Source of the DNA: Candidatus Moraniibacteriota bacterium | GTDB lineage: Bacteria; Patescibacteriota; Minisyncoccia; Moranbacterales; UBA1568 | Length of the DNA: 56,939 bases | Assembly: GCA_018499985.2 (NCBI GenBank) | Contig: JAHBAT020000007.1 | Coordinates: 1 to 56,939, forward strand | Direction of reading: 5' to 3' | The notes under the pieces: generated by a model | What the model was told of the DNA's origin: nothing | The model's input: the letters and a program-made list of their open reading frames with translations, nothing else | Database searches by the model: none | Shown here: in pieces, positions 1 to 56,939 of the stretch | Numbering within the stretch: the stretch's first letter is position 1 | How the letters are laid out: each line of letters opens with the position of its first letter | Translations under genes and position numbers: made by a program

Positions 1-19
1 AGATGTGTATAAGAGACAG
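1..19. other. Tn5/Nextera mosaic-end adapter sequence
   Basis: Bases 1-19 read AGATGTGTATAAGAGACAG, exactly the 19-bp mosaic end used in Nextera libraries. It is joined to the middle of a coding frame, so it is a library artefact at a contig edge and not genomic. It produces a false N-terminus (MCIRDR) on the first gene. Confidence 0.97.
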
Positions 20-755
20 GTATACAATAGGAAGTGTTTTGGCAGTCAGTCTCATTTCTTTGCTCGGTGTAATTTTTCTTTCATCAAGAGAGGATGTTTT
101 AAGAAAATACATGTACATTTTTATTAGCTTGGCAGTAGGGGCGCTTTTGGGAGATTCTTTCATTCACCTCATACCAGAAGCGCTTGAGGAATCTCTTGGT
201 ACAACCACCAGTATTTTGATTATTGTAGGAATACTTTTCTTTTTTGTGTTAGAAAAATTTTTACACTGGCATCATCATGGAGAGGATACTGAAGAAGAAA
301 TTCATATTCATCCAGTAGGAAAGTTGATACTTTTTTCTGATGGTGTTCACAACTTCTTGGACGGTATTATTATTGCAGCAAGTTTTATGGTGAGTATCCC
401 GGTGGGTGTCGCTACTACTTTAGCAGTGATACTTCATGAAATCCCTCAGGAAATTGGAGACTTTGCAGTGCTTATTCATTCTGGTTATACCAAAACAAAA
501 GCATTGTGGCTTAACTTTTTTTCAGCGCTTACTGCCGTTTTGGGTGGAGTTACTTTTTTTGTGCTGGGCGAATTTGCTGAGTCGCTCAGTCTTTATTTTG
601 TACCTATTGCAGCAGGAGGATTTATCTACATTGCGGTAGCTGATCTTATACCCGAACTCCACAAAACCAAAACAGTAAAACACTCAGTGTATCAAATAGC
701 AGCTGTAGTGGTGGGAGTAGTGGTGATGTGGGCGCTTACATTTTTGGAACACTAG
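20..755 (+). CDS. ZIP-family divalent metal transporter (5' truncated)
   Basis: Membrane transporter of the ZIP family, which moves Zn2+ or similar divalent cations towards the cytoplasm. The genuine part begins after the adapter, so the first helix and start are missing; about 244 residues remain. Several hydrophobic helices are visible. A cytoplasmic-type loop rich in His and acidic residues (HWHHHGEDTEEEIHIH) is followed by the two family signatures in consecutive helices, HNFLDG and HEIPQEIGDF, whose His, Asn, Asp and Glu residues form the binuclear metal site in characterised ZIPs. The gene ends just before a terminator shared with the convergent topA. Metal specificity cannot be read from the sequence. 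Confidence 0.9.
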
Positions 756-761
756 GATAAT

Positions 762-792
762 AAAAATCCCTCGTTTGAAGTGAGGGATTTTT
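762..792. terminator. Bidirectional terminator between zip and topA
   Basis: A perfect 11-bp inverted repeat (AAAAATCCCTC / GAGGGATTTTT) around a 9-nt loop. The A-run on one side and T-run on the other make it usable from both convergent genes. Confidence 0.85.
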
Positions 793-798
793 TGGTCT

Positions 799-2991
799 TT
801 ATTTTTTGGGCTCAAGTTTGTGAGGGTTGTGATTTGGACAGGTCTTGTCGGAGCAGCGCTCAGGGATAGTCTTGGTTCCTTCCATCATAAGGGCTCCACA
901 AGGCTTCTTATCCTTATCTTCACGAATATAGTCACAGATATTGCCAGTAGGTTTGCTTTTGATGGCATTTTTGCAGCCAGGGTAGTTGGTACAGCTATAG
1001 AAAACTCCGAAGCGTCCGCGACGCTCTGACATCTCGCCATTTTTACACATCGGACACTTTACACCTGTGGTAGGTTGAGTGCTAGCATCTCTCTTGATGT
1101 ACTTACACTTCGGATAGTTGTTGCAGGAGACAAAGCGTCCATAGCGTCCATCGCGCTCTACGAGTTTGCCATCCTTGCAGTCCGGACAAGCCTCACCAAT
1201 TTCTTTTGGTCCCTCGAGTTCTTCGCCATCGATAGTGCGAGCACCAGTACATTCTGGAAATTTTGCACAAGAAAGAAACTTACCAGAGCGAGCAAGTTTG
1301 ACTATCATCTTGCCCTGACAGATTGGACAGAGAATATCCTCAGGGGCATCACCCATATTGGTCATCTTATCAAGCTTGTCTTTGGCTTTGACTTCTTTGG
1401 TAAAGGGAGTATAGAAGTCTTTGAGGGTCTTCGTGTAGTCACGCTTACCCTCTGCAATTTCATCGAGCTTATTTTCCATGTCAGCAGTGAAGGTGTCGGA
1501 TACGAAGTCTTGGAAGTGAAGCGAAAGAAAATCATCTACGACTTCACCTGTCTCAGTGGGCTGAAGAGCCTTACCGTCCTTCACGACATAGCCACGATCG
1601 ATAATGGTCTTGATAATAGAGGCATACGTACTTGGACGTCCAATACCACGCTTTTCTAGCTCCTTCACGAGACCAGCCTCTGAGTAGCGGTTAGGAGGAA
1701 GTGTTTCTTTGGCATCAGAAATGAGCTCTTTGAGTTTGAGTGTCTCTCCGGCTGTTAGTTTTGGAAGTTCTACATCTTCACTTCTAGCATGGGTATCAAG
1801 AGCTAGCCAGCCCAAGAAAAGAAGATGAGAGCCAGTAACACTAAAGTCTGGAAATCCTGCCTCTCCAATGTTGGCGATAATTTTGGTACGGAGTACTTTG
1901 GTATCACTCATCTGAGAAGCTACCGTACGGATACGGATAAGCTGGTAGAGACGCTTTTCCTCTTCGGTTACACCAGCAGTTTTTTTACTTGCATCGGTAG
2001 GACGGATAGCCTCATGGGCCTCCTGAGCGTTTTTGCTTTTGGTCTTAAACTCTCTTGGCATGATAAATTCTTTGCCAAACTCTTTTTCGATAGTCTTATG
2101 GATAGTAGCGACAGCATCTTTGCTCAAGGTGGTGCTATCGGTACGCATATATGTGATAAAACCCTTTTCGTAGAGCTTTTGGGCAATGCGCATAGTACGG
2201 CTCGGTGAAAAGCCAAGACGTGAGCTAGCGGCTTGCTGAAGGGTAGAAGTGGTAAAAGGAGCTTTCGGGCGCTTACTTACTTCAGAAGCCTTGACATCTG
2301 AGATGGTCCAAGTACCTTTTTGGCCACGAGAAAGAATTTCTGTAACACGCTTTTCATCGCGAGGCTCTTCATTGGCACTGAGCTCAAGAATATCCTTTTG
2401 TGTTGTTTCGAGAGTAGCACGAAGCACCCAGTATTTTTCTGGAGTAAAAGCTTGAATTTCCTTTTCACGTTCTACAAGAATATGAAGAGCAGGGGATTGT
2501 ACTCGTCCAGCAGAAAGGCCATAACGTACTTTTTTCCAGATAAGACCAGAAAGATCATATCCTACAAGACGATCAAGGACACGCCTGGCCTCCTGAGCTT
2601 TGCGAAGATTGACATCAAGTTCACGCGGATGCGCCACGGCTTCTTTGACAGCGGCTGGCGTGATTTCGTAGAAAAGAACACGCTTAGGCTTCTTGAGACT
2701 ACAGGTTTCAGCCACGTGCCATGCAATAGCCTCACCTTCACGATCGGGGTCAGTAGCAAGAAGAATCTCGGTGCTTTTTTTGGCGAGACTTTTGAGTTCA
2801 GAGACAACTTTTTCTTTGCCCGAAGAAATTTCATAGTGCGGCACAAAACCACCCTCGATATCGATGGCTTTTTTGTTGTTTTTAGGGAGATCACGAATGT
2901 GTCCTACAGAGGCTACTACCTTGTACTCATTGGCAAGGTATTTCTCTATAGTTTTGGCTTTAGAAGGGGATTCTACGATAAGAAGCTTCAT
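799..2991 (-). CDS. topA: DNA topoisomerase I (type IA)
   Basis: Type IA topoisomerase that relaxes negative supercoils by a transient single-strand break. The N-terminal Toprim domain starts MKLLIVESPSKAKTI and carries the metal-binding DPDREGE at residues 81-87. The catalytic tyrosine is Y281 in GFITYMRTDS. The core is followed by three four-cysteine zinc ribbons (each starting CPxC) and a fourth Cys-rich segment near the C-terminus, the common bacterial arrangement. At 730 residues it is of normal length. The ATG at 2991 gives the canonical N-terminus. The gene is convergent with the ZIP gene and divergent from the GH130 pair. Confidence 0.97.
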   Translation of the reverse strand: MKLLIVESPSKAKTIEKYLANEYKVVASVGHIRDLPKNNKKAIDIEGGFVPHYEISSGKEKVVSELKSLAKKSTEILLATDPDREGEAIAWHVAETCSLKKPKRVLFYEITPAAVKEAVAHPRELDVNLRKAQEARRVLDRLVGYDLSGLIWKKVRYGLSAGRVQSPALHILVEREKEIQAFTPEKYWVLRATLETTQKDILELSANEEPRDEKRVTEILSRGQKGTWTISDVKASEVSKRPKAPFTTSTLQQAASSRLGFSPSRTMRIAQKLYEKGFITYMRTDSTTLSKDAVATIHKTIEKEFGKEFIMPREFKTKSKNAQEAHEAIRPTDASKKTAGVTEEEKRLYQLIRIRTVASQMSDTKVLRTKIIANIGEAGFPDFSVTGSHLLFLGWLALDTHARSEDVELPKLTAGETLKLKELISDAKETLPPNRYSEAGLVKELEKRGIGRPSTYASIIKTIIDRGYVVKDGKALQPTETGEVVDDFLSLHFQDFVSDTFTADMENKLDEIAEGKRDYTKTLKDFYTPFTKEVKAKDKLDKMTNMGDAPEDILCPICQGKMIVKLARSGKFLSCAKFPECTGARTIDGEELEGPKEIGEACPDCKDGKLVERDGRYGRFVSCNNYPKCKYIKRDASTQPTTGVKCPMCKNGEMSERRGRFGVFYSCTNYPGCKNAIKSKPTGNICDYIREDKDKKPCGALMMEGTKTIPERCSDKTCPNHNPHKLEPKK

Positions 2992-3165
2992 ATATGATGT
3001 ATGAAAAAAGAAGAGTAAAAGAGAGGGATTTTTTTGAAGAGAAGTTTATTTTTATTTTTTACATTTTCTATCATAGTGCATGGCTTCTTTCTTTTTGGCA
3101 AGTTTTTGGCAATAAATTTTAAGAATAGAAGAGAGATTTTTGAACCGAAAGAAAGTGTATAAATG

Positions 3166-3174
3166 TGTTATAAT
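3166..3174 (+). promoter_or_regulatory. Extended -10 promoter element for the GH130 pair
   Basis: TGTTATAAT matches the extended -10 consensus (TGnTATAAT); no good -35 is seen. Transcription would start near 3181. That is downstream of the TTG at 3140 that could otherwise open the frame, so it favours the GTG at 3194 as the real start. Confidence 0.55.
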
Positions 3175-3193
3175 AAAGAAAAGAAAACAAACT

Positions 3194-5110
3194 GTGGCCA
3201 TAAAAAAAATACCAAAAAATACAATAGTTTTTCATTTAAAAGAAAAGCTCTTTCTTATTCGTCCACATGGTGGCGATAGTTTGAGCTACGTACTCAGCGA
3301 AATCAAAAATGCTAAGCAGTCGCATGTACTTTCAGGACCATTTGCGCATACCAAAAAGAGTCAAAAAAAATCTTTCGGTACTGAGCCTTACTTTCGTATA
3401 AGTGAAAGAGGAGAGCTTTCTTATATGACTTGGACCACTAAAGAGGAAGGTCTTACGATAGCTCGTATCAAAAAGCCAGGGGATTGGGAGGTGCTTAGCC
3501 AGTATGAAGAAATTTCTCGCCCAGCTGTTTTTGTTGATGCCCCAGGAACGGATAAGACAGACTACGTGTATGCTTTTTATGCCTCAGGCTCAGCAACGCT
3601 TTCAGTGGCACGACTGGCTCTTGAGAGAAAACAATTTAAGGAAATTGGTCCAGTAGCTCGTCTGGTAAAAGGGACAGAGTATGGGCCACTTACAGCGCTC
3701 CGTGCAGAAACAGTCGCTGAAGGAATCTTAATTTTCTATACTTCAGTCAATGGCTGGGGTTTTCCAATGGTAGATGCACTACTTGTAGATAAAGATGAAC
3801 CAACAGAAGTGCTTTGGAGAAGTCCAGAGCCACTCTGGGAAGCACCGCTCTCAATGCCTCTCGTAGCACCCGTTCCAGTGGCCATTGTCCATTCTCAAAA
3901 CAAACTCTTTCTGTACGTAGAGAATCATGACGGAGGAATTGATGTTTTGTCTCTACCAAAGATTCACATCAAACTTTTTCCTCAAAAGAAAACAGCAAAA
4001 GAGCTGATAGAAAAACAGTCTGTCAAAAAAAAGCACCGCACCCTGACCTCGACTGAGCTTACTCGGTATGCTGGTAATCCTCTCCTCGAACCAGTATCAG
4101 ATAATCACTGGGAAGCTTTTGCGGCTTTCAATCCAGCAGCTCTTCATATAGATGGTAGGGTGCACTTGCTGTATCGTGCCCAGGGACATGATGGTCTTTC
4201 TACTTTGGGCTATGCTTCAAGTAGTGATGGTGTCAGTATGGAAGAGCGTCTCGAATACCCAGTTTTTGTACCGAGCAGAGATTTTGATACACGTACAAAA
4301 GGAGCAGATAAGTCACCATACCCGCATGTGTCTGGCGGTGGGTATGGTGGCTGCGAAGATCCACGCCTGATTCTTATTGAAGAAACAATTTATCTTATCT
4401 ATGTGGCTTTCGATGGGGAACGTCCACCAGGAGTAGCCCTCTCTTCTATTAGTAAGAGTGATTTTTTGGCCAAGGAGTGGACTTGGACCCCACCAAGACT
4501 TATTTCAGAGCCGGGCAAGATTCAAAAAAACTGGGTACTTTTCCCAGAAAAAATCAATGGTAAGTTCGCTATCCTTCACGGCATTAGTCCAAAAGTCCAG
4601 GTAGAGTACGTGGAGAGTCTCGATGAGCTAGGTAAGAATGGCAAGTATGTAGAGAGTCTGCGTTCGCATGGAGGCCATGGCTACGAAGAAGAGGAGCGTA
4701 AGAAACACTGGGATAATATCGTTCGCGGGGCTGGGGCGCCACCTATCTATACTCCGCATGGCTGGCTTGTCTTCTACCATGCTATGGATTTCCGTGATCC
4801 GGGTAAGTATAAAGTAGGGGCTATGCTTTTGGATCTGAATAATCCAGAAAAGGTTCTTCACCGAGCCAAGCGTCCTGTCCTTGAGCCAGAGACACACTAT
4901 GAGAATCATGGACACAAGCGGGGCGTGGTCTATGTCTGTGGGGCAGTTGTCAAAGATGATGTGTTGTTTGTGTACTACGGAGCATCAGATAAGACAGTAG
5001 CAGTGGCTGCGGTATCATTCCCTGAGTTTCTAGCTGATTTGATAGCGGACAAAATGCCTATCCTCAATCGTCTCACGTATGACAATAACCGTTACTCACT
5101 TACCAAATAA
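3194..5110 (+). CDS. GH130-type five-bladed propeller protein (glycoside phosphorylase/hydrolase-like), copy 1
   Basis: The C-terminal half (from about residue 290) is a clear GH130 domain, a family of beta-mannoside phosphorylases and hydrolases with a five-bladed beta-propeller. It has repeated blade motifs such as NPLLEP, FNPAAL, YRAQGHD, GCEDPR, FPEK and FYHA. The N-terminal half has propeller-like strands (FRISERGELSYMTW, VYAFYASG) but lacks clear family motifs, so it may be a degenerate second propeller. The frame could open at a TTG at 3140, but the extended -10 lies downstream of it; GTG 3194 is chosen. It is followed after 10 bases by a related gene. Substrate is unknown; glycan turnover or capture is an inference. 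Confidence 0.75.
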   Translation: MAIKKIPKNTIVFHLKEKLFLIRPHGGDSLSYVLSEIKNAKQSHVLSGPFAHTKKSQKKSFGTEPYFRISERGELSYMTWTTKEEGLTIARIKKPGDWEVLSQYEEISRPAVFVDAPGTDKTDYVYAFYASGSATLSVARLALERKQFKEIGPVARLVKGTEYGPLTALRAETVAEGILIFYTSVNGWGFPMVDALLVDKDEPTEVLWRSPEPLWEAPLSMPLVAPVPVAIVHSQNKLFLYVENHDGGIDVLSLPKIHIKLFPQKKTAKELIEKQSVKKKHRTLTSTELTRYAGNPLLEPVSDNHWEAFAAFNPAALHIDGRVHLLYRAQGHDGLSTLGYASSSDGVSMEERLEYPVFVPSRDFDTRTKGADKSPYPHVSGGGYGGCEDPRLILIEETIYLIYVAFDGERPPGVALSSISKSDFLAKEWTWTPPRLISEPGKIQKNWVLFPEKINGKFAILHGISPKVQVEYVESLDELGKNGKYVESLRSHGGHGYEEEERKKHWDNIVRGAGAPPIYTPHGWLVFYHAMDFRDPGKYKVGAMLLDLNNPEKVLHRAKRPVLEPETHYENHGHKRGVVYVCGAVVKDDVLFVYYGASDKTVAVAAVSFPEFLADLIADKMPILNRLTYDNNRYSLTK

Positions 5111-5120
5111 AAAAAGAACT

Positions 5121-7040
5121 ATGAAGTTGATTAAGCGTTGTTTTGAAAATCCAGTTTTGGTTCCGGAGAGTGATACTCCTTGGGAGTCAGAAGGAGCCTT
5201 CAATGGATCAGTGGCTCGCTACAAGGACGCTATCCATATGGTGTACCGTGCTCAGTCAAAGCCGCTGTATCATAAGACAGGAGATTGGATTTCGCTCTGT
5301 TCTATTGGTCATGCGGTGAGTGATGATGGAGTACATTTCAAGAAGCATAGTCTACTTATTAGTCCGCTTGAACAATGGGAGCGCTATGGCTTAGAGGATC
5401 CTCGTGTCACTAAGCTTGGCAATACCTACTATATTTTTTATACTGCACTTTCCACTTTTCCCTTTGGGGCAGAGGGTATCAAAGTAGCTGTCGCTTTGAC
5501 CGATGATTTCAAGACTATCAAAGAACGTCACTTAGTCACTCCTTTCAATGCCAAGGCAGCAGCGCTTTTTCCACGTAAAATCAATGGCAAGTTTGCTGTT
5601 GTTTTGACTGCCAATACTGATTTGCCACCAGGCAAGATTGGTATAGCGTACTTTGATAAAGAAGAAGATATTTGGAATCATGAGCTTTGGGCTAAGTGGT
5701 ACGAGGATGTAGATGCACATACTCTCAATCTCCAAAGAAGAACAGAGGATCATGTAGAGTTTGGTGCTCCACCTGTCTGGACAAAACATGGCTGGGTAAT
5801 TTTTTATTCCTACATCCAAAACTATCATTCGGATCATCCGCTCTTCACTGTAGAGGCGGCTCTATTGGATGCCAAAGATCCACGTAAAGTTATCGGACAT
5901 ACGGTAGCTCCACTTTTGGCCCCTGAAGAAGAATATGAAGAGTATGGCCAGGTGAAGGATATTGTCTTTCCATCTGGTATCACAGTACGAGGAGATCACT
6001 ACTCCCTCTACTATGGAGCAGCTGATACGACTACTTGTCTTGCTACAGGAAGCATGAAGGCTCTTCTTCGAGAACTTACCATGAGAGAAGATAAGCGCGT
6101 GCATTTTGAGCGTGCTCCCAAAAACCCGATTCTTACTCCGCTTCGCGAGCATGACTGGGAAGCAAAAGCAGTGCTCAATCCAGCTGCTGTAGGGGTGGGT
6201 GAGACGGTGCGTATTTTGTATCGAGCGCAGGGTCATGATGATGTATCTACGTTTGGATACGCCGAAAGTAAAAATGGTCTCAAGATTAGTCGTCGTGATA
6301 AGTCGCCAGTCTATGTACCACGCAAGGAATTTGAGATGAACAAAAATGGGGGTAACTCTGGCTGTGAAGATCCGCGCATTACCAAGCTTGATCATGCATA
6401 CTACATGCTCTATACCGCGGTAGATACAGTCAATCCACCAAGAGTAGCTCTGACCAGTATCTCCGCGCGAGACTTTGAAGCTCGTCACTTCGATGAGTTT
6501 TCAGAGCCAGTTCTCATCTCTCCGCCAGGTATCGATGACAAGGACGCTTGTTTGTTTCCAGAAAAAATCGGAGGTAAGTATGTGATTCTTCATCGTATCC
6601 AACCGTCTATCGATATCAACTATTTTGATTCGCTCGACTTTGATGGGGAGACAAATTTCTTGACCCACAAACCTTTTATTTTTCCACGGCGCGGTATGTG
6701 GGATAGTGCGAAGATTGGTATTAATACGGTCCCGATTAAGACTAAAGCTGGGTGGCTCGTGTTTTATCATGGGGTCTCTGATCAGGACAAGGGTTATCGT
6801 GTAGGAGCACTTCTCTTAGATCTCAAAAAACCAGAAGTCATTCTTGGACGAAGCCGTTTACCACTTTTTTCTCCGGAGATGGAATACGAGCGGGTGGGAG
6901 TAGTGCCAAATGTAGTTTTTCCATGTGGAGCAGTGGTACGTCAAGGAAAAGTATTTCTCTACTATGGTGGGGCAGACAGAGTGGTGGGAGTAGCGACACT
7001 TTCGCTTAATACTTTGCTAAAGGATTTGACGGAAGCTTAG
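5121..7040 (+). CDS. GH130-type protein with two tandem propeller domains, copy 2
   Basis: Two GH130-like domains in one chain. The first covers about residues 1-320 (NPVLVPESDTPWES, YRAQSKP, GLEDPRVTK, FPRKING, FYSY). The second starts near residue 330 (NPILTPLREHDWEAKA, YRAQGHDDVSTFGYAE, GCEDPRITK, FPEKIGGK, FYHGVSDQDKGY). Each domain ends with the blade-closing YYGAAD or YYGGAD motif. ATG 5121 is chosen over the upstream ATG at 5079 because the latter lies inside the preceding gene and adds unrelated residues. It probably forms an operon with the previous gene. The last three bases overlap the convergent dprA. GH130 enzymes act on beta-linked mannosides; the substrate here cannot be stated. 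Confidence 0.82.
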   Translation: MKLIKRCFENPVLVPESDTPWESEGAFNGSVARYKDAIHMVYRAQSKPLYHKTGDWISLCSIGHAVSDDGVHFKKHSLLISPLEQWERYGLEDPRVTKLGNTYYIFYTALSTFPFGAEGIKVAVALTDDFKTIKERHLVTPFNAKAAALFPRKINGKFAVVLTANTDLPPGKIGIAYFDKEEDIWNHELWAKWYEDVDAHTLNLQRRTEDHVEFGAPPVWTKHGWVIFYSYIQNYHSDHPLFTVEAALLDAKDPRKVIGHTVAPLLAPEEEYEEYGQVKDIVFPSGITVRGDHYSLYYGAADTTTCLATGSMKALLRELTMREDKRVHFERAPKNPILTPLREHDWEAKAVLNPAAVGVGETVRILYRAQGHDDVSTFGYAESKNGLKISRRDKSPVYVPRKEFEMNKNGGNSGCEDPRITKLDHAYYMLYTAVDTVNPPRVALTSISARDFEARHFDEFSEPVLISPPGIDDKDACLFPEKIGGKYVILHRIQPSIDINYFDSLDFDGETNFLTHKPFIFPRRGMWDSAKIGINTVPIKTKAGWLVFYHGVSDQDKGYRVGALLLDLKKPEVILGRSRLPLFSPEMEYERVGVVPNVVFPCGAVVRQGKVFLYYGGADRVVGVATLSLNTLLKDLTEA

Positions 7041-8155
7041 AGGGGTGTCCTTATGTATTGCATCGCGCCAATATTTTTGACAAAACCCTGAAGCTCGAGG
7101 AGTGTCAGTCCAGATTGCACTTCACCAATGCTCAGGCCAGTAGCTCGAGTAATAGTATTGAGGTGAGTGGGTTCATGCGAGAGAGCTCGATAAATTTTTT
7201 GCACTTGAGGAGAGAGACCGCTTAGGTCTCTTTTTTGTGTAGGGGCATTTTTTGGTTTAGAGATTCTTTCAGGGGCAATTTCTTCTATGATATCTCGGGC
7301 ATGGGTGACAAGCTTCGCTCCGTGCTTCAGGAGCATATGCGTACCATTTGAACTAGGTGAAAAAATAGAACCAGGAATAGCAAAGACTTCTCGATTGTAG
7401 TCTAGGGCCAGAGTAGCGGTTATAAGACTCCCACTTCCTTCGGCCGCCTCTATCACAAGTGTGCCATGACACATGCCAGCAATGATACGATTACGAAGAG
7501 CAAAGTAGGCAGGGAGGATAGTAGTGCCAGGAGGATGCTCAGATATGAGAGCACCCTTGGTGAGGATGCTTTGGGCGAGGGTGTAGTTGGAGCGCGGAGC
7601 AATGCTTTGGTTATCAATACCACCACCCAAGACGGCAAGCGTGATGCCCTTAGCATCGAGGGCGCCAGTATGAGCTTTTTTGTCGATACCAAAAGCCAAG
7701 CCAGAGATTACGATAAAGCCTGCTTGGGAGAGATCGTAGGCAAGTCGAAGAGCCACTTGTTCTCCATAGGCGGTAAATTTACGCGAACCGACAATAGCAA
7801 TGCTCGGTTTATGATCGAGCTCGTGCCAGTCAAACTGACCTCGAACATAGAGAAGATATGGATGGTCAGGAATTTCCTTGAGGAGTCGAGGGTAGGATGA
7901 ATCATGGATAGTAAGGAGTCGTATACCATCGGCACTCAGTTTTTGGTAGGCTACCTCTGGTGAAGGATTATAGGTGTGACGCTTTGCGAAGGACTCTTTG
8001 GGTTTAGGGGCAAGCTCAAGAGATGAAGGGAATTCTTTGGCAAGCCAAGCGTCCCTGGCTGAGCCAAAGGTGGCGATGACTTTACGTAGACTCTTGTCCC
8101 CAAAAAGGGGGAGTGAACGTAGAGCATGAAGATAGATATATTCTTCTTGTGACAT
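7037..8155 (-). CDS. dprA: DNA-processing protein A (single-strand DNA and RecA loader)
   Basis: DprA/Smf protects incoming single-stranded DNA during transformation and loads RecA. The Rossmann-like core shows the typical segments AIVGSRKFTAYGE, GFIVISGLAFGIDKKAH, TLAVLGGGID, YFALRNRIIAGMCHGTLVIEA and SGSLITATLALDYNREVFAIPG. A C-terminal winged-helix segment follows a linker. The frame is open up to 8275, but ATG 8155 (MSQEEYIYLHALR) gives the normal N-terminal helical domain; the extra 40 residues look non-homologous. Stops of dprA and the convergent GH130 gene overlap. Its presence fits the DNA-uptake capacity often reported for Patescibacteria. Confidence 0.93.
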   Translation of the reverse strand: MSQEEYIYLHALRSLPLFGDKSLRKVIATFGSARDAWLAKEFPSSLELAPKPKESFAKRHTYNPSPEVAYQKLSADGIRLLTIHDSSYPRLLKEIPDHPYLLYVRGQFDWHELDHKPSIAIVGSRKFTAYGEQVALRLAYDLSQAGFIVISGLAFGIDKKAHTGALDAKGITLAVLGGGIDNQSIAPRSNYTLAQSILTKGALISEHPPGTTILPAYFALRNRIIAGMCHGTLVIEAAEGSGSLITATLALDYNREVFAIPGSIFSPSSNGTHMLLKHGAKLVTHARDIIEEIAPERISKPKNAPTQKRDLSGLSPQVQKIYRALSHEPTHLNTITRATGLSIGEVQSGLTLLELQGFVKNIGAMQYIRTPL

Positions 8156-8287
8156 AGAAGAGATTTTCTTTATTACCGTCCAAAGCGAGTATAACAAAAA
8201 GACTTTTGTTATCGAGCGAGGTAAGGTAACAAATAGTGTATGGTTTATTTTCTCAAAGAGCTCCCTATATGACAATAGGAAAAAGGC

Positions 8288-8315
8288 TTTACAAAATACA
8301 TTATTTTGCTACAAT
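8288..8315 (+). promoter_or_regulatory. Promoter of tRNA-Ala
   Basis: TTTACA, 16-nt spacer, TACAAT; the -10 ends 29 bases before the tRNA. The same TACAAT -10 and 16-nt spacing occur before tRNA-Ile. Confidence 0.7.
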
Positions 8316-8344
8316 CTATAGGTTCCTATACTTTATATAGACAT

Positions 8345-8417
8345 GGGCCCTTAGCTTAGTTGGTAGAGCGCCGCATTTGCAATGCGGAGGTCATCGGTTC
8401 GAATCCGATAGGGTCCA
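8345..8417 (+). tRNA. tRNA-Ala (TGC)
   Basis: Complete cloverleaf: acceptor GGGCCCT/AGGGTCC with the G3:U70 pair that identifies tRNA-Ala, anticodon TGC in the loop of CCGCA/TGCGG, T-arm ATCGG-TTCGAAT-CCGAT, discriminator A. CCA is not encoded. Its last 16 bases plus one (8402-8418) are repeated at 8506-8522. Confidence 0.97.
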
Positions 8418-8430
8418 CTGTAAAATTAAA

Positions 8431-8522
8431 ATGACTCCTTTAGGGGAGGCATTGTGACATTCTATCGGATGAGAAGTTTATGCTCGGTAGCGTAGCGGAC
8501 GGGTAAATCCGATAGGGTCCAC
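8431..8522 (-). mobile_element. Integration scar 1: right-end remnant of an element targeting tRNA-Ala
   Basis: Three parts match, in order, the right end of the 29-kb island at 44374-44490. First, a terminator-like hairpin (8431-8453). Second, a 7-bp stem TATCGGA (8463-8469)/TCCGATA (8508-8514) enclosing a 21-nt block (8469-8489) identical to 44429-44449. Third, a 17-nt copy of the tRNA-Ala 3' end plus its next base (8506-8522). Read on the minus strand it encodes the tail GPYRIYPSATLPSINFSS and a TAA in the hairpin loop, i.e. the end of a recombinase gene whose body is gone. Interpreted as a leftover attachment end after deletion or excision. Confidence 0.75.
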
Positions 8523-8530
8523 ACAATAAC

Positions 8531-8586
8531 TATCAGATGAAAAGTTTGCGCTTGAGCTTTGCTTAGGTAAATCTGATAGGGTCCGC
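8531..8586 (-). mobile_element. Integration scar 2: second attachment-end remnant
   Basis: A more diverged copy of the same structure. The outer stem is TATCAGA (8531-8537)/TCTGATA (8572-8578). The block TGAAAAGTTTGCGCT follows, then an inner 7-bp hairpin CTTGAGC-TTT-GCTTAGG (8551-8567), then GGTAAAT and a tRNA 3'-end-like GATAGGGTCCGC. The minus strand reads DLPKQSSSANFSSD, resembling the tails of the other two copies. Stem differences from scar 1 are compensated on both strands. Confidence 0.65.
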
Positions 8587-8677
8587 ATTTGGACTAAATC
8601 TTCAAATAAGAATCAGTGCAGGTGGAAGAGTAGGTTCTTTGTCTAAGTTTAGAAAACTTTTTAACAAATAGGTGTTT

Positions 8678-9484
8678 ATGGGAAGAAAACAAATTCAGCA
8701 TTTTGTAGAAGAACAATGGTTCACTCGCTTGGTGATAGTCATTATTATCGTCAATGCTTTAGTCCTTGGTCTTGAAACCTCAAAGTCTATCATGGCAGAG
8801 TGGGGAGGTATCTTGCATGCCATGGATGTCGCCTTTATACTCTTTTTTCTTTTTGAGTTAGGTCTAAAGCTTTTTGCTTATCGTCTACAGTTTTTTCGAG
8901 GTGGCTGGAATATTTTTGATTTTGTCATTGTTGTACTGACAGTAGTGCCTGTTTTTGGCAATCTTTCAGTCCTGCGTTCATTGCGCATACTACGAGCATT
9001 GAGATTGTTTTCTATGATTCCTCGCTTCAGGCTGGTGGTGGAGGGATTCTTTGATGCGCTTTCTGGATTGGTGGCGGTCGCTACGATGCTTTTTGTTATG
9101 GTATATATAGCAGCTGTTATGGCGACCAAACTTTTTGGAGGAGCTTTTCCAGAAATTTTTGGTACGCTGACAAAGTCACTTTTCTCTATGTTTCAGCTAG
9201 TCACTCTCGAAGGTTGGACATCAGAAATAGTACGACCAGTGATGGAAGTTTATCCGTGGGCATGGCTGTTTTTCATTCCGTTTATTGGCTTGACTACTTT
9301 TACCATCTTCAACTTATTGATTGGTATTATCGTTAATTCCATGCAGCGTATCTACGAAAAAGAAGAGCAAGAGCTCTACAATGAGCTCCATAAGAGTGAG
9401 GAAACGCAGGAGGACATCCTAGAAAAAATACATACTATTGAGAGTACACTCAATGATCTCAAGAAAGCTCTCAAAAGAGAGTAG
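8678..9484 (+). CDS. Voltage-gated cation channel (bacterial Nav-like)
   Basis: Six-helix single-domain voltage-gated channel that would assemble as a tetramer in the cytoplasmic membrane. S1-S4 occupy roughly residues 15-125. S4 carries regularly spaced arginines (RSLRILRALRLF). The pore loop is TLEGWTSE, at the position where NaChBac-type sodium channels have TLESW. The C-terminus is a charged coiled coil (EEQELYNELHK onward), as in NaChBac. ATG 8678 is chosen over GTG 8672 because it has an AGGTG-like motif just upstream. The Ser-to-Gly change in the filter makes ion selectivity uncertain (Na+ or Ca2+). Confidence 0.85.
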   Translation: MGRKQIQHFVEEQWFTRLVIVIIIVNALVLGLETSKSIMAEWGGILHAMDVAFILFFLFELGLKLFAYRLQFFRGGWNIFDFVIVVLTVVPVFGNLSVLRSLRILRALRLFSMIPRFRLVVEGFFDALSGLVAVATMLFVMVYIAAVMATKLFGGAFPEIFGTLTKSLFSMFQLVTLEGWTSEIVRPVMEVYPWAWLFFIPFIGLTTFTIFNLLIGIIVNSMQRIYEKEEQELYNELHKSEETQEDILEKIHTIESTLNDLKKALKRE

Positions 9485-9554
9485 CCTTTCATTTGCAGAA
9501 GTAAGGAGTATACTAGAGGTGTACATATACTATTTAGCTTTAATAATAAATCCT

Positions 9555-9953
9555 ATGTTTGTGAAGCTCTACCTTGTAGCACTAGTCACTTTTTTTGCGC
9601 TCGACATGACCTGGCTTGGCCTCATCGCCAAAAATTTGTATCGTGAGCAAATTGGGCATTTGCTTCGTCCTGATGTCAATTGGACAGCGGCTATTATTTT
9701 TTACTTGCTCTTTATTGGAGGTTTAGTTGTCTTTGTGATTAGTCCAGCGGTGCAGAAGCAGTCATTGATGTCAGCTTTACTTCTAGGGGCTTTCTTTGGA
9801 TTGATTACGTATGCCACCTATGATCTGACCAATCTCGCGACTACCAAGGACTGGCCTCTCTTTATCACCATAGTAGACCTTATTTGGGGTGCCGTACTTT
9901 CTGCGAGTGTCTCAGTAGTCACGTACTTTGTGTATACTCGCTTCATAGGTTAA
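9555..9953 (+). CDS. DUF2177-like membrane protein
   Basis: Small integral membrane protein of about 132 residues with four predicted helices and the pattern ALDMTWLGLIAKNLYREQIGH near the N-terminus and TYDLTNLATTKDWP in the third helix, both characteristic of DUF2177 proteins. The frame is open from 9438, but that would overlap the channel gene in another frame; ATG 9555 gives the normal family start. It is followed after 4 bases by the DUF1295-like gene, and the two are probably co-transcribed. No biochemical function is established for the family. Confidence 0.75.
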   Translation: MFVKLYLVALVTFFALDMTWLGLIAKNLYREQIGHLLRPDVNWTAAIIFYLLFIGGLVVFVISPAVQKQSLMSALLLGAFFGLITYATYDLTNLATTKDWPLFITIVDLIWGAVLSASVSVVTYFVYTRFIG

Positions 9954-9957
9954 GCAT

Positions 9958-10725
9958 ATGTCTTTTTTTCTTATCTTGGCACTGATACTCTTTGTCTTCA
10001 TGAACTTTTGGTTTGCACTATCACTTGTGCGTAAGCGCAATGACGTCGCTGATGTTGCCTGGGGACTCGGCTTTGTCATCCTTACTTGGTGCGGACTACT
10101 CATGTCCGGTATGTATGAATCTCGCCAGATACTGGTCACAGTACTCGTGACATTATGGGGTATCCGTCTTGCTTGGCATATTCATGCCCGTAATAGTAAG
10201 AAGGGTGAAGATCCTCGGTATCAGGCCTGGCGCGAAGCGTGGGGAAGATGGTTTATTGTGCGTTCGTATTTTCAGGTGTATATCCTTCAGGGAATACTTC
10301 TTTATTTAATTGTATTGCCAGTGCTTTTTGTGCAGTGGTTTGGTGGGCCCGAGCTCGGAGTCTTGGACTTAGTCGGTGTCTTGGTGTGGGGACTTGGCTT
10401 CTACTTTGAAGCTGTAGGGGATAGGCAGCTCCGAGACTTTATCAAGGACAAATCCAATCAGGGAAAAATTTTGACTACAGGATTGTGGCACTATACGAGG
10501 CACCCAAATTATTTCGGCGAAGTGACTCAGTGGTGGGGGATTTGGCTGATCGCCCTTTCGGCACCGGGAGCCTTTTTTACCTTTATTGGGCCTATGACTA
10601 TCACGTACCTTATTGTTTTTGTCTCTGGTATTCCTATGCTCGAAAAGCGCTACGAGGGTAATACTCTATTTGAAGCATACCAAAAAACCACTAGCGTGTT
10701 CTTTCCTTGGTTCAAAAAGAGATAG
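9958..10725 (+). CDS. DUF1295 / steroid 5-alpha-reductase-like membrane protein
   Basis: Multi-helix membrane protein of 255 residues. The N-terminus has DVAWGLGFV; the C-terminal half has GLWHYTRHPNYFGEVTQWWG followed by GIPMLEKRYEG, the conserved signature of the DUF1295 family related to isoprenylcysteine methyltransferases and steroid reductases. The RHPNYFGE region is the cofactor-binding part in relatives. It starts 4 bases after the DUF2177-like gene. Substrate unknown; a lipid or isoprenoid modification is the usual expectation. Confidence 0.82.
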   Translation: MSFFLILALILFVFMNFWFALSLVRKRNDVADVAWGLGFVILTWCGLLMSGMYESRQILVTVLVTLWGIRLAWHIHARNSKKGEDPRYQAWREAWGRWFIVRSYFQVYILQGILLYLIVLPVLFVQWFGGPELGVLDLVGVLVWGLGFYFEAVGDRQLRDFIKDKSNQGKILTTGLWHYTRHPNYFGEVTQWWGIWLIALSAPGAFFTFIGPMTITYLIVFVSGIPMLEKRYEGNTLFEAYQKTTSVFFPWFKKR

Positions 10726-10729
10726 AGAC

Positions 10730-10758
10730 TTGACGAAGTGACAAAAATATGCTACTCT
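10730..10758 (+). promoter_or_regulatory. Strong sigma70-type promoter
   Basis: TTGACG, 17-nt spacer, TACTCT, immediately after the DUF1295-like gene. It precedes the gene at 10805, which has an AGAAGGAG ribosome binding site. Confidence 0.8.
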
Positions 10759-10804
10759 ATATAGTCCCCATTTAACCTAGGTGGACAGAAGGAGTACATA
10801 GAGA

Positions 10805-11326
10805 ATGTCGACGACATACTTGCATGCCCTGGTGGCGGAAGTTGATGCCATCAGCGATGAAGACTTGGCGGGGCAACTGACCAGGCTTCCGAAGCCCGGT
10901 GAATCGGAAACGATTCTCGGGCGCGCTTCACCCAAGCTGCTTCAGCTCCATGCCCTTTTCGGCATGACGATCGACGCAGCAAATGCTGCAGCTGATCAGT
11001 TCAATGCTGCTCGCGGCGCAGACGAACCCAATGTTGAAGAGCTCGAAAGGCTCGACAAGGAACACTCGGTTCTCAAGAAGAAACTGAAGACCCTCGAGTT
11101 CGCTTTCTGGCAGTCGGTCGCCGCTGAATATCTGCTTCCGGAAGATGCCTCTGGGTATGCTATCCGGGCCGAAGGCGATATCGTGGCCATGCCCAAGCAG
11201 AATGACGGGATGCATTTCATCGCCATCGATATCAGCGGCCTGTTTGGCGGTGGCGGATCGGATGATCCGTTGGGTAGACTTTTTGGCGATCTGTTTGGTC
11301 GCCACCGTGGTCGCCGTCCCAACTAG
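10805..11326 (+). CDS. Hypothetical soluble protein, GC-rich gene
   Basis: Unrecognised 173-residue protein. It has a helical acidic N-terminal half with a predicted coiled coil around residues 75-100 (VEELERLDKEHSVLKKKLKT) and a glycine-rich C-terminus ending in Arg-rich GRHRGRRPN. No signal peptide or membrane segment. It has its own promoter (10730-10758), good Shine-Dalgarno and own terminator, so it is a monocistronic unit. Base composition is clearly more GC-rich than the flanking core genes, suggesting separate ancestry. Function not assignable. Confidence 0.75.
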   Translation: MSTTYLHALVAEVDAISDEDLAGQLTRLPKPGESETILGRASPKLLQLHALFGMTIDAANAAADQFNAARGADEPNVEELERLDKEHSVLKKKLKTLEFAFWQSVAAEYLLPEDASGYAIRAEGDIVAMPKQNDGMHFIAIDISGLFGGGGSDDPLGRLFGDLFGRHRGRRPN

Positions 11327-11357
11327 CTCGTTTGTTGGTGATAGCTAGCTCCTGGTT

Positions 11358-11397
11358 CCCCGGTTCGCACATGTTGCGGGCCGGGGGATTATTTTTT
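11358..11397 (+). terminator. Intrinsic terminator
   Basis: Stem CCCCGG-TT-CGCA / TGCG-GG-CCGGGG with a short loop, followed by a TTATTTTTT tract. It ends the 10805-11326 transcript. Confidence 0.85.
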
Positions 11398-11442
11398 AGG
11401 GATTAAAAATTATTGTAAGGATTTAAAAAAGAAAAAAGAAAC

Positions 11443-11471
11443 TTGACATTATTCATGAAAAAGGTTATTGT
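11443..11471 (+). promoter_or_regulatory. Promoter of the secreted-protein/CsgG-like unit
   Basis: TTGACA, 17-nt spacer, TATTGT; transcription would start near 11478, about 60 nt before the ATG at 11537. Confidence 0.8.
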
Positions 11472-11536
11472 ACAGGGCGCTTCATGAAGAAAATAGTGAA
11501 GTGTTGATGCATGTTTTTTTAACATTGGAGTCAGTG

Positions 11537-11995
11537 ATGAAAGAGAAAATAACCTCTGTATGTATGGGTCTGGCACTTGCCTGTTTGGCAGGTCCAGCCT
11601 TGGCTCAGGAGAGTCCTACGGGAACCTGGGGCAACTCTGTCACCTGGAAAAACCCCTTTGATCGTTCTGTCGATCTGAGTGTTGCCGAATCTACCAAGCG
11701 TTCACGCTCTGGTGGCTACGGTCCGGGTGACGTCAATACTACTTACAATGGTGACGTGTCTAGCTATACCACCAACAATGGTCCGGTGACTAGCAACAGC
11801 GCGACCAACGCGGTCAATCTGACCACGAGCACTTCTACTGTAACCAACGGAAATGGTACGGTGGGAGTGACATTTCAGACTGGTTCTACCAGCTGGAACG
11901 CCAGTCAGGGTGCTACTGCTCAAGGTGCTTCCAGTACCAATGGCAATGCCAGTAATGGCGCCAGTGGCACGGTAACAGGATCTTCTGGCAACTAA
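11537..11995 (+). CDS. Secreted Asn/Ser/Thr/Gly-rich protein next to CsgG-like gene
   Basis: 152 residues beginning with a clear Sec signal peptide (KEKI, hydrophobic core, ALA-QES cleavage). The mature part is low-complexity, dominated by Asn, Ser, Thr and Gly with alternating patterns, and contains NPFDRSVDLS. This composition is typical of extracellular fibre or adhesin subunits. The next gene encodes a CsgG/HfaB-like protein, so by position it resembles curli subunits or the holdfast anchor HfaA, but no direct homology can be shown here. ATG 11537 is chosen because GGAG lies 6 bases upstream and the signal peptide starts there; the frame is open further upstream. Confidence 0.72.
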   Translation: MKEKITSVCMGLALACLAGPALAQESPTGTWGNSVTWKNPFDRSVDLSVAESTKRSRSGGYGPGDVNTTYNGDVSSYTTNNGPVTSNSATNAVNLTTSTSTVTNGNGTVGVTFQTGSTSWNASQGATAQGASSTNGNASNGASGTVTGSSGN

Positions 11996-12043
11996 CGAGA
12001 ATTTTTCGTTGTTGTTGATTTAGCGTAACTAAGGGGAAAATCA

Positions 12044-12928
12044 TTGCATAGAGTAAAGTTTGGCCTCATGGCATCCGTTGTCCTGAGCGCAGGTCTTTCC
12101 ACAGGAGTTCTTGCAAAGCCGGTAGCTGTTCCGCAGACTTCGGCTCCGCGAGAGTACGTCAACCCTTACCAGCCAGCCCTCGAATGCTTGGCTTCTCAGC
12201 TCACACCTCAGCAAAAGGCCACAACTATCGGCGTAGCTTACTTTGCTGAAAGGACCGGCAAGGAAGCCTATGCACCAGAAGGAGCATCGGGTAAATTCTT
12301 ATCTCAAGGCAGTGAAGACATGCTGATTGGCGACTTAGCCACGACAGGCATGACTGCTGTCGAGGTAGGGCCTGTCTATCGTCAGCTCACCGACTGGGTT
12401 ATGCCACGGCTGCCTCGCAATGATGCGAATGGGAGACCCATTCAGTATAATGCGGCTTTGCCGGACATCATCATTGAAGGGTCATTTTCTACCCTCGATT
12501 TCGGCAACTCCGACGTCAAAGAACTCTATATCTTTGGTATCGGAGGAGGTGCTCGCTCGTACAGTATCCGGTACACACTGGATGCTCGGGCGACCAGCAT
12601 GGTAGGGGGGTCGCTTCCGGGCGGCGTCGTGTTGACACACTTGGCTTTGGTCAAGGATGTCGTAGGGCGCGAAAAGAAAGCGGGAGTGGCGAGCTTCTTT
12701 GGAGCTCCAAGCTCTTCGACCTATGTCGAGCTGAATATCAATACCCAAAAGCGCGAGCTTTTGCAGTATTCTCAGCGCTACATGGTCAGCCGGGCAGCCT
12801 ATGGTATCGTCGCTGGTCTTTGGAAAATCAACACTTGTCAGGCTCAGCTCGACTGGGGTGATAGTGTGATCTCTGGGGTGCCCGTGACAGCCTTATCTCA
12901 GGCTGATTCCAGGCCGGCCGGGCAGTAA
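12044..12928 (+). CDS. CsgG/HfaB-like secretion-channel protein
   Basis: 294 residues with a signal peptide (ending near VLAKP). The CsgG-like core shows TIGVAYFAERTGKEA, FLSQGSEDMLIGDL, a PDIIIEGSFSTLD strand, IFGIGGGARSYSI and a later helix (residues ~200-265). CsgG forms the outer-membrane secretion pore for curli, and HfaB has the related role for the Caulobacter holdfast. A TTG start at 12044 is supported by AAGGGG 7 bases upstream. The usual lipobox cysteine after the signal peptide is not seen. An outer-membrane pore protein is surprising in a lineage thought to lack an outer membrane. The gene is GC-rich compared with the core. Confidence 0.75.
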   Translation: MHRVKFGLMASVVLSAGLSTGVLAKPVAVPQTSAPREYVNPYQPALECLASQLTPQQKATTIGVAYFAERTGKEAYAPEGASGKFLSQGSEDMLIGDLATTGMTAVEVGPVYRQLTDWVMPRLPRNDANGRPIQYNAALPDIIIEGSFSTLDFGNSDVKELYIFGIGGGARSYSIRYTLDARATSMVGGSLPGGVVLTHLALVKDVVGREKKAGVASFFGAPSSSTYVELNINTQKRELLQYSQRYMVSRAAYGIVAGLWKINTCQAQLDWGDSVISGVPVTALSQADSRPAGQ

Positions 12929-12941
12929 TACACTCTGACTC

Positions 12942-12970
12942 TTGACAAGAAAACGCACATGCGTTAGAGT
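12942..12970 (+). promoter_or_regulatory. Promoter upstream of second secreted protein
   Basis: TTGACA, 17-nt spacer, TAGAGT. The transcript would have a leader of about 180 nt before the ATG at 13158. Confidence 0.8.
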
Positions 12971-12988
12971 GAAATCCGTTCCTAGTGA

Positions 12989-13072
12989 ATGCAAAAAAGA
13001 AAACCCACTGCAACTTTGGTTGCTGTGATCGTTCTCTCTCTTACATTTGCTAAGAATGTTCCCACTCCTTAA
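12989..13072 (+). CDS. Possible 27-residue hydrophobic leader peptide
   Basis: Short frame MQKRKPTATLVAVIVLSLTF... with a basic N-terminus and one hydrophobic segment, starting about 12 nt after the expected transcription start. The distance to the promoter and the membrane-like composition suggest translation, but there is no convincing ribosome binding site. It could be a small membrane peptide or a regulatory leader for the gene at 13158. Confidence 0.35.
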   Translation: MQKRKPTATLVAVIVLSLTFAKNVPTP

Positions 13073-13157
13073 CTGAGAAGCTAAGGAGGTTTTCGCACCG
13101 AATGGGGACAACAATGAGTAATGCTCGTTGAGGTGTATTTGAAAGAAGGAAGTACTC

Positions 13158-13598
13158 ATGAAGTTCAAGGTTTCGTCGCTCGCCATTGCCGTCGCTGCCC
13201 TCGTTTCGCTCGGGGCGCCGGCATCCGCTGCGGTGGTCGATATCTCGGGGGTCTCCAATGCCACGAACAACGTCCGCGTCGGTGATACCGAGCAGGTCGC
13301 TGTGGCACTCGATGGTTCGCTGGGCCCGGTCGCCTTCGACTCGTCGGTCGATCTGTCGGCCACGAACCTGGTGAATACCGCCACGGCCAACATCGGCGTC
13401 GACCAGGCCAACGGCGTGCTCGAATTCATCAACTACAGCGCCATCGGCAACGTCGCCAACAACCAGTCCTATGGCCAGGTTGGCCAGCTGGCGGTGACTG
13501 GCAGCCTCACCGGCGCCGTGACCAACAACTCGCACGTCACCGGTTCGGCGCTCAACAGCGTCAATCTCGGCGCCACGACCATCACGGTCAAGCAGTAA
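13158..13598 (+). CDS. Secreted low-complexity protein, GC-rich gene
   Basis: 146 residues with a textbook signal peptide (MKFKVSSLAIAVAALVSLG, cleavage after ASA). The mature protein has repeated Asn/Val/Gly/Ala/Ser strand-like segments (SNATNNVRVGD, NTATANIGVDQANG, NVANNQSYGQVGQLAVTGS) and ends with strand-forming residues, consistent with a beta-rich surface or fibre protein. AAGGA lies 7 bases before the ATG. It has the highest GC content of this part of the window and its own promoter and terminator. Being next to the CsgG-like gene, it may be a secreted client or an anchor subunit; this is inference. Confidence 0.72.
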   Translation: MKFKVSSLAIAVAALVSLGAPASAAVVDISGVSNATNNVRVGDTEQVAVALDGSLGPVAFDSSVDLSATNLVNTATANIGVDQANGVLEFINYSAIGNVANNQSYGQVGQLAVTGSLTGAVTNNSHVTGSALNSVNLGATTITVKQ

Positions 13599-13670
13599 CC
13601 CTGCGCCCCCTTCGTCCTCACCAGGGACAAGGTTTGATTGCTCTCAGCATCGTCTGATGTGATCATGAAG

Positions 13671-13712
13671 TGCCCGCTCTTGTGTAACAACAAGGGCGGG
13701 CATTTTTCTTTT
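13671..13712 (+). terminator. Intrinsic terminator
   Basis: Stem TGCCCGCTCTTGT / ACAAGGGCGGGCA around a short loop, then TTTTTCTTTTT. Confidence 0.88.
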
Positions 13713-13768
13713 TCTAGGTATAATTCGCTATACTATTTGTATATCTTTTTCATATCCCATAATTACGC

Positions 13769-14239
13769 ATGCAATACTGGCTTTTCAAAACAGAACCAAG
13801 TACCTACTCTATCGATGATCTCAAGCGAGAAAAAACGACCGAGTGGTACGGTATCCGGAACTATCAAGTACGGAATTTTTTGCGTGATGCTATCAAAATA
13901 GGGGACATAGTCCTTATCTATCATTCCAATGCTGAGGAAATTGGAGTAGTAGGGACGGCTGTGGTAGCGAGTGATGCTTATCCTGATACAGAGCAATTTA
14001 AAGAGGGGAGTAAATACTACGACCCAAAGAGTAAAAAAGAAAATCCAAGCTGGCTTTCACGAGACATCTCTTTTGTTTCTCAGTTTCCAGAGATAGTCTT
14101 GCTTGCAGACCTCAAAAAAGAAAAAACCTTGAAAAATATGCTCATTCTTCGTCCAGGTAATCGGCTTTCTATCACACCACTCAAAGAGAAAGAATTTAAG
14201 CATATTTTGACCCTTGCTCAAAAAAACAAAGCGTGTTAG
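13769..14239 (+). CDS. EVE domain protein
   Basis: 156-residue single-domain protein starting MQYWLFKTEPSTYSIDDL and continuing with TEWYGIRNYQVRNFLRD, IGDIVLIYHSN and VVGTAVVASDAYPD. These are diagnostic for EVE domains (PUA-like fold), which bind modified bases in nucleic acids and are often linked to modification-dependent defence or RNA modification. It covers the normal length of a stand-alone EVE protein. Its 3' end contains a promoter for the next small gene. Base usage is AT-rich like the core genes. Confidence 0.9.
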   Translation: MQYWLFKTEPSTYSIDDLKREKTTEWYGIRNYQVRNFLRDAIKIGDIVLIYHSNAEEIGVVGTAVVASDAYPDTEQFKEGSKYYDPKSKKENPSWLSRDISFVSQFPEIVLLADLKKEKTLKNMLILRPGNRLSITPLKEKEFKHILTLAQKNKAC

Positions 14240-14242
14240 TAT
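14214..14242 (+). promoter_or_regulatory. Promoter inside the 3' end of the EVE gene
   Basis: TTGCTC, 17-nt spacer, TAGTAT, overlapping the EVE stop codon. It would start transcription about 40 nt before the GTG at 14287. Confidence 0.55.
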
Positions 14243-14286
14243 ATGAGCTCCGGAAATCCGGAAAAATCAAAAAAGAGGGGACATTT

Positions 14287-14451
14287 GTGTCTACTGCTAG
14301 TGAAAAGGAAACCAAAGACATGACACCATCTGCCACCAGTACCAATCCTGCTCCTGTCATCGCACCGTATCTTTTGGCGGCCTGTCAGTTTACCGACAGG
14401 GCTGTCAGGGAGCGTCAGCGTAGGACCTCCAGGGAGAGGGCGAAGAATTAG
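14287..14451 (+). CDS. Small hypothetical protein
   Basis: 54 residues from a GTG start preceded by GAGGGG at suitable distance. The first half is Thr/Ser/Pro-rich and the second half basic (RAVRERQRRTSRERAKN). No recognised domain. The frame extends upstream to 14233, but the promoter and ribosome binding site favour 14287. It is followed directly by another small gene. Confidence 0.5.
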   Translation: MSTASEKETKDMTPSATSTNPAPVIAPYLLAACQFTDRAVRERQRRTSRERAKN

Positions 14452-14468
14452 AGCGGGGTAGTCTCATG

Positions 14469-14612
14469 ATGAGACATGAAGGTGAACCGAAAGAAGATTT
14501 GGAAGAGTCTTCCTCGGTAGACGATAATCGGTATGCGAGTGGGGGAGATGCTCCTCCGCTGCCTCCAGATTTCGTGGCTCGATACAAAGAGCAAATTCCT
14601 TTGGGGCACTAA
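14469..14612 (+). CDS. Small acidic hypothetical protein
   Basis: 47 residues (MRHEGEPKEDLEESSSVDDN... ending EQIPLGH), acidic at the N-terminus and Pro-rich in the middle (DAPPLPPDF). It sits 17 bases after the previous small gene and before a terminator, so the pair is probably a two-gene transcript. A second ATG directly precedes the first. No recognised function. Confidence 0.5.
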   Translation: MRHEGEPKEDLEESSSVDDNRYASGGDAPPLPPDFVARYKEQIPLGH

Positions 14613-14635
14613 ACTTTTTTGAAGAGGGGAAGAGT

Positions 14636-14673
14636 GGGGGTGTGTCGGTATTGCTGATGCACCCCCCTTGATT
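14636..14673 (+). terminator. Probable terminator
   Basis: GGGGGTG (14636-14642) pairs with CACCCCC (14660-14666), followed by a T-rich stretch. It ends the transcript of the two small genes. Confidence 0.55.
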
Positions 14674-14695
14674 TATTCTCTGACCGTGCTACAAT
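14668..14695 (+). promoter_or_regulatory. Promoter of the tRNA cluster
   Basis: TTGATT, 16-nt spacer, TACAAT, ending 16 bases before tRNA-Ile; same -10 and spacing as the tRNA-Ala promoter. Confidence 0.7.
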
Positions 14696-14711
14696 ACCAA
14701 AGTTCATTTTT

Positions 14712-14785
14712 GGGTGATTAGCTCAGGTGGTTAGAGCGCAACACTGATAATGTTGAGGTCCCAGGTTCGAGTCCTGGATCACCCA
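14712..14785 (+). tRNA. tRNA-Ile (GAT)
   Basis: Acceptor GGGTGAT/ATCACCC, anticodon GAT in CAACA/TGTTG, T-arm CCAGG-TTCGAGT-CCTGG, discriminator A; no encoded CCA. Confidence 0.97.
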
Positions 14786-14806
14786 CAGTCCAGTCAGAAA
14801 TGTGAA

Positions 14807-14884
14807 TATAGCGGGGTAGAGCAGCTCAGCCGGAGGCTGACAAGCTGGTAGTTTACCCGCCTATGGCGGGCTCGTCTGGCTTAA
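14807..14884 (+). pseudogene. Decayed 5' half of tRNA-fMet with two hairpin insertions
   Basis: The 19 bases 14807-14825 are identical to 15133-15151, the start of the intact tRNA-fMet. CTGGTAG and CTCGTCTGGCT of the same tRNA follow in order. They are separated by two extra segments, each a small hairpin (CAGCC-GGA-GGCTG and CCCGCC-TAT-GGCGGG). The similarity stops in the anticodon loop. This is a 5' half copy left upstream of the GIY-YIG gene. Confidence 0.75.
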
Positions 14885-14889
14885 CAATT

Positions 14890-15174
14890 ATGGAACAAAA
14901 GTATTTCATTTATGTTCTTGTATTTGAAGGAAATGCTATTTATATTGGCATGACACATTCATTACAAAGAAGAATACGAGCACATAAACGAGGTTCTACA
15001 AGAAGCACAAAGGGAAAAGTGATTCAAAGAGTCTTGAAATTAGAAGAGTGTTCTGATAGTATACAAGCCCGAGTAAGAGAAAAATTTTGGAAGTCGGGGC
15101 AAGGAAGAAGATATATCAGACAGTTATTAAATTATAGCGGGGTAGAGCAGCCTGGTAGCTCGTCTGGCTCATAA
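14890..15174 (+). CDS. GIY-YIG endonuclease running into tRNA-fMet
   Basis: 94-residue single-domain GIY-YIG nuclease. KYFIYVLVFEGNAIYIGMT supplies the GIY and YIG strands, followed by SLQRRIRAHKRG, the Glu-containing REKFWKSGQGRRYI and a short end. ATG 14890 is chosen; an upstream ATG at 14863 lies in the half-tRNA copy. The last 12 or so residues (SGVEQPGSSSGS) and the TAA stop are encoded by the sense strand of tRNA-fMet, the stop lying in the anticodon loop. Small GIY-YIG genes are common in Patescibacteria; here the arrangement suggests a homing-type insertion at the tRNA. Confidence 0.82.
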   Translation: MEQKYFIYVLVFEGNAIYIGMTHSLQRRIRAHKRGSTRSTKGKVIQRVLKLEECSDSIQARVREKFWKSGQGRRYIRQLLNYSGVEQPGSSSGS

Positions 15175-15209
15175 CCAGAAGGTCGGTGGTTCGAATCCAC
15201 CCCCCGCAA
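15136..15209 (+). tRNA. Initiator tRNA-fMet (CAT)
   Basis: D-arm GAGCAG-CCTGGTAG-CTC and anticodon CAT match bacterial initiator tRNAs. Position 1 (A) and 72 (A) do not pair, the hallmark of initiators; pairs 2-7 are GCGGGG/CCCCGC. T-arm GGTGG-TTCGAAT-CCACC, discriminator A, no CCA. The first ~38 nt overlap the end of the GIY-YIG frame. Confidence 0.92.
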
Positions 15210-15278
15210 CAATCTTTTTTATATCAGTACGTGACAGATGCTGACTTGGCCTGTCGCAACCGAAATAGAAAGAGGAGT

Positions 15279-15352
15279 GGCAGGGTAGCTCAGATGGTTA
15301 GAGCGCAGCACTCATAACGCTGAGGTCGGCAGTTCGATCCTGCCCCCTGCTA
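15279..15352 (+). tRNA. tRNA-Met (CAT)
   Basis: Acceptor GGCAGGG/CCCTGCT, anticodon CAT, T-arm GGCAG-TTCGATC-CTGCC, discriminator A, no CCA. The last anticodon-stem pair is an A/C mismatch. A lysidine-modified tRNA-Ile (CAT) cannot be excluded. Confidence 0.9.
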
Positions 15353-15402
15353 CAAGGTAGTTTGAAGTAGTGTGGTCCGGTTTACCTGGGCCAAAAATAT
15401 AT

Positions 15403-15479
15403 GGACCGGTAGCTCAGCTGGTTAGAGCGCTCGCCTGTCACGCGAGAGGTCGCGGGTTCGAATCCCGTCCGGTCCGCCA
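15403..15479 (+). tRNA. tRNA-Asp (GTC) with encoded CCA
   Basis: Acceptor GGACCGG/CCGGTCC, anticodon GTC in CTCGC/GCGAG, T-arm CGGG-TTCGAAT-CCCG, discriminator G and encoded CCA at 15477-15479. It is the only tRNA in the window with encoded CCA. The 3' end is the left attachment core of the island, and the CCA appears to come from the element. Confidence 0.97.
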
Positions 15480-17000
15480 TTCGGTACAAGCAGTCCCAAA
15501 AGGGGCTGTTTTTGTTTTAGTAGATACCCCTAAGGGTGGTTCGAAGGTGCCCATTTTGGCCGTTACGCTTTCTACATCTTCTTGGAGCCATGAAAAAGGC
15601 TCATTGAGGTTAAAGTAAGCGATATTTCGGTCTTGAATAGCAAAGTTCGAAGATATGAGACCGGCTACCTCTCGACGGAGGTGCGGATCAGCATTTTGGA
15701 AAATATCGTGAGCACTTTTTACAAAATGAATAATCTGATCGAGGTCAGCCAGTACACTCTCTGATTTCTTGGCTCTGCCCGTGAGACGTTCTTCGAGCGT
15801 GCTTTCTTCTTTGGTTATCTCGCTCAGTTTCTTTTCATAGATACTCTTCGGGATAGAATTGTCGATGTATTTCTCAATCAAAGAATCTTTGCGGATAGCT
15901 ACTTCACTAAGAAGCTTCTTCACTTCTTCTTTCGATGTGCTCTCGTGTTCTTCTAGGTGGAGATACTTTTCTTTGGCAGCGTCTACGATGAGTTCAAGTA
16001 CCTCATCATCAAACTGAATCTTCTTGAGCTCCTCTTCTATCTTCTCTGTCAGTATCTCCTCTCGGAGGTAGGGCTGTGAGCATGCTTTAGTGCCACGTGA
16101 CTTCGTACAGCGGTAGTACGTGTGACCCTTGCTCGTCTCTGCTGTTATCTTTAGCCCACACTCTCCGCAAAGAGCGAGGCCACGAAAGAGAAAGAAATGA
16201 TCATCGGCTCGGGTGAGCTGTTGGCTGGCAGGGGCGAGGCTTTTTCTAGCTTCCTCGAAAAGCGACTTTGATACAAGGGGAGTGTGCACTCCTTTGTGGA
16301 CTTCACCATTCCATTCAAAGAGTCCGCAGTAGAGCGGGTTAGAAAGTATGCGTTGTAGTCTCGCATGATTAACCTTCTTCCCTCGTACAGAGCGAAAGCC
16401 ATCCTCGTAGAGCTTGTCAGATATCTTTCGTATCGACCACCGCTTGGTGGCGTAGAGTTGGAAAGCCTCGCGGATGTAGGGGGCAATCTTTGGATCAATC
16501 TTGAGAAACTTCGTTTTGGGGTCAATGGTATATCCCAAGACATGATTGCCTGGATATTCTCCGCGTCTCACTTTAGCAGCGAGGCCTCGCTTTACATTGT
16601 TACTCAGGTCTCGTACGTACTGATTAGCAATACTAAACTCAATGCTCGCTATCACTACATTATCTTCTGGATTGTAGTCTCTATCAAACGTCTTGATGCG
16701 TTTGATGGTGTTGTTCTGAAGAAGCCACTTGATAGCTCCCTCGTCTACTGGGTTACGAGCGAGGCGGTCAATCTTCCAGCAGAGTATTCCTTCTGCTTTG
16801 CCTTGTTCGATATATTTCATCATCTCGGCAAAGACAGGGCGGCCTGGGGCTTTGGCAGATTTGGCCTCTTGAAAAACTTTCACCACGTCGAGCTTCTCTC
16901 GCTTGGCTATTTCTTCCATCTCTATAATCTGTGATTGGATAGACAAAGACTGTCTGTCTTCACTCTCACTCGATTTTCTGGCGTAGATAATATACCTCAT
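15438..17000 (-). CDS. Large serine recombinase (probable integrase) whose end is antisense tRNA-Asp
   Basis: 520 residues in the integrated form. The N-terminal resolvase domain begins MRYIIYARKSSESEDRQSLS with the catalytic Ser in RKSSE, then DRLARN. A recombinase domain follows (about residues 165-260), then a zinc ribbon (CGECGLKI...YYRCTKSRGTKAC) and a long coiled coil (about 340-440). The final residues WRTGRDSNPRPLA and the TGA stop are encoded by the antisense strand of tRNA-Asp. In the predicted circle the frame would instead continue LPGIQAEWIPSINFSS to a TGA at 44394-44396, giving about 539 residues. Its position at attL points to a role in integration and excision. Confidence 0.9.
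   Translation of the reverse strand: MRYIIYARKSSESEDRQSLSIQSQIIEMEEIAKREKLDVVKVFQEAKSAKAPGRPVFAEMMKYIEQGKAEGILCWKIDRLARNPVDEGAIKWLLQNNTIKRIKTFDRDYNPEDNVVIASIEFSIANQYVRDLSNNVKRGLAAKVRRGEYPGNHVLGYTIDPKTKFLKIDPKIAPYIREAFQLYATKRWSIRKISDKLYEDGFRSVRGKKVNHARLQRILSNPLYCGLFEWNGEVHKGVHTPLVSKSLFEEARKSLAPASQQLTRADDHFFLFRGLALCGECGLKITAETSKGHTYYRCTKSRGTKACSQPYLREEILTEKIEEELKKIQFDDEVLELIVDAAKEKYLHLEEHESTSKEEVKKLLSEVAIRKDSLIEKYIDNSIPKSIYEKKLSEITKEESTLEERLTGRAKKSESVLADLDQIIHFVKSAHDIFQNADPHLRREVAGLISSNFAIQDRNIAYFNLNEPFSWLQEDVESVTAKMGTFEPPLGVSTKTKTAPFGTACTEWRTGRDSNPRPLA
15461..15477. repeat. Left attachment core (attL)
   Basis: 17-nt sequence aatcccgtccggtccgc covering the T-stem 3' strand, acceptor 3' strand and discriminator of tRNA-Asp. 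It is repeated exactly, in the same orientation, at 44474-44490. Confidence 0.8.
15491..15516 (+). terminator. Terminator after tRNA-Asp, supplied by the element
   Basis: CAGTCCC-AAAA-GGGGCTG then TTTTTGTTTT, starting 12 bases after the tRNA. It lies inside the recombinase coding region on the opposite strand, so the element brings its own stop signal for tRNA transcription. Confidence 0.75.
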
Positions 17001-17151
17001 ACTCCTAAGAGAAAATAGCGATCAGTACGAAAATGAGGAGTATGAACAAAAGATAGCCGATGATGGCTTCGAGTGGCCACTCCCACAGGGGAGGCATACC
17101 TTTGTATTTTGGAGAACGCATACGAGCAATAATAAAAGGACGACCTCGCTT

Positions 17152-17950
17152 GCACACAACCTCTTCTCAGAAGATGTAGCGAAAGTCGCCCTTTCACGAG
17201 AACAATTGCCAAAAAACAATTGCTCTTCTTCTGAGAAATTAAGTTGTGTGCTCTAGTAGTATAGCGAATTTCTCGTATCTTTTCCATTGCCTTTTTTGTC
17301 TTTATTTTCCTGTCACCCCTCCGCTCATGTCGCTTCCACTCCCTTTGGGCTCTGCCCAAACCTGGCTTCAAGAGCCAGGCGAGCTTCGGGGTTCTATCGG
17401 TCAGGGCTCGCGAGTGCCTCTTCCTTTTTTTAGTCTCTACTCTCGCCCTGTCTTTCTTGTCCAGGCTCCCTTCACGGCTTTCTTTGGTACCAGAGCCAAG
17501 TCCCATACCACCTCGAGGAGGCACCCCTTTCCTCGGGTGGTATGAGACACCCCCCTTTGTCCAAGCATCGCATAAGTGCCACCGTGCTTAGGCGACATCC
17601 GCTGTGCTCCTTTCGCCTAATCAGCACTTATGCAACGCATGTCCTAAAGGGGGATGGGCTCTGGTGCTCCTTACGCCGTTTTGCGGTCGCCAGTCTTTCT
17701 TCCTAGTCTCCTATCAGTTGTCCGGGCTCTATATCATCTCTTCCTCGTTCGTAGTCTGTGCTTCGCCCGGGCAGCCATTCTCATTTCCCCTTATGGCACT
17801 CTGTGTGGCTCGCAGAGCCTCGCCACACCTCGTCGCCATATCTTTTCCTCAAGAGAGCTTCTATCGCTTCGCACGCTTCGATTTCTGATCTCTTTCGTTC
17901 TTGTCGACTTCGTCGTACGAAACGGATTTTCTCTTTCTCGTTTTTAATTT
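17152..17950 (-). ncRNA. Candidate large structured non-coding RNA
   Basis: About 800 bases without a convincing protein. It is pyrimidine-rich on the plus strand (purine-rich, GNRA/GAAA-like loops on minus) and more GC-rich than its surroundings. Strong inverted repeats: 17152-17160/17243-17251 with 17164-17174/17227-17237; 17344-17350/17354-17360; 17361-17367/17373-17379; 17504-17518/17531-17544; three nested stems 17551-17558/17646-17653, 17570-17579/17624-17633, 17588-17595/17613-17620; 17803-17809/17822-17828. AAGGAGCAC occurs twice on the minus strand. Size, density of stems and position beside an integrase and tRNAs recall GOLLD/ROOL-type phage RNAs, but family membership cannot be tested here. 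Confidence 0.5.
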
Positions 17951-17968
17951 TCGATAGACCGATTCTAC

Positions 17969-17980
17969 TTACTTAAGTAA
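17969..17980. promoter_or_regulatory. Palindromic operator TTACTTAAGTAA
   Basis: Perfect 12-bp palindrome lying just upstream of a minus-strand -10-like TAGAAT (17962-17967), placed to control transcription into the structured tract. It shares the ACTTACTT/AAGTAAGT motif with 18017-18048 and with the start region near 18470. Confidence 0.4.
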
Positions 17981-18016
17981 TTTCTTATCTATTCGAAGAG
18001 AAAAGAAAAGTTTTCG

Positions 18017-18048
18017 AAAAGATAAGTAAGTATACTTACTTATCTTTT
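18017..18048. promoter_or_regulatory. Perfect 32-bp palindrome (operator or terminator)
   Basis: Every base from 18017 to 18048 pairs with its mirror position; the core is AAGTAAGTATACTTACTT. It overlaps the stop codon of the gene ending at 18036. The flanking A/T runs could make it a bidirectional terminator; the shared core motif suggests protein binding instead. Confidence 0.6.
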
Positions 18049-18317
18049 CTTTTTGCTACTTTTTCTTTTACAGAAGAAGCAGCTAACTTGGCAAAACGAA
18101 AATTGAAATACCTTTGATAGGCAGGGCAATTCATAAACTTCCCATTGTGGCAAAATTCCTCCTCACCCTTGATTAAGGTAGGATAGACCGCCTCTTTTCC
18201 CTCTTTTGGCTTAGGGGTGCACTGCCAGAGTTTGATAGCCAGGAGAGGGCAATTCATTCTATCTAAAATAGCATTAGTCAATGCTTCATTTGCGTTTCGA
18301 ATTTCTTCTCTGTTCAT
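18036..18317 (-). CDS. Small Cys-containing hypothetical protein
   Basis: 93 residues from ATG 18317, which has AAAGGAGG 8 bases upstream; two ATGs and a GTG closer to that site are in frame. Cysteines at MNCPLLAIKLWQC and FCHNGKFMNCPAYQRYF could bind metal or an iron-sulfur cluster. The C-terminus is Lys-rich. It overlaps the upstream small gene by about 30 bases, so translation is probably coupled. No known family recognised. Confidence 0.65.
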   Translation of the reverse strand: MNREEIRNANEALTNAILDRMNCPLLAIKLWQCTPKPKEGKEAVYPTLIKGEEEFCHNGKFMNCPAYQRYFNFRFAKLAASSVKEKVAKRKDK

Positions 18318-18468
18318 ATTCATCACCTCCTTTCAGTGCCAAAAGGCCAAGTCTGGCTAGGCGATCAAGAAGTATATCTACTTCTTCAGCAGAGATTGCT
18401 TTTCCAGCTCTTTGCGAAAAAACTTGTTGAGCTCGTTCGATAAGTTGTGGAGAGAAGTTAGTACTCAT
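18286..18468 (-). CDS. Small helical hypothetical protein
   Basis: 60 residues (MSTNFSPQLIERAQQVFSQR...ISAEEVDILLDRLARLGLL...), predicted to be two or three helices with a basic tail, a type seen in mobile regions of Patescibacteria. It is the first gene of a minus-strand pair with the gene ending at 18036. TAAGTAAGT lies just upstream of the start, matching the palindromic motifs at 17969 and 18017, so it or its partner may be autoregulated. Function unknown. Confidence 0.6.
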   Translation of the reverse strand: MSTNFSPQLIERAQQVFSQRAGKAISAEEVDILLDRLARLGLLALKGGDEYEQRRNSKRK

Positions 18469-18557
18469 AAGTAAGTACCTACAACTATATAAAAAATCAA
18501 AAACACACCCTCATTGAAGGTGTATTTCGAAGAGCACTTCCCTTTATTTATAGGATT

Positions 18558-19475
18558 TTAAGTTCGCATTTTTTGTTTACAGCTTTTTTTATCACATACG
18601 TTATGACCCTTGCGTGTTGGAGTAAAATAGTCATAGCAATAGGGGCAAATAGCAATTCGATTCCGTTTTAGTATGTCTAAGAAAAGCTCATAACAACAGT
18701 AGGAAAAATGTCCGTATACTCTCGCAACAGGTTGGAGCTTTGTTTCTGCAAGAGCTATATTTTCAATAACTTTAGAGAGCGGTTTTCTAAGTGAAACCCT
18801 TTTACCACCTTTTGTTTTTTTGAAGAGAAAATAATCCTGATCGATAAGTATATATGATACTCCTTCAAGTTCACGATTTAACCAGACAAGATCTTTATAC
18901 GTAAAAGTTCCTTGTTGATAATTACTAATCACCCGTTTTAGCTCTTTTTGTTTTTTGAATGCAAAATCTATATTTGTTTGTTGAATATAACTCTCTCGTA
19001 TTTGTACTTCGGAAAACTCTGTCTCACGAGCAACGAGCATTTCTATCTTTTTATCGTTATATTTTTTCCAAAGTAGAGAAAGTTCTTTGATGGTTGGAAA
19101 AATAGTAAAATGATTCTTAAGAATGAAACTTTCTAAAGCTATCCTTTCTTTATAATTAATGAACTGTAAATAGAGTCTTTTTTGAGGATCAAATTTTCCG
19201 GATCCTTTTGTTTGTTCTTTGTCAATCAGATATATACGAATTTTTTGATTGTTTGTAGAGGCTTTATATTTTTTTGGAGATAGTAATTTAGATGCTCTGT
19301 GTGGTTGCTGGTTGTCTATAACAACATCAATAAGGCTTTCATCTGGTTTTGGTGATGCCTCAGGGTTAGAAAAACTTTTATCTATGACCTCCTGCACAAA
19401 AACTTTCGGTAACAATGGCCGGTTATTTTGTAGAGTGACTATTTGGTATGGCTTTGATGGTAGGGGGATTTTCAT
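18558..19475 (-). CDS. Hypothetical protein with C-terminal zinc finger
   Basis: 305 residues. The N-terminal ~110 residues are basic and unstructured. The middle is helical (RETEFSEVQIRESYIQ, FKKQKELKRVI). The C-terminus has ICPYCYDYFTPTRKGHNVC followed by CKQKMR, a CPxC...C...C zinc finger similar in layout to CGNR fingers. This suggests a nucleic-acid-binding regulator. It is transcribed divergently from the XRE regulator and helicase, sharing an intergenic region of 46 bases. Identity uncertain. Confidence 0.6.
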   Translation of the reverse strand: MKIPLPSKPYQIVTLQNNRPLLPKVFVQEVIDKSFSNPEASPKPDESLIDVVIDNQQPHRASKLLSPKKYKASTNNQKIRIYLIDKEQTKGSGKFDPQKRLYLQFINYKERIALESFILKNHFTIFPTIKELSLLWKKYNDKKIEMLVARETEFSEVQIRESYIQQTNIDFAFKKQKELKRVISNYQQGTFTYKDLVWLNRELEGVSYILIDQDYFLFKKTKGGKRVSLRKPLSKVIENIALAETKLQPVARVYGHFSYCCYELFLDILKRNRIAICPYCYDYFTPTRKGHNVCDKKSCKQKMRT

Positions 19476-19506
19476 TTAGTTTTTGCTTGGATAAAAAGGC
19501 TGAGTA

Positions 19507-19522
19507 TAGTATTATATTACTA
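19507..19522. promoter_or_regulatory. Candidate operator of the XRE/C-protein gene
   Basis: TAGTA-TTATAT-TACTA inverted repeat directly touching the start codon of the XRE gene, as expected for an autoregulated controller of a restriction-modification system. Confidence 0.4.
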
Positions 19523-19737
19523 TGAATACAGAAAAAGTAGCACCACATATTGGCAGAAATATACAGAAATACCGCAACCAGAAAGGGTTTTCTCAGACGA
19601 AGCTCTCTCAATTATCAGGTGTTTCATACAATACACTTATCAAGATTGAAGCAGGGGGAAGTAAAAATCCTACGATAGAAACTTTGATTAAATTGGCTCG
19701 ACCACTAGAGATAAGCGTTGATCAGCTTTTGAAATAA
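19522..19737 (+). CDS. XRE-family helix-turn-helix regulator (C-protein-like)
   Basis: 71-residue single HTH domain (IGRNIQKYRNQKGFSQTKLSQ, LSGVSYNTLIKIEAG, NPTIETLIKLARPLEISVDQLL). Size and position, 5 bases before a helicase/methyltransferase operon, match controller proteins that delay restriction until methylation is established. The inverted repeat at its start codon supports autoregulation. DNA target not tested. Confidence 0.85.
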   Translation: MNTEKVAPHIGRNIQKYRNQKGFSQTKLSQLSGVSYNTLIKIEAGGSKNPTIETLIKLARPLEISVDQLLK

Positions 19738-19742
19738 ATCAA

Positions 19743-22700
19743 ATGACCACAATTACAAATACTGGAGAGAATACCTTATCAGCAAAACTAAAGATAGTTT
19801 TACCGAATTGCGATCGTGTTGATGCACTTGTCGGGTACTTTTATTTTTCTGGTTTTCGTGACCTTCATAATGAGTTGGAAGATAAGATGATTCGTATTCT
19901 TGTCGGTATGGATATTGACAAGAGAATTATCGAGAAAATTTCTTCTTTTGAAGATCTTAATCTTGATGAATTTGAGACTGGTACACGAATAACTACTCGT
20001 TCTGGCGCAAAAACAGAGTATATTGAAAACTTTTCTAAAATTTTTAATGACACTGACTATTTCGATAACGAAGAGTCTCAGAAAGCATTTGAAATTTTCT
20101 TAAGTAAAATTCAAGATGGTAGCTTGCAAATAAAAAAGACAGCACAAGCGGACCACTCGAAGTTTTATATTTTGCACAATAAACCAGAGTACTCTGAAAA
20201 TGGTGAGAAACCCGGGATTGTTATTGAAGGATCAAGTAACCTTACTCATTCAGGTCTTAAAGGGCAGCGTGAACGTAACCGAATGTTGATTGAAAAGCAT
20301 TATTATAATGAAGATGTAGAAGCCTTTAATGCAGCTTGGGATGATCCGAATAACATTATCATTACTGATATTGAAACTTCAGACGAGTTTATTGTAGAAG
20401 TTAAAAAACGTATTTGGCTCTATCAGCTTCCTGACCCACAATTGATGTATTATCGTGTACTTGATGAATACTTTTCAGTCGAAGAAATTGAAGACGTTAA
20501 AACTCCGCGACAGATTACGGGTGAGAAGTTTTCTGATCTCAAGTATCAGACCGATGCTGTAAATCTCGGTATAGATCGTATCAAACGTTTCGGCGGTGTG
20601 ATTATTGCTGATGTTGTTGGTTTGGGTAAGAGTATTATTGCTTCTACAATTGCTCACAATCTTGACTTGAAAACAATTATGATTGTTCCGCCACATCTTG
20701 AATCACAGTGGAAGGACTATTATTCGGAGTTTAATTTTAATGGACACGTTTATACTACTGGTAAGATTGAAGAGGCGCTCAATCGCCATGGTGATGAAAA
20801 GGATTTATTAATTGTTTTAGACGAAGCCCATAAGCATCGAAACGAAGACACGGACAATTACAAAAACTTACATAAACTTTGTGCCGGTAACTATGTTATG
20901 GCACTTTCTGCCACGCCATTTAATAATGATCCAAAAGATATTTACGCACTCATCAAGCTTTTTAGTACCCCGGGCCAATCAACTATCAAAACTGTTGAAA
21001 ACCTAAGCATATCCTTTCATGATCTATTTAAGCGATACAAGAACATTCGTCGAGATATACGAAAAAGTGCTAAGCAGGCGAGTCTTGATGGTTCTTCTGA
21101 AGTAGCAATTGAGTTGCACGCCATTGCTGGTGAATTACGTAAGATGATTGAACCATTAGTCATTCGTCGTTCTCGCCTTGATCTTGAGCAGATTGAGGAC
21201 TATAAGCGGGATCTTGAGCAGCAGGGTGTGGCATTTGCAAAGGTCAAGGATCCAGAGCTGCTCGAATATGATCTTGGTGAACTTGCACCATTATATGTCG
21301 AGACACTTAACCAGATTTCTTCACCTGATGATTCAGATAGCTTTGAAGGGGTGCGTTACAAACCGGCGAGTTATATTAAGGCTGGTTCAAGATTTATCAA
21401 AGATTTGATTGATGCAGAAGATGATGAAGAAAGTGATGTCTCTCCAGAGGAGAAGATACAACGTATAACTCAGGCGCAGGCAAACGTTGCAAGATTCATG
21501 CGACGATTGCTCGTGCGTCGCTTTGAGAGCTCTATTGGTTCATTTCGTTCATCTTTGGAAAATATGATTCGATCATCAGAAACGATGCTCGATTGGTATG
21601 AAAACAAAAATGTTGTACCAATTTTCAAAAAGGGTTCACTTCCTACAACACAGGAATTGGAAGATCGGGTTGAGGCGGGTGAAGATATGGAAGATATACT
21701 TTCCCGACTTAAAGATAAGGGTTTGATAAATATTCCGGTTGCAGAAATGCAACCACAATTCAAAGATGCTCTCAAGAAAGATATTGCCCTTTTGAAAGAT
21801 GTGCAATCCAAGTGGCAGTCAGTCATAGAAGATCCGAAGTTTGATTTTTTTAAAGACAAGATAACAACTTCTCTGAAAAATGAACCGCAGCGCAAACTTA
21901 TTGTTTTCACTGAATTCTCAGATACAGCAAATTATGTCTACGATAGACTTGTTAAAGCGGGTCTTTCTCGTATCTATAAATACAGCTCAGAAGATGCTTC
22001 GAAAGAAAATAAGGAGATTATTCAGAGAAACTTTGATGCAGGACTTGATCCATCAAAACAAGTTGATGATTATGACGTCATTATTGCTACAGACGCTATT
22101 TCAGAAGGCTTTAATCTCCATCGTGCGGGTGCGGTTATCAATTATGACATTCCATATAACCCTACGCGTGTTATCCAGCGAGTGGGTCGTATCAACCGTA
22201 TTAACAAGAAAGTTTTTGAGGAGCTATATATTTTTAATTTTTTCCCTACAACAACTGGTGAAGTCGAGACTCGCACAAAAGCTATTTCCACTCTCAAGAT
22301 GGATCTCATTCATTCATTGCTTGGTGAAGATACAAAGATTTTCACGAAAGATGAAGATTTACGTAACTACTTTGCTAAACAATATAAGGAGGAGCAAGTA
22401 AAAAATGAAAGTCTATCTTGGGATGCTAAATATCGAGATGAGTGGATGAAGTTCAAAAATAATCCAGATATCAGAAAACAAATTGCTGCTATACCACATC
22501 GTGCGCGTATTGCCCGGAAGTTTGCTATAAAAGGAGTTGTTGCATTTGCAAAACGTAATGGTAATTTTGTTTTTGCATTTGGTAAGACGCCGGAAGAAGT
22601 TCAGATAGTTGCTCCGGAGATTGCTTTGCCGCTGTTTAATGATGTAACACCAGGTGAGAAAGCATTTGAGACTACGGCGAATTTTGAACCAATCTATAAA

Positions 22701-23042
22701 ATTGCCAAAGAACATATTTTCAAAGACAATACCAAGCCACCAGTTAGTGGTCGCCGTAAGCAAGATGCTCTTAATAAGCTTAAGTTTATTGGCGATAACT
22801 ATGCTCCAGCAAAAGATCTTTGTGTTGATATTATCCGCACCGTTAAGGATCTTGATGGTTTACCAAATGGTGTCCTCAGAGAAATTGCTGATTTGAGATT
22901 AGACAAGGAAGATCTTAGTAAGGCATTTTCTGAACTGAAAGAACTGGTACCACAAAAGTATCTGTCGAGTATTTTTGAAACAGCTGAGCGAGCAAACGAT
23001 AGTGGTAAGTTAATAGTGCTCTCTGAAGAGCTAACCGTATGA
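19743..23042 (+). CDS. Phospholipase-D-type nuclease fused to SF2 (SNF2-like) helicase
   Basis: 1099 residues. The N-terminal ~200 residues form a PLD-like nuclease domain with one HKD-type motif (DHSKFYIL...IVIEGSSNLTHSGL). The SF2 helicase follows: Walker A VVGLGKSI near residue 290, DEAH near 359, SATPFNN, and the C-terminal lobe with VFTEFSD, ATDAISEGFNL and QRVGRINR. Long insertions between the lobes are charged. Such chains are the motor and cleavage subunits of ATP-dependent restriction systems. It overlaps the next gene by 4 bases (ATGA), so the two products are likely made together and act as one complex. Confidence 0.85.
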   Translation: MTTITNTGENTLSAKLKIVLPNCDRVDALVGYFYFSGFRDLHNELEDKMIRILVGMDIDKRIIEKISSFEDLNLDEFETGTRITTRSGAKTEYIENFSKIFNDTDYFDNEESQKAFEIFLSKIQDGSLQIKKTAQADHSKFYILHNKPEYSENGEKPGIVIEGSSNLTHSGLKGQRERNRMLIEKHYYNEDVEAFNAAWDDPNNIIITDIETSDEFIVEVKKRIWLYQLPDPQLMYYRVLDEYFSVEEIEDVKTPRQITGEKFSDLKYQTDAVNLGIDRIKRFGGVIIADVVGLGKSIIASTIAHNLDLKTIMIVPPHLESQWKDYYSEFNFNGHVYTTGKIEEALNRHGDEKDLLIVLDEAHKHRNEDTDNYKNLHKLCAGNYVMALSATPFNNDPKDIYALIKLFSTPGQSTIKTVENLSISFHDLFKRYKNIRRDIRKSAKQASLDGSSEVAIELHAIAGELRKMIEPLVIRRSRLDLEQIEDYKRDLEQQGVAFAKVKDPELLEYDLGELAPLYVETLNQISSPDDSDSFEGVRYKPASYIKAGSRFIKDLIDAEDDEESDVSPEEKIQRITQAQANVARFMRRLLVRRFESSIGSFRSSLENMIRSSETMLDWYENKNVVPIFKKGSLPTTQELEDRVEAGEDMEDILSRLKDKGLINIPVAEMQPQFKDALKKDIALLKDVQSKWQSVIEDPKFDFFKDKITTSLKNEPQRKLIVFTEFSDTANYVYDRLVKAGLSRIYKYSSEDASKENKEIIQRNFDAGLDPSKQVDDYDVIIATDAISEGFNLHRAGAVINYDIPYNPTRVIQRVGRINRINKKVFEELYIFNFFPTTTGEVETRTKAISTLKMDLIHSLLGEDTKIFTKDEDLRNYFAKQYKEEQVKNESLSWDAKYRDEWMKFKNNPDIRKQIAAIPHRARIARKFAIKGVVAFAKRNGNFVFAFGKTPEEVQIVAPEIALPLFNDVTPGEKAFETTANFEPIYKIAKEHIFKDNTKPPVSGRRKQDALNKLKFIGDNYAPAKDLCVDIIRTVKDLDGLPNGVLREIADLRLDKEDLSKAFSELKELVPQKYLSSIFETAERANDSGKLIVLSEELTV

Positions 23043-26000
23043 TGAGATTTGATGAAAAGTACAATCGTAGCGCATTTTGTGATTTTCTAAAGGAATTTTT
23101 GCCTGAAGATTATACAGAAAAAGAAAAAGATATAGCAGAAGTTGATAAATGTAAGATTATTACCCAGGCAAAGGAACTTGGTTATTCAGAGTCACTTGAT
23201 GTGTATGTCTTAGAAATGACACACGCTAAAGATACCGATCCACGTGTTGCTATTGCCACTGATGCGTTTCGTACTCTTGCTAATTACGGTATAGACAAAG
23301 CGTTGGTGATTTTCAAGAACGATGATTCGGATAATTATCGATTTTCATATCTCACCATCACACTCAATCTTAACGATAAAAATAAAATTGTCCGTAGATA
23401 TTCTAACGCTCGACGCTACTCGTTTTATCTAGGTACAGGCGCAAAAGTAAAAACCCCGGAGCAGCAGCTCTTCAAGAAGGGTAAAGTCAAGAATCAAGAA
23501 GATTTACTGTCTAGATTTTCGGTGGAAGTGGTTAACAAACAATTCTACCTTGAGATAGCTAATTATTTTGACGAACTGACTGATGGTGAGAAGGATAATT
23601 TGTTATTACCAGGCGTTTCCCAAGAAGATAGTAGTACCCGCAAGAGTTTTGCTGTTAGACTTATTGGTCGTATTATGTTTTGTTGGTTTCTTAAGCATAA
23701 GAAGTCTAGTGAAGGGCAGTTGATTCCTGACGGACTTCTTTCATCAGTGGTGGTAACAAAAAATTATTATCACAGTATTTTAGAGCCCCTTTTCTTTGGA
23801 ATTTTAAATACTAGCATAGAACATCGTGATATTCGTGGTGCAGTCTTTGATAAAGTGCCGTATCTTAATGGAGGTCTCTTTAATCCTCAATCAGAAGATT
23901 TCTACGAGCTAGATAGGACAACATTCATGTCTAAACACATGAATACTTTGAAGATTAGCCACGATTGGTTTAAGAGTTTTTTTGAATTACTTGAAACATA
24001 CAACTTTACAATTGATGAAAACACGATATTTGACCAAGAGCTTTCGGTGGATCCAGAGATGCTGGGGCGCATATTTGAAAATCTCTTAGCAGAAATTAAT
24101 CCTGAGACTGGCAGTAGTGAACGTAAGCGTACTGGAAGTTATTACACACCACGACAGATAGTAGAGTATATGGTTGATCAGTCACTTACAGAGTATTTAA
24201 AGACGAAGACTAGTATAGAAGAAATTAAAATAAGAGCACTGCTAAGTTATGATTTAGATGATGATTTAGAATTTCCGCTCACAGAAGATGACAAAGTATC
24301 GGTAGTAAAAGCTATAGATGAGCTTAAGATACTTGACCCAGCTTGTGGCTCAGGTGCTTACCCTATAGGAGTTTTACAGAAAATAGTTTATGTTCTTCAG
24401 CAGATAGATCCAGAGTGTAAACTTTGGTTAGATGAAAAGCTTAAGCTTATTCCAGAAATGTATAGGCAAAAAATTATTAATGAAGTCCAGTCTAACCCTT
24501 TTGACTATACTCGTAAACTGGAGGTAATCAAAAACTCTATTTTTGGGGTAGACATCCAGCCTATCGCAGTAGATGTCTCTCGTTTGAGGTGTTTTCTTAC
24601 TTTGGTAGTAGAAGCAGAAATTAAAGATACAGAGCCAAATAGAGGCATAGAACCTCTTCCAAACTTAGATTTCAAGTTTGTTTGTGCCAATACTTTGATT
24701 CCAGCACCGGAACAAGTAGATACAGAGTCCGGAGCTCTCTTTGGTGACAATTTTCAGGAAAAATTAGCTGTAGCAGTGGATAAGTACTTTTCATCTTCTG
24801 GTGAAAACAAGCGTTTAGCTAATAATGAAATCCACAAACTTATCGATGGAAAAGTAGATGAGAAATTACTCTATCTTAGAAGCCTCACCAGTTATCATGG
24901 AGATGAAAAATTTGAAAAGGCTCTTGCTATCAGCAATAAGAAAAAAATAGACGAACAATCTAGATCACTTGCTCTGTGGGGGAGTTACAAGAATATATTT
25001 GAGAATAAACCTGTAGGGTTCTTTGATCCGAAGTATTTTTTTCCTAGTATTAAAGATGGATTTGATATTGTAATTGGGAATCCGCCTTATAATGTTAAGC
25101 TTTTGGAACATGAAAAAAAGTTTTACAAAACTAATTATGTAAGCGTTCGGTCTGGCAGGCAAGATACGGCGGCTATTTTTGTTGAAGCGGCAAAGAAATT
25201 TAGTAATAGTAGCTTTATTATTTCTTTTATTATTCCGTACAGACTCTTCTCTCGAAAGAGAAATCATGGTGCTTTTCAGGAGTATGTTTTGAAACATCTT
25301 TCGATAAATGAAATTGTTTACTTGGGAAAAGATGCCGGGTTTGATTCGGCAAGTGATGAGTTTATGATGGTTTTATTTGAGAGAGCTGATCCATTCAATA
25401 AAATAAGAATATGCAGTAAGCCAGAGTTAAATAAGTTAAATAACCTTATTTTTACAGAAATAAGTCAGAATTTATTTGAAAAAAATAATGAAATAAATAT
25501 AAATAGCAGTAAATTTAATATAGATATCTTATCTAAGATAGAAACTGCTGGCCCTAGATTGTCTGAGATTTGTCATGTGAAAGATGGGATAGTTCCTTAT
25601 ATTAGAGAAAAAATGATAAATCAAGAAAAAATTGATGAAAGGTATGTGAAGTTTGCAGGAGTCTCAGGGGCATATAAATTAGATAGGTACAATTTTGTAG
25701 CAAAACCTATGTACCTGTGCTATGACTTAAATGAGGCAAAGAAATATATAACTAGTATAGATGAGCTAAGAAAGGTTCAGTTGAGAGATAAGGAAATATT
25801 TTTACAGCCAGAGAAAATAATAACGTCCCAGAATAGTGCTATTCTCAAGGGGACAATTGATAGAGATCAATATTTTGTCTCTAACTCAATACACAGCACT
25901 TTTTTGAGAGAGGAGTATAAAGATCAGTATTCGCTTGTTTTTATCTTAGCCTGTATTAATTCTCCGGTACTGAACTATTACTACAACTCTAAGAGACTTA

Positions 26001-26245
26001 AGGGGGTAGACCTGCATCCGCAGATATTAATAACTACCCTTAAACTTCTCCCTGTGCCTAAAGTAGAGGAAAAAAATAGATCAAAACTGAGTAGACTGGA
26101 AACTTTAGTGAACCAGGTGTTAGAAATAAAAAAAGAAAGTCTAGACTCTGATACTACTGCTATTGAACATCAGATTAATCAGCTAGTTTATGAATTTTAC
26201 AATCTCACTGAAGAGGAAATTAAAATCATTGAGAATGTAGCTTAG
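23039..26245 (+). CDS. Eco57I-type adenine methyltransferase with specificity region
   Basis: 1068 residues. An N-terminal region (1-~350) may be structural or nuclease-like. The gamma-class N6-adenine methyltransferase core has SAM motif LDPACGSGAYP near residue 431 and catalytic NPPYN near 680. From about residue 830 a likely target recognition domain follows (RLSEICHVKDGI...), ending with NSPVLNYYY and a helical tail (SRLETLVNQVLEIKK), as in type IIG and type I-like enzymes. Overlap with the helicase gene implies a two-subunit ATP-dependent restriction-modification or DISARM/type ISP-like system. Target sequence unknown. Confidence 0.85.
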   Translation: MMRFDEKYNRSAFCDFLKEFLPEDYTEKEKDIAEVDKCKIITQAKELGYSESLDVYVLEMTHAKDTDPRVAIATDAFRTLANYGIDKALVIFKNDDSDNYRFSYLTITLNLNDKNKIVRRYSNARRYSFYLGTGAKVKTPEQQLFKKGKVKNQEDLLSRFSVEVVNKQFYLEIANYFDELTDGEKDNLLLPGVSQEDSSTRKSFAVRLIGRIMFCWFLKHKKSSEGQLIPDGLLSSVVVTKNYYHSILEPLFFGILNTSIEHRDIRGAVFDKVPYLNGGLFNPQSEDFYELDRTTFMSKHMNTLKISHDWFKSFFELLETYNFTIDENTIFDQELSVDPEMLGRIFENLLAEINPETGSSERKRTGSYYTPRQIVEYMVDQSLTEYLKTKTSIEEIKIRALLSYDLDDDLEFPLTEDDKVSVVKAIDELKILDPACGSGAYPIGVLQKIVYVLQQIDPECKLWLDEKLKLIPEMYRQKIINEVQSNPFDYTRKLEVIKNSIFGVDIQPIAVDVSRLRCFLTLVVEAEIKDTEPNRGIEPLPNLDFKFVCANTLIPAPEQVDTESGALFGDNFQEKLAVAVDKYFSSSGENKRLANNEIHKLIDGKVDEKLLYLRSLTSYHGDEKFEKALAISNKKKIDEQSRSLALWGSYKNIFENKPVGFFDPKYFFPSIKDGFDIVIGNPPYNVKLLEHEKKFYKTNYVSVRSGRQDTAAIFVEAAKKFSNSSFIISFIIPYRLFSRKRNHGAFQEYVLKHLSINEIVYLGKDAGFDSASDEFMMVLFERADPFNKIRICSKPELNKLNNLIFTEISQNLFEKNNEININSSKFNIDILSKIETAGPRLSEICHVKDGIVPYIREKMINQEKIDERYVKFAGVSGAYKLDRYNFVAKPMYLCYDLNEAKKYITSIDELRKVQLRDKEIFLQPEKIITSQNSAILKGTIDRDQYFVSNSIHSTFLREEYKDQYSLVFILACINSPVLNYYYNSKRLKGVDLHPQILITTLKLLPVPKVEEKNRSKLSRLETLVNQVLEIKKESLDSDTTAIEHQINQLVYEFYNLTEEEIKIIENVA

Positions 26246-26323
26246 TATAAAAATAGTAAAAAACATTTTTTTCTTCGTTTTGTATTCTAAAGCAGGTACC
26301 CTTATTTGTTTTTACATATCACT

Positions 26324-26803
26324 ATGCAATGGATATTCTTAGTAGTTTTAGTCATTATTCTACTAGCTCTAAAGATTCTCTCTCATCGAAGACGAGAGGC
26401 TAGGGCAGTGGATTTCTTAATGTTTCAAAAGCGCGACAGGGTGATGAATACTTCAGAACAGAAACTCTTTGAAGAATTACAAAGAGTCTTCGGTATGGAA
26501 TACATTGTACTTTCTAAGGTACGGATTGAAGACTTTGTGGAGACTCGTAATGGTGATGGCAAGTATGGAGCACGAGGGAGAATAAAGTCTCGCCACGTAG
26601 ACTTTCTCATTTGTGATAAGATTACCACGGCACCGCTCCTAGCTATTGAGCTTGATGGAGGTGTTCATAATAAAGCCTCAGTCAAAGAAAGAGACTCTTT
26701 TGTTGATGAGCTCTATCACTCTATCAGCCTCCCTATTCAGCATATCTATGTAGGGGAGAATTTTGGGCGTGTGGTAGCGGAGGTTAAATCTAGTCTTATA
26801 TAA
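26324..26803 (+). CDS. Membrane-anchored DUF2726-like (Vsr/PD-(D/E)XK-fold) protein
   Basis: 159 residues from ATG 26324. One N-terminal membrane helix (MQWIFLVVLVIILLAL) is followed by a cytoplasmic domain with SEQKLFEELQRVFG, RHVDFLICDK and LLAIELDGGVHN, typical of DUF2726, a nuclease-like family related to Vsr. The frame opens earlier at a TTG (26306), but 26324 places the helix at the N-terminus. It stands 3' of the helicase/methyltransferase pair and may belong to the same defence module. Catalytic activity is not demonstrable from sequence. Confidence 0.75.
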   Translation: MQWIFLVVLVIILLALKILSHRRREARAVDFLMFQKRDRVMNTSEQKLFEELQRVFGMEYIVLSKVRIEDFVETRNGDGKYGARGRIKSRHVDFLICDKITTAPLLAIELDGGVHNKASVKERDSFVDELYHSISLPIQHIYVGENFGRVVAEVKSSLI

Positions 26804-26806
26804 AAA

Positions 26807-27568
26807 ATGTATCCTCAACATTTGAAGTATCTACATGATAAAGATATTGTTTGGTACAATCCTGGTTGGATTTACCATGATTTTTGGAAGAGGTATCGAG
26901 AGTTAGAGAGCGATGGAAGAGAAGTAGACTTTGAAAAAATCTGGTTCGGTAGAGAAATGAAAGAAAATAAAGAGATTTATTTTACAGCATTAGCAGCAAT
27001 CTGTTTTCGTAAGATAGATCCTCAAGAAGAAAATTGGTGGGTCACTAAAGTTAAACAAGACCCCCCTGATGCTCTGATTTTGACACCAATAACTATTGAT
27101 GACCGAAAAGTGGGAAGGGTTAGAGAGATTGAGATCGTGGAGTTTATTACTGGAACAGTAGAAGAAACTATCGAAAAGAAGTTAGCAAAGAAATCGTACC
27201 AAAAGGACACATTTCTTTTTTGTTATCTTTCGCCAAAAACAATGGAGGTATTTAGTTTTCGTGAAATTTCAAAAAATATCCTTGATAAGAATCCTCCTAT
27301 TGAGAATATATTTCTTCTCGCAACTGGCATTGTACCTGAGAGTATTATTCTAAATAAAGAGCTTTCGGAAGAAGAGCTTATAAAAGAGGCAAGTAAAATA
27401 ACACTTATTCAAATTTCTCCGTTTTATAATGAAGTAAGAGTAGACCCAGAAGAAGATCGGATAAGTTTTCTAAGTGGTAATGAAACGGCATATCTACGCT
27501 TTGACGAAAGAGGCAAAGATCCTAACTGGAGAAAAGTAAGTGAGAGTGTTCCGCCCCCGATTAAGTAG
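26807..27568 (+). CDS. Hypothetical protein of the defence-like module
   Basis: 253 residues, soluble, acidic, rich in Trp/Tyr at the N-terminus (DIVWYNPGWIYHDFWKRYREL) with alternating strands and helices later. No known family recognised. The gene starts 3 bases after the DUF2726-like gene, so they are co-transcribed. The alternating charged helices and association with a restriction-like operon suggest an accessory role, but nothing specific can be said. Confidence 0.65.
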   Translation: MYPQHLKYLHDKDIVWYNPGWIYHDFWKRYRELESDGREVDFEKIWFGREMKENKEIYFTALAAICFRKIDPQEENWWVTKVKQDPPDALILTPITIDDRKVGRVREIEIVEFITGTVEETIEKKLAKKSYQKDTFLFCYLSPKTMEVFSFREISKNILDKNPPIENIFLLATGIVPESIILNKELSEEELIKEASKITLIQISPFYNEVRVDPEEDRISFLSGNETAYLRFDERGKDPNWRKVSESVPPPIK

Positions 27569-27683
27569 CTTTTAGCAAAACATCCATCTGCTTCATGGTA
27601 TAATCTATAACATCACGGCGAGTGCTGAGGAGGTCAACAATCCGGGGAAAATCAGCCCCCAACTTGTCCCGCCTCGTCCGCCA
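27561..27683 (-). pseudogene. Possible gene-end remnant
   Basis: On the minus strand an open stretch reads RRDKLGADFPRIVDLLSTRR and ends VLLKAT-stop, with protein-like composition. It is cut by a stop at its upstream end and has no start. It overlaps the end of the preceding gene and fills most of the gap before the copper operon. It looks like the 3' end of a lost gene; the parent is not recognised. Confidence 0.3.
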
Positions 27684-27723
27684 TCAGCAGATAGCACGAG
27701 ATGCTTATCTGGAGTAATCTCAA

Positions 27724-27749
27724 AAACACCACCTTTGGGTGGTTTTTTT
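27724..27749 (+). terminator. Intrinsic terminator before the copper operon
   Basis: AACACCACC-TTT-GGGTGGTT followed by TTTTT. Confidence 0.75.
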
Positions 27750-27757
27750 GTGAATTA

Positions 27758-27787
27758 TTGACAATACCCCCTCAGGGGTATTAGAAT
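27758..27787 (+). promoter_or_regulatory. Copper operon promoter with CsoR operator
   Basis: TTGACA (27758-27763) and TAGAAT (27782-27787) are separated by 18 bases that are exactly the palindrome ATACCCCCTCAGGGGTAT. A GC-centred palindrome of this form in the spacer is how CsoR repressors block copper operons; copper binding would release it. Confidence 0.85.
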
Positions 27788-27812
27788 ATAAGTACTTTGA
27801 TATAAACAATCT

Positions 27813-28076
27813 ATGAATACACAGAAACAAAAGCTTATTAGACGATTAAAAATTATTGAGGGTCAGGTCAGGGGGCTTCAAGAAATGATTAACAAAGATG
27901 CTTACTGTATTGATATCATTACTCAAACTTCGGCAGTAAAACAGGCACTGACAGCAGTAGAAGATCAACTCATGGAAGTGCATCTGACTACCTGCGTTAC
28001 TCGACAAATGAAATCGGGTCAAGAAAAAAAGGCTCAGGAAGAAATAATGAAGGTATATAAATTAAAACGTAAATAA
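27813..28076 (+). CDS. csoR: Copper-sensing repressor CsoR
   Basis: 87-residue all-helical DUF156 repressor. The N-terminal RRLKIIEGQVRGLQEMI and the Cu(I) ligands Cys32, His57 and Cys61 (AYCIDI; EVHLTTCV) match the Cys-His-Cys set of true CsoR proteins rather than formaldehyde or persulfide sensors of the family. It is the first gene of the copper operon, and its operator fills the promoter spacer upstream, so autorepression relieved by Cu(I) is expected. Confidence 0.92.
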   Translation: MNTQKQKLIRRLKIIEGQVRGLQEMINKDAYCIDIITQTSAVKQALTAVEDQLMEVHLTTCVTRQMKSGQEKKAQEEIMKVYKLKRK

Positions 28077-28094
28077 TTTTTTTAATATAATTTT

Positions 28095-28562
28095 ATGGAA
28101 AACCAGAAAATAATGTATGGTGTGGGAGGTTTGGTACTCGGAGGTATACTCATGTTTTTGTTTGTAGGAAGTGAAGCGCAAAAAGATAGCTCTTTAAAAA
28201 ATCAAGGAATGATGGAGAAAAAAACAGAGACAGCTGTAGTAAAAGAGGACAGCGAAAAAAATGAAGGTATGTCCATGACAGCTATGAACGATGCTTTGAA
28301 GAATAAGACTGGGGATGATTTTGACAAAGCCTTTATTGAACTCATGACTGAGCATCATCAAGGAGCTATTGATATGGCTAATCTGATTGAGACTCGTGCT
28401 AAGCATCAAGAAATTAAGGCCCTTGGAAAAAATATTATTACTGCTCAGACCAAAGAAATAAAGGAAATGGCAGATTGGGCTAAAGTTTGGGGTTATACCA
28501 CAGAAGATGGTGGTAATATGATGATGCAAAAAACCAACACGGGTGGTGGCATGATGCATTAA
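28095..28562 (+). CDS. DUF305 membrane-anchored/secreted protein
   Basis: 155 residues with an N-terminal hydrophobic anchor ([19 protein letters not shown]), a Lys/Glu linker and a DUF305 domain: [22 protein letters not shown] followed by [21 protein letters not shown]. The C-terminus is Met-rich (MMMQ...GGGMMH). DUF305 proteins are ferritin-like helical bundles frequently encoded with copper resistance genes; the HHQGA and Met residues suggest metal binding outside the membrane. It lies between csoR and copA with short gaps, so it is in the same operon. Confidence 0.85.
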
Positions 28563-28569
28563 GATTGGT

Positions 28570-30864
28570 ATGACACAAACGGAAACGTATAAAATTAAAG
28601 GTATGCACTGCGCAAGTTGCGCAGGCATTATCGAGAGAACTTTCAAGAAAGTAGAGGGAGTAGAATCTGTCCAAGCCAACTATGGAATGGAAAATGTGAA
28701 AGTTTCTTTTGATCAAGGAAAAACAGATCCAGAGAAACTTTCTCAGAAACTCGAACCTCTTGGCTACTCTCTTATCTTACCAACCGCTGAAGAGATGGGT
28801 ATGTCTCAGGATGAATACGCAGGTCATCTTGGGTTGAATCAGTCTAAGAAAGAAAAGCTAGCCGAGATTAAGGATATGCGTAACAAGGTGTATTCTGTCC
28901 TACCATTGGCTTTCTTCAGTATTTTAGTCATGGGTTGGGAAATATTGGCTCAGTTTGGTGTAGTAGTCAATGTACCCTATGTATGGGCTGAGTTTTTCCA
29001 CCATCTCCTTCCTATCTTTGCCACCTATACTCTCATAGTGGTAGGAAAGCCGTATCTTCTAGGAGTGTATCGTTTCTTTCGTTATGGTAAAGCCAATATG
29101 GATACTCTCATTGGTATCGGTACAGCCACTGCTTTTCTCTACAGTTTTATTGTTGCTGCTTTTGAAGAATCATTGGCACCGTATATAGATGTGACCCATA
29201 GTTATTACGATGTGACTATTGTCGTTATCACTTTTATTGCCTTAGGTAAGTTTCTTGAAGCACAAGCTAAACTTAAAACGGGAGATGCAATTGAGAAACT
29301 ACTTGGCCTTCAAGCAAAGACAGCTTTAGTGCTTCGTGAAGGAAAAGAAGTAGAAATTCCTTTAGAAGAAGTGAAAGTCGGAGATCTCATTATCGTCAAA
29401 CCAGCAGGCAAGATTCCTGTAGATGGTGTGGTAATTGAAGGAGCTTCTTTTGTTGATGAGTCCATGATTACTGGGGAGCCAATCCCAAATGAGAAAAAAG
29501 AAGGAGATAGTGTTGTTGGTGGAACACTTAATACTACAGGAGCATTTACTTTTCGAGCTACCAAAGTGGGCAGTGAGACTCTACTCTCACATATTGTCAA
29601 AATGGTAGGAGAGGCCCAGGGAAGTAAGGCGCCTATTCAAGGGTTGGCTGATAAGATATCTAGTGTTTTTGTACCAGTAGTTTTGGCTATTGCCGTCGTG
29701 ACACTTGGAGTTTGGCTTATCATTGGAACACAATATCTTGGCTTTTCTCAAGCGCTCTCCTTTGGTCTGGTTTCTTTTGTAGGTATCTTAGTCATTGCTT
29801 GTCCCTGTGCCCTTGGATTAGCTACTCCCACGGCTATTATTGTGGGAGTAGGGAAGGGAGCTAAAGAAGGTATTCTCATCAAAGATGCCGAGACATTAGA
29901 AAAACTTGGTAAAGCCAATGTTCTTGTTTTTGATAAAACAGGCACTATCACAAAGGGAAAACCAGAGGTAGTCTCAATACTTCCTTTTGAAGGAAGAGGT
30001 GAAGATGAAATTTTGCGTATCCTTGCTACGCTTGAAAAAAAATCAGAGCATCCAATAGCCCATGCTATTGTCACCTTTGCTAAAGAGAAGAAGTTAGATC
30101 CCTTAAACATGGAAGCTTTTGAAGCTATTCAGGGAAAAGGTCTCAAGGGGGAAATTGACGAAGTCCTCTATTATGCGGGTAACCTCACCTTACTCAAAGA
30201 GTTGAATATTAGTTTTGACCAGACTCAGTTAGAGCAAGAAGCTAAAGAGGGGAAGACACCCGTTATTCTTACGACGAAAGAAAAGGTCTTAGGAGTGGTA
30301 ATGGTAGCAGATGCTCTCAAAGAGGGAGCAAAAGAGGCTATGGAGAGGCTCAAGAAGATGGGTATCCAAACGATTATGCTTTCAGGAGACAATCAGTATA
30401 CAGCCGAGTATATTGCTAAGCAAGTAGGGATTGATGAAGTTATAGCAGAGGTCTTACCAGACCAAAAGATGGTAAAAATACAGGAATTACAACAGACTAG
30501 AAAGATAGTGGCTATGGTAGGGGATGGAGTAAACGATGCTCCAGCTCTCGCTCAGGCCAATGTGGGTATTGCTATGGCTACGGGTACGGATGTAGCTATT
30601 GAATCTGCAGGCATCACCCTTCTTCATGGAGATATTACTAAAGTAGTCAAAGCCATCCGTCTCTCTAAGATGACTATGACTGGTATCAAACAAAACCTTT
30701 TTTGGGCTTTTGTATATAATCTGGTTGGTATTCCGCTAGCAGCTGGTGTTTTTTACCCAGTTTTTGGCTGGCTCCTTAGCCCTGTGTTTGCGGGTCTAGC
30801 TATGGCATTTTCCAGTGTCTCCGTTGTCGGTAACTCTCTTCGTCTAAAGGTCAAAAAGTTGTAG
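28570..30864 (+). CDS. copA: Copper-exporting P1B-type ATPase
   Basis: 764 residues. An N-terminal heavy-metal domain has GMHCASCAG (Cys14, Cys17). Eight membrane helices include the metal-binding CPC motif at residues 411-413 ([13 protein letters not shown]). The phosphorylation site is Asp455 in DKTGTITKG, the actuator loop is MITGEPIP, the nucleotide-binding HP motif is SEHPIAHA, and [14 protein letters not shown] follows. Helix 6-8 residues (NxxxY..., [12 protein letters not shown]) agree with Cu(I) specificity. It pumps Cu(I) out of the cytoplasm using ATP. It is regulated by CsoR as the third gene of the operon. Confidence 0.95.
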
Positions 30865-30884
30865 TAGTAGAGTGAGGGATTAAT

Positions 30885-31331
30885 ATGAGCTATACTAAAG
30901 GTATGTTTTTAGTTCAAATCAAAAAATCACTTAAAGGCTTAGTTTTTTTCTCTTTTTTAGGGGCGGTAGTCTTTGGATCGTTTTGCATGGGCATGTTACA
31001 TGCTCATTCTATCCATACTATGGAAAAAAGTAGTGGATTTAGTATCACGGAAGAAGGAATGAATTGTTGCGGTTTAGCCTCTGTGACAAAAGCGAATCTC
31101 TGGCAAAGTATCTCAGTCAGTACTTTTGACCTTCGTGATAGCTTAAACTTAATGGGACTTGCACTTGCTTTGGTATTGAGCCAACATTTACGAGTTCAGA
31201 GTAGACATAGAACCGCTCAGAAACTTTCATCGAGAATTAGGTGGCTCATAAAAGGTAATCCCAGTTCCCAGCTTTTTTCTCCTTTGCAAATGGCTTTTGC
31301 AGCGGGCATCTTGAATCCGAAAACATACTAA
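30885..31331 (+). CDS. Hypothetical membrane protein of the copper operon
   Basis: 148 residues. One N-terminal helix (KGLVFFSFLGAVVFGSFCMGML) is followed by a short segment with potential copper ligands (HAHSIHTMEKS, EEGMNCCG) and a second hydrophobic segment (LNLMGLALALVLS), then a basic tail. The His, Met and Cys-Cys cluster, and its place between copA and the DsbA-like gene, suggest copper binding at the membrane surface. No family recognised. Confidence 0.6.
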   Translation: MSYTKGMFLVQIKKSLKGLVFFSFLGAVVFGSFCMGMLHAHSIHTMEKSSGFSITEEGMNCCGLASVTKANLWQSISVSTFDLRDSLNLMGLALALVLSQHLRVQSRHRTAQKLSSRIRWLIKGNPSSQLFSPLQMAFAAGILNPKTY

Positions 31332-31343
31332 GGGAATCATTTA

Positions 31344-32207
31344 TTGATATCGAAGAAATTTATTCTTTGGTATTTTATTTTATTCTTAACTTTGTGCTTC
31401 ACTACTATGGATTCTCAAGAACTCAAACTAAAAGAAAAGCCAGCGCTTCATTTTCACCAACCGATAAGTAGTAATGCGTCTCTCATCGCCTTTGCTATTA
31501 TTCTCGGAGCTATCATTATTGCTGGAGCTATTGCGCTCAGTAAGACAGCTACAAATATTCCTCAAGGCAACACTGCTAAAGAGGCTCTTGCTCCAAGTAA
31601 ACCAGTAGATGATCAGGCTCCCACTGGACCAGTTGTTGTATCTACTGATAATGATCCAGTGTTAGGAGACAAGAACGCTCCTCTAACTCTTATTGAATTT
31701 TCTGATTATGAGTGCCCTTTCTGCAAGCGTTCTTTTACGGATGTTCTTCCTGAATTAAAAAAAACCTATATTGACACAGGAAAAGTAAAGCTCGTCTTTC
31801 GTGATTACCCACTTCCATTTCATGCTAATGGTCAGAAGGAAGCAGAGGCAGCGGAGTGTGCTCGGTCATTGAGTGATGATGATGCCTACTTCAAGTTTCA
31901 TGATCAAATCTTTACCAAAACCAAATCAAATGGAACTGGTTTAGCGCTTACTGAATTACCCATGATTGCCAAAAGTCTTGGATTAGACGTGACTCAGTTT
32001 CAACAGTGTTTAGATTCAGATTCATTCAAAGAAGAGGTAACCAAAGATATTGCAGATGGTTCAGCGGTAGGTGTTTCTGGTACACCCTCATATTTCATTG
32101 GAGCCTCTAGTAAAGATGGTAAGATAAACGGTAAAATATTAGTTGGAGCTCAACCATTCACCGCTTTCAAGGCTTTGATTGATGAGGAGTTAAAAAATCT
32201 TAAATAG
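31344..32207 (+). CDS. DsbA-like thiol oxidoreductase, membrane anchored
   Basis: 287 residues from TTG 31344 (or 266 from ATG 31407). One or two N-terminal hydrophobic segments lead to an extracytoplasmic thioredoxin-fold domain of the DsbA/DSBA family: FSDYECPFCKRSF carries the CPFC redox pair, and GVSGTPSYFIG supplies the cis-proline loop. The helical insert and C-terminal LVGAQPFTAFKALIDEEL are typical of Patescibacterial DsbA proteins. In this operon it would maintain or load the cysteines of the cupredoxin and CuA proteins encoded downstream; this role is inferred. Confidence 0.88.
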   Translation: MISKKFILWYFILFLTLCFTTMDSQELKLKEKPALHFHQPISSNASLIAFAIILGAIIIAGAIALSKTATNIPQGNTAKEALAPSKPVDDQAPTGPVVVSTDNDPVLGDKNAPLTLIEFSDYECPFCKRSFTDVLPELKKTYIDTGKVKLVFRDYPLPFHANGQKEAEAAECARSLSDDDAYFKFHDQIFTKTKSNGTGLALTELPMIAKSLGLDVTQFQQCLDSDSFKEEVTKDIADGSAVGVSGTPSYFIGASSKDGKINGKILVGAQPFTAFKALIDEELKNLK

Positions 32208-32211
32208 GCGT

Positions 32212-33231
32212 ATGCAAACATATATTTTTTATGTCACGGGCATGCATTGTAAAAGCTGTGTCTTCATTACAGAGGATGAGTTAAGTATGGTTCCAAGTAT
32301 CACCAAAGCTCAGTCAGATTTAGTTTCTGAAACCGTAGAGATTACTGGTGAATTTGGAGAAAAAGAACCTACGAGTATTGCCGAAGAATTGAGTGTCTTA
32401 TTACAGCCCCATGGCTACACTTTGTCAGTAGAAAAACCAGCTGCCAAAAGTTCTCGCAAGGACTTTCTTTTGGCCTTTCCTATTGCCCTTGGGTTTATCA
32501 TGGCTTTTGTTTTGTTACAAAAGACCGGCTTCGTGAATCTCATTGATGCTAGCAATGTTTCCTACGGTACTGCCTTTCTGATTGGTATTATTGCTTCGCT
32601 TTCTACTTGTATGGCAGTAGTAGGCGGATTAGTGTTGTCTCTCTCAGCAAGTTTTGCTCAAGAAGGTGATAAGTGGAGGCCTCAAGCACTCTTCCATGTA
32701 GGACGTTTAGTGTCATTCTTCCTTCTGGGAGGAGTGATAGGGTCTTTGGGCGCTCGTTTTACTTTGAACACCAGCGGGATATTTATTCTGAGCTTTGTGG
32801 TAGGCATCGTGATGCTCATTTTAGGTATTAACCTCTTGAATATTTTTCCTTGGGCTAAGAAACTTCAACCATCGATGCCAAAATTCTTCTCAAGACATGC
32901 CTTAGAAGTAACGAAACTCAATCATGCTTTGACACCACTTCTGATTGGTACAGCAACCTTTTTCTTGCCATGTGGATTTACACAGTCAATGCAAATCTAC
33001 ACACTTGGAACAGGTAGTTTTTTGACAGGAGCTTTTACTATGTTTGCTTTTGCTTTGGGAACTCTCCCAGTCTTAGCTCTCATTAGCTTTAGTTCATTTA
33101 GTATTCAGGAAAGTAAACAAGCGGGAGTATTCTTCAAAACAGCTGGTCTCATTGTCATTGCTTTTGCTTTGTTTAATCTCATTAACAGCCTCGTAGTAAT
33201 AGGGTTTATTCGTCCAGTTTTTAACTTCTAA
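32212..33231 (+). CDS. HMA domain fused to TauE/SafE-DsbD-type membrane protein
   Basis: 339 residues. An N-terminal heavy-metal-associated domain (GMHCKSCVFITED, residues 10-22) is linked to six to seven membrane helices of the sulfite exporter/UreH/DsbD-like superfamily, with conserved helix motifs ASLSTCMAVVGGLVLS and ATFFLPCGFTQSMQIY. The paired STC and PCGF motifs contain cysteines placed like the DsbD redox pair. Related proteins occur with copper and cytochrome oxidase assembly genes. A function in passing copper or electrons across the membrane is inferred from the domain combination. Confidence 0.85.
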   Translation: MQTYIFYVTGMHCKSCVFITEDELSMVPSITKAQSDLVSETVEITGEFGEKEPTSIAEELSVLLQPHGYTLSVEKPAAKSSRKDFLLAFPIALGFIMAFVLLQKTGFVNLIDASNVSYGTAFLIGIIASLSTCMAVVGGLVLSLSASFAQEGDKWRPQALFHVGRLVSFFLLGGVIGSLGARFTLNTSGIFILSFVVGIVMLILGINLLNIFPWAKKLQPSMPKFFSRHALEVTKLNHALTPLLIGTATFFLPCGFTQSMQIYTLGTGSFLTGAFTMFAFALGTLPVLALISFSSFSIQESKQAGVFFKTAGLIVIAFALFNLINSLVVIGFIRPVFNF

Positions 33232-33240
33232 AGAAAATAT

Positions 33241-33648
33241 ATGTTTAAATTATTTGGTTTTATTATAGTCATGGTCATAGGTCTTTTCGGATCCATGTAT
33301 TTCTTACAACAAAAAGCAAAGAGTACACCAAACACAGATACATCTCAGGTATCAACAGAAAAAGTTGTAGAGATGGTTGATGGTAAGCAAATCATTCAGA
33401 TCAAGGCGAAGGCAGGATATTTTCCTATGAAAGTGACCGCTCAGGCTGGTGTACCTACAACGCTTAGAGTTACTACTAAGGGTACTTTCGACTGTTCAGC
33501 AGGTGTCCGTATACCCAGTATGAACATTAGCGAATCCTTGCCGTCTACAGGGATGACAGATATTGATCTTGGTACTCCAAAGAGCGGTAAGCTAGCTGGT
33601 ACGTGTAGTATGGGCATGTATCCATTCGAGATTGATTTTCAAGGCTAA
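33241..33648 (+). CDS. Membrane-anchored cupredoxin-like protein
   Basis: 135 residues. The N-terminal signal anchor (FGFIIVMVIGLFGSMYFL) is followed by a cupredoxin-like beta-sandwich with IQIKAKAGYFPMKVTAQAG, TLRVTTKGTFDCSAGVRIP and a C-terminal GTCSMGMYPFEI. The Cys and Met residues of TCSMGM fit copper ligation at the loop used by cupredoxins. It directly follows the HMA/TauE-like gene and precedes the CuA protein. Likely binds copper outside the cell membrane. Confidence 0.82.
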   Translation: MFKLFGFIIVMVIGLFGSMYFLQQKAKSTPNTDTSQVSTEKVVEMVDGKQIIQIKAKAGYFPMKVTAQAGVPTTLRVTTKGTFDCSAGVRIPSMNISESLPSTGMTDIDLGTPKSGKLAGTCSMGMYPFEIDFQG

Positions 33649-33652
33649 ATAT

Positions 33653-34210
33653 ATGTGGAAAGGAATTGTTTTAGCTATCGGGTTACTTGCCATCATGGAA
33701 GGGTTGTCTTGGTATGCTCTTGGGTTAAACAAAGTTGATGAAGAAGTAAAGGAAAAAGCTCCTGTTAAAGAAACTGTAAAAGAAGAGCCTCAGACTGAAT
33801 TGCCAACACCTACGTCAGAGAAAACTCCCGAGCCAGAAGTTACTACTTCTGAAGAGAGTCAGGAGGATACTTCTGGAATGGGTAGCGCATCTAGTTCTGA
33901 TTATCCAAAAATAACTACTGAAGTAGTCAATGGAAGAACAGAACGAACTATCCATATGGGAGTGCGAAAGTGGGTTTGGGAACCTTCGACTTTACGAGTC
34001 AGGCAAGGAGAGCTTGTGAGACTAGTGATTCACAATGCGGATGTGCGTCACCCACTTGTAATACCAGATCTAGGTATTGAAGCGGATGTACCACCAGAAG
34101 GAGCAGTGGTGGAATTTGAAGCCAAGAAGAAAGGATCCTTCCATTTTCTTTGTGGAACGTACTGTGGAGTAGGTCATGCTGAAATGCAAGGGACGTTGAT
34201 TGTAGAATAA
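33653..34210 (+). CDS. Membrane-anchored CuA-domain protein (Cox2/NosZ-like)
   Basis: 185 residues from ATG 33653 (the frame opens earlier inside the previous gene). An N-terminal membrane anchor, a Pro/Glu/Lys/Thr-rich linker (about residues 30-80) and a C-terminal cupredoxin domain are visible. The domain carries the complete binuclear CuA signature CGTYCGVGHAEM (Cys-x3-Cys-x3-His-x2-Met) and an upstream His in NADVRHPLVI. This is the copper centre of cytochrome oxidase subunit II and nitrous oxide reductase. No oxidase subunit I lies nearby, so it is a stand-alone copper electron-transfer or copper-storage protein. Confidence 0.88.
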   Translation: MWKGIVLAIGLLAIMEGLSWYALGLNKVDEEVKEKAPVKETVKEEPQTELPTPTSEKTPEPEVTTSEESQEDTSGMGSASSSDYPKITTEVVNGRTERTIHMGVRKWVWEPSTLRVRQGELVRLVIHNADVRHPLVIPDLGIEADVPPEGAVVEFEAKKKGSFHFLCGTYCGVGHAEMQGTLIVE

Positions 34211-34223
34211 TTTTGATATAACA

Positions 34224-34248
34224 AAAACCACCTTATTCAGGTGGTTTT
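34224..34248 (+). terminator. Terminator of the copper operon
   Basis: AAAACCACC-TTATTCA-GGTGGTTTT followed by GTGTTTTT. Confidence 0.85.
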
Positions 34249-34265
34249 GTGTTTTTCTACACTTT

Positions 34266-34805
34266 TTACTTGATCACACAACTCTTAAGCATGGGCGATC
34301 CAATAGTGGCACTATTGCCTTCACCAATAAGAGTTACAGCCTGACCCTTTTTGAAATCTACAACTTTATCATGTTCACTGGGTTTCATATAACACATTGG
34401 TCCAGAGAAATCATATTGACCATCGGTAAGCCTTACGATAATTTCATTATCAAAGGTACCGTTATCAACACTAGCTACTTTTCCAGATAGTTCGATAAGC
34501 TTTCCTTTATACTTAACATCAGCTGAGACTTCATTCTCCTTGTAATCTTTTGCAAGCACAGCACTTGTTACGGTTACTTCAGGAGCTTTGGGTTGTTCTG
34601 GGTCAGGGGCTTTTTCTGCCACCTTCTCTTCTTTTTGTTCGGAAGGAGTTTCCTTTGAAGGGGAAGCTGATTTATTATCTCCATTACTTCCAATGGCTCC
34701 AAAGATTATAAAAATACCGATAAGAATAACCCACCATCTCTTATACCAAGCTTTCTTTTGAGGAGTGTTTTGAGTCTCTCCTGTAGACTGAGGATTCTGA
34801 TCCAT
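34266..34805 (-). CDS. Membrane-anchored tRNA_anti-like (OB-fold) protein
   Basis: 179 residues. A short cytoplasmic start (MDQNPQSTG), one membrane helix (RWWVILIGIFIIFGAIG), a Lys/Glu/Pro linker, and a C-terminal domain with AKDYKENEVSADVKYKGKLIELSGKV, IVRLTDGQ, and DFKKGQAVTLIGEG, matching the tRNA_anti-like family (a small OB-fold of unknown function). The 5' untranslated region is about 208 nt, with its own promoter and strong alternative pairings, so the gene is probably controlled at RNA level. It is convergent with the copper operon. Confidence 0.82.
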   Translation of the reverse strand: MDQNPQSTGETQNTPQKKAWYKRWWVILIGIFIIFGAIGSNGDNKSASPSKETPSEQKEEKVAEKAPDPEQPKAPEVTVTSAVLAKDYKENEVSADVKYKGKLIELSGKVASVDNGTFDNEIIVRLTDGQYDFSGPMCYMKPSEHDKVVDFKKGQAVTLIGEGNSATIGSPMLKSCVIK

Positions 34806-35013
34806 ATAATTGTTGCTAAGGATTATTTAATTATGTATCAAATCTAGATTTTTAAGGTACACAAAGGGCCCCACAATCCGGCGGTAACCTTTCGATCACC
34901 CAGTAGCTCTTTCGAGTACTGACCTTAGCAACAAGTACCGGCTGTGAGGCCGTTTCTGTTGCTAAGGATTTATTGCGCCATGCTCACATTTCTATGAGTT
35001 TAGGCTGGATTGT
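34806..35013 (-). promoter_or_regulatory. Switch-like structured 5' leader (riboswitch candidate)
   Basis: Leader between the promoter and the ATG at 34805. On the minus strand CCTTAGCAAC (34967-34958), GTTGCTAAGG (34932-34923) and CCTTAGCAAC again (34821-34812) occur in that order. The central copy can pair perfectly with either side, and the last copy ends 6 nt before the start codon. Further helices: CAGTACTC-GAAA-GAGCTACTG, GGTGA/TTACC, GGC-CTCACA-GCC, CTCA/TGAG, and long-range CAATCC/GGATTG that closes the domain. This is the architecture of an RNA switch controlling translation; no known class is recognised. Confidence 0.65.
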
Positions 35014-35019
35014 ACCCCC

Positions 35020-35048
35020 AGTATATCTTTTTAAAGTACTTTTATCAA
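35020..35048 (-). promoter_or_regulatory. Promoter of the tRNA_anti-like gene
   Basis: Minus strand TTGATA, 17-nt spacer, TATACT; transcription would begin near 35013. Confidence 0.8.
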
Positions 35049-35073
35049 TATAGAGCTTTATATCAGGGTGGTT

Positions 35074-36393
35074 TCATCTTTTTAGGGTTATTTGCTTATT
35101 GGCTAGATATATTCTGCTTTTCAAACATCCAAGAATTTCTCTTTTTTCTTCATTTGAGCCTTCTTTGAGTACATACTTCGCATATCCTCGAATATCAACA
35201 CCTTTTGCATCCACCTTATCTTTTGTCCCTAGAAAGAATTTCTCCATTTTAGAGAATCTTTCTATATCCTCTGAAATTTTTGATTTTAGTTCTATTTCAT
35301 TTAGATTAATCTTATCTAAAAGTTCTTCGAATTGTCTGAGAATCTCCTTTTCTTCGGTATAACCACACTTACACTGTTTATCTCTAGCTTTAGTACAACC
35401 ATAATAAATATATCTTTGAACGGAGCCATTTTTAAGTTTCTTAAATTTCTCATCAGCACATATACCTGACTCACAGAGTCCGCAGGTCATCATTTTGGTA
35501 AAAGCGAATTCTTTACCTTCAACTCGGAGTATCTGGCTTTTTACTTGTCTTTGAACCTGATCAAAAAGTTCTTTGGTAATGATTGGTTCATGCTTACCTG
35601 TATACCAATTACCAGAGTTCTTTGGATATTCAAATACACCGTAATAGAAAGTGCTTTCTAGGATTCTATAGATATTTCCTAAGCTTAGATGCTTTTTGCC
35701 ATTCGCAGTTCTAAAATTAAGTTCAAAGGTAAGCCAGTTATGTAGCTTTCTGCCACTCCATTGTTCATAGGCGACTTTTTCAAACATCTTTTTAATGACA
35801 GGGGCTCTTTCTGGATCAATAAGAGTTTCACATTTTCGATCCATCCTTTTTTCCTTCATGTAACCAGTGGGGGCTGGGTTAGGCCAGAGACCCATTTCTA
35901 CTCTAGTCCGAAGTCCTCGTTTAACATTAATACTCTTATTGTCATTTTCAAGTTTGGCCTGACTACAGAGAATCATAAGAAGAAACTTCTCATTAGGGGA
36001 GTTTTTGAATATCTGTCCGTAAGTACGTATCTCCATTAAGTGTTGCTGATCCATCAAATCTACGACACTTCCTAAATCTCCTGCATTACGAGAGAGGCGG
36101 TCAGGAGCCCAGGTGAGAATGCCGTTAAATCTGCCCCTTCTGATATCTTCTAGTATTTCTTTGTAGACTGGACGCTGACCTGACTCCTTAGCACTATGAG
36201 ACTCCCTTCTGATCTCAACTATTTCAAGGTCATCTCGTTCAGCTTGCTGAAGCATCTCTTTGATTTGAGAATCAATAGAAAGGACTTGTCGCTCTTCAGA
36301 TTCGGTTGATTTTCGGGCGTAGAGGACGTACCTGATCTTTTGGATAGGTTGGACTATCTCGTCACCAATTCGGGCTGTTGTGTGCGTTTCCAT
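35074..36393 (-). CDS. Second large serine recombinase
   Basis: 439 residues from ATG 36393 (a TTG at 36417 is possible). Resolvase domain RYVLYARKSTESEERQVLSI with catalytic Ser in RKSTE and DRLSRNAGDLG; recombinase domain (GLWPNPAPTGYMKEKRM, GRKLHNWLTFEL, STFYYGVFEY); zinc ribbon CGLCESGICADE...YYGCTKARDKQCKCG; shorter C-terminal coiled coil than the recombinase at the left end. Its stop is a normal one, not in a tRNA. It stands between the switch-leader gene and the packaging genes, and may be the integrase of a nested element or act as an accessory recombinase. Confidence 0.92.
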   Translation of the reverse strand: METHTTARIGDEIVQPIQKIRYVLYARKSTESEERQVLSIDSQIKEMLQQAERDDLEIVEIRRESHSAKESGQRPVYKEILEDIRRGRFNGILTWAPDRLSRNAGDLGSVVDLMDQQHLMEIRTYGQIFKNSPNEKFLLMILCSQAKLENDNKSINVKRGLRTRVEMGLWPNPAPTGYMKEKRMDRKCETLIDPERAPVIKKMFEKVAYEQWSGRKLHNWLTFELNFRTANGKKHLSLGNIYRILESTFYYGVFEYPKNSGNWYTGKHEPIITKELFDQVQRQVKSQILRVEGKEFAFTKMMTCGLCESGICADEKFKKLKNGSVQRYIYYGCTKARDKQCKCGYTEEKEILRQFEELLDKINLNEIELKSKISEDIERFSKMEKFFLGTKDKVDAKGVDIRGYAKYVLKEGSNEEKREILGCLKSRIYLANKQITLKR

Positions 36394-36479
36394 GTATCTA
36401 TTGATGACGCACTTCAATAGATTTGCTAAGTCTATGCAAAAACAGTGATTTATCGCATAATAGCACTTTGAAAAAAAGG

Positions 36480-37997
36480 CTATTCTACATCAACATAATC
36501 ATTGTAGTAAACAATATCGCTTTCATCGCAGTATCTTCCAACCCACATCATAAGAATAGTGCCTTCTTTCGAATGTTTTGCCATGAGGGCATTAATGAGT
36601 AATGAGAAAGCATCTGCTATATCATCGTGTTTTTCTATTCCAAATCCAATGAGTTGTTTGATGAGATCTTCACAACCTTGCTTAGGAAACTTAATTAGCC
36701 CTGACTTAATGGCTGTAGAAGTAAGGCTAAGACGTGTTCTTTTGTCACCTTTTGGTTTTATAGCAGTAGCCTTGATGCCTTCATGTTCAAGCATTTGAGG
36801 CAAGGCTTCTTGATAAGCGACACTTTCCACGAAGATTTCTCCTTCTTTTTGTTTCCGCATATGAGTTGTTGATATTTCCTTTATAAGTTCTACTTGAGCT
36901 GGGAAATTTAGTTTTTTAGAGATGACTGTAGGCAGAATATAGATTCGTAGCTTTTCAGAACGTGAATAGACATGAGCCATAACGATAGCCGTTTCATCGG
37001 CAGCTTCTTTGGATGAAATAGCTAGATCAACCCCAATATAAGTACCACGGTAACCCGGGTGATTTTCACCCGGTAAGTCATCGTAGTACTGAAGCCATTC
37101 AGGATAAATAACCTGATCGTCACTTGGGATAATACGAAGTAAGTATTCTCTTTGCCAAGATACCTCGCTTCCCACTTTTTTCTTTTCTTCTTCCAGAGCG
37201 TTCTCATCAGGGTACTTACCTTTCCAAAGACAGTAATCATTCCGATCGAGTAGGGGGTATTGCTTAAATACTCCCGAGCTACGACCTTCTACTACCTCAG
37301 TCTTTATTTTCATTAACAGAGAATCTTCATGTAAGAGGTTACCTACAATGATAAGGCGAGTATTTCTATCTCCTGTAGGGATGACTTCGCCACGGAGCCA
37401 GTTATACGTCTTTTCTCGACCTTCTCTTGTTTTGGTAGATTGTACATCTTCAACGTCATCACAAATAAGAAGGTCAGGGCGGTGCTCATTATGGCGAATA
37501 CCTCGAATACTTTGCTCTGTAGAAGCAACAGTAATGCGAGCATTGTGTTTTTTGAAGACCAAAGAGAATGATCCCCATTCGTCGCTTTCTTCTTTGAAGG
37601 GCCCAAGATCACGTTTTAAGAGCTCGTTACTTTCCAATTCGGTACGAATATTCATCATGTGCTGTTTGGCCTGTACTCTAGTTTGAGTAAAGATTACGCA
37701 GAACTTTTTTTGTTGTTTTCCGAGAATTGCCCAAAGAGGGTAAGCCGTTGTGATAATAGTAGACTTACCTGATCCACGAAAAGCCACCACATAAAGATTT
37801 TCTTTTGGATTTGATTCTAGAAGGTGAAAGAGCTCTTTCTGGAAGTCAGCTGTCTCATACTTCACATAGTGGGCGTAATAGAAGTGGAAAAAATAAAGGA
37901 AGCTTTCTTTGCTAATACTGGTACGAATTGCTCTATCTTTCATCATTTTTTTAACGAGTGATGTAGAGAGAATGTGTGCTGTTTTATTCTTAGTCAT
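36480..37997 (-). CDS. terL: Terminase large subunit
   Basis: 505 residues. The ATPase half has Walker A AFRGSGKST (residues 72-80), Walker B DLLICDDVED and a coupling-type motif IIVGNLL. The C-terminal RNase H-like nuclease half has the metal-binding IGVDLAISSKEAADET and HDDIADAFSLL. This is the packaging motor and nuclease of tailed phages. It overlaps the small-subunit gene by 4 bases and is the last gene of a minus-strand packaging operon. No portal or capsid gene follows, so the element may package with a helper's capsid. Confidence 0.9.
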   Translation of the reverse strand: MTKNKTAHILSTSLVKKMMKDRAIRTSISKESFLYFFHFYYAHYVKYETADFQKELFHLLESNPKENLYVVAFRGSGKSTIITTAYPLWAILGKQQKKFCVIFTQTRVQAKQHMMNIRTELESNELLKRDLGPFKEESDEWGSFSLVFKKHNARITVASTEQSIRGIRHNEHRPDLLICDDVEDVQSTKTREGREKTYNWLRGEVIPTGDRNTRLIIVGNLLHEDSLLMKIKTEVVEGRSSGVFKQYPLLDRNDYCLWKGKYPDENALEEEKKKVGSEVSWQREYLLRIIPSDDQVIYPEWLQYYDDLPGENHPGYRGTYIGVDLAISSKEAADETAIVMAHVYSRSEKLRIYILPTVISKKLNFPAQVELIKEISTTHMRKQKEGEIFVESVAYQEALPQMLEHEGIKATAIKPKGDKRTRLSLTSTAIKSGLIKFPKQGCEDLIKQLIGFGIEKHDDIADAFSLLINALMAKHSKEGTILMMWVGRYCDESDIVYYNDYVDVE

Positions 37998-38401
37998 ACG
38001 TGTTTTTTAACCTGTTTAAGAGATTGAGATTTAGTGAGTGATGCTAGCTTCAAAGCTTGGCGAACTACCTTTTCCTGTGAGGGAGTGAGACTTTGGATGT
38101 CTTCGGCAGTGGTAATTTCAAGCTTGTTTTTATAGTTATCATTTCGGTGACGGAGCCAGAAGCTAATGGCTGACCAATTCTTTTCTTTAATCATGGTAAG
38201 GAGTTGGCTTTCGCTCATGTCATTTACAAAAGCTACTCCTAAGGCCATAGCTTCATCCATTGCTTTTGCAAAAGGAGGATCATCTTTGCGCCAGCGATAG
38301 ATACTGTTTCGTGATATACCTGTTTTTTCACAAGCCACTTGGACAATGGGAACTTTCTGCAGTTCTTCTAGGAATTGTTTGGTGAGTTTACTTTTCTTCA
38401 T
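37994..38401 (-). CDS. Terminase small subunit-like DNA-binding protein
   Basis: 135 residues. An N-terminal helix-turn-helix (VAGCEKTGISRNSIYRWRKDD-like region, here VACEKTGISRNSIYRWRKDD) is followed by helices (FAKAMDEAMALG, FVNDMSESQLLTMIKEKNWSA) common in phage small terminase subunits and HTH proteins of that type. It overlaps terL and the upstream methyltransferase gene, so it is in one operon. It would recognise the packaging site on element DNA. Confidence 0.8.
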   Translation of the reverse strand: MKKSKLTKQFLEELQKVPIVQVACEKTGISRNSIYRWRKDDPPFAKAMDEAMALGVAFVNDMSESQLLTMIKEKNWSAISFWLRHRNDNYKNKLEITTAEDIQSLTPSQEKVVRQALKLASLTKSQSLKQVKKHV

Positions 38402-39668
38402 AGAATTTCTTTATAACGGTTGCTTTCTTGCCAGTCAGCTTTTCGTAACGACGTATAGCGAGATCACAAAAGACTTCTGATATTTCAGTAGAATAAACAA
38501 CTCGACCCAGTTGTTCTGAGGCAATCATGGTACTCCCTGATCCAGAGAAAGCATCAAAAATGATGTCTCCTGGTTTGGTACAGCGGAGGATAGCTTTTTG
38601 GTGGAGATCAGGATTCTTTTCGGTTGGATGGTTATATTGATTGCCAGCTAGCCGTTTCACTGCCCAAACGTTAGAGGCATATTCAAAGAGCTCATTGCCT
38701 GTGCCAGCTTCCTTATTCATCACTTCATTGAGGTTTTTGAACTCAGGAGAAAGAAAGGGTCTGCCGAGTGTTCCATAGCAACAAAACTCAAGGACTTTGT
38801 TAAAAGCCACTGCAGGGCAAGGAGAGGCATTATTCTTGAGCCAGATATTCAGCCTTCGATTAGTAATACCAAGCTCATTGTATATAGTTTGGAAGACCCA
38901 TACCCAAGCTTCGTCACACCACATAAAGACGTGAAGATTTTTCTCAGAGTAGGGGATAACATTTTCAAGAACGGTCTTAATGAAGTTTTTATATTCTTTA
39001 GGAGTCTTGTTGTCGTCTACCTTCCCACCATACGACGACTTATTACCAACGCCTTTGTCATAGTCGAGTGAGATATTGTACGGAGGGTCGCAATAGATCA
39101 TGTAAGCGGTATCAGTGCCAAAGAGAGCTTGGATAGCTTTTGGATCGGTAGCACTAGCACAGAGCAATTTATGTTTCCCCATGATGATAAGGTCACCACG
39201 CTTAGTATTCGGCTTTTTGATTTTATCCAGCTCCTTATCAATATCGAAGATATCTGGAATAACTTCATTTTCTTTATCCCAGAAAGAGACGAGTTCCATA
39301 CCATCAAAACCAGCATTGGAAAGAATATCTAAATCAAAATGTTTGAGTAGGTCATAATCCCAATCACCACCCAGTTTATTGGAGCCAATAAGGTATTCTT
39401 TGGCTTCTGTTTGAGTGAGCTTTCTGTTTGGAGTGCGGATATCAATAAGTTCCTCTCCACGACCGAGAAGCTGCAGTGCTTTAATGCGCTGATGTCCAGC
39501 GAGAATCGTGCCGTCATAATCTATGGCAGGAATTTCAACTAAGTTAAATTTCTTGAGACTTCGCTTGAGGTCCGACATTTGCTTGTCGGTGATCTGTCGA
39601 GGGTTGATCTCGTAAGGTACAAGATCGTTTACACGTTTTTGAACCGTAGTCCACGATAGTTTTTTCAT
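38388..39668 (-). CDS. ParB-like domain fused to DNA adenine methyltransferase
   Basis: 426 residues. The N-terminal ParB/sulfiredoxin-like domain (about 1-100) has YEINPRQITDKQMSDLKRSL and GHQRIKALQLLG. The beta-class site-specific methyltransferase (about 160-415) has catalytic DPPYNISLDYDKG near residue 193 and SAM motif DAFSGSGSTMIASEQLGR near the C-terminus. Such fusions are common in phages and their packaging regions. It is the first of three overlapping minus-strand genes with the terminase subunits. It may protect the element from host restriction or mark packaging sites. Confidence 0.88.
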   Translation of the reverse strand: MKKLSWTTVQKRVNDLVPYEINPRQITDKQMSDLKRSLKKFNLVEIPAIDYDGTILAGHQRIKALQLLGRGEELIDIRTPNRKLTQTEAKEYLIGSNKLGGDWDYDLLKHFDLDILSNAGFDGMELVSFWDKENEVIPDIFDIDKELDKIKKPNTKRGDLIIMGKHKLLCASATDPKAIQALFGTDTAYMIYCDPPYNISLDYDKGVGNKSSYGGKVDDNKTPKEYKNFIKTVLENVIPYSEKNLHVFMWCDEAWVWVFQTIYNELGITNRRLNIWLKNNASPCPAVAFNKVLEFCCYGTLGRPFLSPEFKNLNEVMNKEAGTGNELFEYASNVWAVKRLAGNQYNHPTEKNPDLHQKAILRCTKPGDIIFDAFSGSGSTMIASEQLGRVVYSTEISEVFCDLAIRRYEKLTGKKATVIKKFYEEK

Positions 39669-39685
39669 ACATTTTTTATAAAAAT

Positions 39686-39713
39686 AAAAGCCTAATTATA
39701 GGATTAGGCTTTT
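39686..39713. terminator. Bidirectional terminator
   Basis: AAAAGCCTAAT-TATAGG-ATTAGGCTTTT, perfect 11-bp stem between two minus-strand transcription units. Confidence 0.8.
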
Positions 39714-39741
39714 AGTAAAGAATGTATAAGAATTTTTTGTA

Positions 39742-40521
39742 CTACACTTTTTGTCGTCTTTTTTTCCTGTAAGAGATTACTTTTCCAATACTACCTTGGT
39801 CTAAGCTTTCAGTGAGTGCTTTTGGAAAGCTTTCTTTTACTTTTTTCAAGAGCTCTTTTCTGGGGAGATGGGCATTTTTTTCAATAAAGCGATCTCTTTT
39901 TTGAATAGATTTGTCCCTGCTCTTAAATTGACCAATTTTTATATCAGGGTTTTGATACTTCTTTTGCAAGGGCTCTATTTCTGTTACGTATATTTTCTCT
40001 ACGTAGTTCAAGATATCCCTTTTGCTTGCGTAAGGGCTGATGTGAAGGGTGACTGGATAAACATTGAAATGATCCTCGGTAACATCATGTCCTAGAGAAT
40101 CGTTTTTTGTGAGTCCATCACTTACGAAACATACATTGCAACTATTAGGTTCAGGAGAAATTAAAATTATATTGTGAAAAATGTAGCTTTCTATCATATG
40201 GGACCAGTCTTTTGGGAGTAGTCCATAGACAATTGAAAGTTCCCTAGTTCTTTCTTTGAGTCTTTGATAAAGACTTCTATCAGTAGCATGCTTCCAGTCA
40301 CTATGGGGGATAGACCAAGATCCTTTTTCTGGTAAGGCAATGCCGTTTTCTGGAATATCGTATTCACTGCGAATTTCTGAAACCGTTTGTTGGAAGTGGT
40401 TACTTTCTGTTACAGCACAAAAGTAATTCCAGAGCTTTGTAAATCCTTGGGTTTCATAGAATGCCTTTGTATTTCTTTCGCGATGAAAGTCATCAAGAAA
40501 TTTTGGATACCCGTTATTCAT
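39742..40521 (-). CDS. Hypothetical soluble protein
   Basis: 259 residues, mixed helix and strand, with a very basic C-terminus (SYRKKRRQKV) that suggests nucleic-acid contact. The middle part has MIESYIFHNIILISPEPNSCNVCFV. No family is recognised. It is the last gene of a minus-strand group beginning at 41098 and sits between regulators and the packaging operon, so it belongs to the phage-like part of the island. Confidence 0.65.
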   Translation of the reverse strand: MNNGYPKFLDDFHRERNTKAFYETQGFTKLWNYFCAVTESNHFQQTVSEIRSEYDIPENGIALPEKGSWSIPHSDWKHATDRSLYQRLKERTRELSIVYGLLPKDWSHMIESYIFHNIILISPEPNSCNVCFVSDGLTKNDSLGHDVTEDHFNVYPVTLHISPYASKRDILNYVEKIYVTEIEPLQKKYQNPDIKIGQFKSRDKSIQKRDRFIEKNAHLPRKELLKKVKESFPKALTESLDQGSIGKVISYRKKRRQKV

Positions 40522-40564
40522 AAAAATAAGGGGAGCAGGATAGAACCCTACTCCTTGAAGTTTG

Positions 40565-40813
40565 TTAACCTTTTGAATTTATCGGGTCTTTACTCTTAGG
40601 GTAGGTTCGCTCTTCCTGAAAATCACCTTCCTTGGTTTGAATCTTCACTGATCCGCCATTTTTACCAAGCGTCTTTTTAAGAGATCCGCCTTGTGTAGCT
40701 AGTGTTTTGGTAGGAAAGCTCTTTACTAGCTTTTTCGACTTATCTTCTCGGAGTTTCCAATTCTCTTTCTTCTCGTCAAAAGTGAGAGTAAGTTTTCGCA
40801 ATTTCTGTGCCAT
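40565..40813 (-). CDS. DUF2188-like small protein
   Basis: 82 residues, basic. The C-terminal half, GGSVKIQTKEGDFQEERTYP followed by KSKDPINSKG, matches the DUF2188 pattern (parallel 'ihk-dG-iqeErTYp-dP-pSkG'). The N-terminal half has a short WKLR strand. DUF2188 proteins are small and of unknown role. It lies 9 bases after the SinR/Cas2-like gene on the same strand and is probably co-transcribed. Confidence 0.65.
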   Translation of the reverse strand: MAQKLRKLTLTFDEKKENWKLREDKSKKLVKSFPTKTLATQGGSLKKTLGKNGGSVKIQTKEGDFQEERTYPKSKDPINSKG

Positions 40814-40822
40814 AGGTTTAAT

Positions 40823-41098
40823 TTAGAGGTTGTTTTTTAGCCATGTATTATAGTCTTCGCCCAGGTTTAGCCAAGCAGACTCTCTATTTGTCACGTCAAT
40901 GACCATCATTTTATCATCAGTATCAAGGTAGTTGCTTCGTAAAATGTCACGTAACTCTTTAGGAGAGTAGTCTGTTTTTAACAGATAGAAAGATTCTAAG
41001 GGCTTAGCTCTTGTGCTAAAAGATTTGAAGTAATCCCAAAGAGGTTGGTAATTTTTGACTGGTGAGACCAGATCGTACGATACAAGGAGTGTTCGCAT
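40823..41098 (-). CDS. Cas2-like/SinR-type small protein (not CRISPR-linked)
   Basis: 91 residues with a ferredoxin-like beginning (MRTLLVSYDLVSPVKNYQPLWDYF) and ESFYLLKTDYSPKELRDILR and MMVIDVTNRESAW, the pattern of stand-alone Cas2-fold 'SinR family' proteins. No CRISPR array or other cas gene is present, so a CRISPR role is not supported; the VapD/Cas2 fold elsewhere gives small RNases. It is transcribed divergently from the XRE/ImmA operon across a shared operator region. Confidence 0.7.
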   Translation of the reverse strand: MRTLLVSYDLVSPVKNYQPLWDYFKSFSTRAKPLESFYLLKTDYSPKELRDILRSNYLDTDDKMMVIDVTNRESAWLNLGEDYNTWLKNNL

Positions 41099-41129
41099 AT
41101 GCTTTGTATTAATATTTACAATTCAGAAA

Positions 41130-41195
41130 TTATCTGATAAAAGTATATTATCAAATTGATAAATGCTTGTCAAGTCGTTTTGATAAGAGTATAGT
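41130..41195 (+). promoter_or_regulatory. Repressor operators and promoter of the XRE/ImmA operon
   Basis: Palindromes TTATCTGATAA (41130-41140) and TTATCAAATTGATAA (41148-41162), then promoter TTGTCA (41167-41172), 17-nt spacer containing another TTTTGATAA half site, and TATAGT (41190-41195). Repeated TTATC/GATAA half sites in a divergent promoter region fit control by the XRE protein encoded just downstream. Confidence 0.75.
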
Positions 41196-41201
41196 TACAT
41201 T

Positions 41202-41540
41202 ATGAAACACTCAAAAACAGACCCCGAAGAGATAGGGAAAAGAATAAGGCGAGCAAGGGAAAAAGCAGGGTATTCTCAGCTTGGATTAGCCAAACAGTTA
41301 GGCTTTAAAACAGCCACAGCTATTTCGTTAATTGAAAGTGGTGAGAGAAATATAACTGCAGATAATCTGGATATTATCGCCAAAGTTCTTCACTGTGATA
41401 TCGATTCTTTCTTTGGAAGAGAGTCTAATCAGTTGGACGTAAAAGTAGCTCTTAGAGCAGATAAGGAGCTCAGTAAAGAAGATCAGGAAGCAATTCTTCA
41501 TTTTATTGAGCTAGCAAAGAAAAGACATGGAGGAAAATGA
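41202..41540 (+). CDS. XRE-family repressor (phage CI-like)
   Basis: 112 residues. N-terminal HTH (IGKRIRRAREKAGYSQLGLAKQLG, TATAISLIESGERNITADNL) and a helical C-terminal extension (KELSKEDQEAILHFIELAKK). It overlaps the ImmA/IrrE peptidase gene by 14 bases. This pair is the standard repressor/protease switch of integrative elements such as ICEBs1, in which the peptidase cleaves the repressor upon DNA damage or cell signals. The TTATC palindromes in its own promoter are the likely binding sites. Confidence 0.88.
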   Translation: MKHSKTDPEEIGKRIRRAREKAGYSQLGLAKQLGFKTATAISLIESGERNITADNLDIIAKVLHCDIDSFFGRESNQLDVKVALRADKELSKEDQEAILHFIELAKKRHGGK

Positions 41541-42030
41541 TGTTACATCGGGAGCAAGAAAGACTGTTGCTAAAAAGTTGGCACTGAAGCTTTTATCTGA
41601 CGCTGGTATTACAGCGGCTCCCGTGCAACTCCCTCAGATCATTCGTTTTTTACAAGAAACTCGTAATCTCGAAGTAGTCTCAAGTCCATTTCCTATTTCA
41701 ATTTCTGGACTCCTTGTTCGTTGTAATGATCTAGACATGGAATCATTAACAATCGGCTTCAACCAAAATGAACCTTGGTGCAGGAGAAGATTTACAATTG
41801 CACATGAAATAGGTCACATACTCATGAACCACGCGAGTTGTGATAGAGGGAATGAGACATCTCATAAAGAAACAGAAGCAAATGTATTCGCATCTGAGCT
41901 TCTCCTCCCAACAAAAATCTTAAAAGAAGACTTTTCAAAAATTCAGAATATTCCAGAGCTTTCAAAAAAGTACTTAGTAAGCCAGCTAGCTATGGGAATC
42001 AAGTTATCTCAAGGGAGCTTTCTTAAGTAG
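41527..42030 (+). CDS. ImmA/IrrE metallopeptidase (anti-repressor)
   Basis: 167 residues with zinc-binding HEIGHILMNH near residue 97 and the downstream Glu-containing KETEANVFASELLLP, the full ImmA/IrrE (COG2856) signature. Such peptidases inactivate the partner repressor by site-specific cleavage. The gene overlaps the XRE repressor gene, supporting the pairing. Confidence 0.9.
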   Translation: MEENDVTSGARKTVAKKLALKLLSDAGITAAPVQLPQIIRFLQETRNLEVVSSPFPISISGLLVRCNDLDMESLTIGFNQNEPWCRRRFTIAHEIGHILMNHASCDRGNETSHKETEANVFASELLLPTKILKEDFSKIQNIPELSKKYLVSQLAMGIKLSQGSFLK

Positions 42031-42043
42031 GAGAACATAAGGT

Positions 42044-43096
42044 ATGCAACTCTCTGATGAACGAATTCAGGAAATGAAAAATCTCTTAGAAAAAGAGCAT
42101 GGGAGAGAATTTTCTTGGAAAGAAGCTTCAGACGCAGCGTACAATCTTGCAGGGTTAGCAGAGCTTTGTCTCGATAGCTGGCAAGAAGATCAGCGAAGGA
42201 AAAAGAAGCTCGAAGAAAATCCCAAAGGTTTTATTCTTGATGGTGTCGGGTATTCTTGTTTCATCTGTGGGAGCGGTACTCAGAAAGATGAAAACTGGTA
42301 TGACAAGTGGGGCATTAAGTGTCTTATTTGCCAGGACGCAATCAATCGAAAGGAAATACCACCATCACTGGCAAAGTATAAGGACAGTTGGTATACAAAA
42401 TATGATCTTGAGAGAGCCTTTAAGTTAAAAGGAAAAGTTCTTAATTCTTGGATAAAGGGAGGTATTCTCAAGGCTAGGGTAATAACTAATAGGGGAAAAG
42501 GGACCCACTATACCCTTTTTCTTATTAGAGACAACAAAGGTTTTCTTCCACCAAAAGATATGGTCAAAGGGCATATGGTGAAGGAAGAAAGGGGAGACGA
42601 CAAGAACTGGTATACTATGCACCCTTGGTACCATTTCGTTGATCCATGGGAGCACCTTAAGGATTATAAAATTATGAACTATATGAGATTTCCTGAAGAA
42701 AACCCCGAAGAAAAAGACTTTTTTGATTCTCTCAATCTTTCTTTAAGCGAGAATAATTTTGATTCTCGAGATCCAATCTTAAAAAGAAAGGAATTTAACA
42801 ACAAAAGAAATAAACTTCTTAAAGAGCTTGTAAAAGAGAGGGGAGCAAAGTGTCAGTTAAGGCTTCTTGAACAATGCGGAAAAGATCTTGTGGTGGATCA
42901 TATGATTCCTCTGTCATCAAATATTCTTAATAAAGATATTCATAAGGTTAAAGCTGAAAAGGGTAAGAAAGTAAAAGCTCAAAGTTTTGGATCCAATCAC
43001 AAAGATAATCTTCTTATCGCTTGTGAAAAATGCAATAACCACAAGAAGCACAGATTTATAATGAAGACAAAAGAGGGTAAGTTTAAAATCGTATAA
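42044..43096 (+). CDS. HNH endonuclease with N-terminal zinc ribbon
   Basis: 350 residues. The N-terminal helical part (SWKEASDAAYNLAGLAELCLDSW) and a CFICG...CLIC zinc ribbon (about residues 73-97) are followed by a winged-helix-like segment (YTKYDLERAFKLKGKVLNSW) and a C-terminal HNH nuclease: CQLRLLEQCGKDLVVDHMIPLSS and NLLIACEKCNNHKKHR. The DH and N...H residues of the beta-beta-alpha metal fold are intact. It follows the ImmA gene by 13 bases. HNH proteins near terminases may cut DNA for packaging or act in homing. Confidence 0.82.
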   Translation: MQLSDERIQEMKNLLEKEHGREFSWKEASDAAYNLAGLAELCLDSWQEDQRRKKKLEENPKGFILDGVGYSCFICGSGTQKDENWYDKWGIKCLICQDAINRKEIPPSLAKYKDSWYTKYDLERAFKLKGKVLNSWIKGGILKARVITNRGKGTHYTLFLIRDNKGFLPPKDMVKGHMVKEERGDDKNWYTMHPWYHFVDPWEHLKDYKIMNYMRFPEENPEEKDFFDSLNLSLSENNFDSRDPILKRKEFNNKRNKLLKELVKERGAKCQLRLLEQCGKDLVVDHMIPLSSNILNKDIHKVKAEKGKKVKAQSFGSNHKDNLLIACEKCNNHKKHRFIMKTKEGKFKIV

Positions 43097-43098
43097 TT

Positions 43099-43842
43099 AT
43101 GGGTAAAAAGATTAAAATAGAATCTGATCCTAATCTTGCAAAATCGCATGAAGCTGGAGCTATAGTTGAGTTAACTCAACCAGCACTTCATTCTCAGTTT
43201 GGATTGGTACACTATCTTTCTTTTCAAATACATATTTTCCAAATAAAAATAGCAGAAAAATATTTCAAGGATCTCGAAAATTCACAGGGCAAAATTCTGG
43301 AGGCGGAGATTAAACCTGGAAATATGAGACTTATCACAGATCCTGAGTTGTTGATGGATATTTATCAAAGTGGCTTAGGTCTAATGGTAAATACACACTT
43401 AGCTTTTGATTGTTTTCTTTTCCATGCCTTGCTGAATGTTTTTAAAGAAGATCCTATTAAAGTTGCAGAGTTAAATAGCAAAGAATGGGATACTATAAAA
43501 AAGTTAGGAGTATTTCTTAAACTTACGAATAATGAGAATCTAATAAACTCAGATGGGTATACTGCTTTTATTCAAATAAAGGAGAAGCGAGATGCATTTT
43601 CTCATATCAATTCAGATCGCTACTACAATGCAAAAGACGGGGAGTGGGATGAAGTTCCCTTAGCTTGGATAGTATCTGGTAAATATAAAAATCCATATAA
43701 GAAAGCAGTAGTTTTTTTGGAGGAATTAATGGATATTTGGGACAAAGAAAAATCTAAATATGATAAACCAGGAGAGATTAGTGGTTTAGTGAGAGGTGTT
43801 AGTTCTCTGCATTCAGTGAAGAATCCTCCTAAAAGCTTATGA
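43099..43842 (+). CDS. HEPN-like hypothetical protein
   Basis: 247 residues, mostly helical, no membrane segment. Helices at about 50-70 (FQIKIAEKYFKDLENS), 100-120 (VNTHLAFDCFLFHALLNVF) and 160-175. The segment KEKRDAFSHINSDRYYN contains R-x4-H, the RNase motif of HEPN domains, in the expected last helix. HEPN proteins are RNases of toxin-antitoxin and abortive infection systems. The assignment rests on this motif and the helical pattern only. Starts 2 bases after the HNH gene and overlaps the next gene by 4 bases. Confidence 0.5.
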   Translation: MGKKIKIESDPNLAKSHEAGAIVELTQPALHSQFGLVHYLSFQIHIFQIKIAEKYFKDLENSQGKILEAEIKPGNMRLITDPELLMDIYQSGLGLMVNTHLAFDCFLFHALLNVFKEDPIKVAELNSKEWDTIKKLGVFLKLTNNENLINSDGYTAFIQIKEKRDAFSHINSDRYYNAKDGEWDEVPLAWIVSGKYKNPYKKAVVFLEELMDIWDKEKSKYDKPGEISGLVRGVSSLHSVKNPPKSL

Positions 43843-44222
43843 ACACTGAAACGCCTCATCTAGATTTATCAAAAGTATTACAATCTTTCAATGAAGGACA
43901 AATAATGGCTTATCGTTTGTTTTGGGATGCTGGCATGGCATATCTTGCAGAACACTGGTTAGGTATAGTCATATTTCTTACAATAATTTATGTTGTAGCA
44001 ATCGGAAGAGCCCTTTTTGGATTCTGGGGCATGTTGGGTAGTGTTTTGTACCATTCTTTGTTTTTTGGGATTTTATTTGTTATCGGCACTATTTGGGGAC
44101 CAGAAGTGTTTGCTAGCAACTATATAGGTATATGGCTAGCCATTCTGTATTTTATTTGCTATTTCATGGTAGGAAAGATCTTGGATTATACAGGTTTGAG
44201 GAGTAGGGGATATTACTTTTAA
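43839..44222 (+). CDS. Small membrane protein (last gene of the regulator operon)
   Basis: 127 residues with three to four predicted membrane helices (WLGIVIFLTIIYVVAIGRALFG, LYHSLFFGILFVIGTIW, IGIWLAILYFICYFMVG). No family recognised. It overlaps the HEPN-like gene by 4 bases (ATGA), so it is probably translated together with it. Position at the right end of the island just before attR. A helical RNase and a membrane protein as neighbours might form a toxin/immunity-type pair, but this is a guess. Confidence 0.65.
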   Translation: MNTETPHLDLSKVLQSFNEGQIMAYRLFWDAGMAYLAEHWLGIVIFLTIIYVVAIGRALFGFWGMLGSVLYHSLFFGILFVIGTIWGPEVFASNYIGIWLAILYFICYFMVGKILDYTGLRSRGYYF

Positions 44223-44242
44223 GTTACAGTAGGGTGTAACTT
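44221..44242 (+). terminator. Inverted repeat at operon end
   Basis: AAGTTACA-GTAGGG-TGTAACTT starting on the stop codon of the membrane protein gene. A third GTAACTTTT follows 15 bases later. Likely terminator, without a strong T-tract. Confidence 0.45.
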
Positions 44243-44373
44243 TATGAGCCTGTCTTGTGTAACTTTTATCACTTTTTTAGTGTGCACGAGACGCGTCGAA
44301 ACGGGTATTGAAATTACACTAAAATCTCCTTACAGGGCTTGATTTCTTTTGGTTCTAACACGAGACGGCCCGC

Positions 44374-44414
44374 AAAGTAAAGAACGACATCCATCAGGGT
44401 GTCGTTTTTACTTT
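44374..44414. terminator. Bidirectional terminator at the right end of the island
   Basis: AAAGTAAA (44374-44381) and ACGACATCC (44384-44392) pair with GGGTGTCGT (44397-44405) and TTTACTTT around the loop ATCA. In the excised circle the recombinase frame would end with TGA exactly in this loop. The same arrangement, stop codon in a hairpin loop, is seen in scar 1. Confidence 0.8.
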
Positions 44415-44422
44415 TTGTTTCA

Positions 44423-44490
44423 GACGGGATGAGAAGTTTATGCTCGGTATCCATTCGGCCTGGATACCGGGTAAATCCCGTCCGGTCCGC
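44423..44490. repeat. Right attachment region (attR) with T-arm-mimic stem
   Basis: Outer stem GACGGGA (44423-44429)/TCCCGTC (44476-44482), inner 11-bp hairpin (44443-44453/44461-44471), then the 17-nt core 44474-44490 identical to the tRNA-Asp 3' end at 15461-15477. The outer stem copies the tRNA-Asp T-stem; the two scars after tRNA-Ala carry the same layout with the Ala sequence. Confidence 0.8.
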
Positions 44491-44549
44491 ATAACGAAAT
44501 CTCTTTGCCATATGGTGAGGAAATTTTGCTTTATGCTAAACTAGCATAT

Positions 44550-45206
44550 ATGCAACATTTTTTTCGTTCACTTTTGCCAAATCTTATAGCCTGTTTTTCT
44601 GGGCGCAATTTGCTTTGGCATGGGGTGGCAATTTTGGGTACTTTTGTGATTGTGATGTCTGGGTTTGATTGGTGGTATTTTGTCACTGCTCAGTCGCTTC
44701 CAGTTCAGTTTCTTTTTTCTTCGGCCGTCATAGGTGGGCTCGTGCCGATGTTTTTGCCATTGGGGCTTATAGTCTTTGGACTTCTCAGAAAAAACAAGGC
44801 AAGAGAAATAGTCGGCTGGGCACTTCTTCAAGCTACTATTCTTGGCTCGCTCATATCTTCTACGTATAAGGCCTTCACGGGTCGTATTCAGCCCAATCTC
44901 TCAAATACCCTTATAGACAGTAGTCATGGCTTTCAGTTTGGGTTTTGGGAGCATGGGATTTTTTGGGGATGGCCATCCTCTCATACAACAATCGCTTTTG
45001 CGATGGTCATGGCTTTTGTCACTTTGTTTCCAGGTAGCAAGAAAGTACGCGTCTTGGCTCCAGCTTATGCTTTCTATATCGGTATTGGTATCTCTACCAA
45101 TATCCACTGGTTTTCTGAGTTTTTTGCCGGAGCTATTATCGGGACTGTGATTGGGGTAGTAGTGGGCAAGAGCTTTCAGTCACTTTTAAAAAATCTTTCT
45201 AGATAG
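44550..45206 (+). CDS. PAP2-superfamily phosphatase
   Basis: 218 residues from ATG 44550 (the frame opens at a TTG 15 codons earlier). Multi-helix membrane protein with the three PAP2 motifs in divergent form: YKAFTGRIQP, WPSSHTTIAF with the catalytic His, and STNIHWFSEFFAG where the usual Asp is Glu. Members dephosphorylate lipid phosphates such as undecaprenyl or phosphatidic acid pyrophosphates. First chromosomal gene right of the island and in the same direction as oligopeptidase B. Confidence 0.8.
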   Translation: MQHFFRSLLPNLIACFSGRNLLWHGVAILGTFVIVMSGFDWWYFVTAQSLPVQFLFSSAVIGGLVPMFLPLGLIVFGLLRKNKAREIVGWALLQATILGSLISSTYKAFTGRIQPNLSNTLIDSSHGFQFGFWEHGIFWGWPSSHTTIAFAMVMAFVTLFPGSKKVRVLAPAYAFYIGIGISTNIHWFSEFFAGAIIGTVIGVVVGKSFQSLLKNLSR

Positions 45207-45225
45207 AGTTTGTAGATATAGACTT

Positions 45226-47250
45226 ATGCAACCACCTATTGCCAAAAAAATTCCCACAGAAAGAAAGTCTACGTATTATCAGGCTATAGATGACTATGCC
45301 TGGATGGAAGATAAAGAAAGATCTGATCCAACAGTTTTGGATTACCTGAAAGCAGAAAATGCCTATACAGAAGAAATCATGTCTTCTACTAAGAATCTTC
45401 AGGAGGAACTCTATCAAGAAATGTGTGCTCGTATCAAAGAGGATGATCAGGAGGTGCCATATCGATTGAGAGATTATTGGTATTATCGTCGGACAGAGGC
45501 TGATAAACAATATTCAGTGTATTGTCGAAAAAAGGATGAGGAAGGATCTCTCGAAGAAGTGTTGCTTGATATGAACAAGCTTGCAGAAGGTAAAAAGTTT
45601 ATCAGTCTTGGAGATTATGAAGTAAGTGATGATGGAAACTGGCTTGCTTTTACTACGGATACACTTGGTTTTCGTCAGTATGATTTGCATGTCCAAAATC
45701 TAGTTACCGGAGAAGTGGAGGAAAGTATCGCTCATCGTGTAGATTCGGTGGCATGGGATAGTGACAATGCGACCCTATATTATACAGAGGAACACGAATT
45801 GACGAAGCGTTCAGAAGGTCTTTTTGCCATAAGGCGAGACGGTACTGATAAAACACTTGTGTACAGGGAAGATGATGAGCTTTATCATGTACGTGTTTCT
45901 AGGACTCGTAGTGGAGGGTATGTAGTGCTTCTGATAGAGAGCTCAACTACTACAGAGGTTCGCTACAAAAAAGCAGGATTGGATAAAGGATTTCAAATCC
46001 TTTTTCCTCGAGTAGACAGAAGAGAATATACCCTTGATCACAGAGGAGATGAATTTCTTATACGTATCAACGATACGGGTAAGAATTTTCGAGTAGTAAG
46101 TGTTTCTTCGGATAGGCCTCTACTTGAGGAGGCTCATGAAAAAATACCGCATAGGCAAGATATCATGATTGAAGATGTTGATTGCTTTGAGGATTTTTTT
46201 GTGGTCACCGAGAGAGAGCGAGGACTGACTCGATATCAGGTGTATACCTATACTGGTGAGAGCCAAAGTATTGAATTTGAAGAATCTGTCTACAGTACTT
46301 TTGCGGAGAATAATTATGAATTTGTCACGAATTCCTTTCGTTATAATTATGAATCATTTATTACACCGGACTCTGTCTATGACTATGATGTCACAACACA
46401 AGCGAGTACGTTATTGAAGCAGCTCCCAGTCCTGGGTGGCTATACGTCAAAGGAGTATGAAACAGTACGGGTATTTGCTAAAGCGAGTGACGGCACAGAG
46501 GTGCCAATCTCGTTGGTCTATAAAAAAGAAACTCAAGAGGGATCTCGACCGCTATATCTCAATGGTTATGGATCATACGGTATTGCCAATGATGTATATT
46601 TTTCTTCCAACCTGATCTCGCTTTTGAACCGGGGGGTGATGTTTGGTATCGCTCATATTCGTGGTGGCGGCGAACTAGGTGAAAGCTGGCATGAAGAGGG
46701 TAAACTCATGGTTAAGAAAAATACATTTACAGACTTTATTGCTTGTGCAGATTTCTTGGTAGAGAGTGGCTATACTACGAGAGAAAAAATGGTGGTAACT
46801 GGGAGAAGTGCTGGAGGTCTTTTGATGGGAGCAGTAGCTAATATGCGACCAGATCTTTGTAGGGCTTTTGTCTTTGGGGTGCCATTTGTAGATATGATGA
46901 ATACCATGCTCGATACTTCTTTGCCGCTGACAGTAGGTGAATATCTTGAATGGGGGAATCCTAATGAAGAAGAAGCTTGTAGATACATGCAAAGCTACTC
47001 GCCGTACGACAATATAGAGGCCAAGAACTATCCAGCCATGCTGGTATGGACATCACTCTATGATAGCCAGGTGATGTACTGGGAGCCAGCCAAGTATGTG
47101 GCTAAGCTCCGGGCACTGAAGACAGATCGAAACACAGTTCTTTTCAAGACCAAGCTTGAACCCTCAGGTCATGGCGGGGCATCAGGTCGCTATGATAGGC
47201 TCAGAGATCTCGCTTTCGAGTATGCTTATATCTTAAATCAGATAGGCTAG
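45226..47250 (+). CDS. ptrB: Oligopeptidase B (S9A serine peptidase)
   Basis: 674 residues, the normal length. An N-terminal propeller (about residues 1-410) is followed by an alpha/beta-hydrolase domain with HIRGGGELGESWHEEG, catalytic Ser528 in GRSAGG, Asp613 in SLYDSQV and His649 in PSGHGGASG. Oligopeptidase B cleaves small peptides after basic residues in the cytoplasm. No signal peptide. It starts 19 bases after the PAP2 gene. Confidence 0.93.
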   Translation: MQPPIAKKIPTERKSTYYQAIDDYAWMEDKERSDPTVLDYLKAENAYTEEIMSSTKNLQEELYQEMCARIKEDDQEVPYRLRDYWYYRRTEADKQYSVYCRKKDEEGSLEEVLLDMNKLAEGKKFISLGDYEVSDDGNWLAFTTDTLGFRQYDLHVQNLVTGEVEESIAHRVDSVAWDSDNATLYYTEEHELTKRSEGLFAIRRDGTDKTLVYREDDELYHVRVSRTRSGGYVVLLIESSTTTEVRYKKAGLDKGFQILFPRVDRREYTLDHRGDEFLIRINDTGKNFRVVSVSSDRPLLEEAHEKIPHRQDIMIEDVDCFEDFFVVTERERGLTRYQVYTYTGESQSIEFEESVYSTFAENNYEFVTNSFRYNYESFITPDSVYDYDVTTQASTLLKQLPVLGGYTSKEYETVRVFAKASDGTEVPISLVYKKETQEGSRPLYLNGYGSYGIANDVYFSSNLISLLNRGVMFGIAHIRGGGELGESWHEEGKLMVKKNTFTDFIACADFLVESGYTTREKMVVTGRSAGGLLMGAVANMRPDLCRAFVFGVPFVDMMNTMLDTSLPLTVGEYLEWGNPNEEEACRYMQSYSPYDNIEAKNYPAMLVWTSLYDSQVMYWEPAKYVAKLRALKTDRNTVLFKTKLEPSGHGGASGRYDRLRDLAFEYAYILNQIG

Positions 47251-47344
47251 TTCTTCCCCCTGGTCATTCCTATGGGAAGGGAGTTTCTTGCCCAAAAAAA
47301 ACGACGGGTATATAATTGAGCCCGTGTTTTTATAAGACTTTTTT

Positions 47345-48976
47345 ATGCATATAGACAAAAAACTTTTTCTTACCAACCTGCAGTCTGGCGTGACTGTCTC
47401 ACTTATCTCTATTCCACTTTCAGTTTCTCTAGCTGTAGCTTCCAATGCTTCGCCGACAGTAGGTATTTTGACAGCCATGTGGGCCGGACTTATGGCAGCT
47501 ATTTTTGGAGGGAGCCACTACAATATTGTCGGTCCGACTGGCGCCCTCTCGGGCATCATTGCTGTCTTTGTCATCACACAAGGTGCAGCCCTTCTTCCAT
47601 CATTGGCAGTAGTTACGGGTCTTATTGTGTTACTCTCGTATTTTTTGCGCTTAGAACGATACCTGATTTTTGTGCCAGGGAGTGTGATTCATGGTTTTAC
47701 TTTGGGAGTAGCCTTTATTATTGGACTCAATCAGCTCAATGGAGCTCTTGGGCTTACAGGACTCAAACAGCACCCTGAATTTGTCGCCAATATCAAAGAA
47801 AGTTTGGTACATCTGGGCAATACCTCCATGTCAGCACTTGGCATTTTTCTTCTTTTCTTAGCAGGACTTTTGCTTTTCAAAAAATATGTACCAAAATTAC
47901 CCGGCGCTATCTTTTTGGCACCAGTAGGTATTTTCTTAGGATATCTTTCTGAAAAGGGTTTGATTTCTTTGGATCTCATAACGCTCGGAGAAAAATTTAC
48001 AGATATCTCTTTTAAACTGATTGAAGTCAGTCACTTTACTTGGAATATAGAAATACTGAAGACGGCTCTGGTAGTGGCTCTTGTGGCTATCCTAGAGACC
48101 ATGCTTTCTGCCAAAATTGCTGATGGTATGACTCAGACAAAGTACAACGAACGCCATGAAATGCTTGGTCTGTCGATGGCCAATATTGTCGTGGGATTGT
48201 TTGGGGGTATGCCTGCTACTGCTGCCCTGGCTCGTACAGCGCTCAATGTGAAAACGGGTGCCACAAACCGTCTTTCTGGCATTATCAACTCAGTTTCTGT
48301 GGCAGTGATTGCTGCGTTTTTTCTCTCTTCTTTTCAGTTTATTCCGTTGCCAGTAGTTTCGGCTATCCTCGTCTTTGTCGCTATCGGTATGATAGAGAAG
48401 GGCCATTTTGAGAGACTATGGCTTGCCGATAGACCGAGTTTTTGGGTAGCTCTTTTGGTGGCGTTGGTCACTATCTTGATAGACCCTATGTACGGCATCT
48501 TGATTGGTGTGGCTGTGGCTCTCCTCCTTTTTGTTCGCAAGATTACTGAGGGACCATGTGATGTCAAACTTAATTCTTCGGAGAAGGGTCTACTTGCCGA
48601 GGGGAGGGATGAAGATGAAATTAAGCATATTAAGGAAGATGCAGATATCGCACTCTATTCTTTCCGGGGCAAGCTTTGCTACCTCAATAGCAAAACCCAT
48701 CTTTCTCGTTTTGAGAATGGTTTTCGGGATTATAAGACGATTATTCTTCGTTTGAAGGAAGTAGACTTTATTGATATGGATGGAGTAGAGGTATTTGATG
48801 AAATAGTGAGACTCTTAGAAAAGCGTGGTCAGAAAGTATTGGTCACTGGAGTTTTTGACCCAGTAGAAGCGGTATTGGATCAGCTTTCTCATACATATGA
48901 GGACCTCAAGAACAACAGTCTTGTCTTTACCAAAACAACCGAAGCACTTGCTTCACTCGGTATTCGTACAGAGTGA
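47345..48976 (+). CDS. SulP/SLC26 anion transporter with STAS domain
   Basis: 543 residues. About 12 helices with SulP motifs: SVSLAVASNASPTVGILTAMWAG, GGSHYNIVGPTGALSGI, and LGLSMANIVVGLFGGMPATAALARTALNVK. The C-terminal STAS domain (about 430-540) has IDMDGVEVFDEIVRLLEKRG. Bacterial SulP proteins import bicarbonate or sulfate with sodium or protons. Bicarbonate is a plausible substrate, as many members of this subgroup (SbtB-less BicA-like) carry it, but the sequence does not decide. Own transcript, no close partner gene. Confidence 0.9.
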   Translation: MHIDKKLFLTNLQSGVTVSLISIPLSVSLAVASNASPTVGILTAMWAGLMAAIFGGSHYNIVGPTGALSGIIAVFVITQGAALLPSLAVVTGLIVLLSYFLRLERYLIFVPGSVIHGFTLGVAFIIGLNQLNGALGLTGLKQHPEFVANIKESLVHLGNTSMSALGIFLLFLAGLLLFKKYVPKLPGAIFLAPVGIFLGYLSEKGLISLDLITLGEKFTDISFKLIEVSHFTWNIEILKTALVVALVAILETMLSAKIADGMTQTKYNERHEMLGLSMANIVVGLFGGMPATAALARTALNVKTGATNRLSGIINSVSVAVIAAFFLSSFQFIPLPVVSAILVFVAIGMIEKGHFERLWLADRPSFWVALLVALVTILIDPMYGILIGVAVALLLFVRKITEGPCDVKLNSSEKGLLAEGRDEDEIKHIKEDADIALYSFRGKLCYLNSKTHLSRFENGFRDYKTIILRLKEVDFIDMDGVEVFDEIVRLLEKRGQKVLVTGVFDPVEAVLDQLSHTYEDLKNNSLVFTKTTEALASLGIRTE

Positions 48977-48977
48977 C

Positions 48978-49007
48978 TTGACGGAGAGGTAGTGAGAGGA
49001 GTAGCAT
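48978..49007 (+). promoter_or_regulatory. Promoter of the small GC-rich gene
   Basis: TTGACG, 18-nt spacer, TAGCAT, starting at the SulP stop codon. Same TTGACG -35 as the gene at 10805. Confidence 0.65.
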
Positions 49008-49070
49008 ATTCTTTGCGTCTCAAAAGAGTGAGATAGCTTTCTTGTTGTTGTGCTACGAGGGGAATATCAC

Positions 49071-49628
49071 ATGCCTACACCTGGGCAAATATTTTACGTG
49101 CCATACGTTACCCATCATTCCACGTTGGAACCAATTCTGTATGAAGAGGTAAGGGGCCTCGAAGAAGCGGAGCGTATTCGGCCCTGCAACTTCGATGATA
49201 TCAAGCGTTTTCGTGGGCAGGGCATTGCTACGATTTGCAGTGATCCATCGCTGTTTGAGGTCAAGCTGAAGCTAGTCAATACCGGCGGTCAGATGGCTAT
49301 CATGTCGGATCCGGGTATCTCTCTAGAGCTTGATCCTCATGGGCCGTTTTATAGCTCGTACCGAGAGGAGAAGATTATCGAATTTGTCTCACGTAAGCCA
49401 GAGCTTGGCGAGGTGCTCCTGATGGGGGCTCATTATCGCTGTGCTCATGCAGAATGCGTCGGAGGACTTTCACTTACTGATTACATCAACGTAGTCGCAG
49501 CCGGGGCTCGGCATATGCGGAGCAAGCATGTTTTCAAGAAGGTGATCGCTACGATTTTCATTCTTGTGAAGATGCCGGATGGTTCAGTCCAACTCAAGTG
49601 GTATCATATTCCCAAGAACGGGCACTGA
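49071..49628 (+). CDS. Hypothetical protein, GC-rich single-gene unit
   Basis: 185 residues from ATG 49071, with GAGGGG 8 bases upstream (frame open from a GTG at 49050). Soluble, mixed fold; contains HYRCAHAECVGG, where Cys and His could bind metal, and a basic segment HMRSKHVFKK. No family recognised. It has its own promoter and terminator and is more GC-rich than its neighbours, like the gene at 10805. Confidence 0.7.
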   Translation: MPTPGQIFYVPYVTHHSTLEPILYEEVRGLEEAERIRPCNFDDIKRFRGQGIATICSDPSLFEVKLKLVNTGGQMAIMSDPGISLELDPHGPFYSSYREEKIIEFVSRKPELGEVLLMGAHYRCAHAECVGGLSLTDYINVVAAGARHMRSKHVFKKVIATIFILVKMPDGSVQLKWYHIPKNGH

Positions 49629-49635
49629 TGCCAAG

Positions 49636-49674
49636 GCCCGCCTCCAAGAATCTTGGGGGCGGGCAATCTTTTTT
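49636..49674 (+). terminator. Strong intrinsic terminator
   Basis: GCCCGCCTCCAAG-AAT-CTTGGGGGCGGGC followed by AATCTTTTTT. The T-tract overlaps the stop of the convergent surface-protein gene. Confidence 0.9.
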
Positions 49675-51952
49675 AGGGATAAATCCAATCTTGGATATAG
49701 AGATTAAGAAGTGTGTTTAGGTTTTGCCCGATTTCTTCGATAACTTCTTTTTTGGTAGTTGTGGCAGTGCTTGATAAAGAGACCTCTTCTGGTTCAGAGG
49801 TTTCTTCGAGAGTGAAAAATGGTTCAGAGGGTTTCTGTAGAAGAGTATTTTCTTTTGGAGCTTCAGGAGTTTTCTCTTTCTCAGGGAGAGGAGTTTCCGG
49901 AAAAATACATTTGGCATCATGGTTTTCACAGATAGCATCGTCTACTATTTCTTCTTCGCGGTAGCTTGTTTCTGAAATAGTGGTATTGTCTGGTGAACGC
50001 AAGGCTACGATACTTTCGGTATTATGAAGACTAAAAGCGGACTGGAGACGAGTAATCTGGAGAACTTTCCCTGGCTCTATCAAGAGATCTTTAGTAATAG
50101 GATGATTGATGAGGTTTTCTTTATCTTGACCAGTAGCAATGCGCCAGTTATGGAGATTTATTTTTTTTGAGGAAGTGTTTTGAATGGCTATCCATTCTTG
50201 GCCAGAATCCTTGTCTTTTGGATTTGGCAAAAGAGAGGTGATGCTAATTGAAGGCTTGGGATATTTTTTGATATTGACCGTAAAAGATTTTTCGGGATTA
50301 CCATCACTTGATTTTATCTTGACTGTCACAGTGTAGCGACCAGTTTTTTGGTAGCTGTGAAGTGGGCTAGCGAGAGTGCTGGTATGGCCATCGCCAAAGT
50401 CCCAATGATACGAGAGTTTTTTCTGAGAAGAGTTTTTGAGAGTAGCTTTGAAAGCGAGAGGTATTTTTTGATAGCCAGATTTTTTGCTGGCGATATGAAT
50501 TTTTGGTTTTTTGCTAAATTTGTTTGCTTCTCCGGGTGTTTGGTGCTTAGTCAAAAACCATGAGTCTTTCTTGAAACTATAAGAAAGATTTTCTTTTGTG
50601 CTGACATAAGTGACGGCAGAGACGATGGTGCCAAAGGGGTCAATGAGTTCTATGGTTTCGGTACCAAAGTTATTGAGAGAGAATACAAACAAGGTACGAG
50701 GCAGTACAAGATAGTTATTGGCAAGAATAGGCATGTCTTTGGTGAAGGTAAATTTTTTACGAGAGCTATCTGCGAGAGACCAGTTCTTGAGATTGATAAT
50801 CTGGTCTGAAAAGTTGAAGAGTTCTATATATTCACCAGATATTTCACTGCCCTTTGGATTGGGGAGGAGCTCATTGATACGAATTTGTGTCGAGGTATCA
50901 GCGGTAGCCTCGTTTTCTTCCGGAGCTTCATTTTCATCAAAAAGATTCGCTCCACCTGGAGTAATCAGAGAGCTAAAGCGAAAGAGGTCACCATCGTAGC
51001 TGTAGGAAAAATCCTTGATAGCCCGCTCATAGGAGACGCTATCTATAAGTATGTTTTCAGCATCATAGAGATAAAGAGTTTCGGGAGAGGTGTTGTTCAT
51101 GTAGAAGTTTCTAAAGAAAGTCATGAGTTGTTGCCCGAAAATAGTTGTGCCCCCGGGAATGATAAAAGCGTGGTGGTTTTGATCTTCTATACGCCAACTT
51201 GATATATCAACACAGAGGATATCTCTATTGGCGAGTTCTACATATTCCTGGTCTCCGCTTGGTGCGTAGGGAAAAATTTCGTTGAAGATGACAGCAGAAG
51301 AAGTCCTAAGGCAGGAGTTTGATTCCGAAGAATCATCCAGAGGCTCTTCGATGAGGCTGCCAGATACAAAAATATCATCGATACGACTTGAGCCCGTAGA
51401 GGTGATGTTGTTACCGTTGACACCAGTATTAGTACTCATCACAAAGCGGAGATCGAGATTTTCCTGATTAGCACAATCGCTTGGGAGAAGTAGTGTATCA
51501 AGAGTACCGGCTGTAAAGTTGTCAGCAAGAGTGACTATACCTCCCGGGATACTTTGCCATGCCTGATCGGGATTTGTGCGGTATTCGACTACGAAGTCTC
51601 GTGGCCCTGTGGCAGAGCTTCGTTGTTTGGAAGAAAGAGTGATGTTTTGGTAGCCTCGCGTATCAAGAGATATGAGCCAGTATTTTTGGAATTGGCCATT
51701 TTGCCAGTTGATTGCACGGGCAGAAAAAGTTGTTGCGCCAGTGTTGTTGTATGTAGGAGTGCTCGCTCCAATAAGGGTGAGGCTCTGGGAAATATTTTCA
51801 GGTGTTCCTCCATCAGCGGTGGCGTCATCTGGATTATGAGGGAAGGTCCACTCGACCAGTGAAGAGGAGGAGTTGGCTTTGGTGGCCAAAGGCAAAGTAT
51901 ATGCACAAAAGAGCATGACAAAAAACAACCAGTTTGTTTTTTTGAAAGCCAT
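49673..51952 (-). CDS. Secreted lamin-tail and PKD domain surface protein
   Basis: 759 residues with a Sec signal peptide (WLFFVMLFCAYTLPLATKA). A discoidin/jellyroll-like N-terminal part (about 30-200) is followed by three lamin-tail domains (IFNEIFPYAPSGDQEYVEL; IRINELLPNPKGSEISGEYIEL; ITSLLPNPKDKDSGQEWIAI). A PKD domain lies before the last one (KLSYHWDFGDGHTSTLASPLHSY). The C-terminal ~100 residues are Pro/Glu/Thr-rich and end in a weakly hydrophobic helix that may anchor the protein. Lamin-tail surface proteins are widespread in Patescibacteria and are thought to act in cell-surface adhesion or secreted enzymes. Confidence 0.88.
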   Translation of the reverse strand: MAFKKTNWLFFVMLFCAYTLPLATKANSSSSLVEWTFPHNPDDATADGGTPENISQSLTLIGASTPTYNNTGATTFSARAINWQNGQFQKYWLISLDTRGYQNITLSSKQRSSATGPRDFVVEYRTNPDQAWQSIPGGIVTLADNFTAGTLDTLLLPSDCANQENLDLRFVMSTNTGVNGNNITSTGSSRIDDIFVSGSLIEEPLDDSSESNSCLRTSSAVIFNEIFPYAPSGDQEYVELANRDILCVDISSWRIEDQNHHAFIIPGGTTIFGQQLMTFFRNFYMNNTSPETLYLYDAENILIDSVSYERAIKDFSYSYDGDLFRFSSLITPGGANLFDENEAPEENEATADTSTQIRINELLPNPKGSEISGEYIELFNFSDQIINLKNWSLADSSRKKFTFTKDMPILANNYLVLPRTLFVFSLNNFGTETIELIDPFGTIVSAVTYVSTKENLSYSFKKDSWFLTKHQTPGEANKFSKKPKIHIASKKSGYQKIPLAFKATLKNSSQKKLSYHWDFGDGHTSTLASPLHSYQKTGRYTVTVKIKSSDGNPEKSFTVNIKKYPKPSISITSLLPNPKDKDSGQEWIAIQNTSSKKINLHNWRIATGQDKENLINHPITKDLLIEPGKVLQITRLQSAFSLHNTESIVALRSPDNTTISETSYREEEIVDDAICENHDAKCIFPETPLPEKEKTPEAPKENTLLQKPSEPFFTLEETSEPEEVSLSSTATTTKKEVIEEIGQNLNTLLNLYIQDWIYP

Positions 51953-52034
51953 ACAGCGTATCTCTTTCCACTATAATCTTTTTTTGAGAAATGAAAAGAG
52001 AGAAATGTACTTGTGTAGTAGGTAGTTGAGACAT

Positions 52035-52062
52035 TTGATATACTACAGGTGTTGATTATAAA
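52035..52062 (+). promoter_or_regulatory. Promoter with near-leaderless start
   Basis: TTGATA, 16-nt spacer, TATAAA; the -10 ends only 9 bases before the ATG of the SRPBCC gene, so the mRNA would be leaderless or nearly so. Confidence 0.4.
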
Positions 52063-52071
52063 TTAAAGTAT

Positions 52072-52488
52072 ATGCAAAACTCTATCACGGTGCAGGTAGT
52101 TGTTGGAAAAGATAAAGCAACTGTATGGAAGGTTTGGACTACACCAGAGGATATTTGTCAGTGGAATGCTGCGAGTGCGGACTGGGAATGTCCTCATGCT
52201 ACCAATGATTTACGAGTAGGGGGCGAATTTCACGCTACCATGTCTGCCAAAGATGGTTCTGCTTCATTTGATTTTAATGGGGTATATACCGAAGTAGTCG
52301 AACAAGAAAAAATTGCCTATACTATCGAGGGAGGACGTAAAGTATTGGTAGAGTTTAGTGAGACTGACGCTGGCACAGCAGTAGTAGAGACTTTTGAGAT
52401 GGAAGATATCAATAGTGAAGATCTACAGCGAGCAGGCTGGCAAGCTATCTTGGATAACTTTAAGCGGTATGCGGAAGAGAGGTATTAG
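52072..52488 (+). CDS. SRPBCC/AHSA1-family protein
   Basis: 138 residues with the START-like fold of the AHSA1 group: VWKVWTTPEDICQWNAAS, DLRVGGEFHATM, FDFNGVYTEVVEQEKIAYTI and GWQAILDNFKRYAEE. Members bind hydrophobic ligands or modulate Hsp90 in eukaryotes; in bacteria function is mostly unknown. Single-gene unit between the surface protein and the NRAMP-like gene. Confidence 0.9.
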   Translation: MQNSITVQVVVGKDKATVWKVWTTPEDICQWNAASADWECPHATNDLRVGGEFHATMSAKDGSASFDFNGVYTEVVEQEKIAYTIEGGRKVLVEFSETDAGTAVVETFEMEDINSEDLQRAGWQAILDNFKRYAEERY

Positions 52489-52546
52489 CTGTACAGTCTT
52501 TGTTCGAGAGTGGTAGAGTAAATAAGCAAATCCAATAAGTATTTCT

Positions 52547-53929
52547 ATGAATAGTGCTGTCCAGACTCTCGAAAAAAAAGAAAAAGAAGCTGTAAAGGCT
52601 ATCAAAAAGACAGAACATCATGCCTACAATTTAGCAAAACACTTTTTGAGTCGGAAGCGTTTTAATCGTTTTTTGCATATTTTGGGACCAGGTCTTGTGA
52701 CTGGAGCAGCTGACGATGATCCTTCGGGAATTGCCACATACTCGCAGGCAGGCGCTGGCTATGGCATGGGCCTTCTCTGGGCCTTTCCTTTTATGTATCC
52801 TTTTCTTCTTGCTGTTCAGGAAAGTTGTTCACGAATCGGGGCGATTACCGGTAAGGGTCTGGCAGCAGTGATTAAGGAAAACTATAGTAGAAAGTGGCTT
52901 TATATGTCAGTGGCTTTGGTAGTATTAGCCAATACTATCAATATCGGCGCTGACCTAGGTGCGATGGCTGCTACCACACAACTCTTTATAGACTTACCTT
53001 TTGCACTTTTGGCTATTTTTTATGCGGTAGTTATTATCTTGCTGGTGGTTTTTATAAGCTACAAGACCTACGCTAAAATATTGAAGTGGCTTGCTATTGC
53101 ACTTCTAGCATATCCAGTGACAACTTTTTTGGTAGATCAAGATTGGGTATCGGTATTGCAGCATACATTTCTTATTAAGCCAGAAATCACCTTTGATACC
53201 ATGTATATCTTGGTGGGCATGCTCGGAACAACTATCTCGCCATATCTTTTCTTTTGGGATACCTCAGAGGTAGTAGAAGAGGAGATTGCTAAGCATAATC
53301 GTCTCAGTATTGGCAGAGATGAGAAGCCAACACGTCGTTTTCTGCGCAACCTCCAGATTGATAATTTTGTCGGCATGACACTTGCCAATGTGACAGCTTG
53401 GTTTATTGTTATTGCTTGTGCATCTACTCTTTTCAAAAGTGGTATTACTGAAATCAATACAGCTGCTGATGCAGCGCGGGCACTCGAGCCACTTGTACAA
53501 AATTTCCCCAATGCTGGCTTTGTCGCTAAACTTATATTCTCGGTGGGCATTATCGGACTTGGATTATTAGCTGTGCCGGTATTGGCAGGCTCTTCTTCAT
53601 ACGCCATCAGTGAAGCCTTTGGATGGAAAGAGGGTCTCTATCGTAAGTTTAGTAAGGCGAAGGGATTTTATGGAGTGATCATTCTCGCCACTTTGGTGGG
53701 GCTCTCTATGAACTTTATCGGCCTAGACCCAATTAAGGCGCTTATTTTTACAGCGGTATTCAATGGAGTAGCAGCTGTACCGCTTCTTTATATGATTGCT
53801 CGAGTCGGTAGTAATCAGGCTATTATGGGTGAATATAGGAATAGTCGGTTGTCTAATATTTTTGTACGACTAACCTTTGTCCTTATGACGGTTGCCGTAG
53901 GAGTGCTTTTTTATTCTTTTGTACGGTAG
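52547..53929 (+). CDS. NRAMP-like divalent cation transporter, non-canonical metal site
   Basis: 460 residues with 11 predicted helices. The first helix has GAADDDPSGIATYSQAGA where canonical NRAMPs have DPGN. The sixth has GTTISPYLFFW where Mn/Fe transporters have MPH with the metal-selective Met. NTINIGADLGAMAA in helix 3 is family-like. The N-terminal 40 residues are charged and cytoplasmic. The absence of Met at the site argues against classical Mn2+/Fe2+ transport and fits the NRAMP-related branch that includes Mg2+ carriers. Substrate remains open. Confidence 0.85.
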   Translation: MNSAVQTLEKKEKEAVKAIKKTEHHAYNLAKHFLSRKRFNRFLHILGPGLVTGAADDDPSGIATYSQAGAGYGMGLLWAFPFMYPFLLAVQESCSRIGAITGKGLAAVIKENYSRKWLYMSVALVVLANTINIGADLGAMAATTQLFIDLPFALLAIFYAVVIILLVVFISYKTYAKILKWLAIALLAYPVTTFLVDQDWVSVLQHTFLIKPEITFDTMYILVGMLGTTISPYLFFWDTSEVVEEEIAKHNRLSIGRDEKPTRRFLRNLQIDNFVGMTLANVTAWFIVIACASTLFKSGITEINTAADAARALEPLVQNFPNAGFVAKLIFSVGIIGLGLLAVPVLAGSSSYAISEAFGWKEGLYRKFSKAKGFYGVIILATLVGLSMNFIGLDPIKALIFTAVFNGVAAVPLLYMIARVGSNQAIMGEYRNSRLSNIFVRLTFVLMTVAVGVLFYSFVR

Positions 53930-53955
53930 TTCAATTTTTTTTTGGCAGTGGATGT

Positions 53956-55197
53956 ATGAAATATGATTTGATAGTGGTGGGTGGTGGTGCCTCGGGTATG
54001 ATAGCTTCCGGTCGGGCTGCAGAGCGAGGACTCAAGGTGCTTTTGCTTGAAAAAAATGATCGACTTGGCGAGAAGCTTCGTATCTCTGGTGGTGGGCGAT
54101 GCAATATCACGAATGCCGAAGAAAATACAAAGCTGCTTCTCGGAAAGTATGGTAAGGCAGAAAAATATCTCTACTCACTTTTTGCTCAGTTTGGCATGAA
54201 GGAGACTTTTAATTTTTTTGAAATGCGTAGCCTTCCTTTGAAAGTGGAAGCAGGTAAGCGGGCATTCCCAGTAAGTGAGAAAGCCTCAGACGTAGTAGCT
54301 GTTCTCGAAGAATATCTCAAGAAGGGCAGAGTAGATATTCGGTATCAATCTCCAGTGACTAAGGTGCTTACAAGTGATTCACGTATAGAAGCAGTGTTTT
54401 GTGGCGACACTCGATTTGAGGCCAGGGAATATATTTTTGCTACAGGAAGTATCTCTCATCCAGAAACAGGCTCTACGGGAGATGGCTTCCGCTGGCTTAA
54501 GAAGATTGGTCATACCATTGCTTTGCCGACGCCAACCATTGTACCTTTGGCGGTCAAAGAAAAATGGGTGAAGACTCTTATGGGAGTGACTCTTGAAGAG
54601 GTAAGGATTCATTTTTTTGTTGAAAAGGAAAAACAGTTTAGTCTCTCAGGTAATATTCTTTGTACGCATTTTGGCCTCTCTGGACCACTTATTCTCAATG
54701 CCGCACACAAGGTAGCTGACCTCCTTCACCGAGGAAGAGTCACTGCTGCTATCGATACTTGTCCAAAAGTAGATTTGGGTACACTCGAGCAATCAATCAT
54801 TACTCTTTTTGATAAAAACAAGAATAAGGTGCTCAAAAACATTCTCAAGGAATGTATTCCTACTGGGACAGAGAAAGGTCTGAGTCTTCTTTTGGTAGAA
54901 AAAATTGACCTCAATAAGAAAGTACACTCAGTAACCAAAGAAGAGCGTAAAAAACTCGTTCAGTTACTCAAAGCATTGCCGGTAACCATACAGGGGTTGA
55001 TGGGCTTTGATCGAGCGGTAGTAGCAGATGGAGGAGTAGAGCTTAATGAAATAGATTGGAAAACCATGCGTTCTCGCAAGATTGCAAATCTTTTGGTGAC
55101 AGGGGACTTGTTACACATCAATCGTCCATCGGGTGGCTACTCACTTCAGCTGTGTTGGTCTACTGGCTATGTAGCTGGAAGTCATGCGGGTAAATAG
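53956..55197 (+). CDS. HI0933/BaiN-family flavoprotein
   Basis: 413 residues. N-terminal FAD-binding GGGASGMIASGRAAERG, then LLEKNDRLGEKLRISGGGRCNITNA, and a C-terminal GVELNEIDWKTMRSRKIANL and GDLLHINRPSGGYSLQLCWSTGYVAG, all diagnostic of this NAD(P)/FAD-dependent oxidoreductase family. BaiN acts on bile acids in gut clostridia; most members have no known substrate. It follows the NRAMP-like gene by 26 bases and is probably co-transcribed. Confidence 0.92.
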   Translation: MKYDLIVVGGGASGMIASGRAAERGLKVLLLEKNDRLGEKLRISGGGRCNITNAEENTKLLLGKYGKAEKYLYSLFAQFGMKETFNFFEMRSLPLKVEAGKRAFPVSEKASDVVAVLEEYLKKGRVDIRYQSPVTKVLTSDSRIEAVFCGDTRFEAREYIFATGSISHPETGSTGDGFRWLKKIGHTIALPTPTIVPLAVKEKWVKTLMGVTLEEVRIHFFVEKEKQFSLSGNILCTHFGLSGPLILNAAHKVADLLHRGRVTAAIDTCPKVDLGTLEQSIITLFDKNKNKVLKNILKECIPTGTEKGLSLLLVEKIDLNKKVHSVTKEERKKLVQLLKALPVTIQGLMGFDRAVVADGGVELNEIDWKTMRSRKIANLLVTGDLLHINRPSGGYSLQLCWSTGYVAGSHAGK

Positions 55198-55212
55198 AGA
55201 GGGTAGGGTGTT

Positions 55213-56055
55213 TTAGGGTGTCAGTATAGGAGGCATTGCTACTGAGCTAGCAGTGCGTTTCTTTTTGATAGCTGTATAAATACGTAGACCAGTCAATCCA
55301 ATGACGAGAATGCCTGAAAGGCTATACATCCAGATCATCCACCATTCACGAGAATCAGTACCAGCAGTAATACCATGGACAAGAAAGAGTAGGTAGGCAA
55401 GAAAACTCGTATAGTGAAGAACTCGCCATTTTTTTACTGGAAAACCAAAGCGGCGTAGTTCAGAGGTGATGACGAGTGCGAGGATACCATAGAAGGCAAT
55501 AATACCAAGGGCAATTGTCCAAGTCAGGCTAAAGCCGAGCTGTGATGAAAAATCACGAACAAGGAGAAAGGGAAGGAGGCTTTCTCCGAGGGTAATTTTG
55601 AGAAAATCATCGAAGATAAAGCTTACAAAATGACCAATAATAGCAAGAATAGCCATCCAGGAAAGGAAACGATGAGTCTCATAATTAAAGGCTGGAGGAA
55701 TGATACGAAAGAGTGCTCGAGTGCTCATCAGTAAGCCGTTGACAACTACAAGAGTAAGAAGAATAAAGGCAAGAATTCCGCTGGCACGACCGATTTGCCA
55801 AGGGAGTTTGGAGGTATCGGTAGCTGAAGAGTCTTCAGTCTTAAGAGGATTGGTTTCGTTGAGAACTTCAGTGCCATCATCTATGCCGTCGATATCCGTA
55901 TCGGCTTCTAGGGGATTAGTCAGGTAGATTTCTGACTCTGCTTGATCAGTGAGTCCATCGGCATCGCTATCTTTTACACTTGCTTCTACAGGCAAAGCAA
56001 AAACACTCCCAAGAAATAAAACGCTGATAAAAATTTTAGGAAGCTTGCCAGACAT
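55213..56055 (-). CDS. TSP3-type Ca2+-binding repeats fused to ferric reductase-like membrane domain
   Basis: 280 residues from ATG 56055 (earlier in-frame ATG at 56094). A signal peptide (IFISVLFLGSVFALPVEA) is followed by acidic Ca2+-binding repeats of the thrombospondin type 3 kind (DSDADGLTDQAE, DTDIDGIDDGTE) and six helices of the ferric reductase-like/MsrQ family with candidate haem-ligand His residues (NYETHRFLSWMAILAIIGHF, RVLHYTSFLAYLLFLVHG). No FAD/NAD domain is present. It overlaps the ApbE gene by about 20 bases, suggesting a joint redox unit. Confidence 0.85.
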   Translation of the reverse strand: MSGKLPKIFISVLFLGSVFALPVEASVKDSDADGLTDQAESEIYLTNPLEADTDIDGIDDGTEVLNETNPLKTEDSSATDTSKLPWQIGRASGILAFILLTLVVVNGLLMSTRALFRIIPPAFNYETHRFLSWMAILAIIGHFVSFIFDDFLKITLGESLLPFLLVRDFSSQLGFSLTWTIALGIIAFYGILALVITSELRRFGFPVKKWRVLHYTSFLAYLLFLVHGITAGTDSREWWMIWMYSLSGILVIGLTGLRIYTAIKKKRTASSVAMPPILTP

Positions 56056-56938
56056 AGGGTTGTGCATAGGAGTTAATAATAACAGTTCCATCATCTTTTA
56101 TAAAAACAGCAGGGATATGAAAGTCCTCAGCTAACGTGAGAGCTTTGTCTTTGCCAGAAATAAAAAGGGTTTTAGCAAGGACATCTGCACTGATAACACT
56201 AGGGGCAATAACGGTCACAGATAAGAAATCTAGAGTGGCACTTTCGCTAATACGGGGATCGATGATATGGTGTTTTACTTTTTCATTTTTAATCCAGTGT
56301 CGTCGATTTCTGCCCGAAGTAGCTACAGCCATATCTGTAAGAAGGAGAAGGGCTGCTGGATCTTGCTCGACATCAGGATGTTCTACTTCTATCACCCAGT
56401 AAGGATAATCTTCTTTTGCATTGACTCCTCTGGTATAGATGTCGCCGCCAGCATCGATGAGAAAGTTTTCAAAGTGAAGAGAGAGATAAGCAGCTACTTG
56501 ATCAACGATGTAGCCTTTGCCGATACCGCCAAAGTCAACAAAGAGCTTGTCAGGTTTTGTGACAGTAGGTGGAGAAGTAGTAAGAATGAGTTCTGAGAAA
56601 GTAGGTGTGTTTTTCTGTGAGGTATATTGACCGCTAGCGTAACCCTCATTTTCAAGGGCAGGGAGGATACTTGGATCAAAAAGACCCTGTGTCAGGTGAT
56701 GAAAATACTGAGAGCTTGAAAGTAGCTCAAAGAGTTCTTTTGAGGGGGCGTGTACATGACTATGGTTGAGATGCCAGAGCTCATTGTCTTTTTTGAAACG
56801 ACTAAAACGGTCTTCAAAATTTCGCAAGAGAGAAAAAACTTGCCGTAGGCATTTTTCAGCTTTTTCTTGTTCTTCTGGCAAATGCATGATTTCACAAAGA
56901 ATATCAGTATTCATGATTTCTTTGGATACTTGATAGCG
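56036..56938 (-). CDS. apbE: FAD:protein FMN transferase (ApbE family), 5' truncated by window edge
   Basis: Frame open to the right edge (about 300 residues visible). ApbE transfers FMN from FAD to Thr/Ser of target proteins outside the membrane. Motifs: LFVDFGGIGKGYIVDQVA, LIDAGGDIYTRG, MAVATSGRNRRHW and HHIIDPR, followed by TVIAPSVISADVLAKTLF with the metal-binding region. The residues before the first internal ATG (RYQVSKEI) continue the family pattern, so the true start lies outside the window. The overlap with the ferric reductase-like gene suggests flavinylation of a partner redox protein not seen here. Confidence 0.9.
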   Translation of the reverse strand, partial: RYQVSKEIMNTDILCEIMHLPEEQEKAEKCLRQVFSLLRNFEDRFSRFKKDNELWHLNHSHVHAPSKELFELLSSSQYFHHLTQGLFDPSILPALENEGYASGQYTSQKNTPTFSELILTTSPPTVTKPDKLFVDFGGIGKGYIVDQVAAYLSLHFENFLIDAGGDIYTRGVNAKEDYPYWVIEVEHPDVEQDPAALLLLTDMAVATSGRNRRHWIKNEKVKHHIIDPRISESATLDFLSVTVIAPSVISADVLAKTLFISGKDKALTLAEDFHIPAVFIKDDGTVIINSYAQPYVWQAS

Positions 56939-56939
56939 A

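Follow-up and report, generated by a model that had tools for sequence, protein, structure and literature searches.

The window, the whole stretch of 56,939 nt analysed here, is contig 12 of the 891,858-bp genome of a Candidatus Moraniibacteriota bacterium. Behind its tRNA-Ala(TGC) gene lie two tandem copies of a short structure, each consisting of a left arm, GAGAAGTTTATGCTC or a variant of it, a variable hairpin, GGGTAA or GGTAA, and a copy of the tRNA-Ala 3' end. The features of the locus, with unit boundaries reckoned from T-loop position 59, are the following:

8345-8418, + strand: tRNA-Ala(TGC) gene (tRNA call), the target; unit 1 begins inside it at T-loop position 59 (8403) and takes in its 3' part
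8403-8506, + strand: unit 1, 104 bp, with tRNA 3' end, spacer hairpin, left arm and core (covariance-model match at 8461-8525, 78.7 bits)
8430-8453, + strand: spacer hairpin of unit 1, AATGACTCC..GGAGGCATT, without a T-run
8462-8470, + strand: left arm of unit 1, CTATCGGAT, complementary to 8507-8515
8471-8506, + strand: core of unit 1, with GAGAAGTTTATG, the variable hairpin and GGGTAA
8507-8570, + strand: unit 2, 64 bp, with displaced 3'-end copy, short spacer, left arm and core (covariance-model match at 8529-8589, 51.9 bits)
8530-8538, + strand: left arm of unit 2, CTATCAGAT
8571-8586, + strand: outermost displaced tRNA-Ala 3'-end copy, ATCTGATAGGGTCCGC

The tRNA-Ala 3'-end copy between the two units occupies positions 8507-8522. 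Both copies of the structure, as claimed in the initial annotation, were confirmed by the sequence and by the covariance model. Compared to copy 1, copy 2 carries a compensating change in both arms, from CGG/CCG to CAG/CTG. The hairpin of copy 1 had been regarded as the retained terminator hairpin of the right-end structure. This part did not hold, since the hairpin lacks a T-run, is not called as a terminator and differs in sequence from the Asp-side terminator at 44383-44410. For the 40-nt core of copy 1, no second match was found in the window at up to three mismatches (0 expected by chance). A third copy of the structure, located at 44423-44490 beyond an island at tRNA-Asp, is too divergent for this pattern and was picked up by the covariance model and direct reading.

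An empty counterpart of the tRNA-Ala site was searched for in two ways: a search with the ion-channel protein gave just one distant match, without a tRNA, and a tRNA-Ala search of 28 genomes yielded no syntenic empty site, the tRNA-Ala genes found all being without such units. In several relatives tRNA-Ala is located directly upstream of tRNA-Ile, while 6.3 kb of genes lie in between in the window (8345-15479). A different repeat of the tRNA-Ala 3' half was observed behind tRNA-Ala in L215, L218, L219, L220 and L221 (genomes G018, G021, G015, G024 and G027, respectively). Repeats of this type retain the 5' strand of the T-stem and are tandem in L215; several of these loci feature a GC hairpin ahead of the T-loop (GGAGGTCGCCGG-hairpin-TTCGAATCCGG..GGTCCACCA).

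An exact pattern search detected the structure in six records from other genomes, assigned to Ca. Moranbacteria, Falkowbacteria, an uncultured bacterium and Psychroflexus planctonicus; P. planctonicus has three tandem units behind tRNA-Gly. A covariance model (R1), built from an alignment of 14 copies (A1), found six copies in the window's genome. Those outside the window are located behind tRNA-Gln(CTG) (L003), behind a tRNA gene interrupted by a group I intron (L002; RF00028 at L002:973-1170, 3' tRNA half read by eye) and at a contig end with no visible tRNA (L006). Across the phylum, 33 of 379 genomes yielded R1 matches, in 68 places (E ≤ 0.01). The units are body-less, single or tandem, 57-178 bp in length and found behind tRNA genes for many different amino acids. 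Matches were also obtained in 9 of 198 genomes from the class of Psychroflexus; in ten newly read loci of this class, the unit follows a tRNA (Leu, His, Lys or Asp) in seven and none in three.

In total, 69 places were read, comprising the six of the window's own genome, nine in the pattern records and 54 of 62 other R1 places, with eight weak ones left out. Of the 68 parsed places, 54 are at most 320 nt downstream of a tRNA gene on the same strand; the unparsed place (L073) is 76 nt behind tRNA-Tyr. Among the 14 unlinked places, a tRNA sequence is present by eye in four, uncalled or cut by the contig end (L002, L030, L058, L063), and inserted DNA separates tRNA and unit in two (the Asp unit of the window and the second unit of L090). 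For another six, the fetched piece contains no tRNA (L006, L048, the first units of L076 and L080, two in L089), and one place is degenerate (L071). L075 was rejected as a false positive within what reads like a dnaA gene.

Dispersal of the repeats away from tRNA genes, which would have spoken against the initial annotation, was not observed. The copies are tied to tRNA genes, and an ordinary dispersed genome repeat was rejected because whole-genome matches keep to such genes. The repeats behind tRNA-Ala are members of a widespread class of gene-free units in tRNA genes of very different bacteria. Two pattern scans of IMG/VR for a phage attP returned 83 loci, nearly all of which look like chance matches in coding DNA. 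The sole clear unit among them, judged by sequence and stem length, was L191 (9-bp stem), which is located outside a provirus. A third IMG/VR pattern scan gave no loci, and a short-query blastn search (36 nt, a weak test) gave no match in phages and plasmids. A literature search, with subscription journals mostly outside its reach, found no description of this unit class; one article describes a different palindrome downstream of tRNA genes in Methanopyrus kandleri (PMC5217627).

Units begin with the tRNA 3' end from position 59. Next come a spacer, in many cases containing a hairpin or terminator of its own, and an arm complementary in sequence to the 3' strand of the T-stem; GAGAAG(TTTAT), a variable hairpin and TAA complete the unit, beyond which the old tRNA 3' end is found. 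The distance from tRNA to GAGAAG is mostly 35-100 nt. From position 59, the direct repeat in most of 48 loci reaches the mature tRNA end, give or take a few nt, which makes it 16 nt long without and 18 nt long with an encoded CCA. In 16 of the 48 loci it is at least 3 nt longer, in several of them owing to tandem units. In L003, L032, L034 and L082 and, by eye, also in L030 and L191, the structure has different terminators on its two sides, indicating that the unit brings its own trailer there. When units are folded as circles, a helix forms between the tRNA 3' end and its inverted copy, and the two caps are the spacer hairpin and GAGAAGTTTAT-hairpin-TAA. The z-score of such circles is below -2 in 32 of 45 units (mean -3.1); bare hairpins gave weak single-fold z-scores.

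Longer units with GGATGAGAAC and a GC-rich insert were seen in L002 (~1270-1430) and L030 (after 2300), and are closer to the E. coli form described below than to the form of the window. The sRNA family sX4 gave weak matches, below the gathering score, over tRNA and unit in L053:1576-1724 and L088:2546-2658. L003 features a partial 5'-half copy of tRNA-Gln (TTGGGGAGTACC...AAGGCAATAGGTTCT) upstream of the tRNA-Gln gene.

The left arm matches its own tRNA at 6.61 of 8 positions, compared to 4.59 for other isoacceptors and 5.19 for the best of 2000 label shuffles, a score that is partly circular because the model finding the places rewards pairing with the adjacent copy. Mean core identity is 0.745 within a genus between units of different amino acids (72 pairs) and 0.593 between genera for the same amino acid (141 pairs). 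Hence, the arms follow the tRNA and the hairpin core follows the lineage, in agreement with the earlier claim that the copies carry the T-stem and 3' end of Ala instead of those of Asp. In alignment A1, 12 of 18 pairs changed on both sides, which was reached in 0 of 500 shuffles; in A2, an alignment fitted to the model, this applies to 16 of 18 pairs. The inner helix contains 31 G.U versus 1 A.C pairs, the inner arm pairs 12 versus 6 and the outer arm pairs 16 versus 35. The G.U excess of the inner helix makes the tRNA-sense strand the likelier folding strand. The outer arm, without such an excess, does not point this way and was counted against the insertion model presented below.

Filled and empty sites were found in two cases. 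In genus g239, with sites matched by synteny of flanking genes, tRNA-Lys(ttt) is followed by a unit in G361 and by none in G279 and G336, the flanking terminator being conserved, and tRNA-Lys(ctt) is followed by a unit in G336 and by none in G279 and G361. In E. coli K-12, one 175-bp unit is located between two tRNA-Tyr genes (tyrT-tyrV) and is absent in strain VTB97448v. Its junction is exactly between GGTTCG and AATCC, at the T-loop, its 3' flank is foreign to the locus (CCATAATTC compared to the native CCATCTCAAG), and the aligned stretch outside the unit shows one base difference. Filled and empty alleles with a precise junction, as in a site-specifically inserted unit, are thus present in E. 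coli and at tRNA-Lys of g239. The empty alleles could be original or could result from deletion between the ~19-bp direct repeats, the latter being counted against insertion. At the sensitivity of megablast, 4680 of 5426 E. coli genomes contain RtT units, in 1-9 places each (median 2), and the other 746 have no match. Strain JJ1886 has a single tRNA-Tyr, followed by other genes.

The E. coli units are annotated as RtT RNA (RF00391). At the K-12 tyrT locus they read GGGGAAGGATGAGAAG ... GAGTAATCCTTCCCC and GGGGAAGGGTGAGAAC ... AATAATCCTTCCCC, and measure 175 and 178 bp between one position 59 and the next. Like the window units, they are arranged in tandem behind a tRNA gene, here tRNA-Tyr, start at T-loop position 59 and contain an arm (GGGGAAGGAT), followed by GAGAAG ... 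TA and ATCCTTCCCC; in contrast, their inner core is different and longer. The RF00391 covariance model found no match in the window, nor in 8300-8700 at E ≤ 10, and among seven unit loci tried it matched the E. coli locus alone and none of the six others. The window units are therefore not RtT members, although they share the RtT architecture (start at the tRNA 3' end, T-stem-complementary arm, GAGAAG, position behind a tRNA gene). A blastn search of E. coli with a window unit yielded no match because arms and core differ. The history of the tyrT/RtT repeats reportedly includes work by Egan and Landy in 1978 and by Bosl and Kersten.

Taken together, we consider it an even chance that the repeats behind tRNA-Ala represent two successive insertions of a small gene-free unit into the tRNA T-loop, presumably by a trans-acting enzyme and with a folded strand. 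A unit of 57-178 bp would insert between positions 58 and 59, in the T-loop of the tRNA gene, and supply a new 3' end, from 59 to the mature end, so that the tRNA is restored. The old 3' end, often together with the old terminator, would be pushed outward. The unit may move as a small circle or single strand, of which the tRNA-sense strand probably folds, and a putative recombinase or transposase acting in trans would join TAA to position 59; arm pairing may assist in forming or aligning this joint. Ordinary islands or proviruses using the same tRNA would later insert proximally and displace the units. In the best model, the units are non-autonomous and inserted by a putative trans-acting enzyme. 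Counted in its favour were the filled and empty pairs of E. coli and tRNA-Lys, the differing terminators, the position of the repeat end at or near the mature tRNA end, the tRNA linkage, the match of arms to their own tRNA, the lineage-specific cores, the covariation and the G.U excess of the inner helix. The successive insertions already proposed for tRNA-Ala, each restoring the tRNA 3' end, gain support.

It is unlikely that the units are functional RNA trailers, i.e. transcribed structures, comparable to RtT RNA in E. coli, that are maintained for a role in termination, regulation or the 3' processing of tRNAs, with tandems formed by unequal crossing over and arms kept by selection. The RtT annotation of the E. 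coli units and the good circle folds are in line with such a role. In addition, a strict terminator is present between tRNA and structure in only 11 of 48 loci, and not in unit 1 of the window, so many units may be transcribed. The unit behind the orthologous tRNA-Tyr of G336 and G279 was inherited with both hairpins kept, and a T-stem change recurs in the outer copy, with one of two arm positions matching it. This joint change of the 3'-end copies and, partly, the arm fits a maintained RNA or palindrome correction equally well and was counted against insertion. However, units are missing behind the same tRNA in close relatives, just 33 of the 379 genomes have them, 746 E. coli genomes lack an RtT match at megablast sensitivity, and the flank of the E. 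coli unit is foreign to its locus.

Somewhat less probable still is template switching during replication, in which the tRNA 3' segment would be copied, followed by a snap-back inverted copy and a second switch, resulting in the order segment, inverted segment, segment; palindrome correction would keep the arms matched. In L033, the arm continues into an inverted T-loop copy (GATTCGAA) and the unit has the appearance of a trailer copy that was inverted and lost an internal part, both consistent with this process. The same holds for non-Watson-Crick positions of the T-stem, where 20 of 26 cases (18 of 22 with tandem copies counted once) have an arm complementary to the 3' strand and 6 of 26 an arm that copies the 5' strand. 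The Lys(ttt) repeat extends 7 locus-specific nt past the tRNA end, which also suits template switching and, being unexpected for a foreign circle, was counted against insertion. Template switching leaves unexplained the core common to phyla (GAGAAGTTTAT..TAA) as well as the foreign 3' flanks and terminators. RNA selection and palindrome-correcting template switching could also act together with insertion.

The initial annotation had interpreted the repeats as scars of full-size islands at tRNA-Ala that lost their bodies, which we regard as improbable. Tandem 3'-end copies behind a tRNA are the expected look of such scars, and the Asp copy is located at the far edge of a 29-kb island, the features of which are:

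15403-15479, + strand: tRNA-Asp (tRNA call), target of the third unit and of the later island
15438-17000, - strand: serine recombinase ORF overlapping tRNA-Asp, left end of the island
44337-44374, + strand: probable true right end of the Asp island, GCTTGATTTCT-4-GTTCTA..GACG.CCCGCA (motif common to the G017 island end)
44383-44474, + strand: Asp unit, with terminator (44383-44410), left arm (44423-44430) and core (direct reading and covariance model)
44475-44490, + strand: displaced tRNA-Asp 3'-end copy behind the Asp unit

The Asp structure includes the direct repeat of the tRNA 3' end that a right-end scar should have, but it is most likely not the island's own att end. The motif at 44337-44374 aligns to the island end of G017 with a score of 20 (best of 2000 shuffles, 12), and the G017 motif is likewise located just upstream of a unit. 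From the sequence, this separate motif just upstream of the unit is most likely the Asp island's own right end. The "right-end structure" at tRNA-Asp is a unit that the serine-recombinase island has displaced. The alternative of a decayed tRNA-Asp copy at 44351 as the island end was rejected (15/23 identity, second-ranked in the island, not significant).

The same G017 locus has a second, identical unit region behind a different island-end motif, TTCGAAC.TTGTC, which resembles island ends in L048, L076 and L080. A Bacteroidota provirus in L191 ends just before a unit, i.e. between tRNA and unit, and islands of another type are also found in this position. The order at Asp, G017 and L191 indicates insertion of islands and proviruses on the tRNA-proximal side of units, which are thereby moved outward. 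Island ends are hence motifs distinct from and upstream of the unit, and dozens of similarly sized units without a body are located behind many tRNA genes in many genomes; both findings speak against right ends of islands that lost their bodies.

Within the Asp island, a LOOT RNA (RF03000, 70.5 bits) was found at window positions 34883-35006 (- strand) and a second serine recombinase beside a terminase-like gene at 35074-36417 (- strand). In L090, about 1.4 kb (16519-17933) with one ORF (335 aa), which by eye we take to be RhuM/Fic-like, are located in cassette-like manner between two identical units behind tRNA-Gln.

In right ends of the IS200/IS605 family the order is guide, hairpin, cleavage site. 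Non-autonomous IS200/IS605-like or REP-like elements moved by a Y1 (HUH) transposase, with the arm as a long target guide, are very improbable: the right-end order of the unit resembles that of the family and the inner helix shows single-strand asymmetry, but direct repeats of 16-18 nt are unexpected and no Y1 gene (PF01797) was found in the window's own genome (G000), G017, G127, G336 or G361, each with 4-8 units. Y1 transposases are present in 14 of 25 unit genomes versus 10 of 25 genomes without units, and a Y1 transposase was rejected as the mobiliser for want of a clear association; this distribution ties no enzyme to the units, which was also counted against insertion. REP-like TGAG..TCGAA cores were observed in G112, G132, G140, G146, G201, G304, G362, G378 and G419. 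Eight of these nine genomes have a Y1 transposase; among the unit genomes with other cores it is 4 of 14, not counting G072 and G092, which are mixed.

With integrative elements and satellites at tRNA 3' ends, the inserted units proposed here share the restored tRNA 3' end, the 3'-end direct repeats and tandem accretion; they differ in having neither integrase nor cargo, and in arms that follow the tRNA and a core that follows the host lineage. Integron attC sites are folded single-strand recombination sites, one per unit, in cassette-like tandem order. By eye, the units resemble this arrangement, whereas they are anchored at a tRNA gene and R/L boxes were not identified. REP/BIME and MITEs derived from IS200/IS605 are short gene-free hairpin units. 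The units are similar in this respect, some even having the REP-like core hairpin, but differ in their tRNA-specific position, the 3'-end duplication and the frequent absence of a Y1 transposase.

Tentatively, and with less confidence than for the insertions at tRNA-Ala, we suggest that the units may form a minimal mobile class, spread over at least three phyla and restricted to tRNA T-loops. Their arms, the inverted target 3' end, would be re-templated for each tRNA, the moving strand would be dumbbell-like with two terminal loops, and the E. coli tyrT repeats would represent one branch. The old puzzle of these repeats is thereby tied to a general phenomenon in candidate-phylum bacteria and Bacteroidota. 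If the units move, they would be among the smallest inserting elements, with arms that show a target-matching rule. The reading of DNA ends at tRNA genes changes as well, since the outermost repeat may be a unit and not the edge of an island.

Follow-up and report, generated by a model that had tools for sequence, protein, structure and literature searches.

The locus described here lies in a 56,939-nucleotide window, contig 12 of a 24-contig draft genome (892 kb, 98.6% complete) of a Candidatus Moraniibacteriota bacterium, whose compared phylum-mates also have small genomes of about 0.3-1.3 Mb. A promoter-like site and a terminator-like hairpin bracket three intact plus-strand open reading frames (ORFs) in it (Table 1), and each encoded protein starts with a hydrophobic, signal-peptide-like N-terminal stretch, in agreement with an earlier note on this DNA that had described a pore gene flanked by small secreted proteins. 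The pattern TTGACN-17-TANNNT precedes all three transcription units of the region, that of the upstream 173-aa ORF included, and is present in 5% of host upstream regions vs. none of 86 in proteobacterial loci, so that the suggested local type of the promoters holds. The 173-aa ORF itself, with its own promoter-like site and terminator, is part of the foreign block yet falls outside positions 11443-13712; family searches returned no match for it, and searches of 54 related genomes and of plasmids no relative.

Table 1. Features of the hfa-like cluster and its upstream neighbor, in window coordinates
Feature	Position	Strand	Basis
Promoter-like site TTGACG-17-TACTCT, 5' of an unrelated foreign ORF	10730..10758	+	pattern scan
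173-aa ORF, GC3 0.62, familyless foreign neighbor; system membership unproven	10805..11326	+	ORF, family and relative searches
Intrinsic-terminator-like hairpin between the 173-aa ORF and the hfa unit	11353..11391	+	
Promoter-like site TTGACA-17-TATTGT of hfaA-hfaB; -35 at 11443	11443..11471	+	pattern scan
hfaA-like gene, 152 aa; signal peptide, DRSVDLSVAESTKRSRSGGYG motif, Thr/Ser/Gly/Asn-rich tail	11537..11995	+	HMM
Putative hfaB/csgG-family pore gene, 294 aa, TTG start; signal peptide without lipobox cysteine	12044..12928	+	profiles, predicted structure
Promoter-like site TTGACA-17-TAGAGT of the third gene; 187-nt leader downstream	12942..12970	+	pattern scan
Third gene, small secreted protein, 146 aa, GC3 0.84; hfaD position	13158..13598	+	
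Intrinsic-terminator-like hairpin, end of cluster	13667..13706	+	

On profile and modeling grounds, membership of the central protein in the CsgG/HfaB family, as proposed in the earlier note, can be regarded as established, its lipid anchor excepted: it is settled by the combination of a family profile, a predicted structure and a phage family match. The protein matches NCBIfam HfaB at 6.6e-11 (41.9 bits) and stays below the strict 300-bit equivalog cut-off, which the phage protein (237 bits) and further HfaB of Proteobacteria do not reach either; it matches Pfam CsgG at 0.008 only, under the gathering score, and the phage family phrog_20175 at 4.3e-16, better than NCBIfam HfaB. A 27-row profile of its family recovers the CsgG chains of the PDB with an E value of 1.5e-12, and conserved HfaB columns, including Cys48 and Cys265, are kept in the alignment. 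Structure prediction, which had been put forward as a check, points the same way: the AlphaFold2 model (pLDDT 69.8) contains the long CsgG strands, and the PDB entries that it matches best are without exception CsgG, alone or with CsgF (Z 13.2, 225 residues, rmsd 7.5 Å), ranked ahead of non-CsgG folds at Z about 10. Differences in the placement of flexible parts account for the high rmsd, and it is the ranking that is decisive. In the transmembrane strands of the model, just one of four segments tested has a significant beta-amphipathic pattern, a result that counts against the secretion reading proposed below and is not otherwise used.

Relatives of the pore protein are distant and proteobacterial, which bears out the foreign origin suggested previously. 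By tblastn, CsgG/HfaB proteins with 24-27% identity over most of its length are found on Vibrio, Photobacterium and Pacificitalea plasmids, and a three-row alignment search of public genomes yielded 28 loci, 23-29% identical, in Rhodobacterales, Aureimonas and other Alphaproteobacteria as well as in Polynucleobacter, Polaromonas and a Methylophilales betaproteobacterium. The best identity to any known homolog is 30%, and single-protein scans of genome contigs and viral contigs produced no close relative. The more specific expectation of a source in the Alphaproteobacteria is not borne out by phylogeny: the branch leading to the protein is very long (7.7-8.5 changes per site), and under AU tests it may group with the phage and Vibrio rows or with two alphaproteobacterial metagenome-assembled genomes, neither placement being rejected.

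In nearly all proteobacterial loci examined, a small secreted HfaA-like protein with a W...DRS.L.QADL...K.E.GYY region is encoded directly upstream of hfaB and an Ala/Ser/Thr/Asn-rich secreted protein downstream, the exceptions being Polynucleobacter, where the latter protein lies upstream, and the Vibrionaceae plasmids, where secreted genes are found downstream of CsgG/HfaB only; this is the arrangement hfaA-hfaB-hfaD of Alpha- and Betaproteobacteria, to which the cluster conforms, and it extends to a Rhodobacterales plasmid and to Brevundimonas phages. In the cluster, the 152-aa protein scores 24.9 bits against an HMM of 18 HfaA-like proteins, above the best of 2000 signal-peptide-keeping shuffles (10.4 bits), and the first gene is therefore assigned as hfaA-like. 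Without the signal peptide the scores are 10.6 vs. 6.5 bits, so that the margin mostly needs the whole protein; as judged from this profile, the homology goes beyond composition, the mature part being 18% T, 17% S, 15% G and 12% N. The third protein, rich in Val, Ala and Asn and also in Thr/Gly, fits hfaD by position and composition only: an HfaD profile and 20 pairwise comparisons, with proteins that are low in complexity and fast-evolving, gave scores no better than shuffles, and a reading as an HfaD homolog finds no support in them. Its model, predicted without an alignment, is uninformative (pLDDT 38). A Z of 3.4 to a single curlin of G812, a genome of the same class, came from one of 22 tests and is not counted as evidence of a curlin relationship. 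The third protein also displays 22% self-identity at an offset of 63, which hints at an internal repeat.

Set against known systems, the cluster is a partial member of the HfaABD system, with HfaA and HfaB represented and HfaD not detectably so. It has in common with the holdfast anchor HfaA-HfaB-HfaD of Caulobacter and other Alphaproteobacteria the central CsgG-family gene, the upstream HfaA-like protein with its DRS-L-(Q)ADL-K-GYY region and the downstream secreted repeat-like protein, but its HfaB is at most 30% identical, remains under the NCBIfam equivalog cut-off and has no lipobox cysteine, its third protein has no detectable HfaD homology and its own promoter, its host has no Omp85, and no holdfast polysaccharide genes are seen nearby. 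In Caulobacter, HfaB is required for the surface placement of HfaA and HfaD, and HfaA is a CsgA-like protein that forms SDS-resistant multimers (PMC6707917). With curli, or type VIII, secretion (CsgG with CsgA, B, E and F) the cluster shares the pore fold and family, whereas Pfam searches of its proteins (Curlin_rpt, CsgE, CsgF) found neither curlin repeats nor CsgE nor CsgF, the full set of which occurs in a genome of the same class, G812, discussed below. The HfaB proteins of Caulobacterales jumbo phages (CcrColossus, CcrPW, Domovoi, Bambus and their kin) belong to the same family as the pore protein, and those of Brevundimonas phages sit in a three-gene cassette ordered as in the cluster; they differ in keeping the lipobox and are 22-26% identical to it. 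In Domovoi (3447-5976 of L013) and Bambus (2431-4949 of L014) these hfaA-hfaB-hfaD-like cassettes are annotated as hypothetical, and HfaB is also found in three sister phages and in the Caulobacter phages CcrColossus and CcrPW. On the Photobacterium (5998-8071, L007) and Vibrio alginolyticus (5968-7900, L008) plasmids, CsgG/HfaB is accompanied by genes for two small secreted proteins, and in V. alginolyticus the set adjoins repB-parA-parB.

CsgG is a lipoprotein. The lipobox column holds a cysteine in every aligned proteobacterial, phage and plasmid homolog and Leu18 in the pore protein, whose first cysteine is Cys48 and which has a type I site (VLA/KP) downstream of Leu18; because the lipobox cysteine is missing, the protein is predicted to be non-lipidated. 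CsgG without its lipid is known as a pre-pore form, in the words of the title of PDB 4uv2. The loss is not simply disuse of the lipoprotein pathway, since an ORF on contig 1 of the same genome has a clear lipobox, from which the host would seem able to make lipoproteins.

The known site of CsgG/HfaB pores is the outer membrane. Searched with positive controls (7 of 14 control genomes), the host genome contains no Omp85, the outer-membrane marker at which the search was aimed, and no other outer-membrane machinery was found in the places examined. Patescibacteria are reported to have no outer membrane (PMC12102498), and the tension between a CsgG-like pore and the envelope that the earlier note had pointed out is supported. 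The note's further suggestion, that the cluster might itself be a sign of an unusual envelope, fares less well: with the lipobox lost and no other outer-membrane machinery found, it lends that idea no support.

Composition and distribution bear on how the cluster arrived. The description of the cluster as GC-rich applies to its ORFs, with GC3 values of 0.49 (hfaA), 0.56 (hfaB) and 0.84 (third gene), next to 0.62 for the 173-aa ORF, against a host median of 0.38 and a 95th percentile of 0.53; it does not apply to the gaps, which are AT-rich. By a per-base 4-mer score of host vs. proteobacterial loci, host-like values are obtained for all four gaps (10726-10804, 11327-11536, 12929-13157, 13599-13768; +0.39 to +0.70, and +0.49 to +0.70 inside the island) and for the flanks (+0.44 to +0.50), whereas the third gene (-0.51) and the 173-aa ORF (-0.21) are donor-like and hfaA and hfaB are intermediate. 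GC-rich synonymous sites in the third gene beside such native-looking gaps are not explained by gradual amelioration. The cluster occurs in 1 of 184 related genomes, being absent from the other 183, and profile searches found few CsgG-domain genes within the phylum, a sporadic distribution that fits gain by transfer. Neither direct repeats nor an integrase were found at the island ends. Of 12 genus relatives, none has the flanking DUF1295 gene, and a single one has the EVE gene, there with different neighbors.

We propose, at a little better than even confidence, that a secretion module of the hfaAB type reached this genome by horizontal transfer, came under host-style promoters and terminators and is reused for surface attachment. 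Judged by its sequence relationships, the module is related to the holdfast anchor HfaA-HfaB-HfaD and to type VIII/curli secretion; it was apparently taken over from a distant donor and modified on the way. All three proteins would exit the cytoplasm via Sec, HfaB would oligomerize into a CsgG-like ring, and this ring, by analogy with Caulobacter, may pass or hold the HfaA-like protein; the latter and perhaps the third protein would be the clients, building a sticky, possibly amyloid, surface layer or fiber that may aid attachment to a surface or a host cell. With the anchoring cysteine gone and Omp85 missing, we expect a non-lipidated ring that lies outside the cytoplasmic membrane; as a conjecture, its place of action would be the wall, a surface layer (S-layer) or another cell, and not a classical outer membrane. 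Cultivated members of the Patescibacteria are described as living on other cells, and their mode of gripping host cells as largely open (PMC12206443); given this way of life, adhesion to a partner cell would be the natural use of such a module. Homology, gene order, signal peptides, the lost cysteine, rarity and host-like control signals are seen in the data, while transfer, secretion of the HfaA-like protein by HfaB, adhesion and location are inferred. Against the proposal stand a host without Omp85, and hence without the usual site of the pore, the lack of a demonstrable HfaD and the occurrence in a single genome. A bolder version is at present a long shot: the bacterium would be a monoderm episymbiont that sends out amyloid-like clients and a CsgG-family ring without lipid, and this ring, working beyond the cytoplasmic membrane of the cell that made it and possibly inserted in the outer membrane of its Gram-negative partner, would serve to build an attachment structure.

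The most obvious objection is that a piece of a proteobacterial genome, or of its phage, was joined into the contig by misassembly or misbinning, and the uniqueness of the cluster in the genus and among 184 relatives, coding GC well over that of the host, homologs that are proteobacterial only at the sensitivity used and the draft state of the genome would all be expected from such an error. A chimeric join would, however, bring foreign gaps along with foreign genes; since the intergenic DNA inside the island is host-like and only the ORFs are not, a simple assembly chimera is disfavored. Both junctions lie within intergenic DNA, all three transcription units carry the promoter pattern that is rare in proteobacterial loci, no known genome holds a close copy, and contig 4 (G000:C4) has another array of secreted, GC-rich ORFs with like punctuation. 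We therefore regard a chimera as improbable and the island as very probably real. Somewhat less improbable, if still doubtful, is that the genes were acquired and no longer make up a secretion system, either as remnants or because their secreted products moonlight and form no pore: the branch length, the lost lipobox, the low Pfam score and the missing outer membrane speak for this, but all three ORFs are intact and equipped with signal peptides, promoters and terminators, the invariant columns with Cys48 and Cys265 are kept, and the model retains the long CsgG-like strands with CsgG as top match.

Alternatively, the module could be phage- or plasmid-borne and serve the element, for instance in receptor change or superinfection exclusion, and not the attachment of the cell. 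Precedents exist, as HfaB occurs in jumbo phages of Brevundimonas and of Caulobacter, in the former with hfaA-like and repeat-protein neighbors, and Vibrio and Photobacterium plasmids have CsgG/HfaB beside partition or transposase genes; the pore protein moreover matches phrog_20175 better than NCBIfam HfaB, and phage-type genes are present at 35-43 kb of the window. Within 10.7-13.8 kb, by contrast, there are no phage or mobile genes, the nearest recombinase (15438-17000) is on the other strand and beyond a tRNA cluster, and the viral contigs searched hold no close relative, which leaves a service to an element very unlikely. The acquired attachment module remains our preferred reading, and the cluster appears, from its sequence, to be a divergent, lipid-less HfaAB-type variant of the CsgG family in a cell where the usual membrane is apparently missing.

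A profile search of the class further showed that another small genome, G812 (97% complete), has a curli operon with all its parts. Located at 6587-12580 of G812:C6:132000-149000, in a contig of 207 kb, it encodes CsgE (2.6e-25), CsgF (1.6e-42), CsgG (2.1e-65), two proteins that each have five curlin repeats and a protein with a weak match to an outer-membrane barrel. The lipobox is retained in this CsgG, the operon's coding GC is 0.41-0.50 vs. 0.35 in the flanks, and in G812, too, the search found no Omp85. Because this operon is independent of the hfa cluster, outer-membrane secretion parts appear, on the evidence of draft genomes, to have entered the class at least twice. Curli were reported from four phyla in 2012 (PMC3521004), and our literature search, its coverage excluding subscription journals and preprints, turned up no paper that describes CsgG, curli or Hfa genes from Patescibacteria. 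Together, the two loci mean one of two things: parts for secretion across an outer membrane can be put to new use in cells that have none, or the envelope of some of these cells is of a kind still undescribed. The cluster raises the testable question of how such small, apparently single-membrane cells attach to others. Other candidates were set aside: G726, G525, G446, G412 and G869 contain lone CsgG or LpoB-like lipoprotein genes and not Hfa or curli operons, and the match in G367 is a false one to a histidine kinase region. In G726, a small genome of the same class, the gene at 7122-8665 of L049 encodes a CsgG-domain lipoprotein fused to a peptidoglycan-binding domain and adjoins a PEGA-domain protein.

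Several features elsewhere in the host genome deserve mention. The array on G000:C4 (1-4081) consists of small secreted GC-rich ORFs, with GC3 up to 0.77, separated by AT-rich gaps and with TTGACA-17-TATAAT promoters and terminators around each ORF; those at 2903-3346 and 3527-4003 are paralogs, and no Pfam family is represented in the array. In the window, at 15403-17000, the serine recombinase ORF downstream of the cluster ends inside a tRNA-Asp gene and adjoins the tRNA cluster (Ile, Met, Met, Asp). Next comes, at 18.5-26.2 kb, a restriction-modification region of low GC, and a phage-type block on the minus strand (34883-42000) comprises a LOOT RNA (RF03000), a serine recombinase, a terminase-like protein and a DNA methylase.

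Follow-up and report, generated by a model that had tools for sequence, protein, structure and literature searches.

A probable serine recombinase element at the 3' end of a tRNA-Asp gene, and a separate tRNA-tail hairpin unit at its far side

The window (the whole stretch of 56,939 nucleotides that was analysed) probably carries an element of about 28.9 kb (~15478-44373), put at the extreme 3' end of a tRNA-Asp gene by its own large serine recombinase, and the predicted LPGIQAEWIPSINFSS tail of this enzyme would not be made; we give this reading a probability of roughly 0.7. The LPGIQAEWIPSINFSS tail belongs, judging by the family that it falls into, to an independent tRNA-linked hairpin unit conserved as nucleic acid and not as protein, since the frame of the unit's loop is not kept and its arm matches whichever tRNA is upstream. 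The features concerned are the following.

8464-8522, plus strand: hairpin unit behind tRNA-Ala, arm ATCGGA / TCCGAT; taken as a first scar in the sequence-only reading
8532-8586, plus strand: the second of the hairpin units that follow tRNA-Ala, with a joint change of arm and core, ATCAGA / TCTGAT
15403-15479, plus strand: tRNA-Asp (gtc), integration target, T-loop GTTCGAA 21 nt from the junction
15438-17000, minus strand: large serine recombinase, 520 aa (Resolvase, Recombinase, Zn_ribbon_recom)
15474-15477, plus strand: CCGC, the tRNA end common to the proposed right junction; left attachment site
15478-15522, plus strand: attP right arm, at the left end of the element; terminator hairpin for the tRNA, CAGTCCCAAAAGGGGCTGTTTTTGTTTT
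35074-36417, minus strand: second, shorter serine recombinase in the island, beside a terminase-like gene
44352-44373, plus strand: proposed true right junction, GTTCTAACACGAGACGGC-CCGC; free-form tail AVSC*; spacing 21, usual 26
44374-44420, plus strand: tRNA trailer and terminator hairpin, displaced from tRNA-Asp; the same layout stands directly behind tRNAs elsewhere
44423-44490, plus strand: tRNA-tail hairpin unit, source of the SINFSS reading, with arm GACGGGA (44423-44429), motif GTTTATGC...GGGTAAATC (44436-44477) and a copy of the tRNA-Asp 3' end (44474-44490)

The recombinase has a Resolvase N-terminal domain, a Recombinase domain and a zinc ribbon, each scoring above its Pfam cut-off, which makes it a large serine recombinase. 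In the integrated state its 520 residues end in TEWR-TGRDSNPRPLA (also written ...RTGRDSNPRPLA), the final 11 residues (TGRDSNPRPLA) and the stop codon being encoded by the antisense strand of tRNA-Asp. The antisense of 15478-15522 is the TKTKTAPFG stretch of the recombinase, and terminators akin to the hairpin of this arm occur in relatives. Conservation of the recombinase drops well before the tail. A 17-bp core, AATCCCGTCCGGTCCGC, is present in exactly two copies (15461-15477 and 44474-44490), and in a hypothetical join of 44473 to 15461 the frame would run to 539 aa, with the tail RTGRD-LPGIQAEWIPSINFSSRLKQKVKTTP and a stop at 44394-44396. Translation thus bears out what the sequence-only reading had said of the frames, namely that the gene crosses the 17-bp core to end with SNPRPLA in tRNA-Asp and that passage through the second core copy adds a 26-residue tail up to the TGA at 44394-44396. 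By our own calculation about 0.29 open runs of 26 codons are expected by chance, so the run is unremarkable alone.

The overlap of gene and target is directly observed across the family. Of 78 related loci, 74 have a recombinase ORF that extends into the tRNA (stopping inside it in 54 and beyond it in 20); these loci are not independent events, as the proteins are related and share ancestry, and all the genomes compared are assemblies, many of them metagenomic. The loci involve 17 tRNA types, and the reading phases of the recombinase relative to the tRNA are distributed 60:8:10 (in an initial set of 29 loci the split was 27 to 2, between two phases). The positions of antisense stops in the tRNAs were rejected as the source of this preference, all phases being similar in that respect. 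Since the 3' end of the gene overlaps that of the tRNA, the C-terminus of the recombinase must differ between the integrated and the excised form. The state-dependent C-terminus put forward in the sequence-only reading consequently stands as a family-wide ORF/tRNA overlap, while its SINFSS tail for the window does not, the proposed circle having probably used the wrong right end.

The ends of the relatives' elements are chimeric junctions, likewise directly observed, in which a non-tRNA arm is followed by the last 4-6 nt of the tRNA and then by the tRNA's trailer and terminator. GTTCKAA, or a close form of it, lies 26 nt from the tRNA-derived end in 11 of the relatives' 15 arms (21 nt in the window), and its tRNA counterpart is the T-loop GTTCGAA, at 21 nt. 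In serine integrases the motif bound by the zinc domain is reported to be displaced outwards by 5 bp in attP relative to attB (PMC3783163); because the 26 and 21 nt of the relatives reproduce this displacement, the T-loop is probably the attB recognition motif of these recombinases, and GTTCKAA at 26 nt could serve as a rule for locating element ends at tRNA genes. The family thus resembles the large serine integrases of the phiC31, A118/LI and Bxb1 type in its three domains and, among the relatives, in the outward shift of the attP motif by 5 bp (PMC3783163), and differs from them in targeting the 3' ends of at least 17 tRNA types, with the T-loop apparently serving as the motif, and in the antisense run of the gene into the tRNA at 74 of 78 loci. 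Free-form tails predicted from the junctions (AVSC in the window; unrelated tails of 10-37 residues in G007, G031, G004 and G055) have no common sequence. In two genomes (G004 and G009; L231 and L232) the tRNA-Asp trailers encode 28 residues like the recombinase C-terminus and are probable remnants of lost elements.

In the window the 3' end of the tRNA is restored and a second chromosomal junction is present, as expected of a tRNA-targeting element; we infer its exact right end, which more likely lies at 44370-44373 than at 44490. The sequence-only reading had made 44474-44490 the attachment site of the recombinase, which we could not confirm: these nucleotides are judged not to be a recombinase site because the GTTCKAA motif of the recombinase arms is absent from the unit, and the junction that shares features with related elements lies ~100 bp earlier, at 44352-44373. 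This arm has GCTTGATTTCT..GTTCTA in common with an arm of G017, where it stands beside similar copper genes. The displaced trailer at 44374-44420 is supported by the same logic at a Clostridia locus, in which a different element of 9 kb stands between a tRNA and the 3' half, terminator and unit displaced from it. Several points speak against 44373: (i) the GTTCTAA of the right junction lies at 21 nt and not at 26, which is atypical, and may be decayed or come from another element of a composite island; (ii) the sequence shared with the left end is only 4 bp (8 with one mismatch), compared with 17 bp at 44474; and (iii) core length varies among the recombinases, G004 having a 15-nt copy of the tRNA end. 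The downstream gene was uninformative as a synteny anchor, and no close relative of the element was found in virus, phage and plasmid collections.

We propose that integration at the tRNA end follows the usual rules of serine integrases and that the last residues of the recombinase would be whatever follows the crossover. The gene ends in the attachment arm and continues antisense into the tRNA, which gives the integrated form 11 tRNA-encoded residues; upon excision these would be swapped for the coding of the other arm, a short and presumably functionless AVSC if the right end is 44373. The hairpin unit and the tRNA terminator would have sat behind tRNA-Asp before the arrival of the element and now be 29 kb away from it, and an element-free tRNA-Asp would continue with AAAGTAAAGAACGACATCC and then with the hairpin unit. 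The cargo of the island (19743-44222) comprises an SNF2-like helicase with an Eco57I-type methylase (restriction-like), copper-type ATPase, DsbD-like and cupredoxin genes, and then a phage-like part in which a terminase and a methylase accompany the second serine recombinase.

One plan is common to the unit at 44423-44490 and the two tRNA-Ala scars: an arm, GTTTATGC-variable loop-GGGTAAATC (with slight divergence in the second tRNA-Ala scar) and a tRNA 3'-end copy. In each the arm is complementary to the adjoining tRNA-end copy (GACGGGA/TCCCGTC for Asp, ATCGGA/TCCGAT for Ala, ATCAGA/TCTGAT for the second Ala unit). The unit behind tRNA-Ala does read LPSINFSS in one frame, as had been noted before; the letters common to the SINFSS-type readings are the DNA motif GATGAGAAGTTTATGCTCGG within the hairpin. 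The genome of the window holds 5 exact copies of the unit and none of a reversed control pattern. Units were found in 14 of 131 genomes of the order, and a scan of the collection yielded 96 stretches; these come from many Patescibacteria and from Clostridia of gut and rumen, along with a few strays that are perhaps chance matches. Viral contigs gave no match to the unit motif. Most units lie 14-70 nt behind a tRNA, usually past its terminator, and a recombinase of the window's family is near them in only 3 of 80 loci. The covariation of arm and tRNA is directly observed: pairing between arm and own tRNA-end copy amounts to 136 pairs, compared with 99 ± 6 after shuffling, in 22 units, and to 614 of 945 pairs, compared with 464 ± 11, in a larger set of 105 units. 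A mere copy of the T-stem was rejected as an explanation of the arm, which beyond the T-stem is the complement of the tRNA end and not a copy of it. In most of the units for which a fold was computed, a bulge of ~10-11 nt on one side accompanies a lower and an upper stem. Loops are alike within a genome despite different tRNAs (mean distance 4.9, compared with 8.0 ± 0.6 upon permutation), which suggests that units pass from one tRNA gene to another and that their arm is fitted anew to each.

This apparently undescribed family of tRNA-tail hairpins, ~55-70 nt long and often in tandem, with an arm that matches the 3' end of the local tRNA, is exemplified by 8464-8586 and 44423-44490 of the window and by L072, L075, L076, L085, L143, L147 and L157. 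Longer units of ~120-150 nt, GGGATGAGGAAAGCGGAGCGA...GACCGAATCCC, with the same arm-and-core plan, are found behind tRNA-Asp and other tRNAs (L238, L241, L250, L233; L076 1290-1414), and versions of ~190 nt behind two different tRNAs (L143 and L147). In G017 (L045-L046) two elements in tandem have at their ends an exact duplication of a 461-bp segment that comprises trailer, hairpin unit and flanking DNA. The units recall the attC sites of integrons in that their outer arms pair, a bulge is left unpaired, the tip varies and copies form tandem arrays; unlike attC sites, they stand without a neighbouring integron integrase (IntI type) and have no GTTRRRY / RYYYAAC boxes, their ends being tRNA 3'-end sequence and their motif GTTTATGC...GGGTAAATC. 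The search for a known RNA family gave no Rfam match, no recurrent neighbouring gene or mobile gene was found near the units, and a link to tyrosine recombinases was not apparent, Phage_integrase being absent from the window's genome and mostly present once per relative. Our literature search on tRNA-linked serine recombinases or integrons in Patescibacteria returned nothing relevant. Short duplicated tRNA ends, then, are not always attachment sites; many apparently belong to this separate repeat.

A conserved second tail was encountered in a sister group of the recombinases, mostly at tRNA-Ser. There, the start codon of the recombinase is closely preceded by a complete inverted attP, the right arm of which duplicates ~120 bp of the gene's own 3' end; the left arm duplicates the far end of the element, over 207-222 bp in the two elements measured. 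A search blind to the tail found the inverted arm at 19 of the 78 loci, with an exact match over 20 nt at 18, and found none at the window's own recombinase. Loci with an inverted attP, L014, L015, L316, L318, L320 and L321 among them, have arms of 120-220 bp and two opposed attP per element. The frame leaving the core reads RCxLDxVRxYFxxNP*, with the stop after 16-20 codons in 9 of 9 members of one subgroup. Single-base codon differences in the tail frame are 96 synonymous and 102 nonsynonymous, compared with 37/121 and 52/133 in the other frames, the third-position excess alone being marginal (p ~0.05). VRT is partly a product of the DNA motif, the tail beyond it is not, and selection likely acts on this second tail. 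The RCxLDxVRxYFxxNP tail was found on no recombinase ORF of the first set of loci; in a further set, a related tail (CAFEKIRTDFA...) is present on the recombinases of G410 and G422, with no tRNA at the 3' end, and in G410 this looks like the second element of a tandem. The recombinase of G279 (L322 / L404 4017-5477) is reversed with respect to its relatives, in the order tRNA, right arm, start codon; the contig ends inside the recombinase gene, and the tail falls outside the assembled sequence. Contigs break inside the recombinase gene in several members of the tRNA-Ser group, which could reflect mixed orientations. We put forward, tentatively and as the less probable case, that in this group integration and inversion set the C-terminus, tRNA-encoded when parked and RCxLDxVRxYFxxNP* when free, flipped or in tandem, so that the enzyme would sense both integration state and orientation; this could in turn set its activity, stability or direction.

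Three other accounts of the window have to be weighed. According to the first reading of this DNA, excision joins 44473 to 15478 and a conserved 26-residue SINFSS tail changes the direction of the enzyme. The exact 17-bp core repeat, the open frame and the similar reading behind tRNA-Ala are in its favour; the units, however, occur without recombinases and their arm covaries with the tRNA, 44474-44490 is without GTTCKAA, and 26 open codons arise by chance at ~29%. Conservation of SINFSS as a protein tail, which that reading had claimed, was rejected on the evidence of the units: the core-to-motif distance differs modulo 3 between the two copies, and among 113 distinct units loop lengths modulo 3 are 29/38/46, with a stop in the window's frame in 44. 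The hairpin unit as an attR of the recombinase was rejected too, such units lying directly behind tRNAs without a recombinase and without GTTCKAA. We regard this account as very improbable. A decayed or composite element, its true left arm lost or inside the island and neither 44373 nor 44490 a working end, is unlikely though considerably less so. It would agree with the junction spacing of 21 instead of 26, the second recombinase and terminase-like genes inside the island, the right arm held in common with the copper-gene element of G017, which has a different recombinase, and the tandem elements at one tRNA in G004; yet the right junction restores a normal tRNA trailer, its arm is common to another genome, and the search within the island revealed no arm that combines spacing 26 with an exact CCGC end.

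The third account bears on what the changing C-terminus does: family-wide, it may be a passive by-product of an attachment site that overlaps the gene end, the tail doing nothing. This is a serious contender, although we would put it somewhat short of even odds. The free-form tails of the window, G007, G004 and G055 range from 4 to 37 residues and resemble one another in neither sequence nor length, the conservation of the recombinase declines well before the tail, and VRT may follow from DNA motif, spacing and phase; on the other hand, the 60:8:10 phase distribution over 78 loci and 17 tRNA species is unexplained by stop positions, and the tail of the tRNA-Ser group is conserved as protein with a nearby stop in frame. 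In the window itself, to judge from its sequence, the C-terminal change looks passive. A tail is not needed to explain directionality, since the arm layout, on our analysis, already fits the known account of a zinc-domain shift (PMC3783163).

A precedent for a C-terminus altered by integration is mycobacteriophage BPs, where attP lies inside an ORF, integration alters the C-terminus of the repressor and the phage form has a degradation tag, as experimentally shown (PMC4557955). The window resembles BPs in having attP within an ORF whose product's C-terminus is altered by integration, and differs in that the product is a recombinase instead of a repressor and that the change is read from DNA. 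An alternative tail conserved as protein is found in the sister tRNA-Ser group and not in the SINFSS tail of the window; a state-dependent C-terminus acting as a switch could thus apply to related enzymes, the only ones with a conserved second ending. Another report describes a directionality factor fused to a serine integrase, in which the attached polypeptide altered directionality (PMC5737554); that fusion is an engineered one, whereas the tails here are natural and of 4 to 37 residues.

In Patescibacteria, tRNA-targeting recombinases of this kind nearly always overlap their target gene, with a near-universal T-loop as the apparent recognition motif, and one branch has a conserved second C-terminus that would be readable only when the gene is not parked in a tRNA. 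Should this tail affect activity, a recombinase could by this means sense its own integration. Apart from the recombinases, a group I intron (RF00028, E 7e-12) interrupts a tRNA gene in the window's own genome (L076 964-1161), and a weaker RF00028 match, below the gathering score, lies in G049 at the tRNA-like sequence that a recombinase targets (L004 3064-3307, minus strand).

Follow-up and report, generated by a model that had tools for sequence, protein, structure and literature searches.

A putative leader RNA of serine integrase genes across Patescibacteria and a separate structured RNA candidate upstream of it

A structured non-coding tract beside an integrase gene

Given that a stem-rich tract of about 800 bases lies next to the integrase gene of a mobile element in Candidatus Moraniibacteriota, the question arises whether it encodes one large RNA, as a sequence-only reading had proposed, and whether such an RNA is kin to known large bacterial RNAs. 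The window, i.e., the whole stretch of DNA analysed, comprises 56,939 nucleotides from a host genome of 0.89 Mb (98.6% complete), and all RNA features described here are located inside an integrative element of ~29 kb within tRNA-Asp (Table 1).

Positions 17151-17960 fold with a minimum free energy (MFE) of -311.7 kcal/mol on the minus strand, where 40 dinucleotide shuffles give -229.1 (sd 7.0; z -11.8), and with -269.1 against -205.3 on the plus strand (z -11.5). The open reading frames inside the tract have no Pfam match, and a protein-coding reading was discarded on this ground. These results confirm 17128-17960 as a non-coding stretch whose folding goes far beyond that of shuffled sequence; the stems first read from the sequence, including a nested helix of about 100 bases and back-to-back hairpins, are present, and the setting beside integrase and tRNA genes is as described. 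Homologues were found and their structure is conserved, so that the sequence-only reading withstood the refutation test set for it. The proposal of one single large RNA did not hold, as the tract is two separate units, a leader at 17251-17128 on the minus strand and an upstream structured unit at ~17955-17290, and the start formerly set at 17152 cuts the leader, whose 3' half continues to 17128. A DNA search with the tract matched two order-mates over only ~43 nt at its recombinase end; two order-mates with the same short motif are recorded as Candidatus Moraniibacteriota and Bacterium BMS3Abin15. The best-supported discovery is this leader at the edge of the tract and not a giant RNA, which comes second and is less certain.

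Table 1. Positions of the element's integrase end and of the RNA features in the window
Feature	Position	Strand	Remark
tRNA-Asp	15403-15479		
Attachment repeat 1 (AATCCCGTCCGGTCCGC)	15461..15477	+	17-bp exact direct repeat with 44474; 3' end of tRNA-Asp
Attachment repeat 2	44474..44490	+	Far end of element; exact 17-bp copy of repeat 1
Large serine recombinase (integrase) of the element	15438..17000	-	Pfam Resolvase, Recombinase, Zn_ribbon_recom; PHROG integrase
Small hydrophobic-peptide ORF, ~38 aa	17005..17121	-	Between leader and recombinase
Integrase leader RNA, whole, ~120 nt	17128..17251	-	Models R1, R3 match 1-123, 1-121; covariation
P1 outer helix, 5' arm	17241..17251	-	Pairs with 17152-17162
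P1 outer helix, 3' arm	17152..17162	-	
P1 inner helix	17227-17238 with 17163-17174	-	Within 17163..17238; encloses P3 and P2 5' arm
Spacer hairpin P3	17215-17226 with 17199-17210	-	Inside P1
P2 (predicted terminator) 5' arm	17178..17194	-	In P1 loop
P2 (predicted terminator) 3' arm	17135..17150	-	Directly after P1; U-rich run to 17128
Leader promoter, sigma70-like (TGGAAA-17-TATACT)	17258..17286	-	-10 position conserved
Large structured RNA candidate, ~670 nt	17290..17955 (approximate ends)	-	Folding; homologue G007; order-wide architecture
Three-way-junction core	17489..17665	-	Same layout in relatives
Pa	17657-17665/17489-17497	-	Core helix
Pb	17646-17655/17549-17558	-	Core helix, with inner helices
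Pc	17536-17548/17500-17512	-	Core helix
Nested helix of about 100 bases	17655-17549		16-bp and 8-bp inner helices
Back-to-back hairpins	17380-17360 and 17359-17345		
Possible promoter of large RNA (TAGATA-18-TAGAAT)	17962..17991	-	Consensus match only

The arrangement at the integrase end recurs in most of the close recombinase relatives, where a tRNA gene also abuts the 3' end of the recombinase gene and a short hydrophobic ORF (LLLSDSPADxPxL...) is likewise located between leader and recombinase. No clear ribosome-binding site is seen in front of the peptide ORF. The cargo of the element includes a helicase and Eco57I-type methylase pair, a metal-ATPase and Dsb-type genes, as well as a second recombinase and a phage-type terminase. 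The helicase carries a PLD-like domain and is followed by the methylase at 19743-26245 (plus strand), adjoining the RNA tract, and the pair is likely restriction-modification or defence cargo. The terminase large subunit, together with a ParB/methyltransferase-type protein (36480-37997, minus strand), suggests a prophage or phage satellite, which may be a second element lying inside the first. The second serine recombinase gene (35074-36417) is devoid of the integrase leader RNA; 68 nt downstream of it, a LOOT RNA (Rfam RF03000, 70.5 bits) is found at 34883-35006 on the minus strand.

Conservation and covariation of the integrase leader

Upstream of the 11 closest recombinases, the same order of parts is found: a promoter, the 5' arm of P1, usually the spacer hairpin, a AAAGGGCGACCUUUGCUACA-like motif, the 3' arm of P1 and then a AGCAGGGUCGUCCUUUUGUU-like motif. 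Across these 11 leaders, 96.3% of the cells of P1, inner P1, the spacer hairpin and P2 are paired, and two-sided changes occur in 17 of the 36 pairs, a count that none of 500 shuffles reaches and that slid controls leave at 1-4 pairs. The helices are also kept in 23 diverged copies, with 99.1% of cells paired and two-sided changes in 7/10 pairs for P1, and 90.3% and 12/16 for P2. The outer helix of P1 is the best-conserved helix of the leader.

Within the order, model R1 detects the leader in 15 of 118 genomes, and within the class in 12 of 383, two of the latter being chance matches; among 14 R1 matches whose surroundings were read, 12 run into a serine recombinase and two (L089 and L090) have no recombinase behind them. 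A further model, R3, was built without P2 and run on 379 genomes drawn across Patescibacteria, of which it matches 20, the window's own included. When 20 R3 loci outside the window were read, 17 were found to continue into a recombinase similar to that of the window and one into a serine recombinase recognised only by its N-terminal sequence (18/20 in total); two loci (L163 and L168) have no recombinase behind them. Because R3 did not contain P2, these loci provide an independent test of this helix, and P2 is present in all 19 testable loci across the phylum, with a mean score of 14.9 against 6.7 for shuffled sequence.

The strand of the leader is clear. When sense and antisense folds are pooled, G-U pairs outnumber A-C mismatches by 76 to 13 on the minus strand, a surplus that settles the strand and argues for RNA. 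The best -10-like box is situated 6-8 nt before P1 in 28 of 43 leaders, compared with 3 of 43 in a control window, and the transcript should therefore begin with P1. Together with the covariation, these observations uphold the original proposal of a minus-strand RNA leading towards the recombinase gene for 17251-17128; for the large upstream unit the minus strand is likely, with modest support.

Among IMG/VR viral contigs no homologue was found, whether with three patterns for the leader, with one for the large RNA or by searching with a recombinase protein, and phage and plasmid records gave no meaningful match. A Novosphingobium match from the first pattern search (L037) was rejected as chance, since R3 gives none there. 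The best-supported reading of these sequence comparisons is that the leader would represent a phylum-wide RNA element of serine integrases.

A proposed attenuator switch and its alternatives

The 3' arm of P2 starts 0-2 nt after that of P1, so that full P1 and full P2 are mutually exclusive. Without constraint, all 11 leaders fold into P1; with the first 24 nt blocked, all 11 fold into P2 followed by the U-run, in the form of an intrinsic terminator, at a cost of about 4-17 kcal/mol. The P2 loop would be 25-30 nt long, which is unusual for an efficient terminator. As in attenuators, there are thus two mutually exclusive helices, of which one with its U-run resembles an intrinsic terminator, in a 5' leader between promoter and gene. 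We consider it quite probable that the leader acts as a transcription attenuator for the integrase gene and that the upstream tract is a separate structured RNA candidate.

In the model, transcription would start at the first base of P1, and the P1 5' arm, the spacer hairpin and the P2 5' arm would emerge before the P1 3' arm, with the P2 3' arm and the U-rich run emerging last. With P1 closed, P2 could not form and the polymerase would continue into the genes for the peptide and the recombinase; capture of the P1 5' arm by something else would let P2 form and stop transcription ahead of the recombinase. Read-through is probably the default state, because P1 is more stable and completes first. 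A trans-acting factor (protein, RNA or ligand) that captures the P1 5' arm would accordingly be expected to switch the integrase off. The complementarity of the upstream tract to the P1 5' arm is no better than that of shuffles, so the large RNA is not an obvious antisense partner and was set aside in this role. An antisense promoter opposing the leader was found neither by a consensus scan of the window nor, as an obvious one, by eye in relatives.

A different reading of the same helices is that inner P1 and P2 form together as a pseudoknot, in which case the element would be a small RNA of ~120 nt or a site bound by protein, such as the recombinase in autoregulation, and not a switch. The topology is H-type and, with inner P1 only, the loop lengths would be expected to permit both helices, while a promoter before P1 and a U-run after P2 could delimit a short terminated RNA. 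However, the outer P1 helix would have to open, although it is the most conserved of all, and the recombinase start codon, located no more than ~30 nt after the U-run in most diverged copies, points to a 5' leader more than to a free small RNA. We regard the pseudoknot as unlikely in either form. It is far less probable still that the hairpins act as DNA, be it as a recombinase operator, as attachment sites or as single-stranded DNA hairpins: they do lie at the integrase end of the element and serine recombinases bind paired half-sites, but the surplus of G-U pairs is expected for RNA and not for DNA, the attachment repeat lies at the tRNA, with the recombinase gene between it and the hairpins, and the two arms of P1 are separated by ~80 bp and located where transcription is predicted to start.

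As an attenuator, the leader would by analogy most resemble those of plasmid replication genes. The transcription attenuators of pT181 and pIP501 are controlled by antisense RNA, and in these as in the leader a long leader hairpin pre-empts, or here would pre-empt, an intrinsic terminator before a gene that controls the element; the leader differs in that it precedes an integrase gene and is unrelated in sequence, and no antisense RNA to it was found. T-box and riboswitch leaders also have two mutually exclusive helices, one of them a terminator with a U-run, directly before a gene, whereas the leader has no Rfam match and no recognised conserved ligand pocket, and its competing hairpin begins at the first base of the predicted transcript. 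The intS gene of the KplE1 prophage is described as autoregulated by the integrase protein (PMC2951348); the likeness is an integrase gene kept under tight control within an integrated element, there by the protein autoregulation described and here putatively by a conserved RNA leader.

The large upstream RNA candidate and what the pair may mean

A recognisable tract upstream of the leader is common to six loci of the order (G050, G073, G083, G086, G078 and G047), with about 61-77% identity in the longer pairwise pieces; at other leader loci, genes and not this tract are located upstream. Its ~200-nt core is a three-way junction of 58 pairs, 34 of which show two-sided changes in 8 relatives (0/500 shuffles), and 89.9% of core cells are paired, compared with 73.7% in shuffled and at most 57.1% in slid alignments. 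Model R2 of this core recovers copies outside its build set (G097, G052:C5, G045, G104, G075 and G047:C29, at 41 to 160 bits) and nothing convincing outside the order. Two core copies belong to elements at tRNA-Asn whose recombinases form another clade (about 27% identity), and two are away from any recombinase seen (G052:C2 and G116:C22), so the large RNA appears to travel independently of the leader. Of the stand-alone cores, L113 (6182-6391) has neither recombinase nor tRNA in the surrounding 13 kb, and L114 (191-388) sits at the end of a contig, about 2 kb from tRNA genes.

R2 has no significant match to the large tract of the window, its best hits falling only on an AU-rich palindrome (18007-18054). 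The Pa/Pb/Pc layout is nevertheless shared by the window and its genus-mate G007 at the same place upstream of the leader, with different helix sequences, and the window's large RNA is a probable divergent relative of the R2 family, not a proven member. Its strand is likely the minus strand, with 24 G-U pairs against 12 A-C mismatches in the helices common to both strand folds; the energy difference between sense and antisense is mostly composition, and its possible promoter is a plain consensus match, from a scan that found 2 against 1.5 expected by chance.

Between the large RNA and a small gene beyond it, a perfect 34-base palindrome (GAAAAGATAAGTAAGTA / TACTTACTTATCTTTTC) occupies 18016-18049 and further AAGTAAGTA-type repeats extend over 17970-18480; they might function as a terminator, as iterons or as a binding site. 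Several relatives (G029, G073 and G104) have similar repeats of the TACTTAC type in the corresponding position. The small gene (18036-18326, minus strand) encodes a protein with conserved Cys and CP motifs (MNCP..., FCHNGKFMNCPAYQRY) that has no Pfam or PHROG match and is situated upstream of the large RNA in most relatives.

The large tract might alternatively be hairpin-rich mobile or decaying DNA, built of MITE-like modules and with no functional RNA. The stand-alone cores fit such an origin, as do the weak strand signal and the differing lengths and outer modules among loci. The covariation of the core, the preponderance of G-U pairs in both-strand helices and the layout retained by the window and G007 despite their different helix sequences argue against it, and we hold this alternative to be possible though doubtful. 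Judging from sequence comparison, we take the tract to be a structured RNA candidate in its own right that elements of this kind carry.

GOLLD and ROOL are large structured RNAs that occur in phage-like elements next to integrase and tRNA genes (PMC12286853), and kinship with them had been considered from the location, with HEARO and group II introns named as further models to check. The likeness to GOLLD and ROOL concerns the size and the setting of the large RNA candidate, but its core is a three-way junction found in one order only, and neither the leader nor the large tract, nor their relatives, matched any Rfam model, those of these four included, at the gathering score or credibly at E<=10, which leaves an identity with GOLLD or ROOL almost no probability. 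That the large RNA serves the element, in a role like that sought for GOLLD and ROOL, would be a guess by analogy.

No description was found in the literature searched on serine-recombinase leaders, attenuation and Patescibacteria, whose incomplete coverage makes this weak evidence of novelty, nor was RNA-level control of large serine integrases found in it. Large serine integrases are widely used genome-writing tools, and ~120 nt would suffice for a direct test of the leader in vitro. With the upstream RNA, the few large ornate RNAs of bacteria gain a further candidate. It can tentatively be speculated that both belong to a paired RNA system in Patescibacteria elements, in which a phylum-wide integrase-leader switch would be joined, in Moranbacteria-type elements, by an ornate RNA that serves the element, as a new class beside GOLLD, ROOL and OLE. 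A leader kept across Patescibacteria would amount to a general rule for the restraint of integrases in the mobile elements of host-dependent bacteria.

Follow-up and report, generated by a model that had tools for sequence, protein, structure and literature searches.

The stretch of DNA analysed here, hereafter the window, comprises 56,939 nt of a Candidatus Moraniibacteriota contig. The feature under study lies entirely on the minus strand, where a promoter is followed by a leader of ~210 nt that ends at the ATG (position 34805) of a gene for a 179-aa protein. In the direction of transcription, the locus is organized as follows:

35074..36417, minus strand: large serine recombinase, just upstream of LOOT and part of a mobile element (PF00239 and PF07508; phrog_95 integrase, E 5.7e-58)
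35048-35020, minus strand: promoter TTGATA-N17-TATACT, read directly from the sequence
35007..35015, minus strand: putative transcript 5' end GUACAAUCC with the conserved ACAA motif, placed by motif frequency and by position relative to the -10 box
about 35013 to 34806, minus strand: leader
35006-34883, minus strand: LOOT RNA (RF03000), 70.5 bits against a gathering score of 46.4, full length (1-121)
34967-34957, minus strand: A1, CCTTAGCAACA, the 5' arm of hairpin 2
34942..34951, minus strand: apical 5' strand and loop of hairpin 2 (GGCCUCACAG), the partner of T
34933-34923, minus strand: B, TGTTGCTAAGG, the 3' arm of hairpin 2, able to pair with A1 or A2
34901..34921, minus strand: hairpin 3, from the Rfam alignment and covariation
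34883..34900, minus strand: hairpin 4, from the Rfam alignment and covariation
34867..34876, minus strand: T (UUGUGGGGCC), the 3' strand of a long-range pseudoknot (10 bp in the window), outside the Rfam match
34859..34865, minus strand: U-rich stretch UUUGUGU directly after T, terminator-like
34821-34811, minus strand: A2, CCTTAGCAACA, a second copy of the A1 arm, ending 5 nt before the ATG
34266..34805, minus strand: the presumably controlled gene, encoding a 179-aa tRNA_anti-like (OB-type) protein, superinfection-exclusion (Sie)-like (PF12869, E 1.5e-17)

The original prediction, made from the letters of the window, had proposed a good promoter in front of a folded leader at this ATG, and both parts were borne out: the minus-strand leader folds at -78.7 kcal/mol (z -5.6, with 0 of 200 shuffles as good), against a weaker fold for the plus strand (z -2.2). 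It had likewise described one segment with two identical possible partners, and this is exactly what lies there. The B segment GTTGCTAAGG is the reverse complement of an 11-mer common to A1, in the leader, and A2, near the ATG, the distance from A2 to the ATG being 5 nt for this 11-mer and 6 nt for the 10-mer first reported. Within its own 892-kb genome the 11-mer occurs only as A1, A2 and, inverted, as B, and a reversed control pattern gave 0 matches. The closing helix of the same proposal is present in the minimum-energy fold of the window; since it overlaps a better-supported pairing and no such match was seen in the sequence of the nearest relative (L013), it is not counted here as conserved. 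The gene product had been taken for a membrane OB-fold protein of unknown function. Its function can now be narrowed, as the protein matches the Sie-like phage families phrog_8545 (E 5.9e-30) and phrog_4980 (E 1.1e-7) and is, by this similarity, a putative superinfection-exclusion-type protein.

An Rfam scan of the window returned, above the gathering scores, only LOOT and tRNAs, and the proposed search for known riboswitch classes thus yielded no known aptamer. The leader belongs to LOOT, an orphan family of Rfam, and matches no known riboswitch class. A1 and B correspond to the two arms of hairpin 2 in the Rfam model, and the extended LOOT features described below (a promoter with an ACAA 5' end, the pseudoknot strand T and the U-run) are all present in the window. 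In the literature searched, to which the original description did not belong, LOOT is named only as a metagenomic family or as an example of covariation, with no function.

About 200 LOOTs were compared, all or nearly all of them from Patescibacteria. LOOT is present in 102 of 383 genomes of the window's class and in 83 of 379 of the phylum, against 0 of 14 control genomes. A pattern scan of named genomes produced LOOT-like matches almost only in Patescibacteria, and the pattern matches in other phyla failed the structure test, except on short contigs in two MAGs. These matches (L305 and L311) lie on contigs of 3.5-3.7 kb in MAGs labelled Gastranaerophilales and Blastocatellia, and represent either mis-binned contigs or transfer. 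For viral contigs a loose DNA pattern was of low specificity and gave mostly chance matches, and a tighter one was used instead; the scan of the phage collection revealed no convincing match. Several LOOTs may reside in one genome and carry different arms, as many as seven in G317, and tandem copies lie close together at positions 17612 and 17988 of G543:C3. Identical hairpin-2 arms (e.g. ACCCGCTAGAG and CCGTCCAAAG) recur across genomes with different genes; because arm sequences recur between distant elements, the loci are not all independent.

Rfam assigns LOOT to the type sRNA, but its context here is, as judged from flanking sequence, that of a leader. A same-strand ATG ORF follows 103 of 107 LOOTs, at a median of 57 nt past the Rfam end, and 39 of the 40 loci in a hold-out set. 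In four loci (L214, L216, L218 and L262) the U-run and the ORF are separated by additional shared sequence, TTTGATGCCGGAGTGGATAACCAGATTTG...CCGAAGGTAA, which differs slightly from one locus to another. Upstream, an ACAA-type motif was found within 40 nt of 90 of 107 LOOTs, compared with about 27% of random positions, and in 37 loci a TATAAT box precedes an ACAAYU 5' end by 6-7 nt. In a promoter test anchored on the ACAA motif, a 5/6 match to the box was detected upstream of 65 of 93 LOOTs, where 34 were expected. LOOT transcription seems to start at ACAAYU, 6-7 nt past a TATAAT box.

The comparison also uncovered a pseudoknot of 12 bp, absent from the Rfam match, in which T, a segment of 9-16 nt just past the Rfam end, pairs with the loop and the apical 5' strand of hairpin 2. 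The loop:T pairing scored at least 20 in 99 of 106 loci, against 12.5 expected when loops were swapped between loci. In an assumption-free helix search of a 56-sequence alignment the pseudoknot helix ranked second. It is 95.7% paired, 11 of its 12 pairs show two-sided changes, and 0 of 500 shuffles matched the covariation of the whole structure or of the 8-bp pseudoknot core alone. A1:B, hairpin 3 and hairpin 4 also covary, and loops of the GNRA type are present; the local apical stem of hairpin 2, one strand of which is shared with the pseudoknot, is weaker (75% paired). The 8 nt after T contain a mean of 6.0 U (106 loci), the U-run of the window being short and weaker than this family average. 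As regards intrinsic termination, the stem preceding the U-run is the long-range pseudoknot, and a local hairpin around T is a partial feature, seen in 16 of 106 loci against 5.4 expected.

The start-codon copy A2 was sought by scoring the B arm of each locus against its own downstream region, in comparison with the arms of other loci (score of at least 22). It was found in 25 of 106 loci of a first set (0.96 expected), in 21 of 65 loci of a second set (1.1 expected), some records of which are probably of the same species as in the first, and in 7 of the 40 hold-out loci, all from outside the window's class (0.5 expected). Of 48 A2 loci that are not identical to one another, 44 had a start codon close to A2, in one case a TTG that may be mis-assigned, and in 41 of these 44 it begins between 5 nt before and 5 nt after the end of A2. 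Although the arms vary from locus to locus, every A2 fits the arm of its own leader. Homologous genes preceded by different arms, each with its own A2, include those whose products begin MYKRIPV (three arms), MPxKLQLQ (four), MNNENTE (two), MEKPNF (two) and MAIIIS (two). Such matched pairs in front of homologous genes are, at the level of sequence, a co-variation of leader and start site for which chance or simple inheritance would be insufficient. The nearest homologue of the window gene (G014, 60% identical) also has the A1/B/A2 arrangement.

The homologue comparison suggested for the two pairings therefore came out in favour of a cis-acting leader with mutually exclusive helices, with compensatory conservation of A1:B, which covaries, and of B:A2, which is matched in about a quarter of the loci. 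Of the predicted riboswitch or regulatory leader, the cis position and the recurring, co-varying exclusive pairings of B are retained, and the membership in a known riboswitch class is not, LOOT being the only assignment. Leaders lacking the alternative pairing, which had been named as evidence against the design, make up about 75% of LOOTs; the start-codon layer is thus optional and not the core of the family.

Folding energies place the two states close together. In 22 A2 loci the B:A2 fold and the native fold differed by 0 to 6.7 kcal/mol; with A1 masked, A2 was 91-100% paired in 22 of 22. In the window the native fold is favoured by 4.2 kcal/mol, and the folding model, which does not include the pseudoknot, gives probabilities of 0.98 for A1:B and 0.00 for B:A2, so that a strong trigger would be needed; as the model ignores the pseudoknot, these energies show only that the two states are close.

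From the elements established by sequence comparison, namely family membership, the position as a leader, the pseudoknot, the matched A2 copies and the mobile-element setting, we propose the following mechanism. Transcription would start at the ACAA motif, and hairpins 1-4 would form in the RNA. Pairing of the hairpin-2 loop with T, which lies just past hairpin 4, could then produce a pseudoknot immediately ahead of the U-rich stretch, and these two elements together may terminate transcription as a first control point. RNA that reads through would reach the gene, with A2 at its start region. With B paired to A1 the start codon would be free and the gene on; with B paired to A2 it would lie in or beside an 11-bp helix, blocking translation, and the gene would be off. 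Some signal, be it a protein, a phage-related factor or a small ligand, would tip the balance between A1 and A2; the direction of the A2 effect and its trigger are what we infer from this arrangement. That LOOT acts here in cis as an on/off leader, able to bury the start codon of a cargo gene of the superinfection-exclusion type within a serine-recombinase element, is a reading to which we assign a probability of roughly two in three.

The alternative that keeps most weight, although we regard it as unlikely, is a stand-alone sRNA that ends at the U-run and for which A2 would be a target in the neighbouring mRNA, paired between molecules. The Rfam type, the promoter of its own and the U-run after the pseudoknot in nearly all loci would suit such an RNA. 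However, the ORF starts only about 57 nt on, which leaves little room for a separate promoter, and in the completed sRNA B would be tied up in hairpin 2. In three genomes, arms that lack an A2 in cis were not matched exactly at any other place, and a search for trans targets with arm 11-12-mers in four genomes found no match outside LOOT and its leader.

A reversal of the sign of the switch, with B:A2 aiding translation, for instance by exposing the start codon, would account for the fixed position of A2, which precedes the AUG by 0-5 nt, roughly as a ribosome-binding site does, but we consider it improbable: a helix that touches the AUG normally blocks initiation, and LOOT genes without A2 are common. 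Even less probable is that A2 is a functionless remnant of a partial LOOT duplication. At one locus, L034 (G059:C80), the start-codon copy does reach past the arm over a hairpin-1-like segment and spacer, resembling a partial duplication of the 5' half of LOOT; against this, the A2 copies are short and perfect, adjoin the start codon and, where homologous genes have different arms, each correspond to the arm of their own leader.

The setting of the locus brings in two further alternatives. Between 36480 and 43842 the window encodes large and small terminase subunits, a ParB-like DNA methyltransferase, an HNH nuclease and HTH and metalloprotease-type repressor genes, which together with the recombinase mark this as one end of a phage-related mobile element. 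Among the proteins scanned from the element none matched capsid or tail, so it may be a remnant or a satellite. A search for its empty site turned up no useful relative, and at the ends tried no shared repeat exceeded 9 nt. A second large serine recombinase (PF07508; 16233-16484, minus strand) adjoins the tRNA cluster at 14712-15476 and possibly marks another mobile element near tRNA genes. For 53 of 107 LOOTs a large serine recombinase is encoded no more than 4 kb away, where about 1 was expected by simple arithmetic from a background of 103 matches in 93 genomes. This proximity, along with the inverted and direct repeats, could point to LOOT as an attachment or inversion site of the neighbouring recombinase, an idea we find hardly tenable: the distance and orientation between the two vary widely, a geometry by which we ruled out a recombination site; the helices show the covariation of an RNA, GNRA-type loops and an upstream promoter are present, and a gene almost always follows on the same strand. 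As to the metal-responsive riboswitch suggested by the adjacent copper operon, this adjacency is seen in the window only, the operon is convergent, relatives that lack LOOT also have copper-gene homologues, and LOOT genes elsewhere are cargo or defence genes unrelated to metals, a genomic context that leaves the idea with practically no weight and on which it was ruled out.

The genes behind LOOTs are diverse and include DNA methyltransferases (6 of 97), DUF2726, DUF4352 and zinc-ribbon proteins, a type I restriction N-terminus, a superinfection immunity protein and Sie-like families. What the comparison adds for LOOT is its place, as the leader of mobile-element cargo and defence genes, its fuller structure with pseudoknot and U-run, and a candidate mechanism in which a start-codon copy tracks a hairpin arm. 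In this role LOOT would amount to a broad layer of RNA control over phage defence in bacteria whose gene regulation has barely been studied. More tentatively, and with the odds against so broad a claim, LOOT may be a widespread self-addressed switch of Patescibacteria mobile elements, in which a variable hairpin-2 code and its matching start-codon copy would keep co-resident elements from cross-reacting, and a common signal, for example infection, would release the anti-phage genes.

The locus can be described as an orphan RNA, known before, in which new parts and a well-supported alternative pairing have been recognised. The window is a full-length match to LOOT, a metagenomic candidate structured RNA, and has the same hairpins, whereas the Rfam match ends before T, the U-run and A2. 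The controlled gene, through phrog_8545 and phrog_4980, recalls the superinfection-exclusion morons of phages, and RNA-controlled Sie genes were not found in our literature search. T-box and other terminator-antiterminator leaders resemble LOOT in that their pairings are mutually exclusive and a U-run separates these from the gene; unlike the T-box, LOOT has no recognised tRNA-binding features, the window contains no Rfam T-box match, and what precedes the U-run is a pseudoknot stem formed with a loop that lies about 70 nt upstream. What translational riboswitches and autogenous leaders share with the window is one strand engaged in two exclusive helices, one of them over the start region, at near-balanced energies. 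In contrast to translational riboswitches, the leader described here has no known aptamer, and its shared strand is variable, tracks a copy at the start site and is found on the mobile cargo of Patescibacteria.
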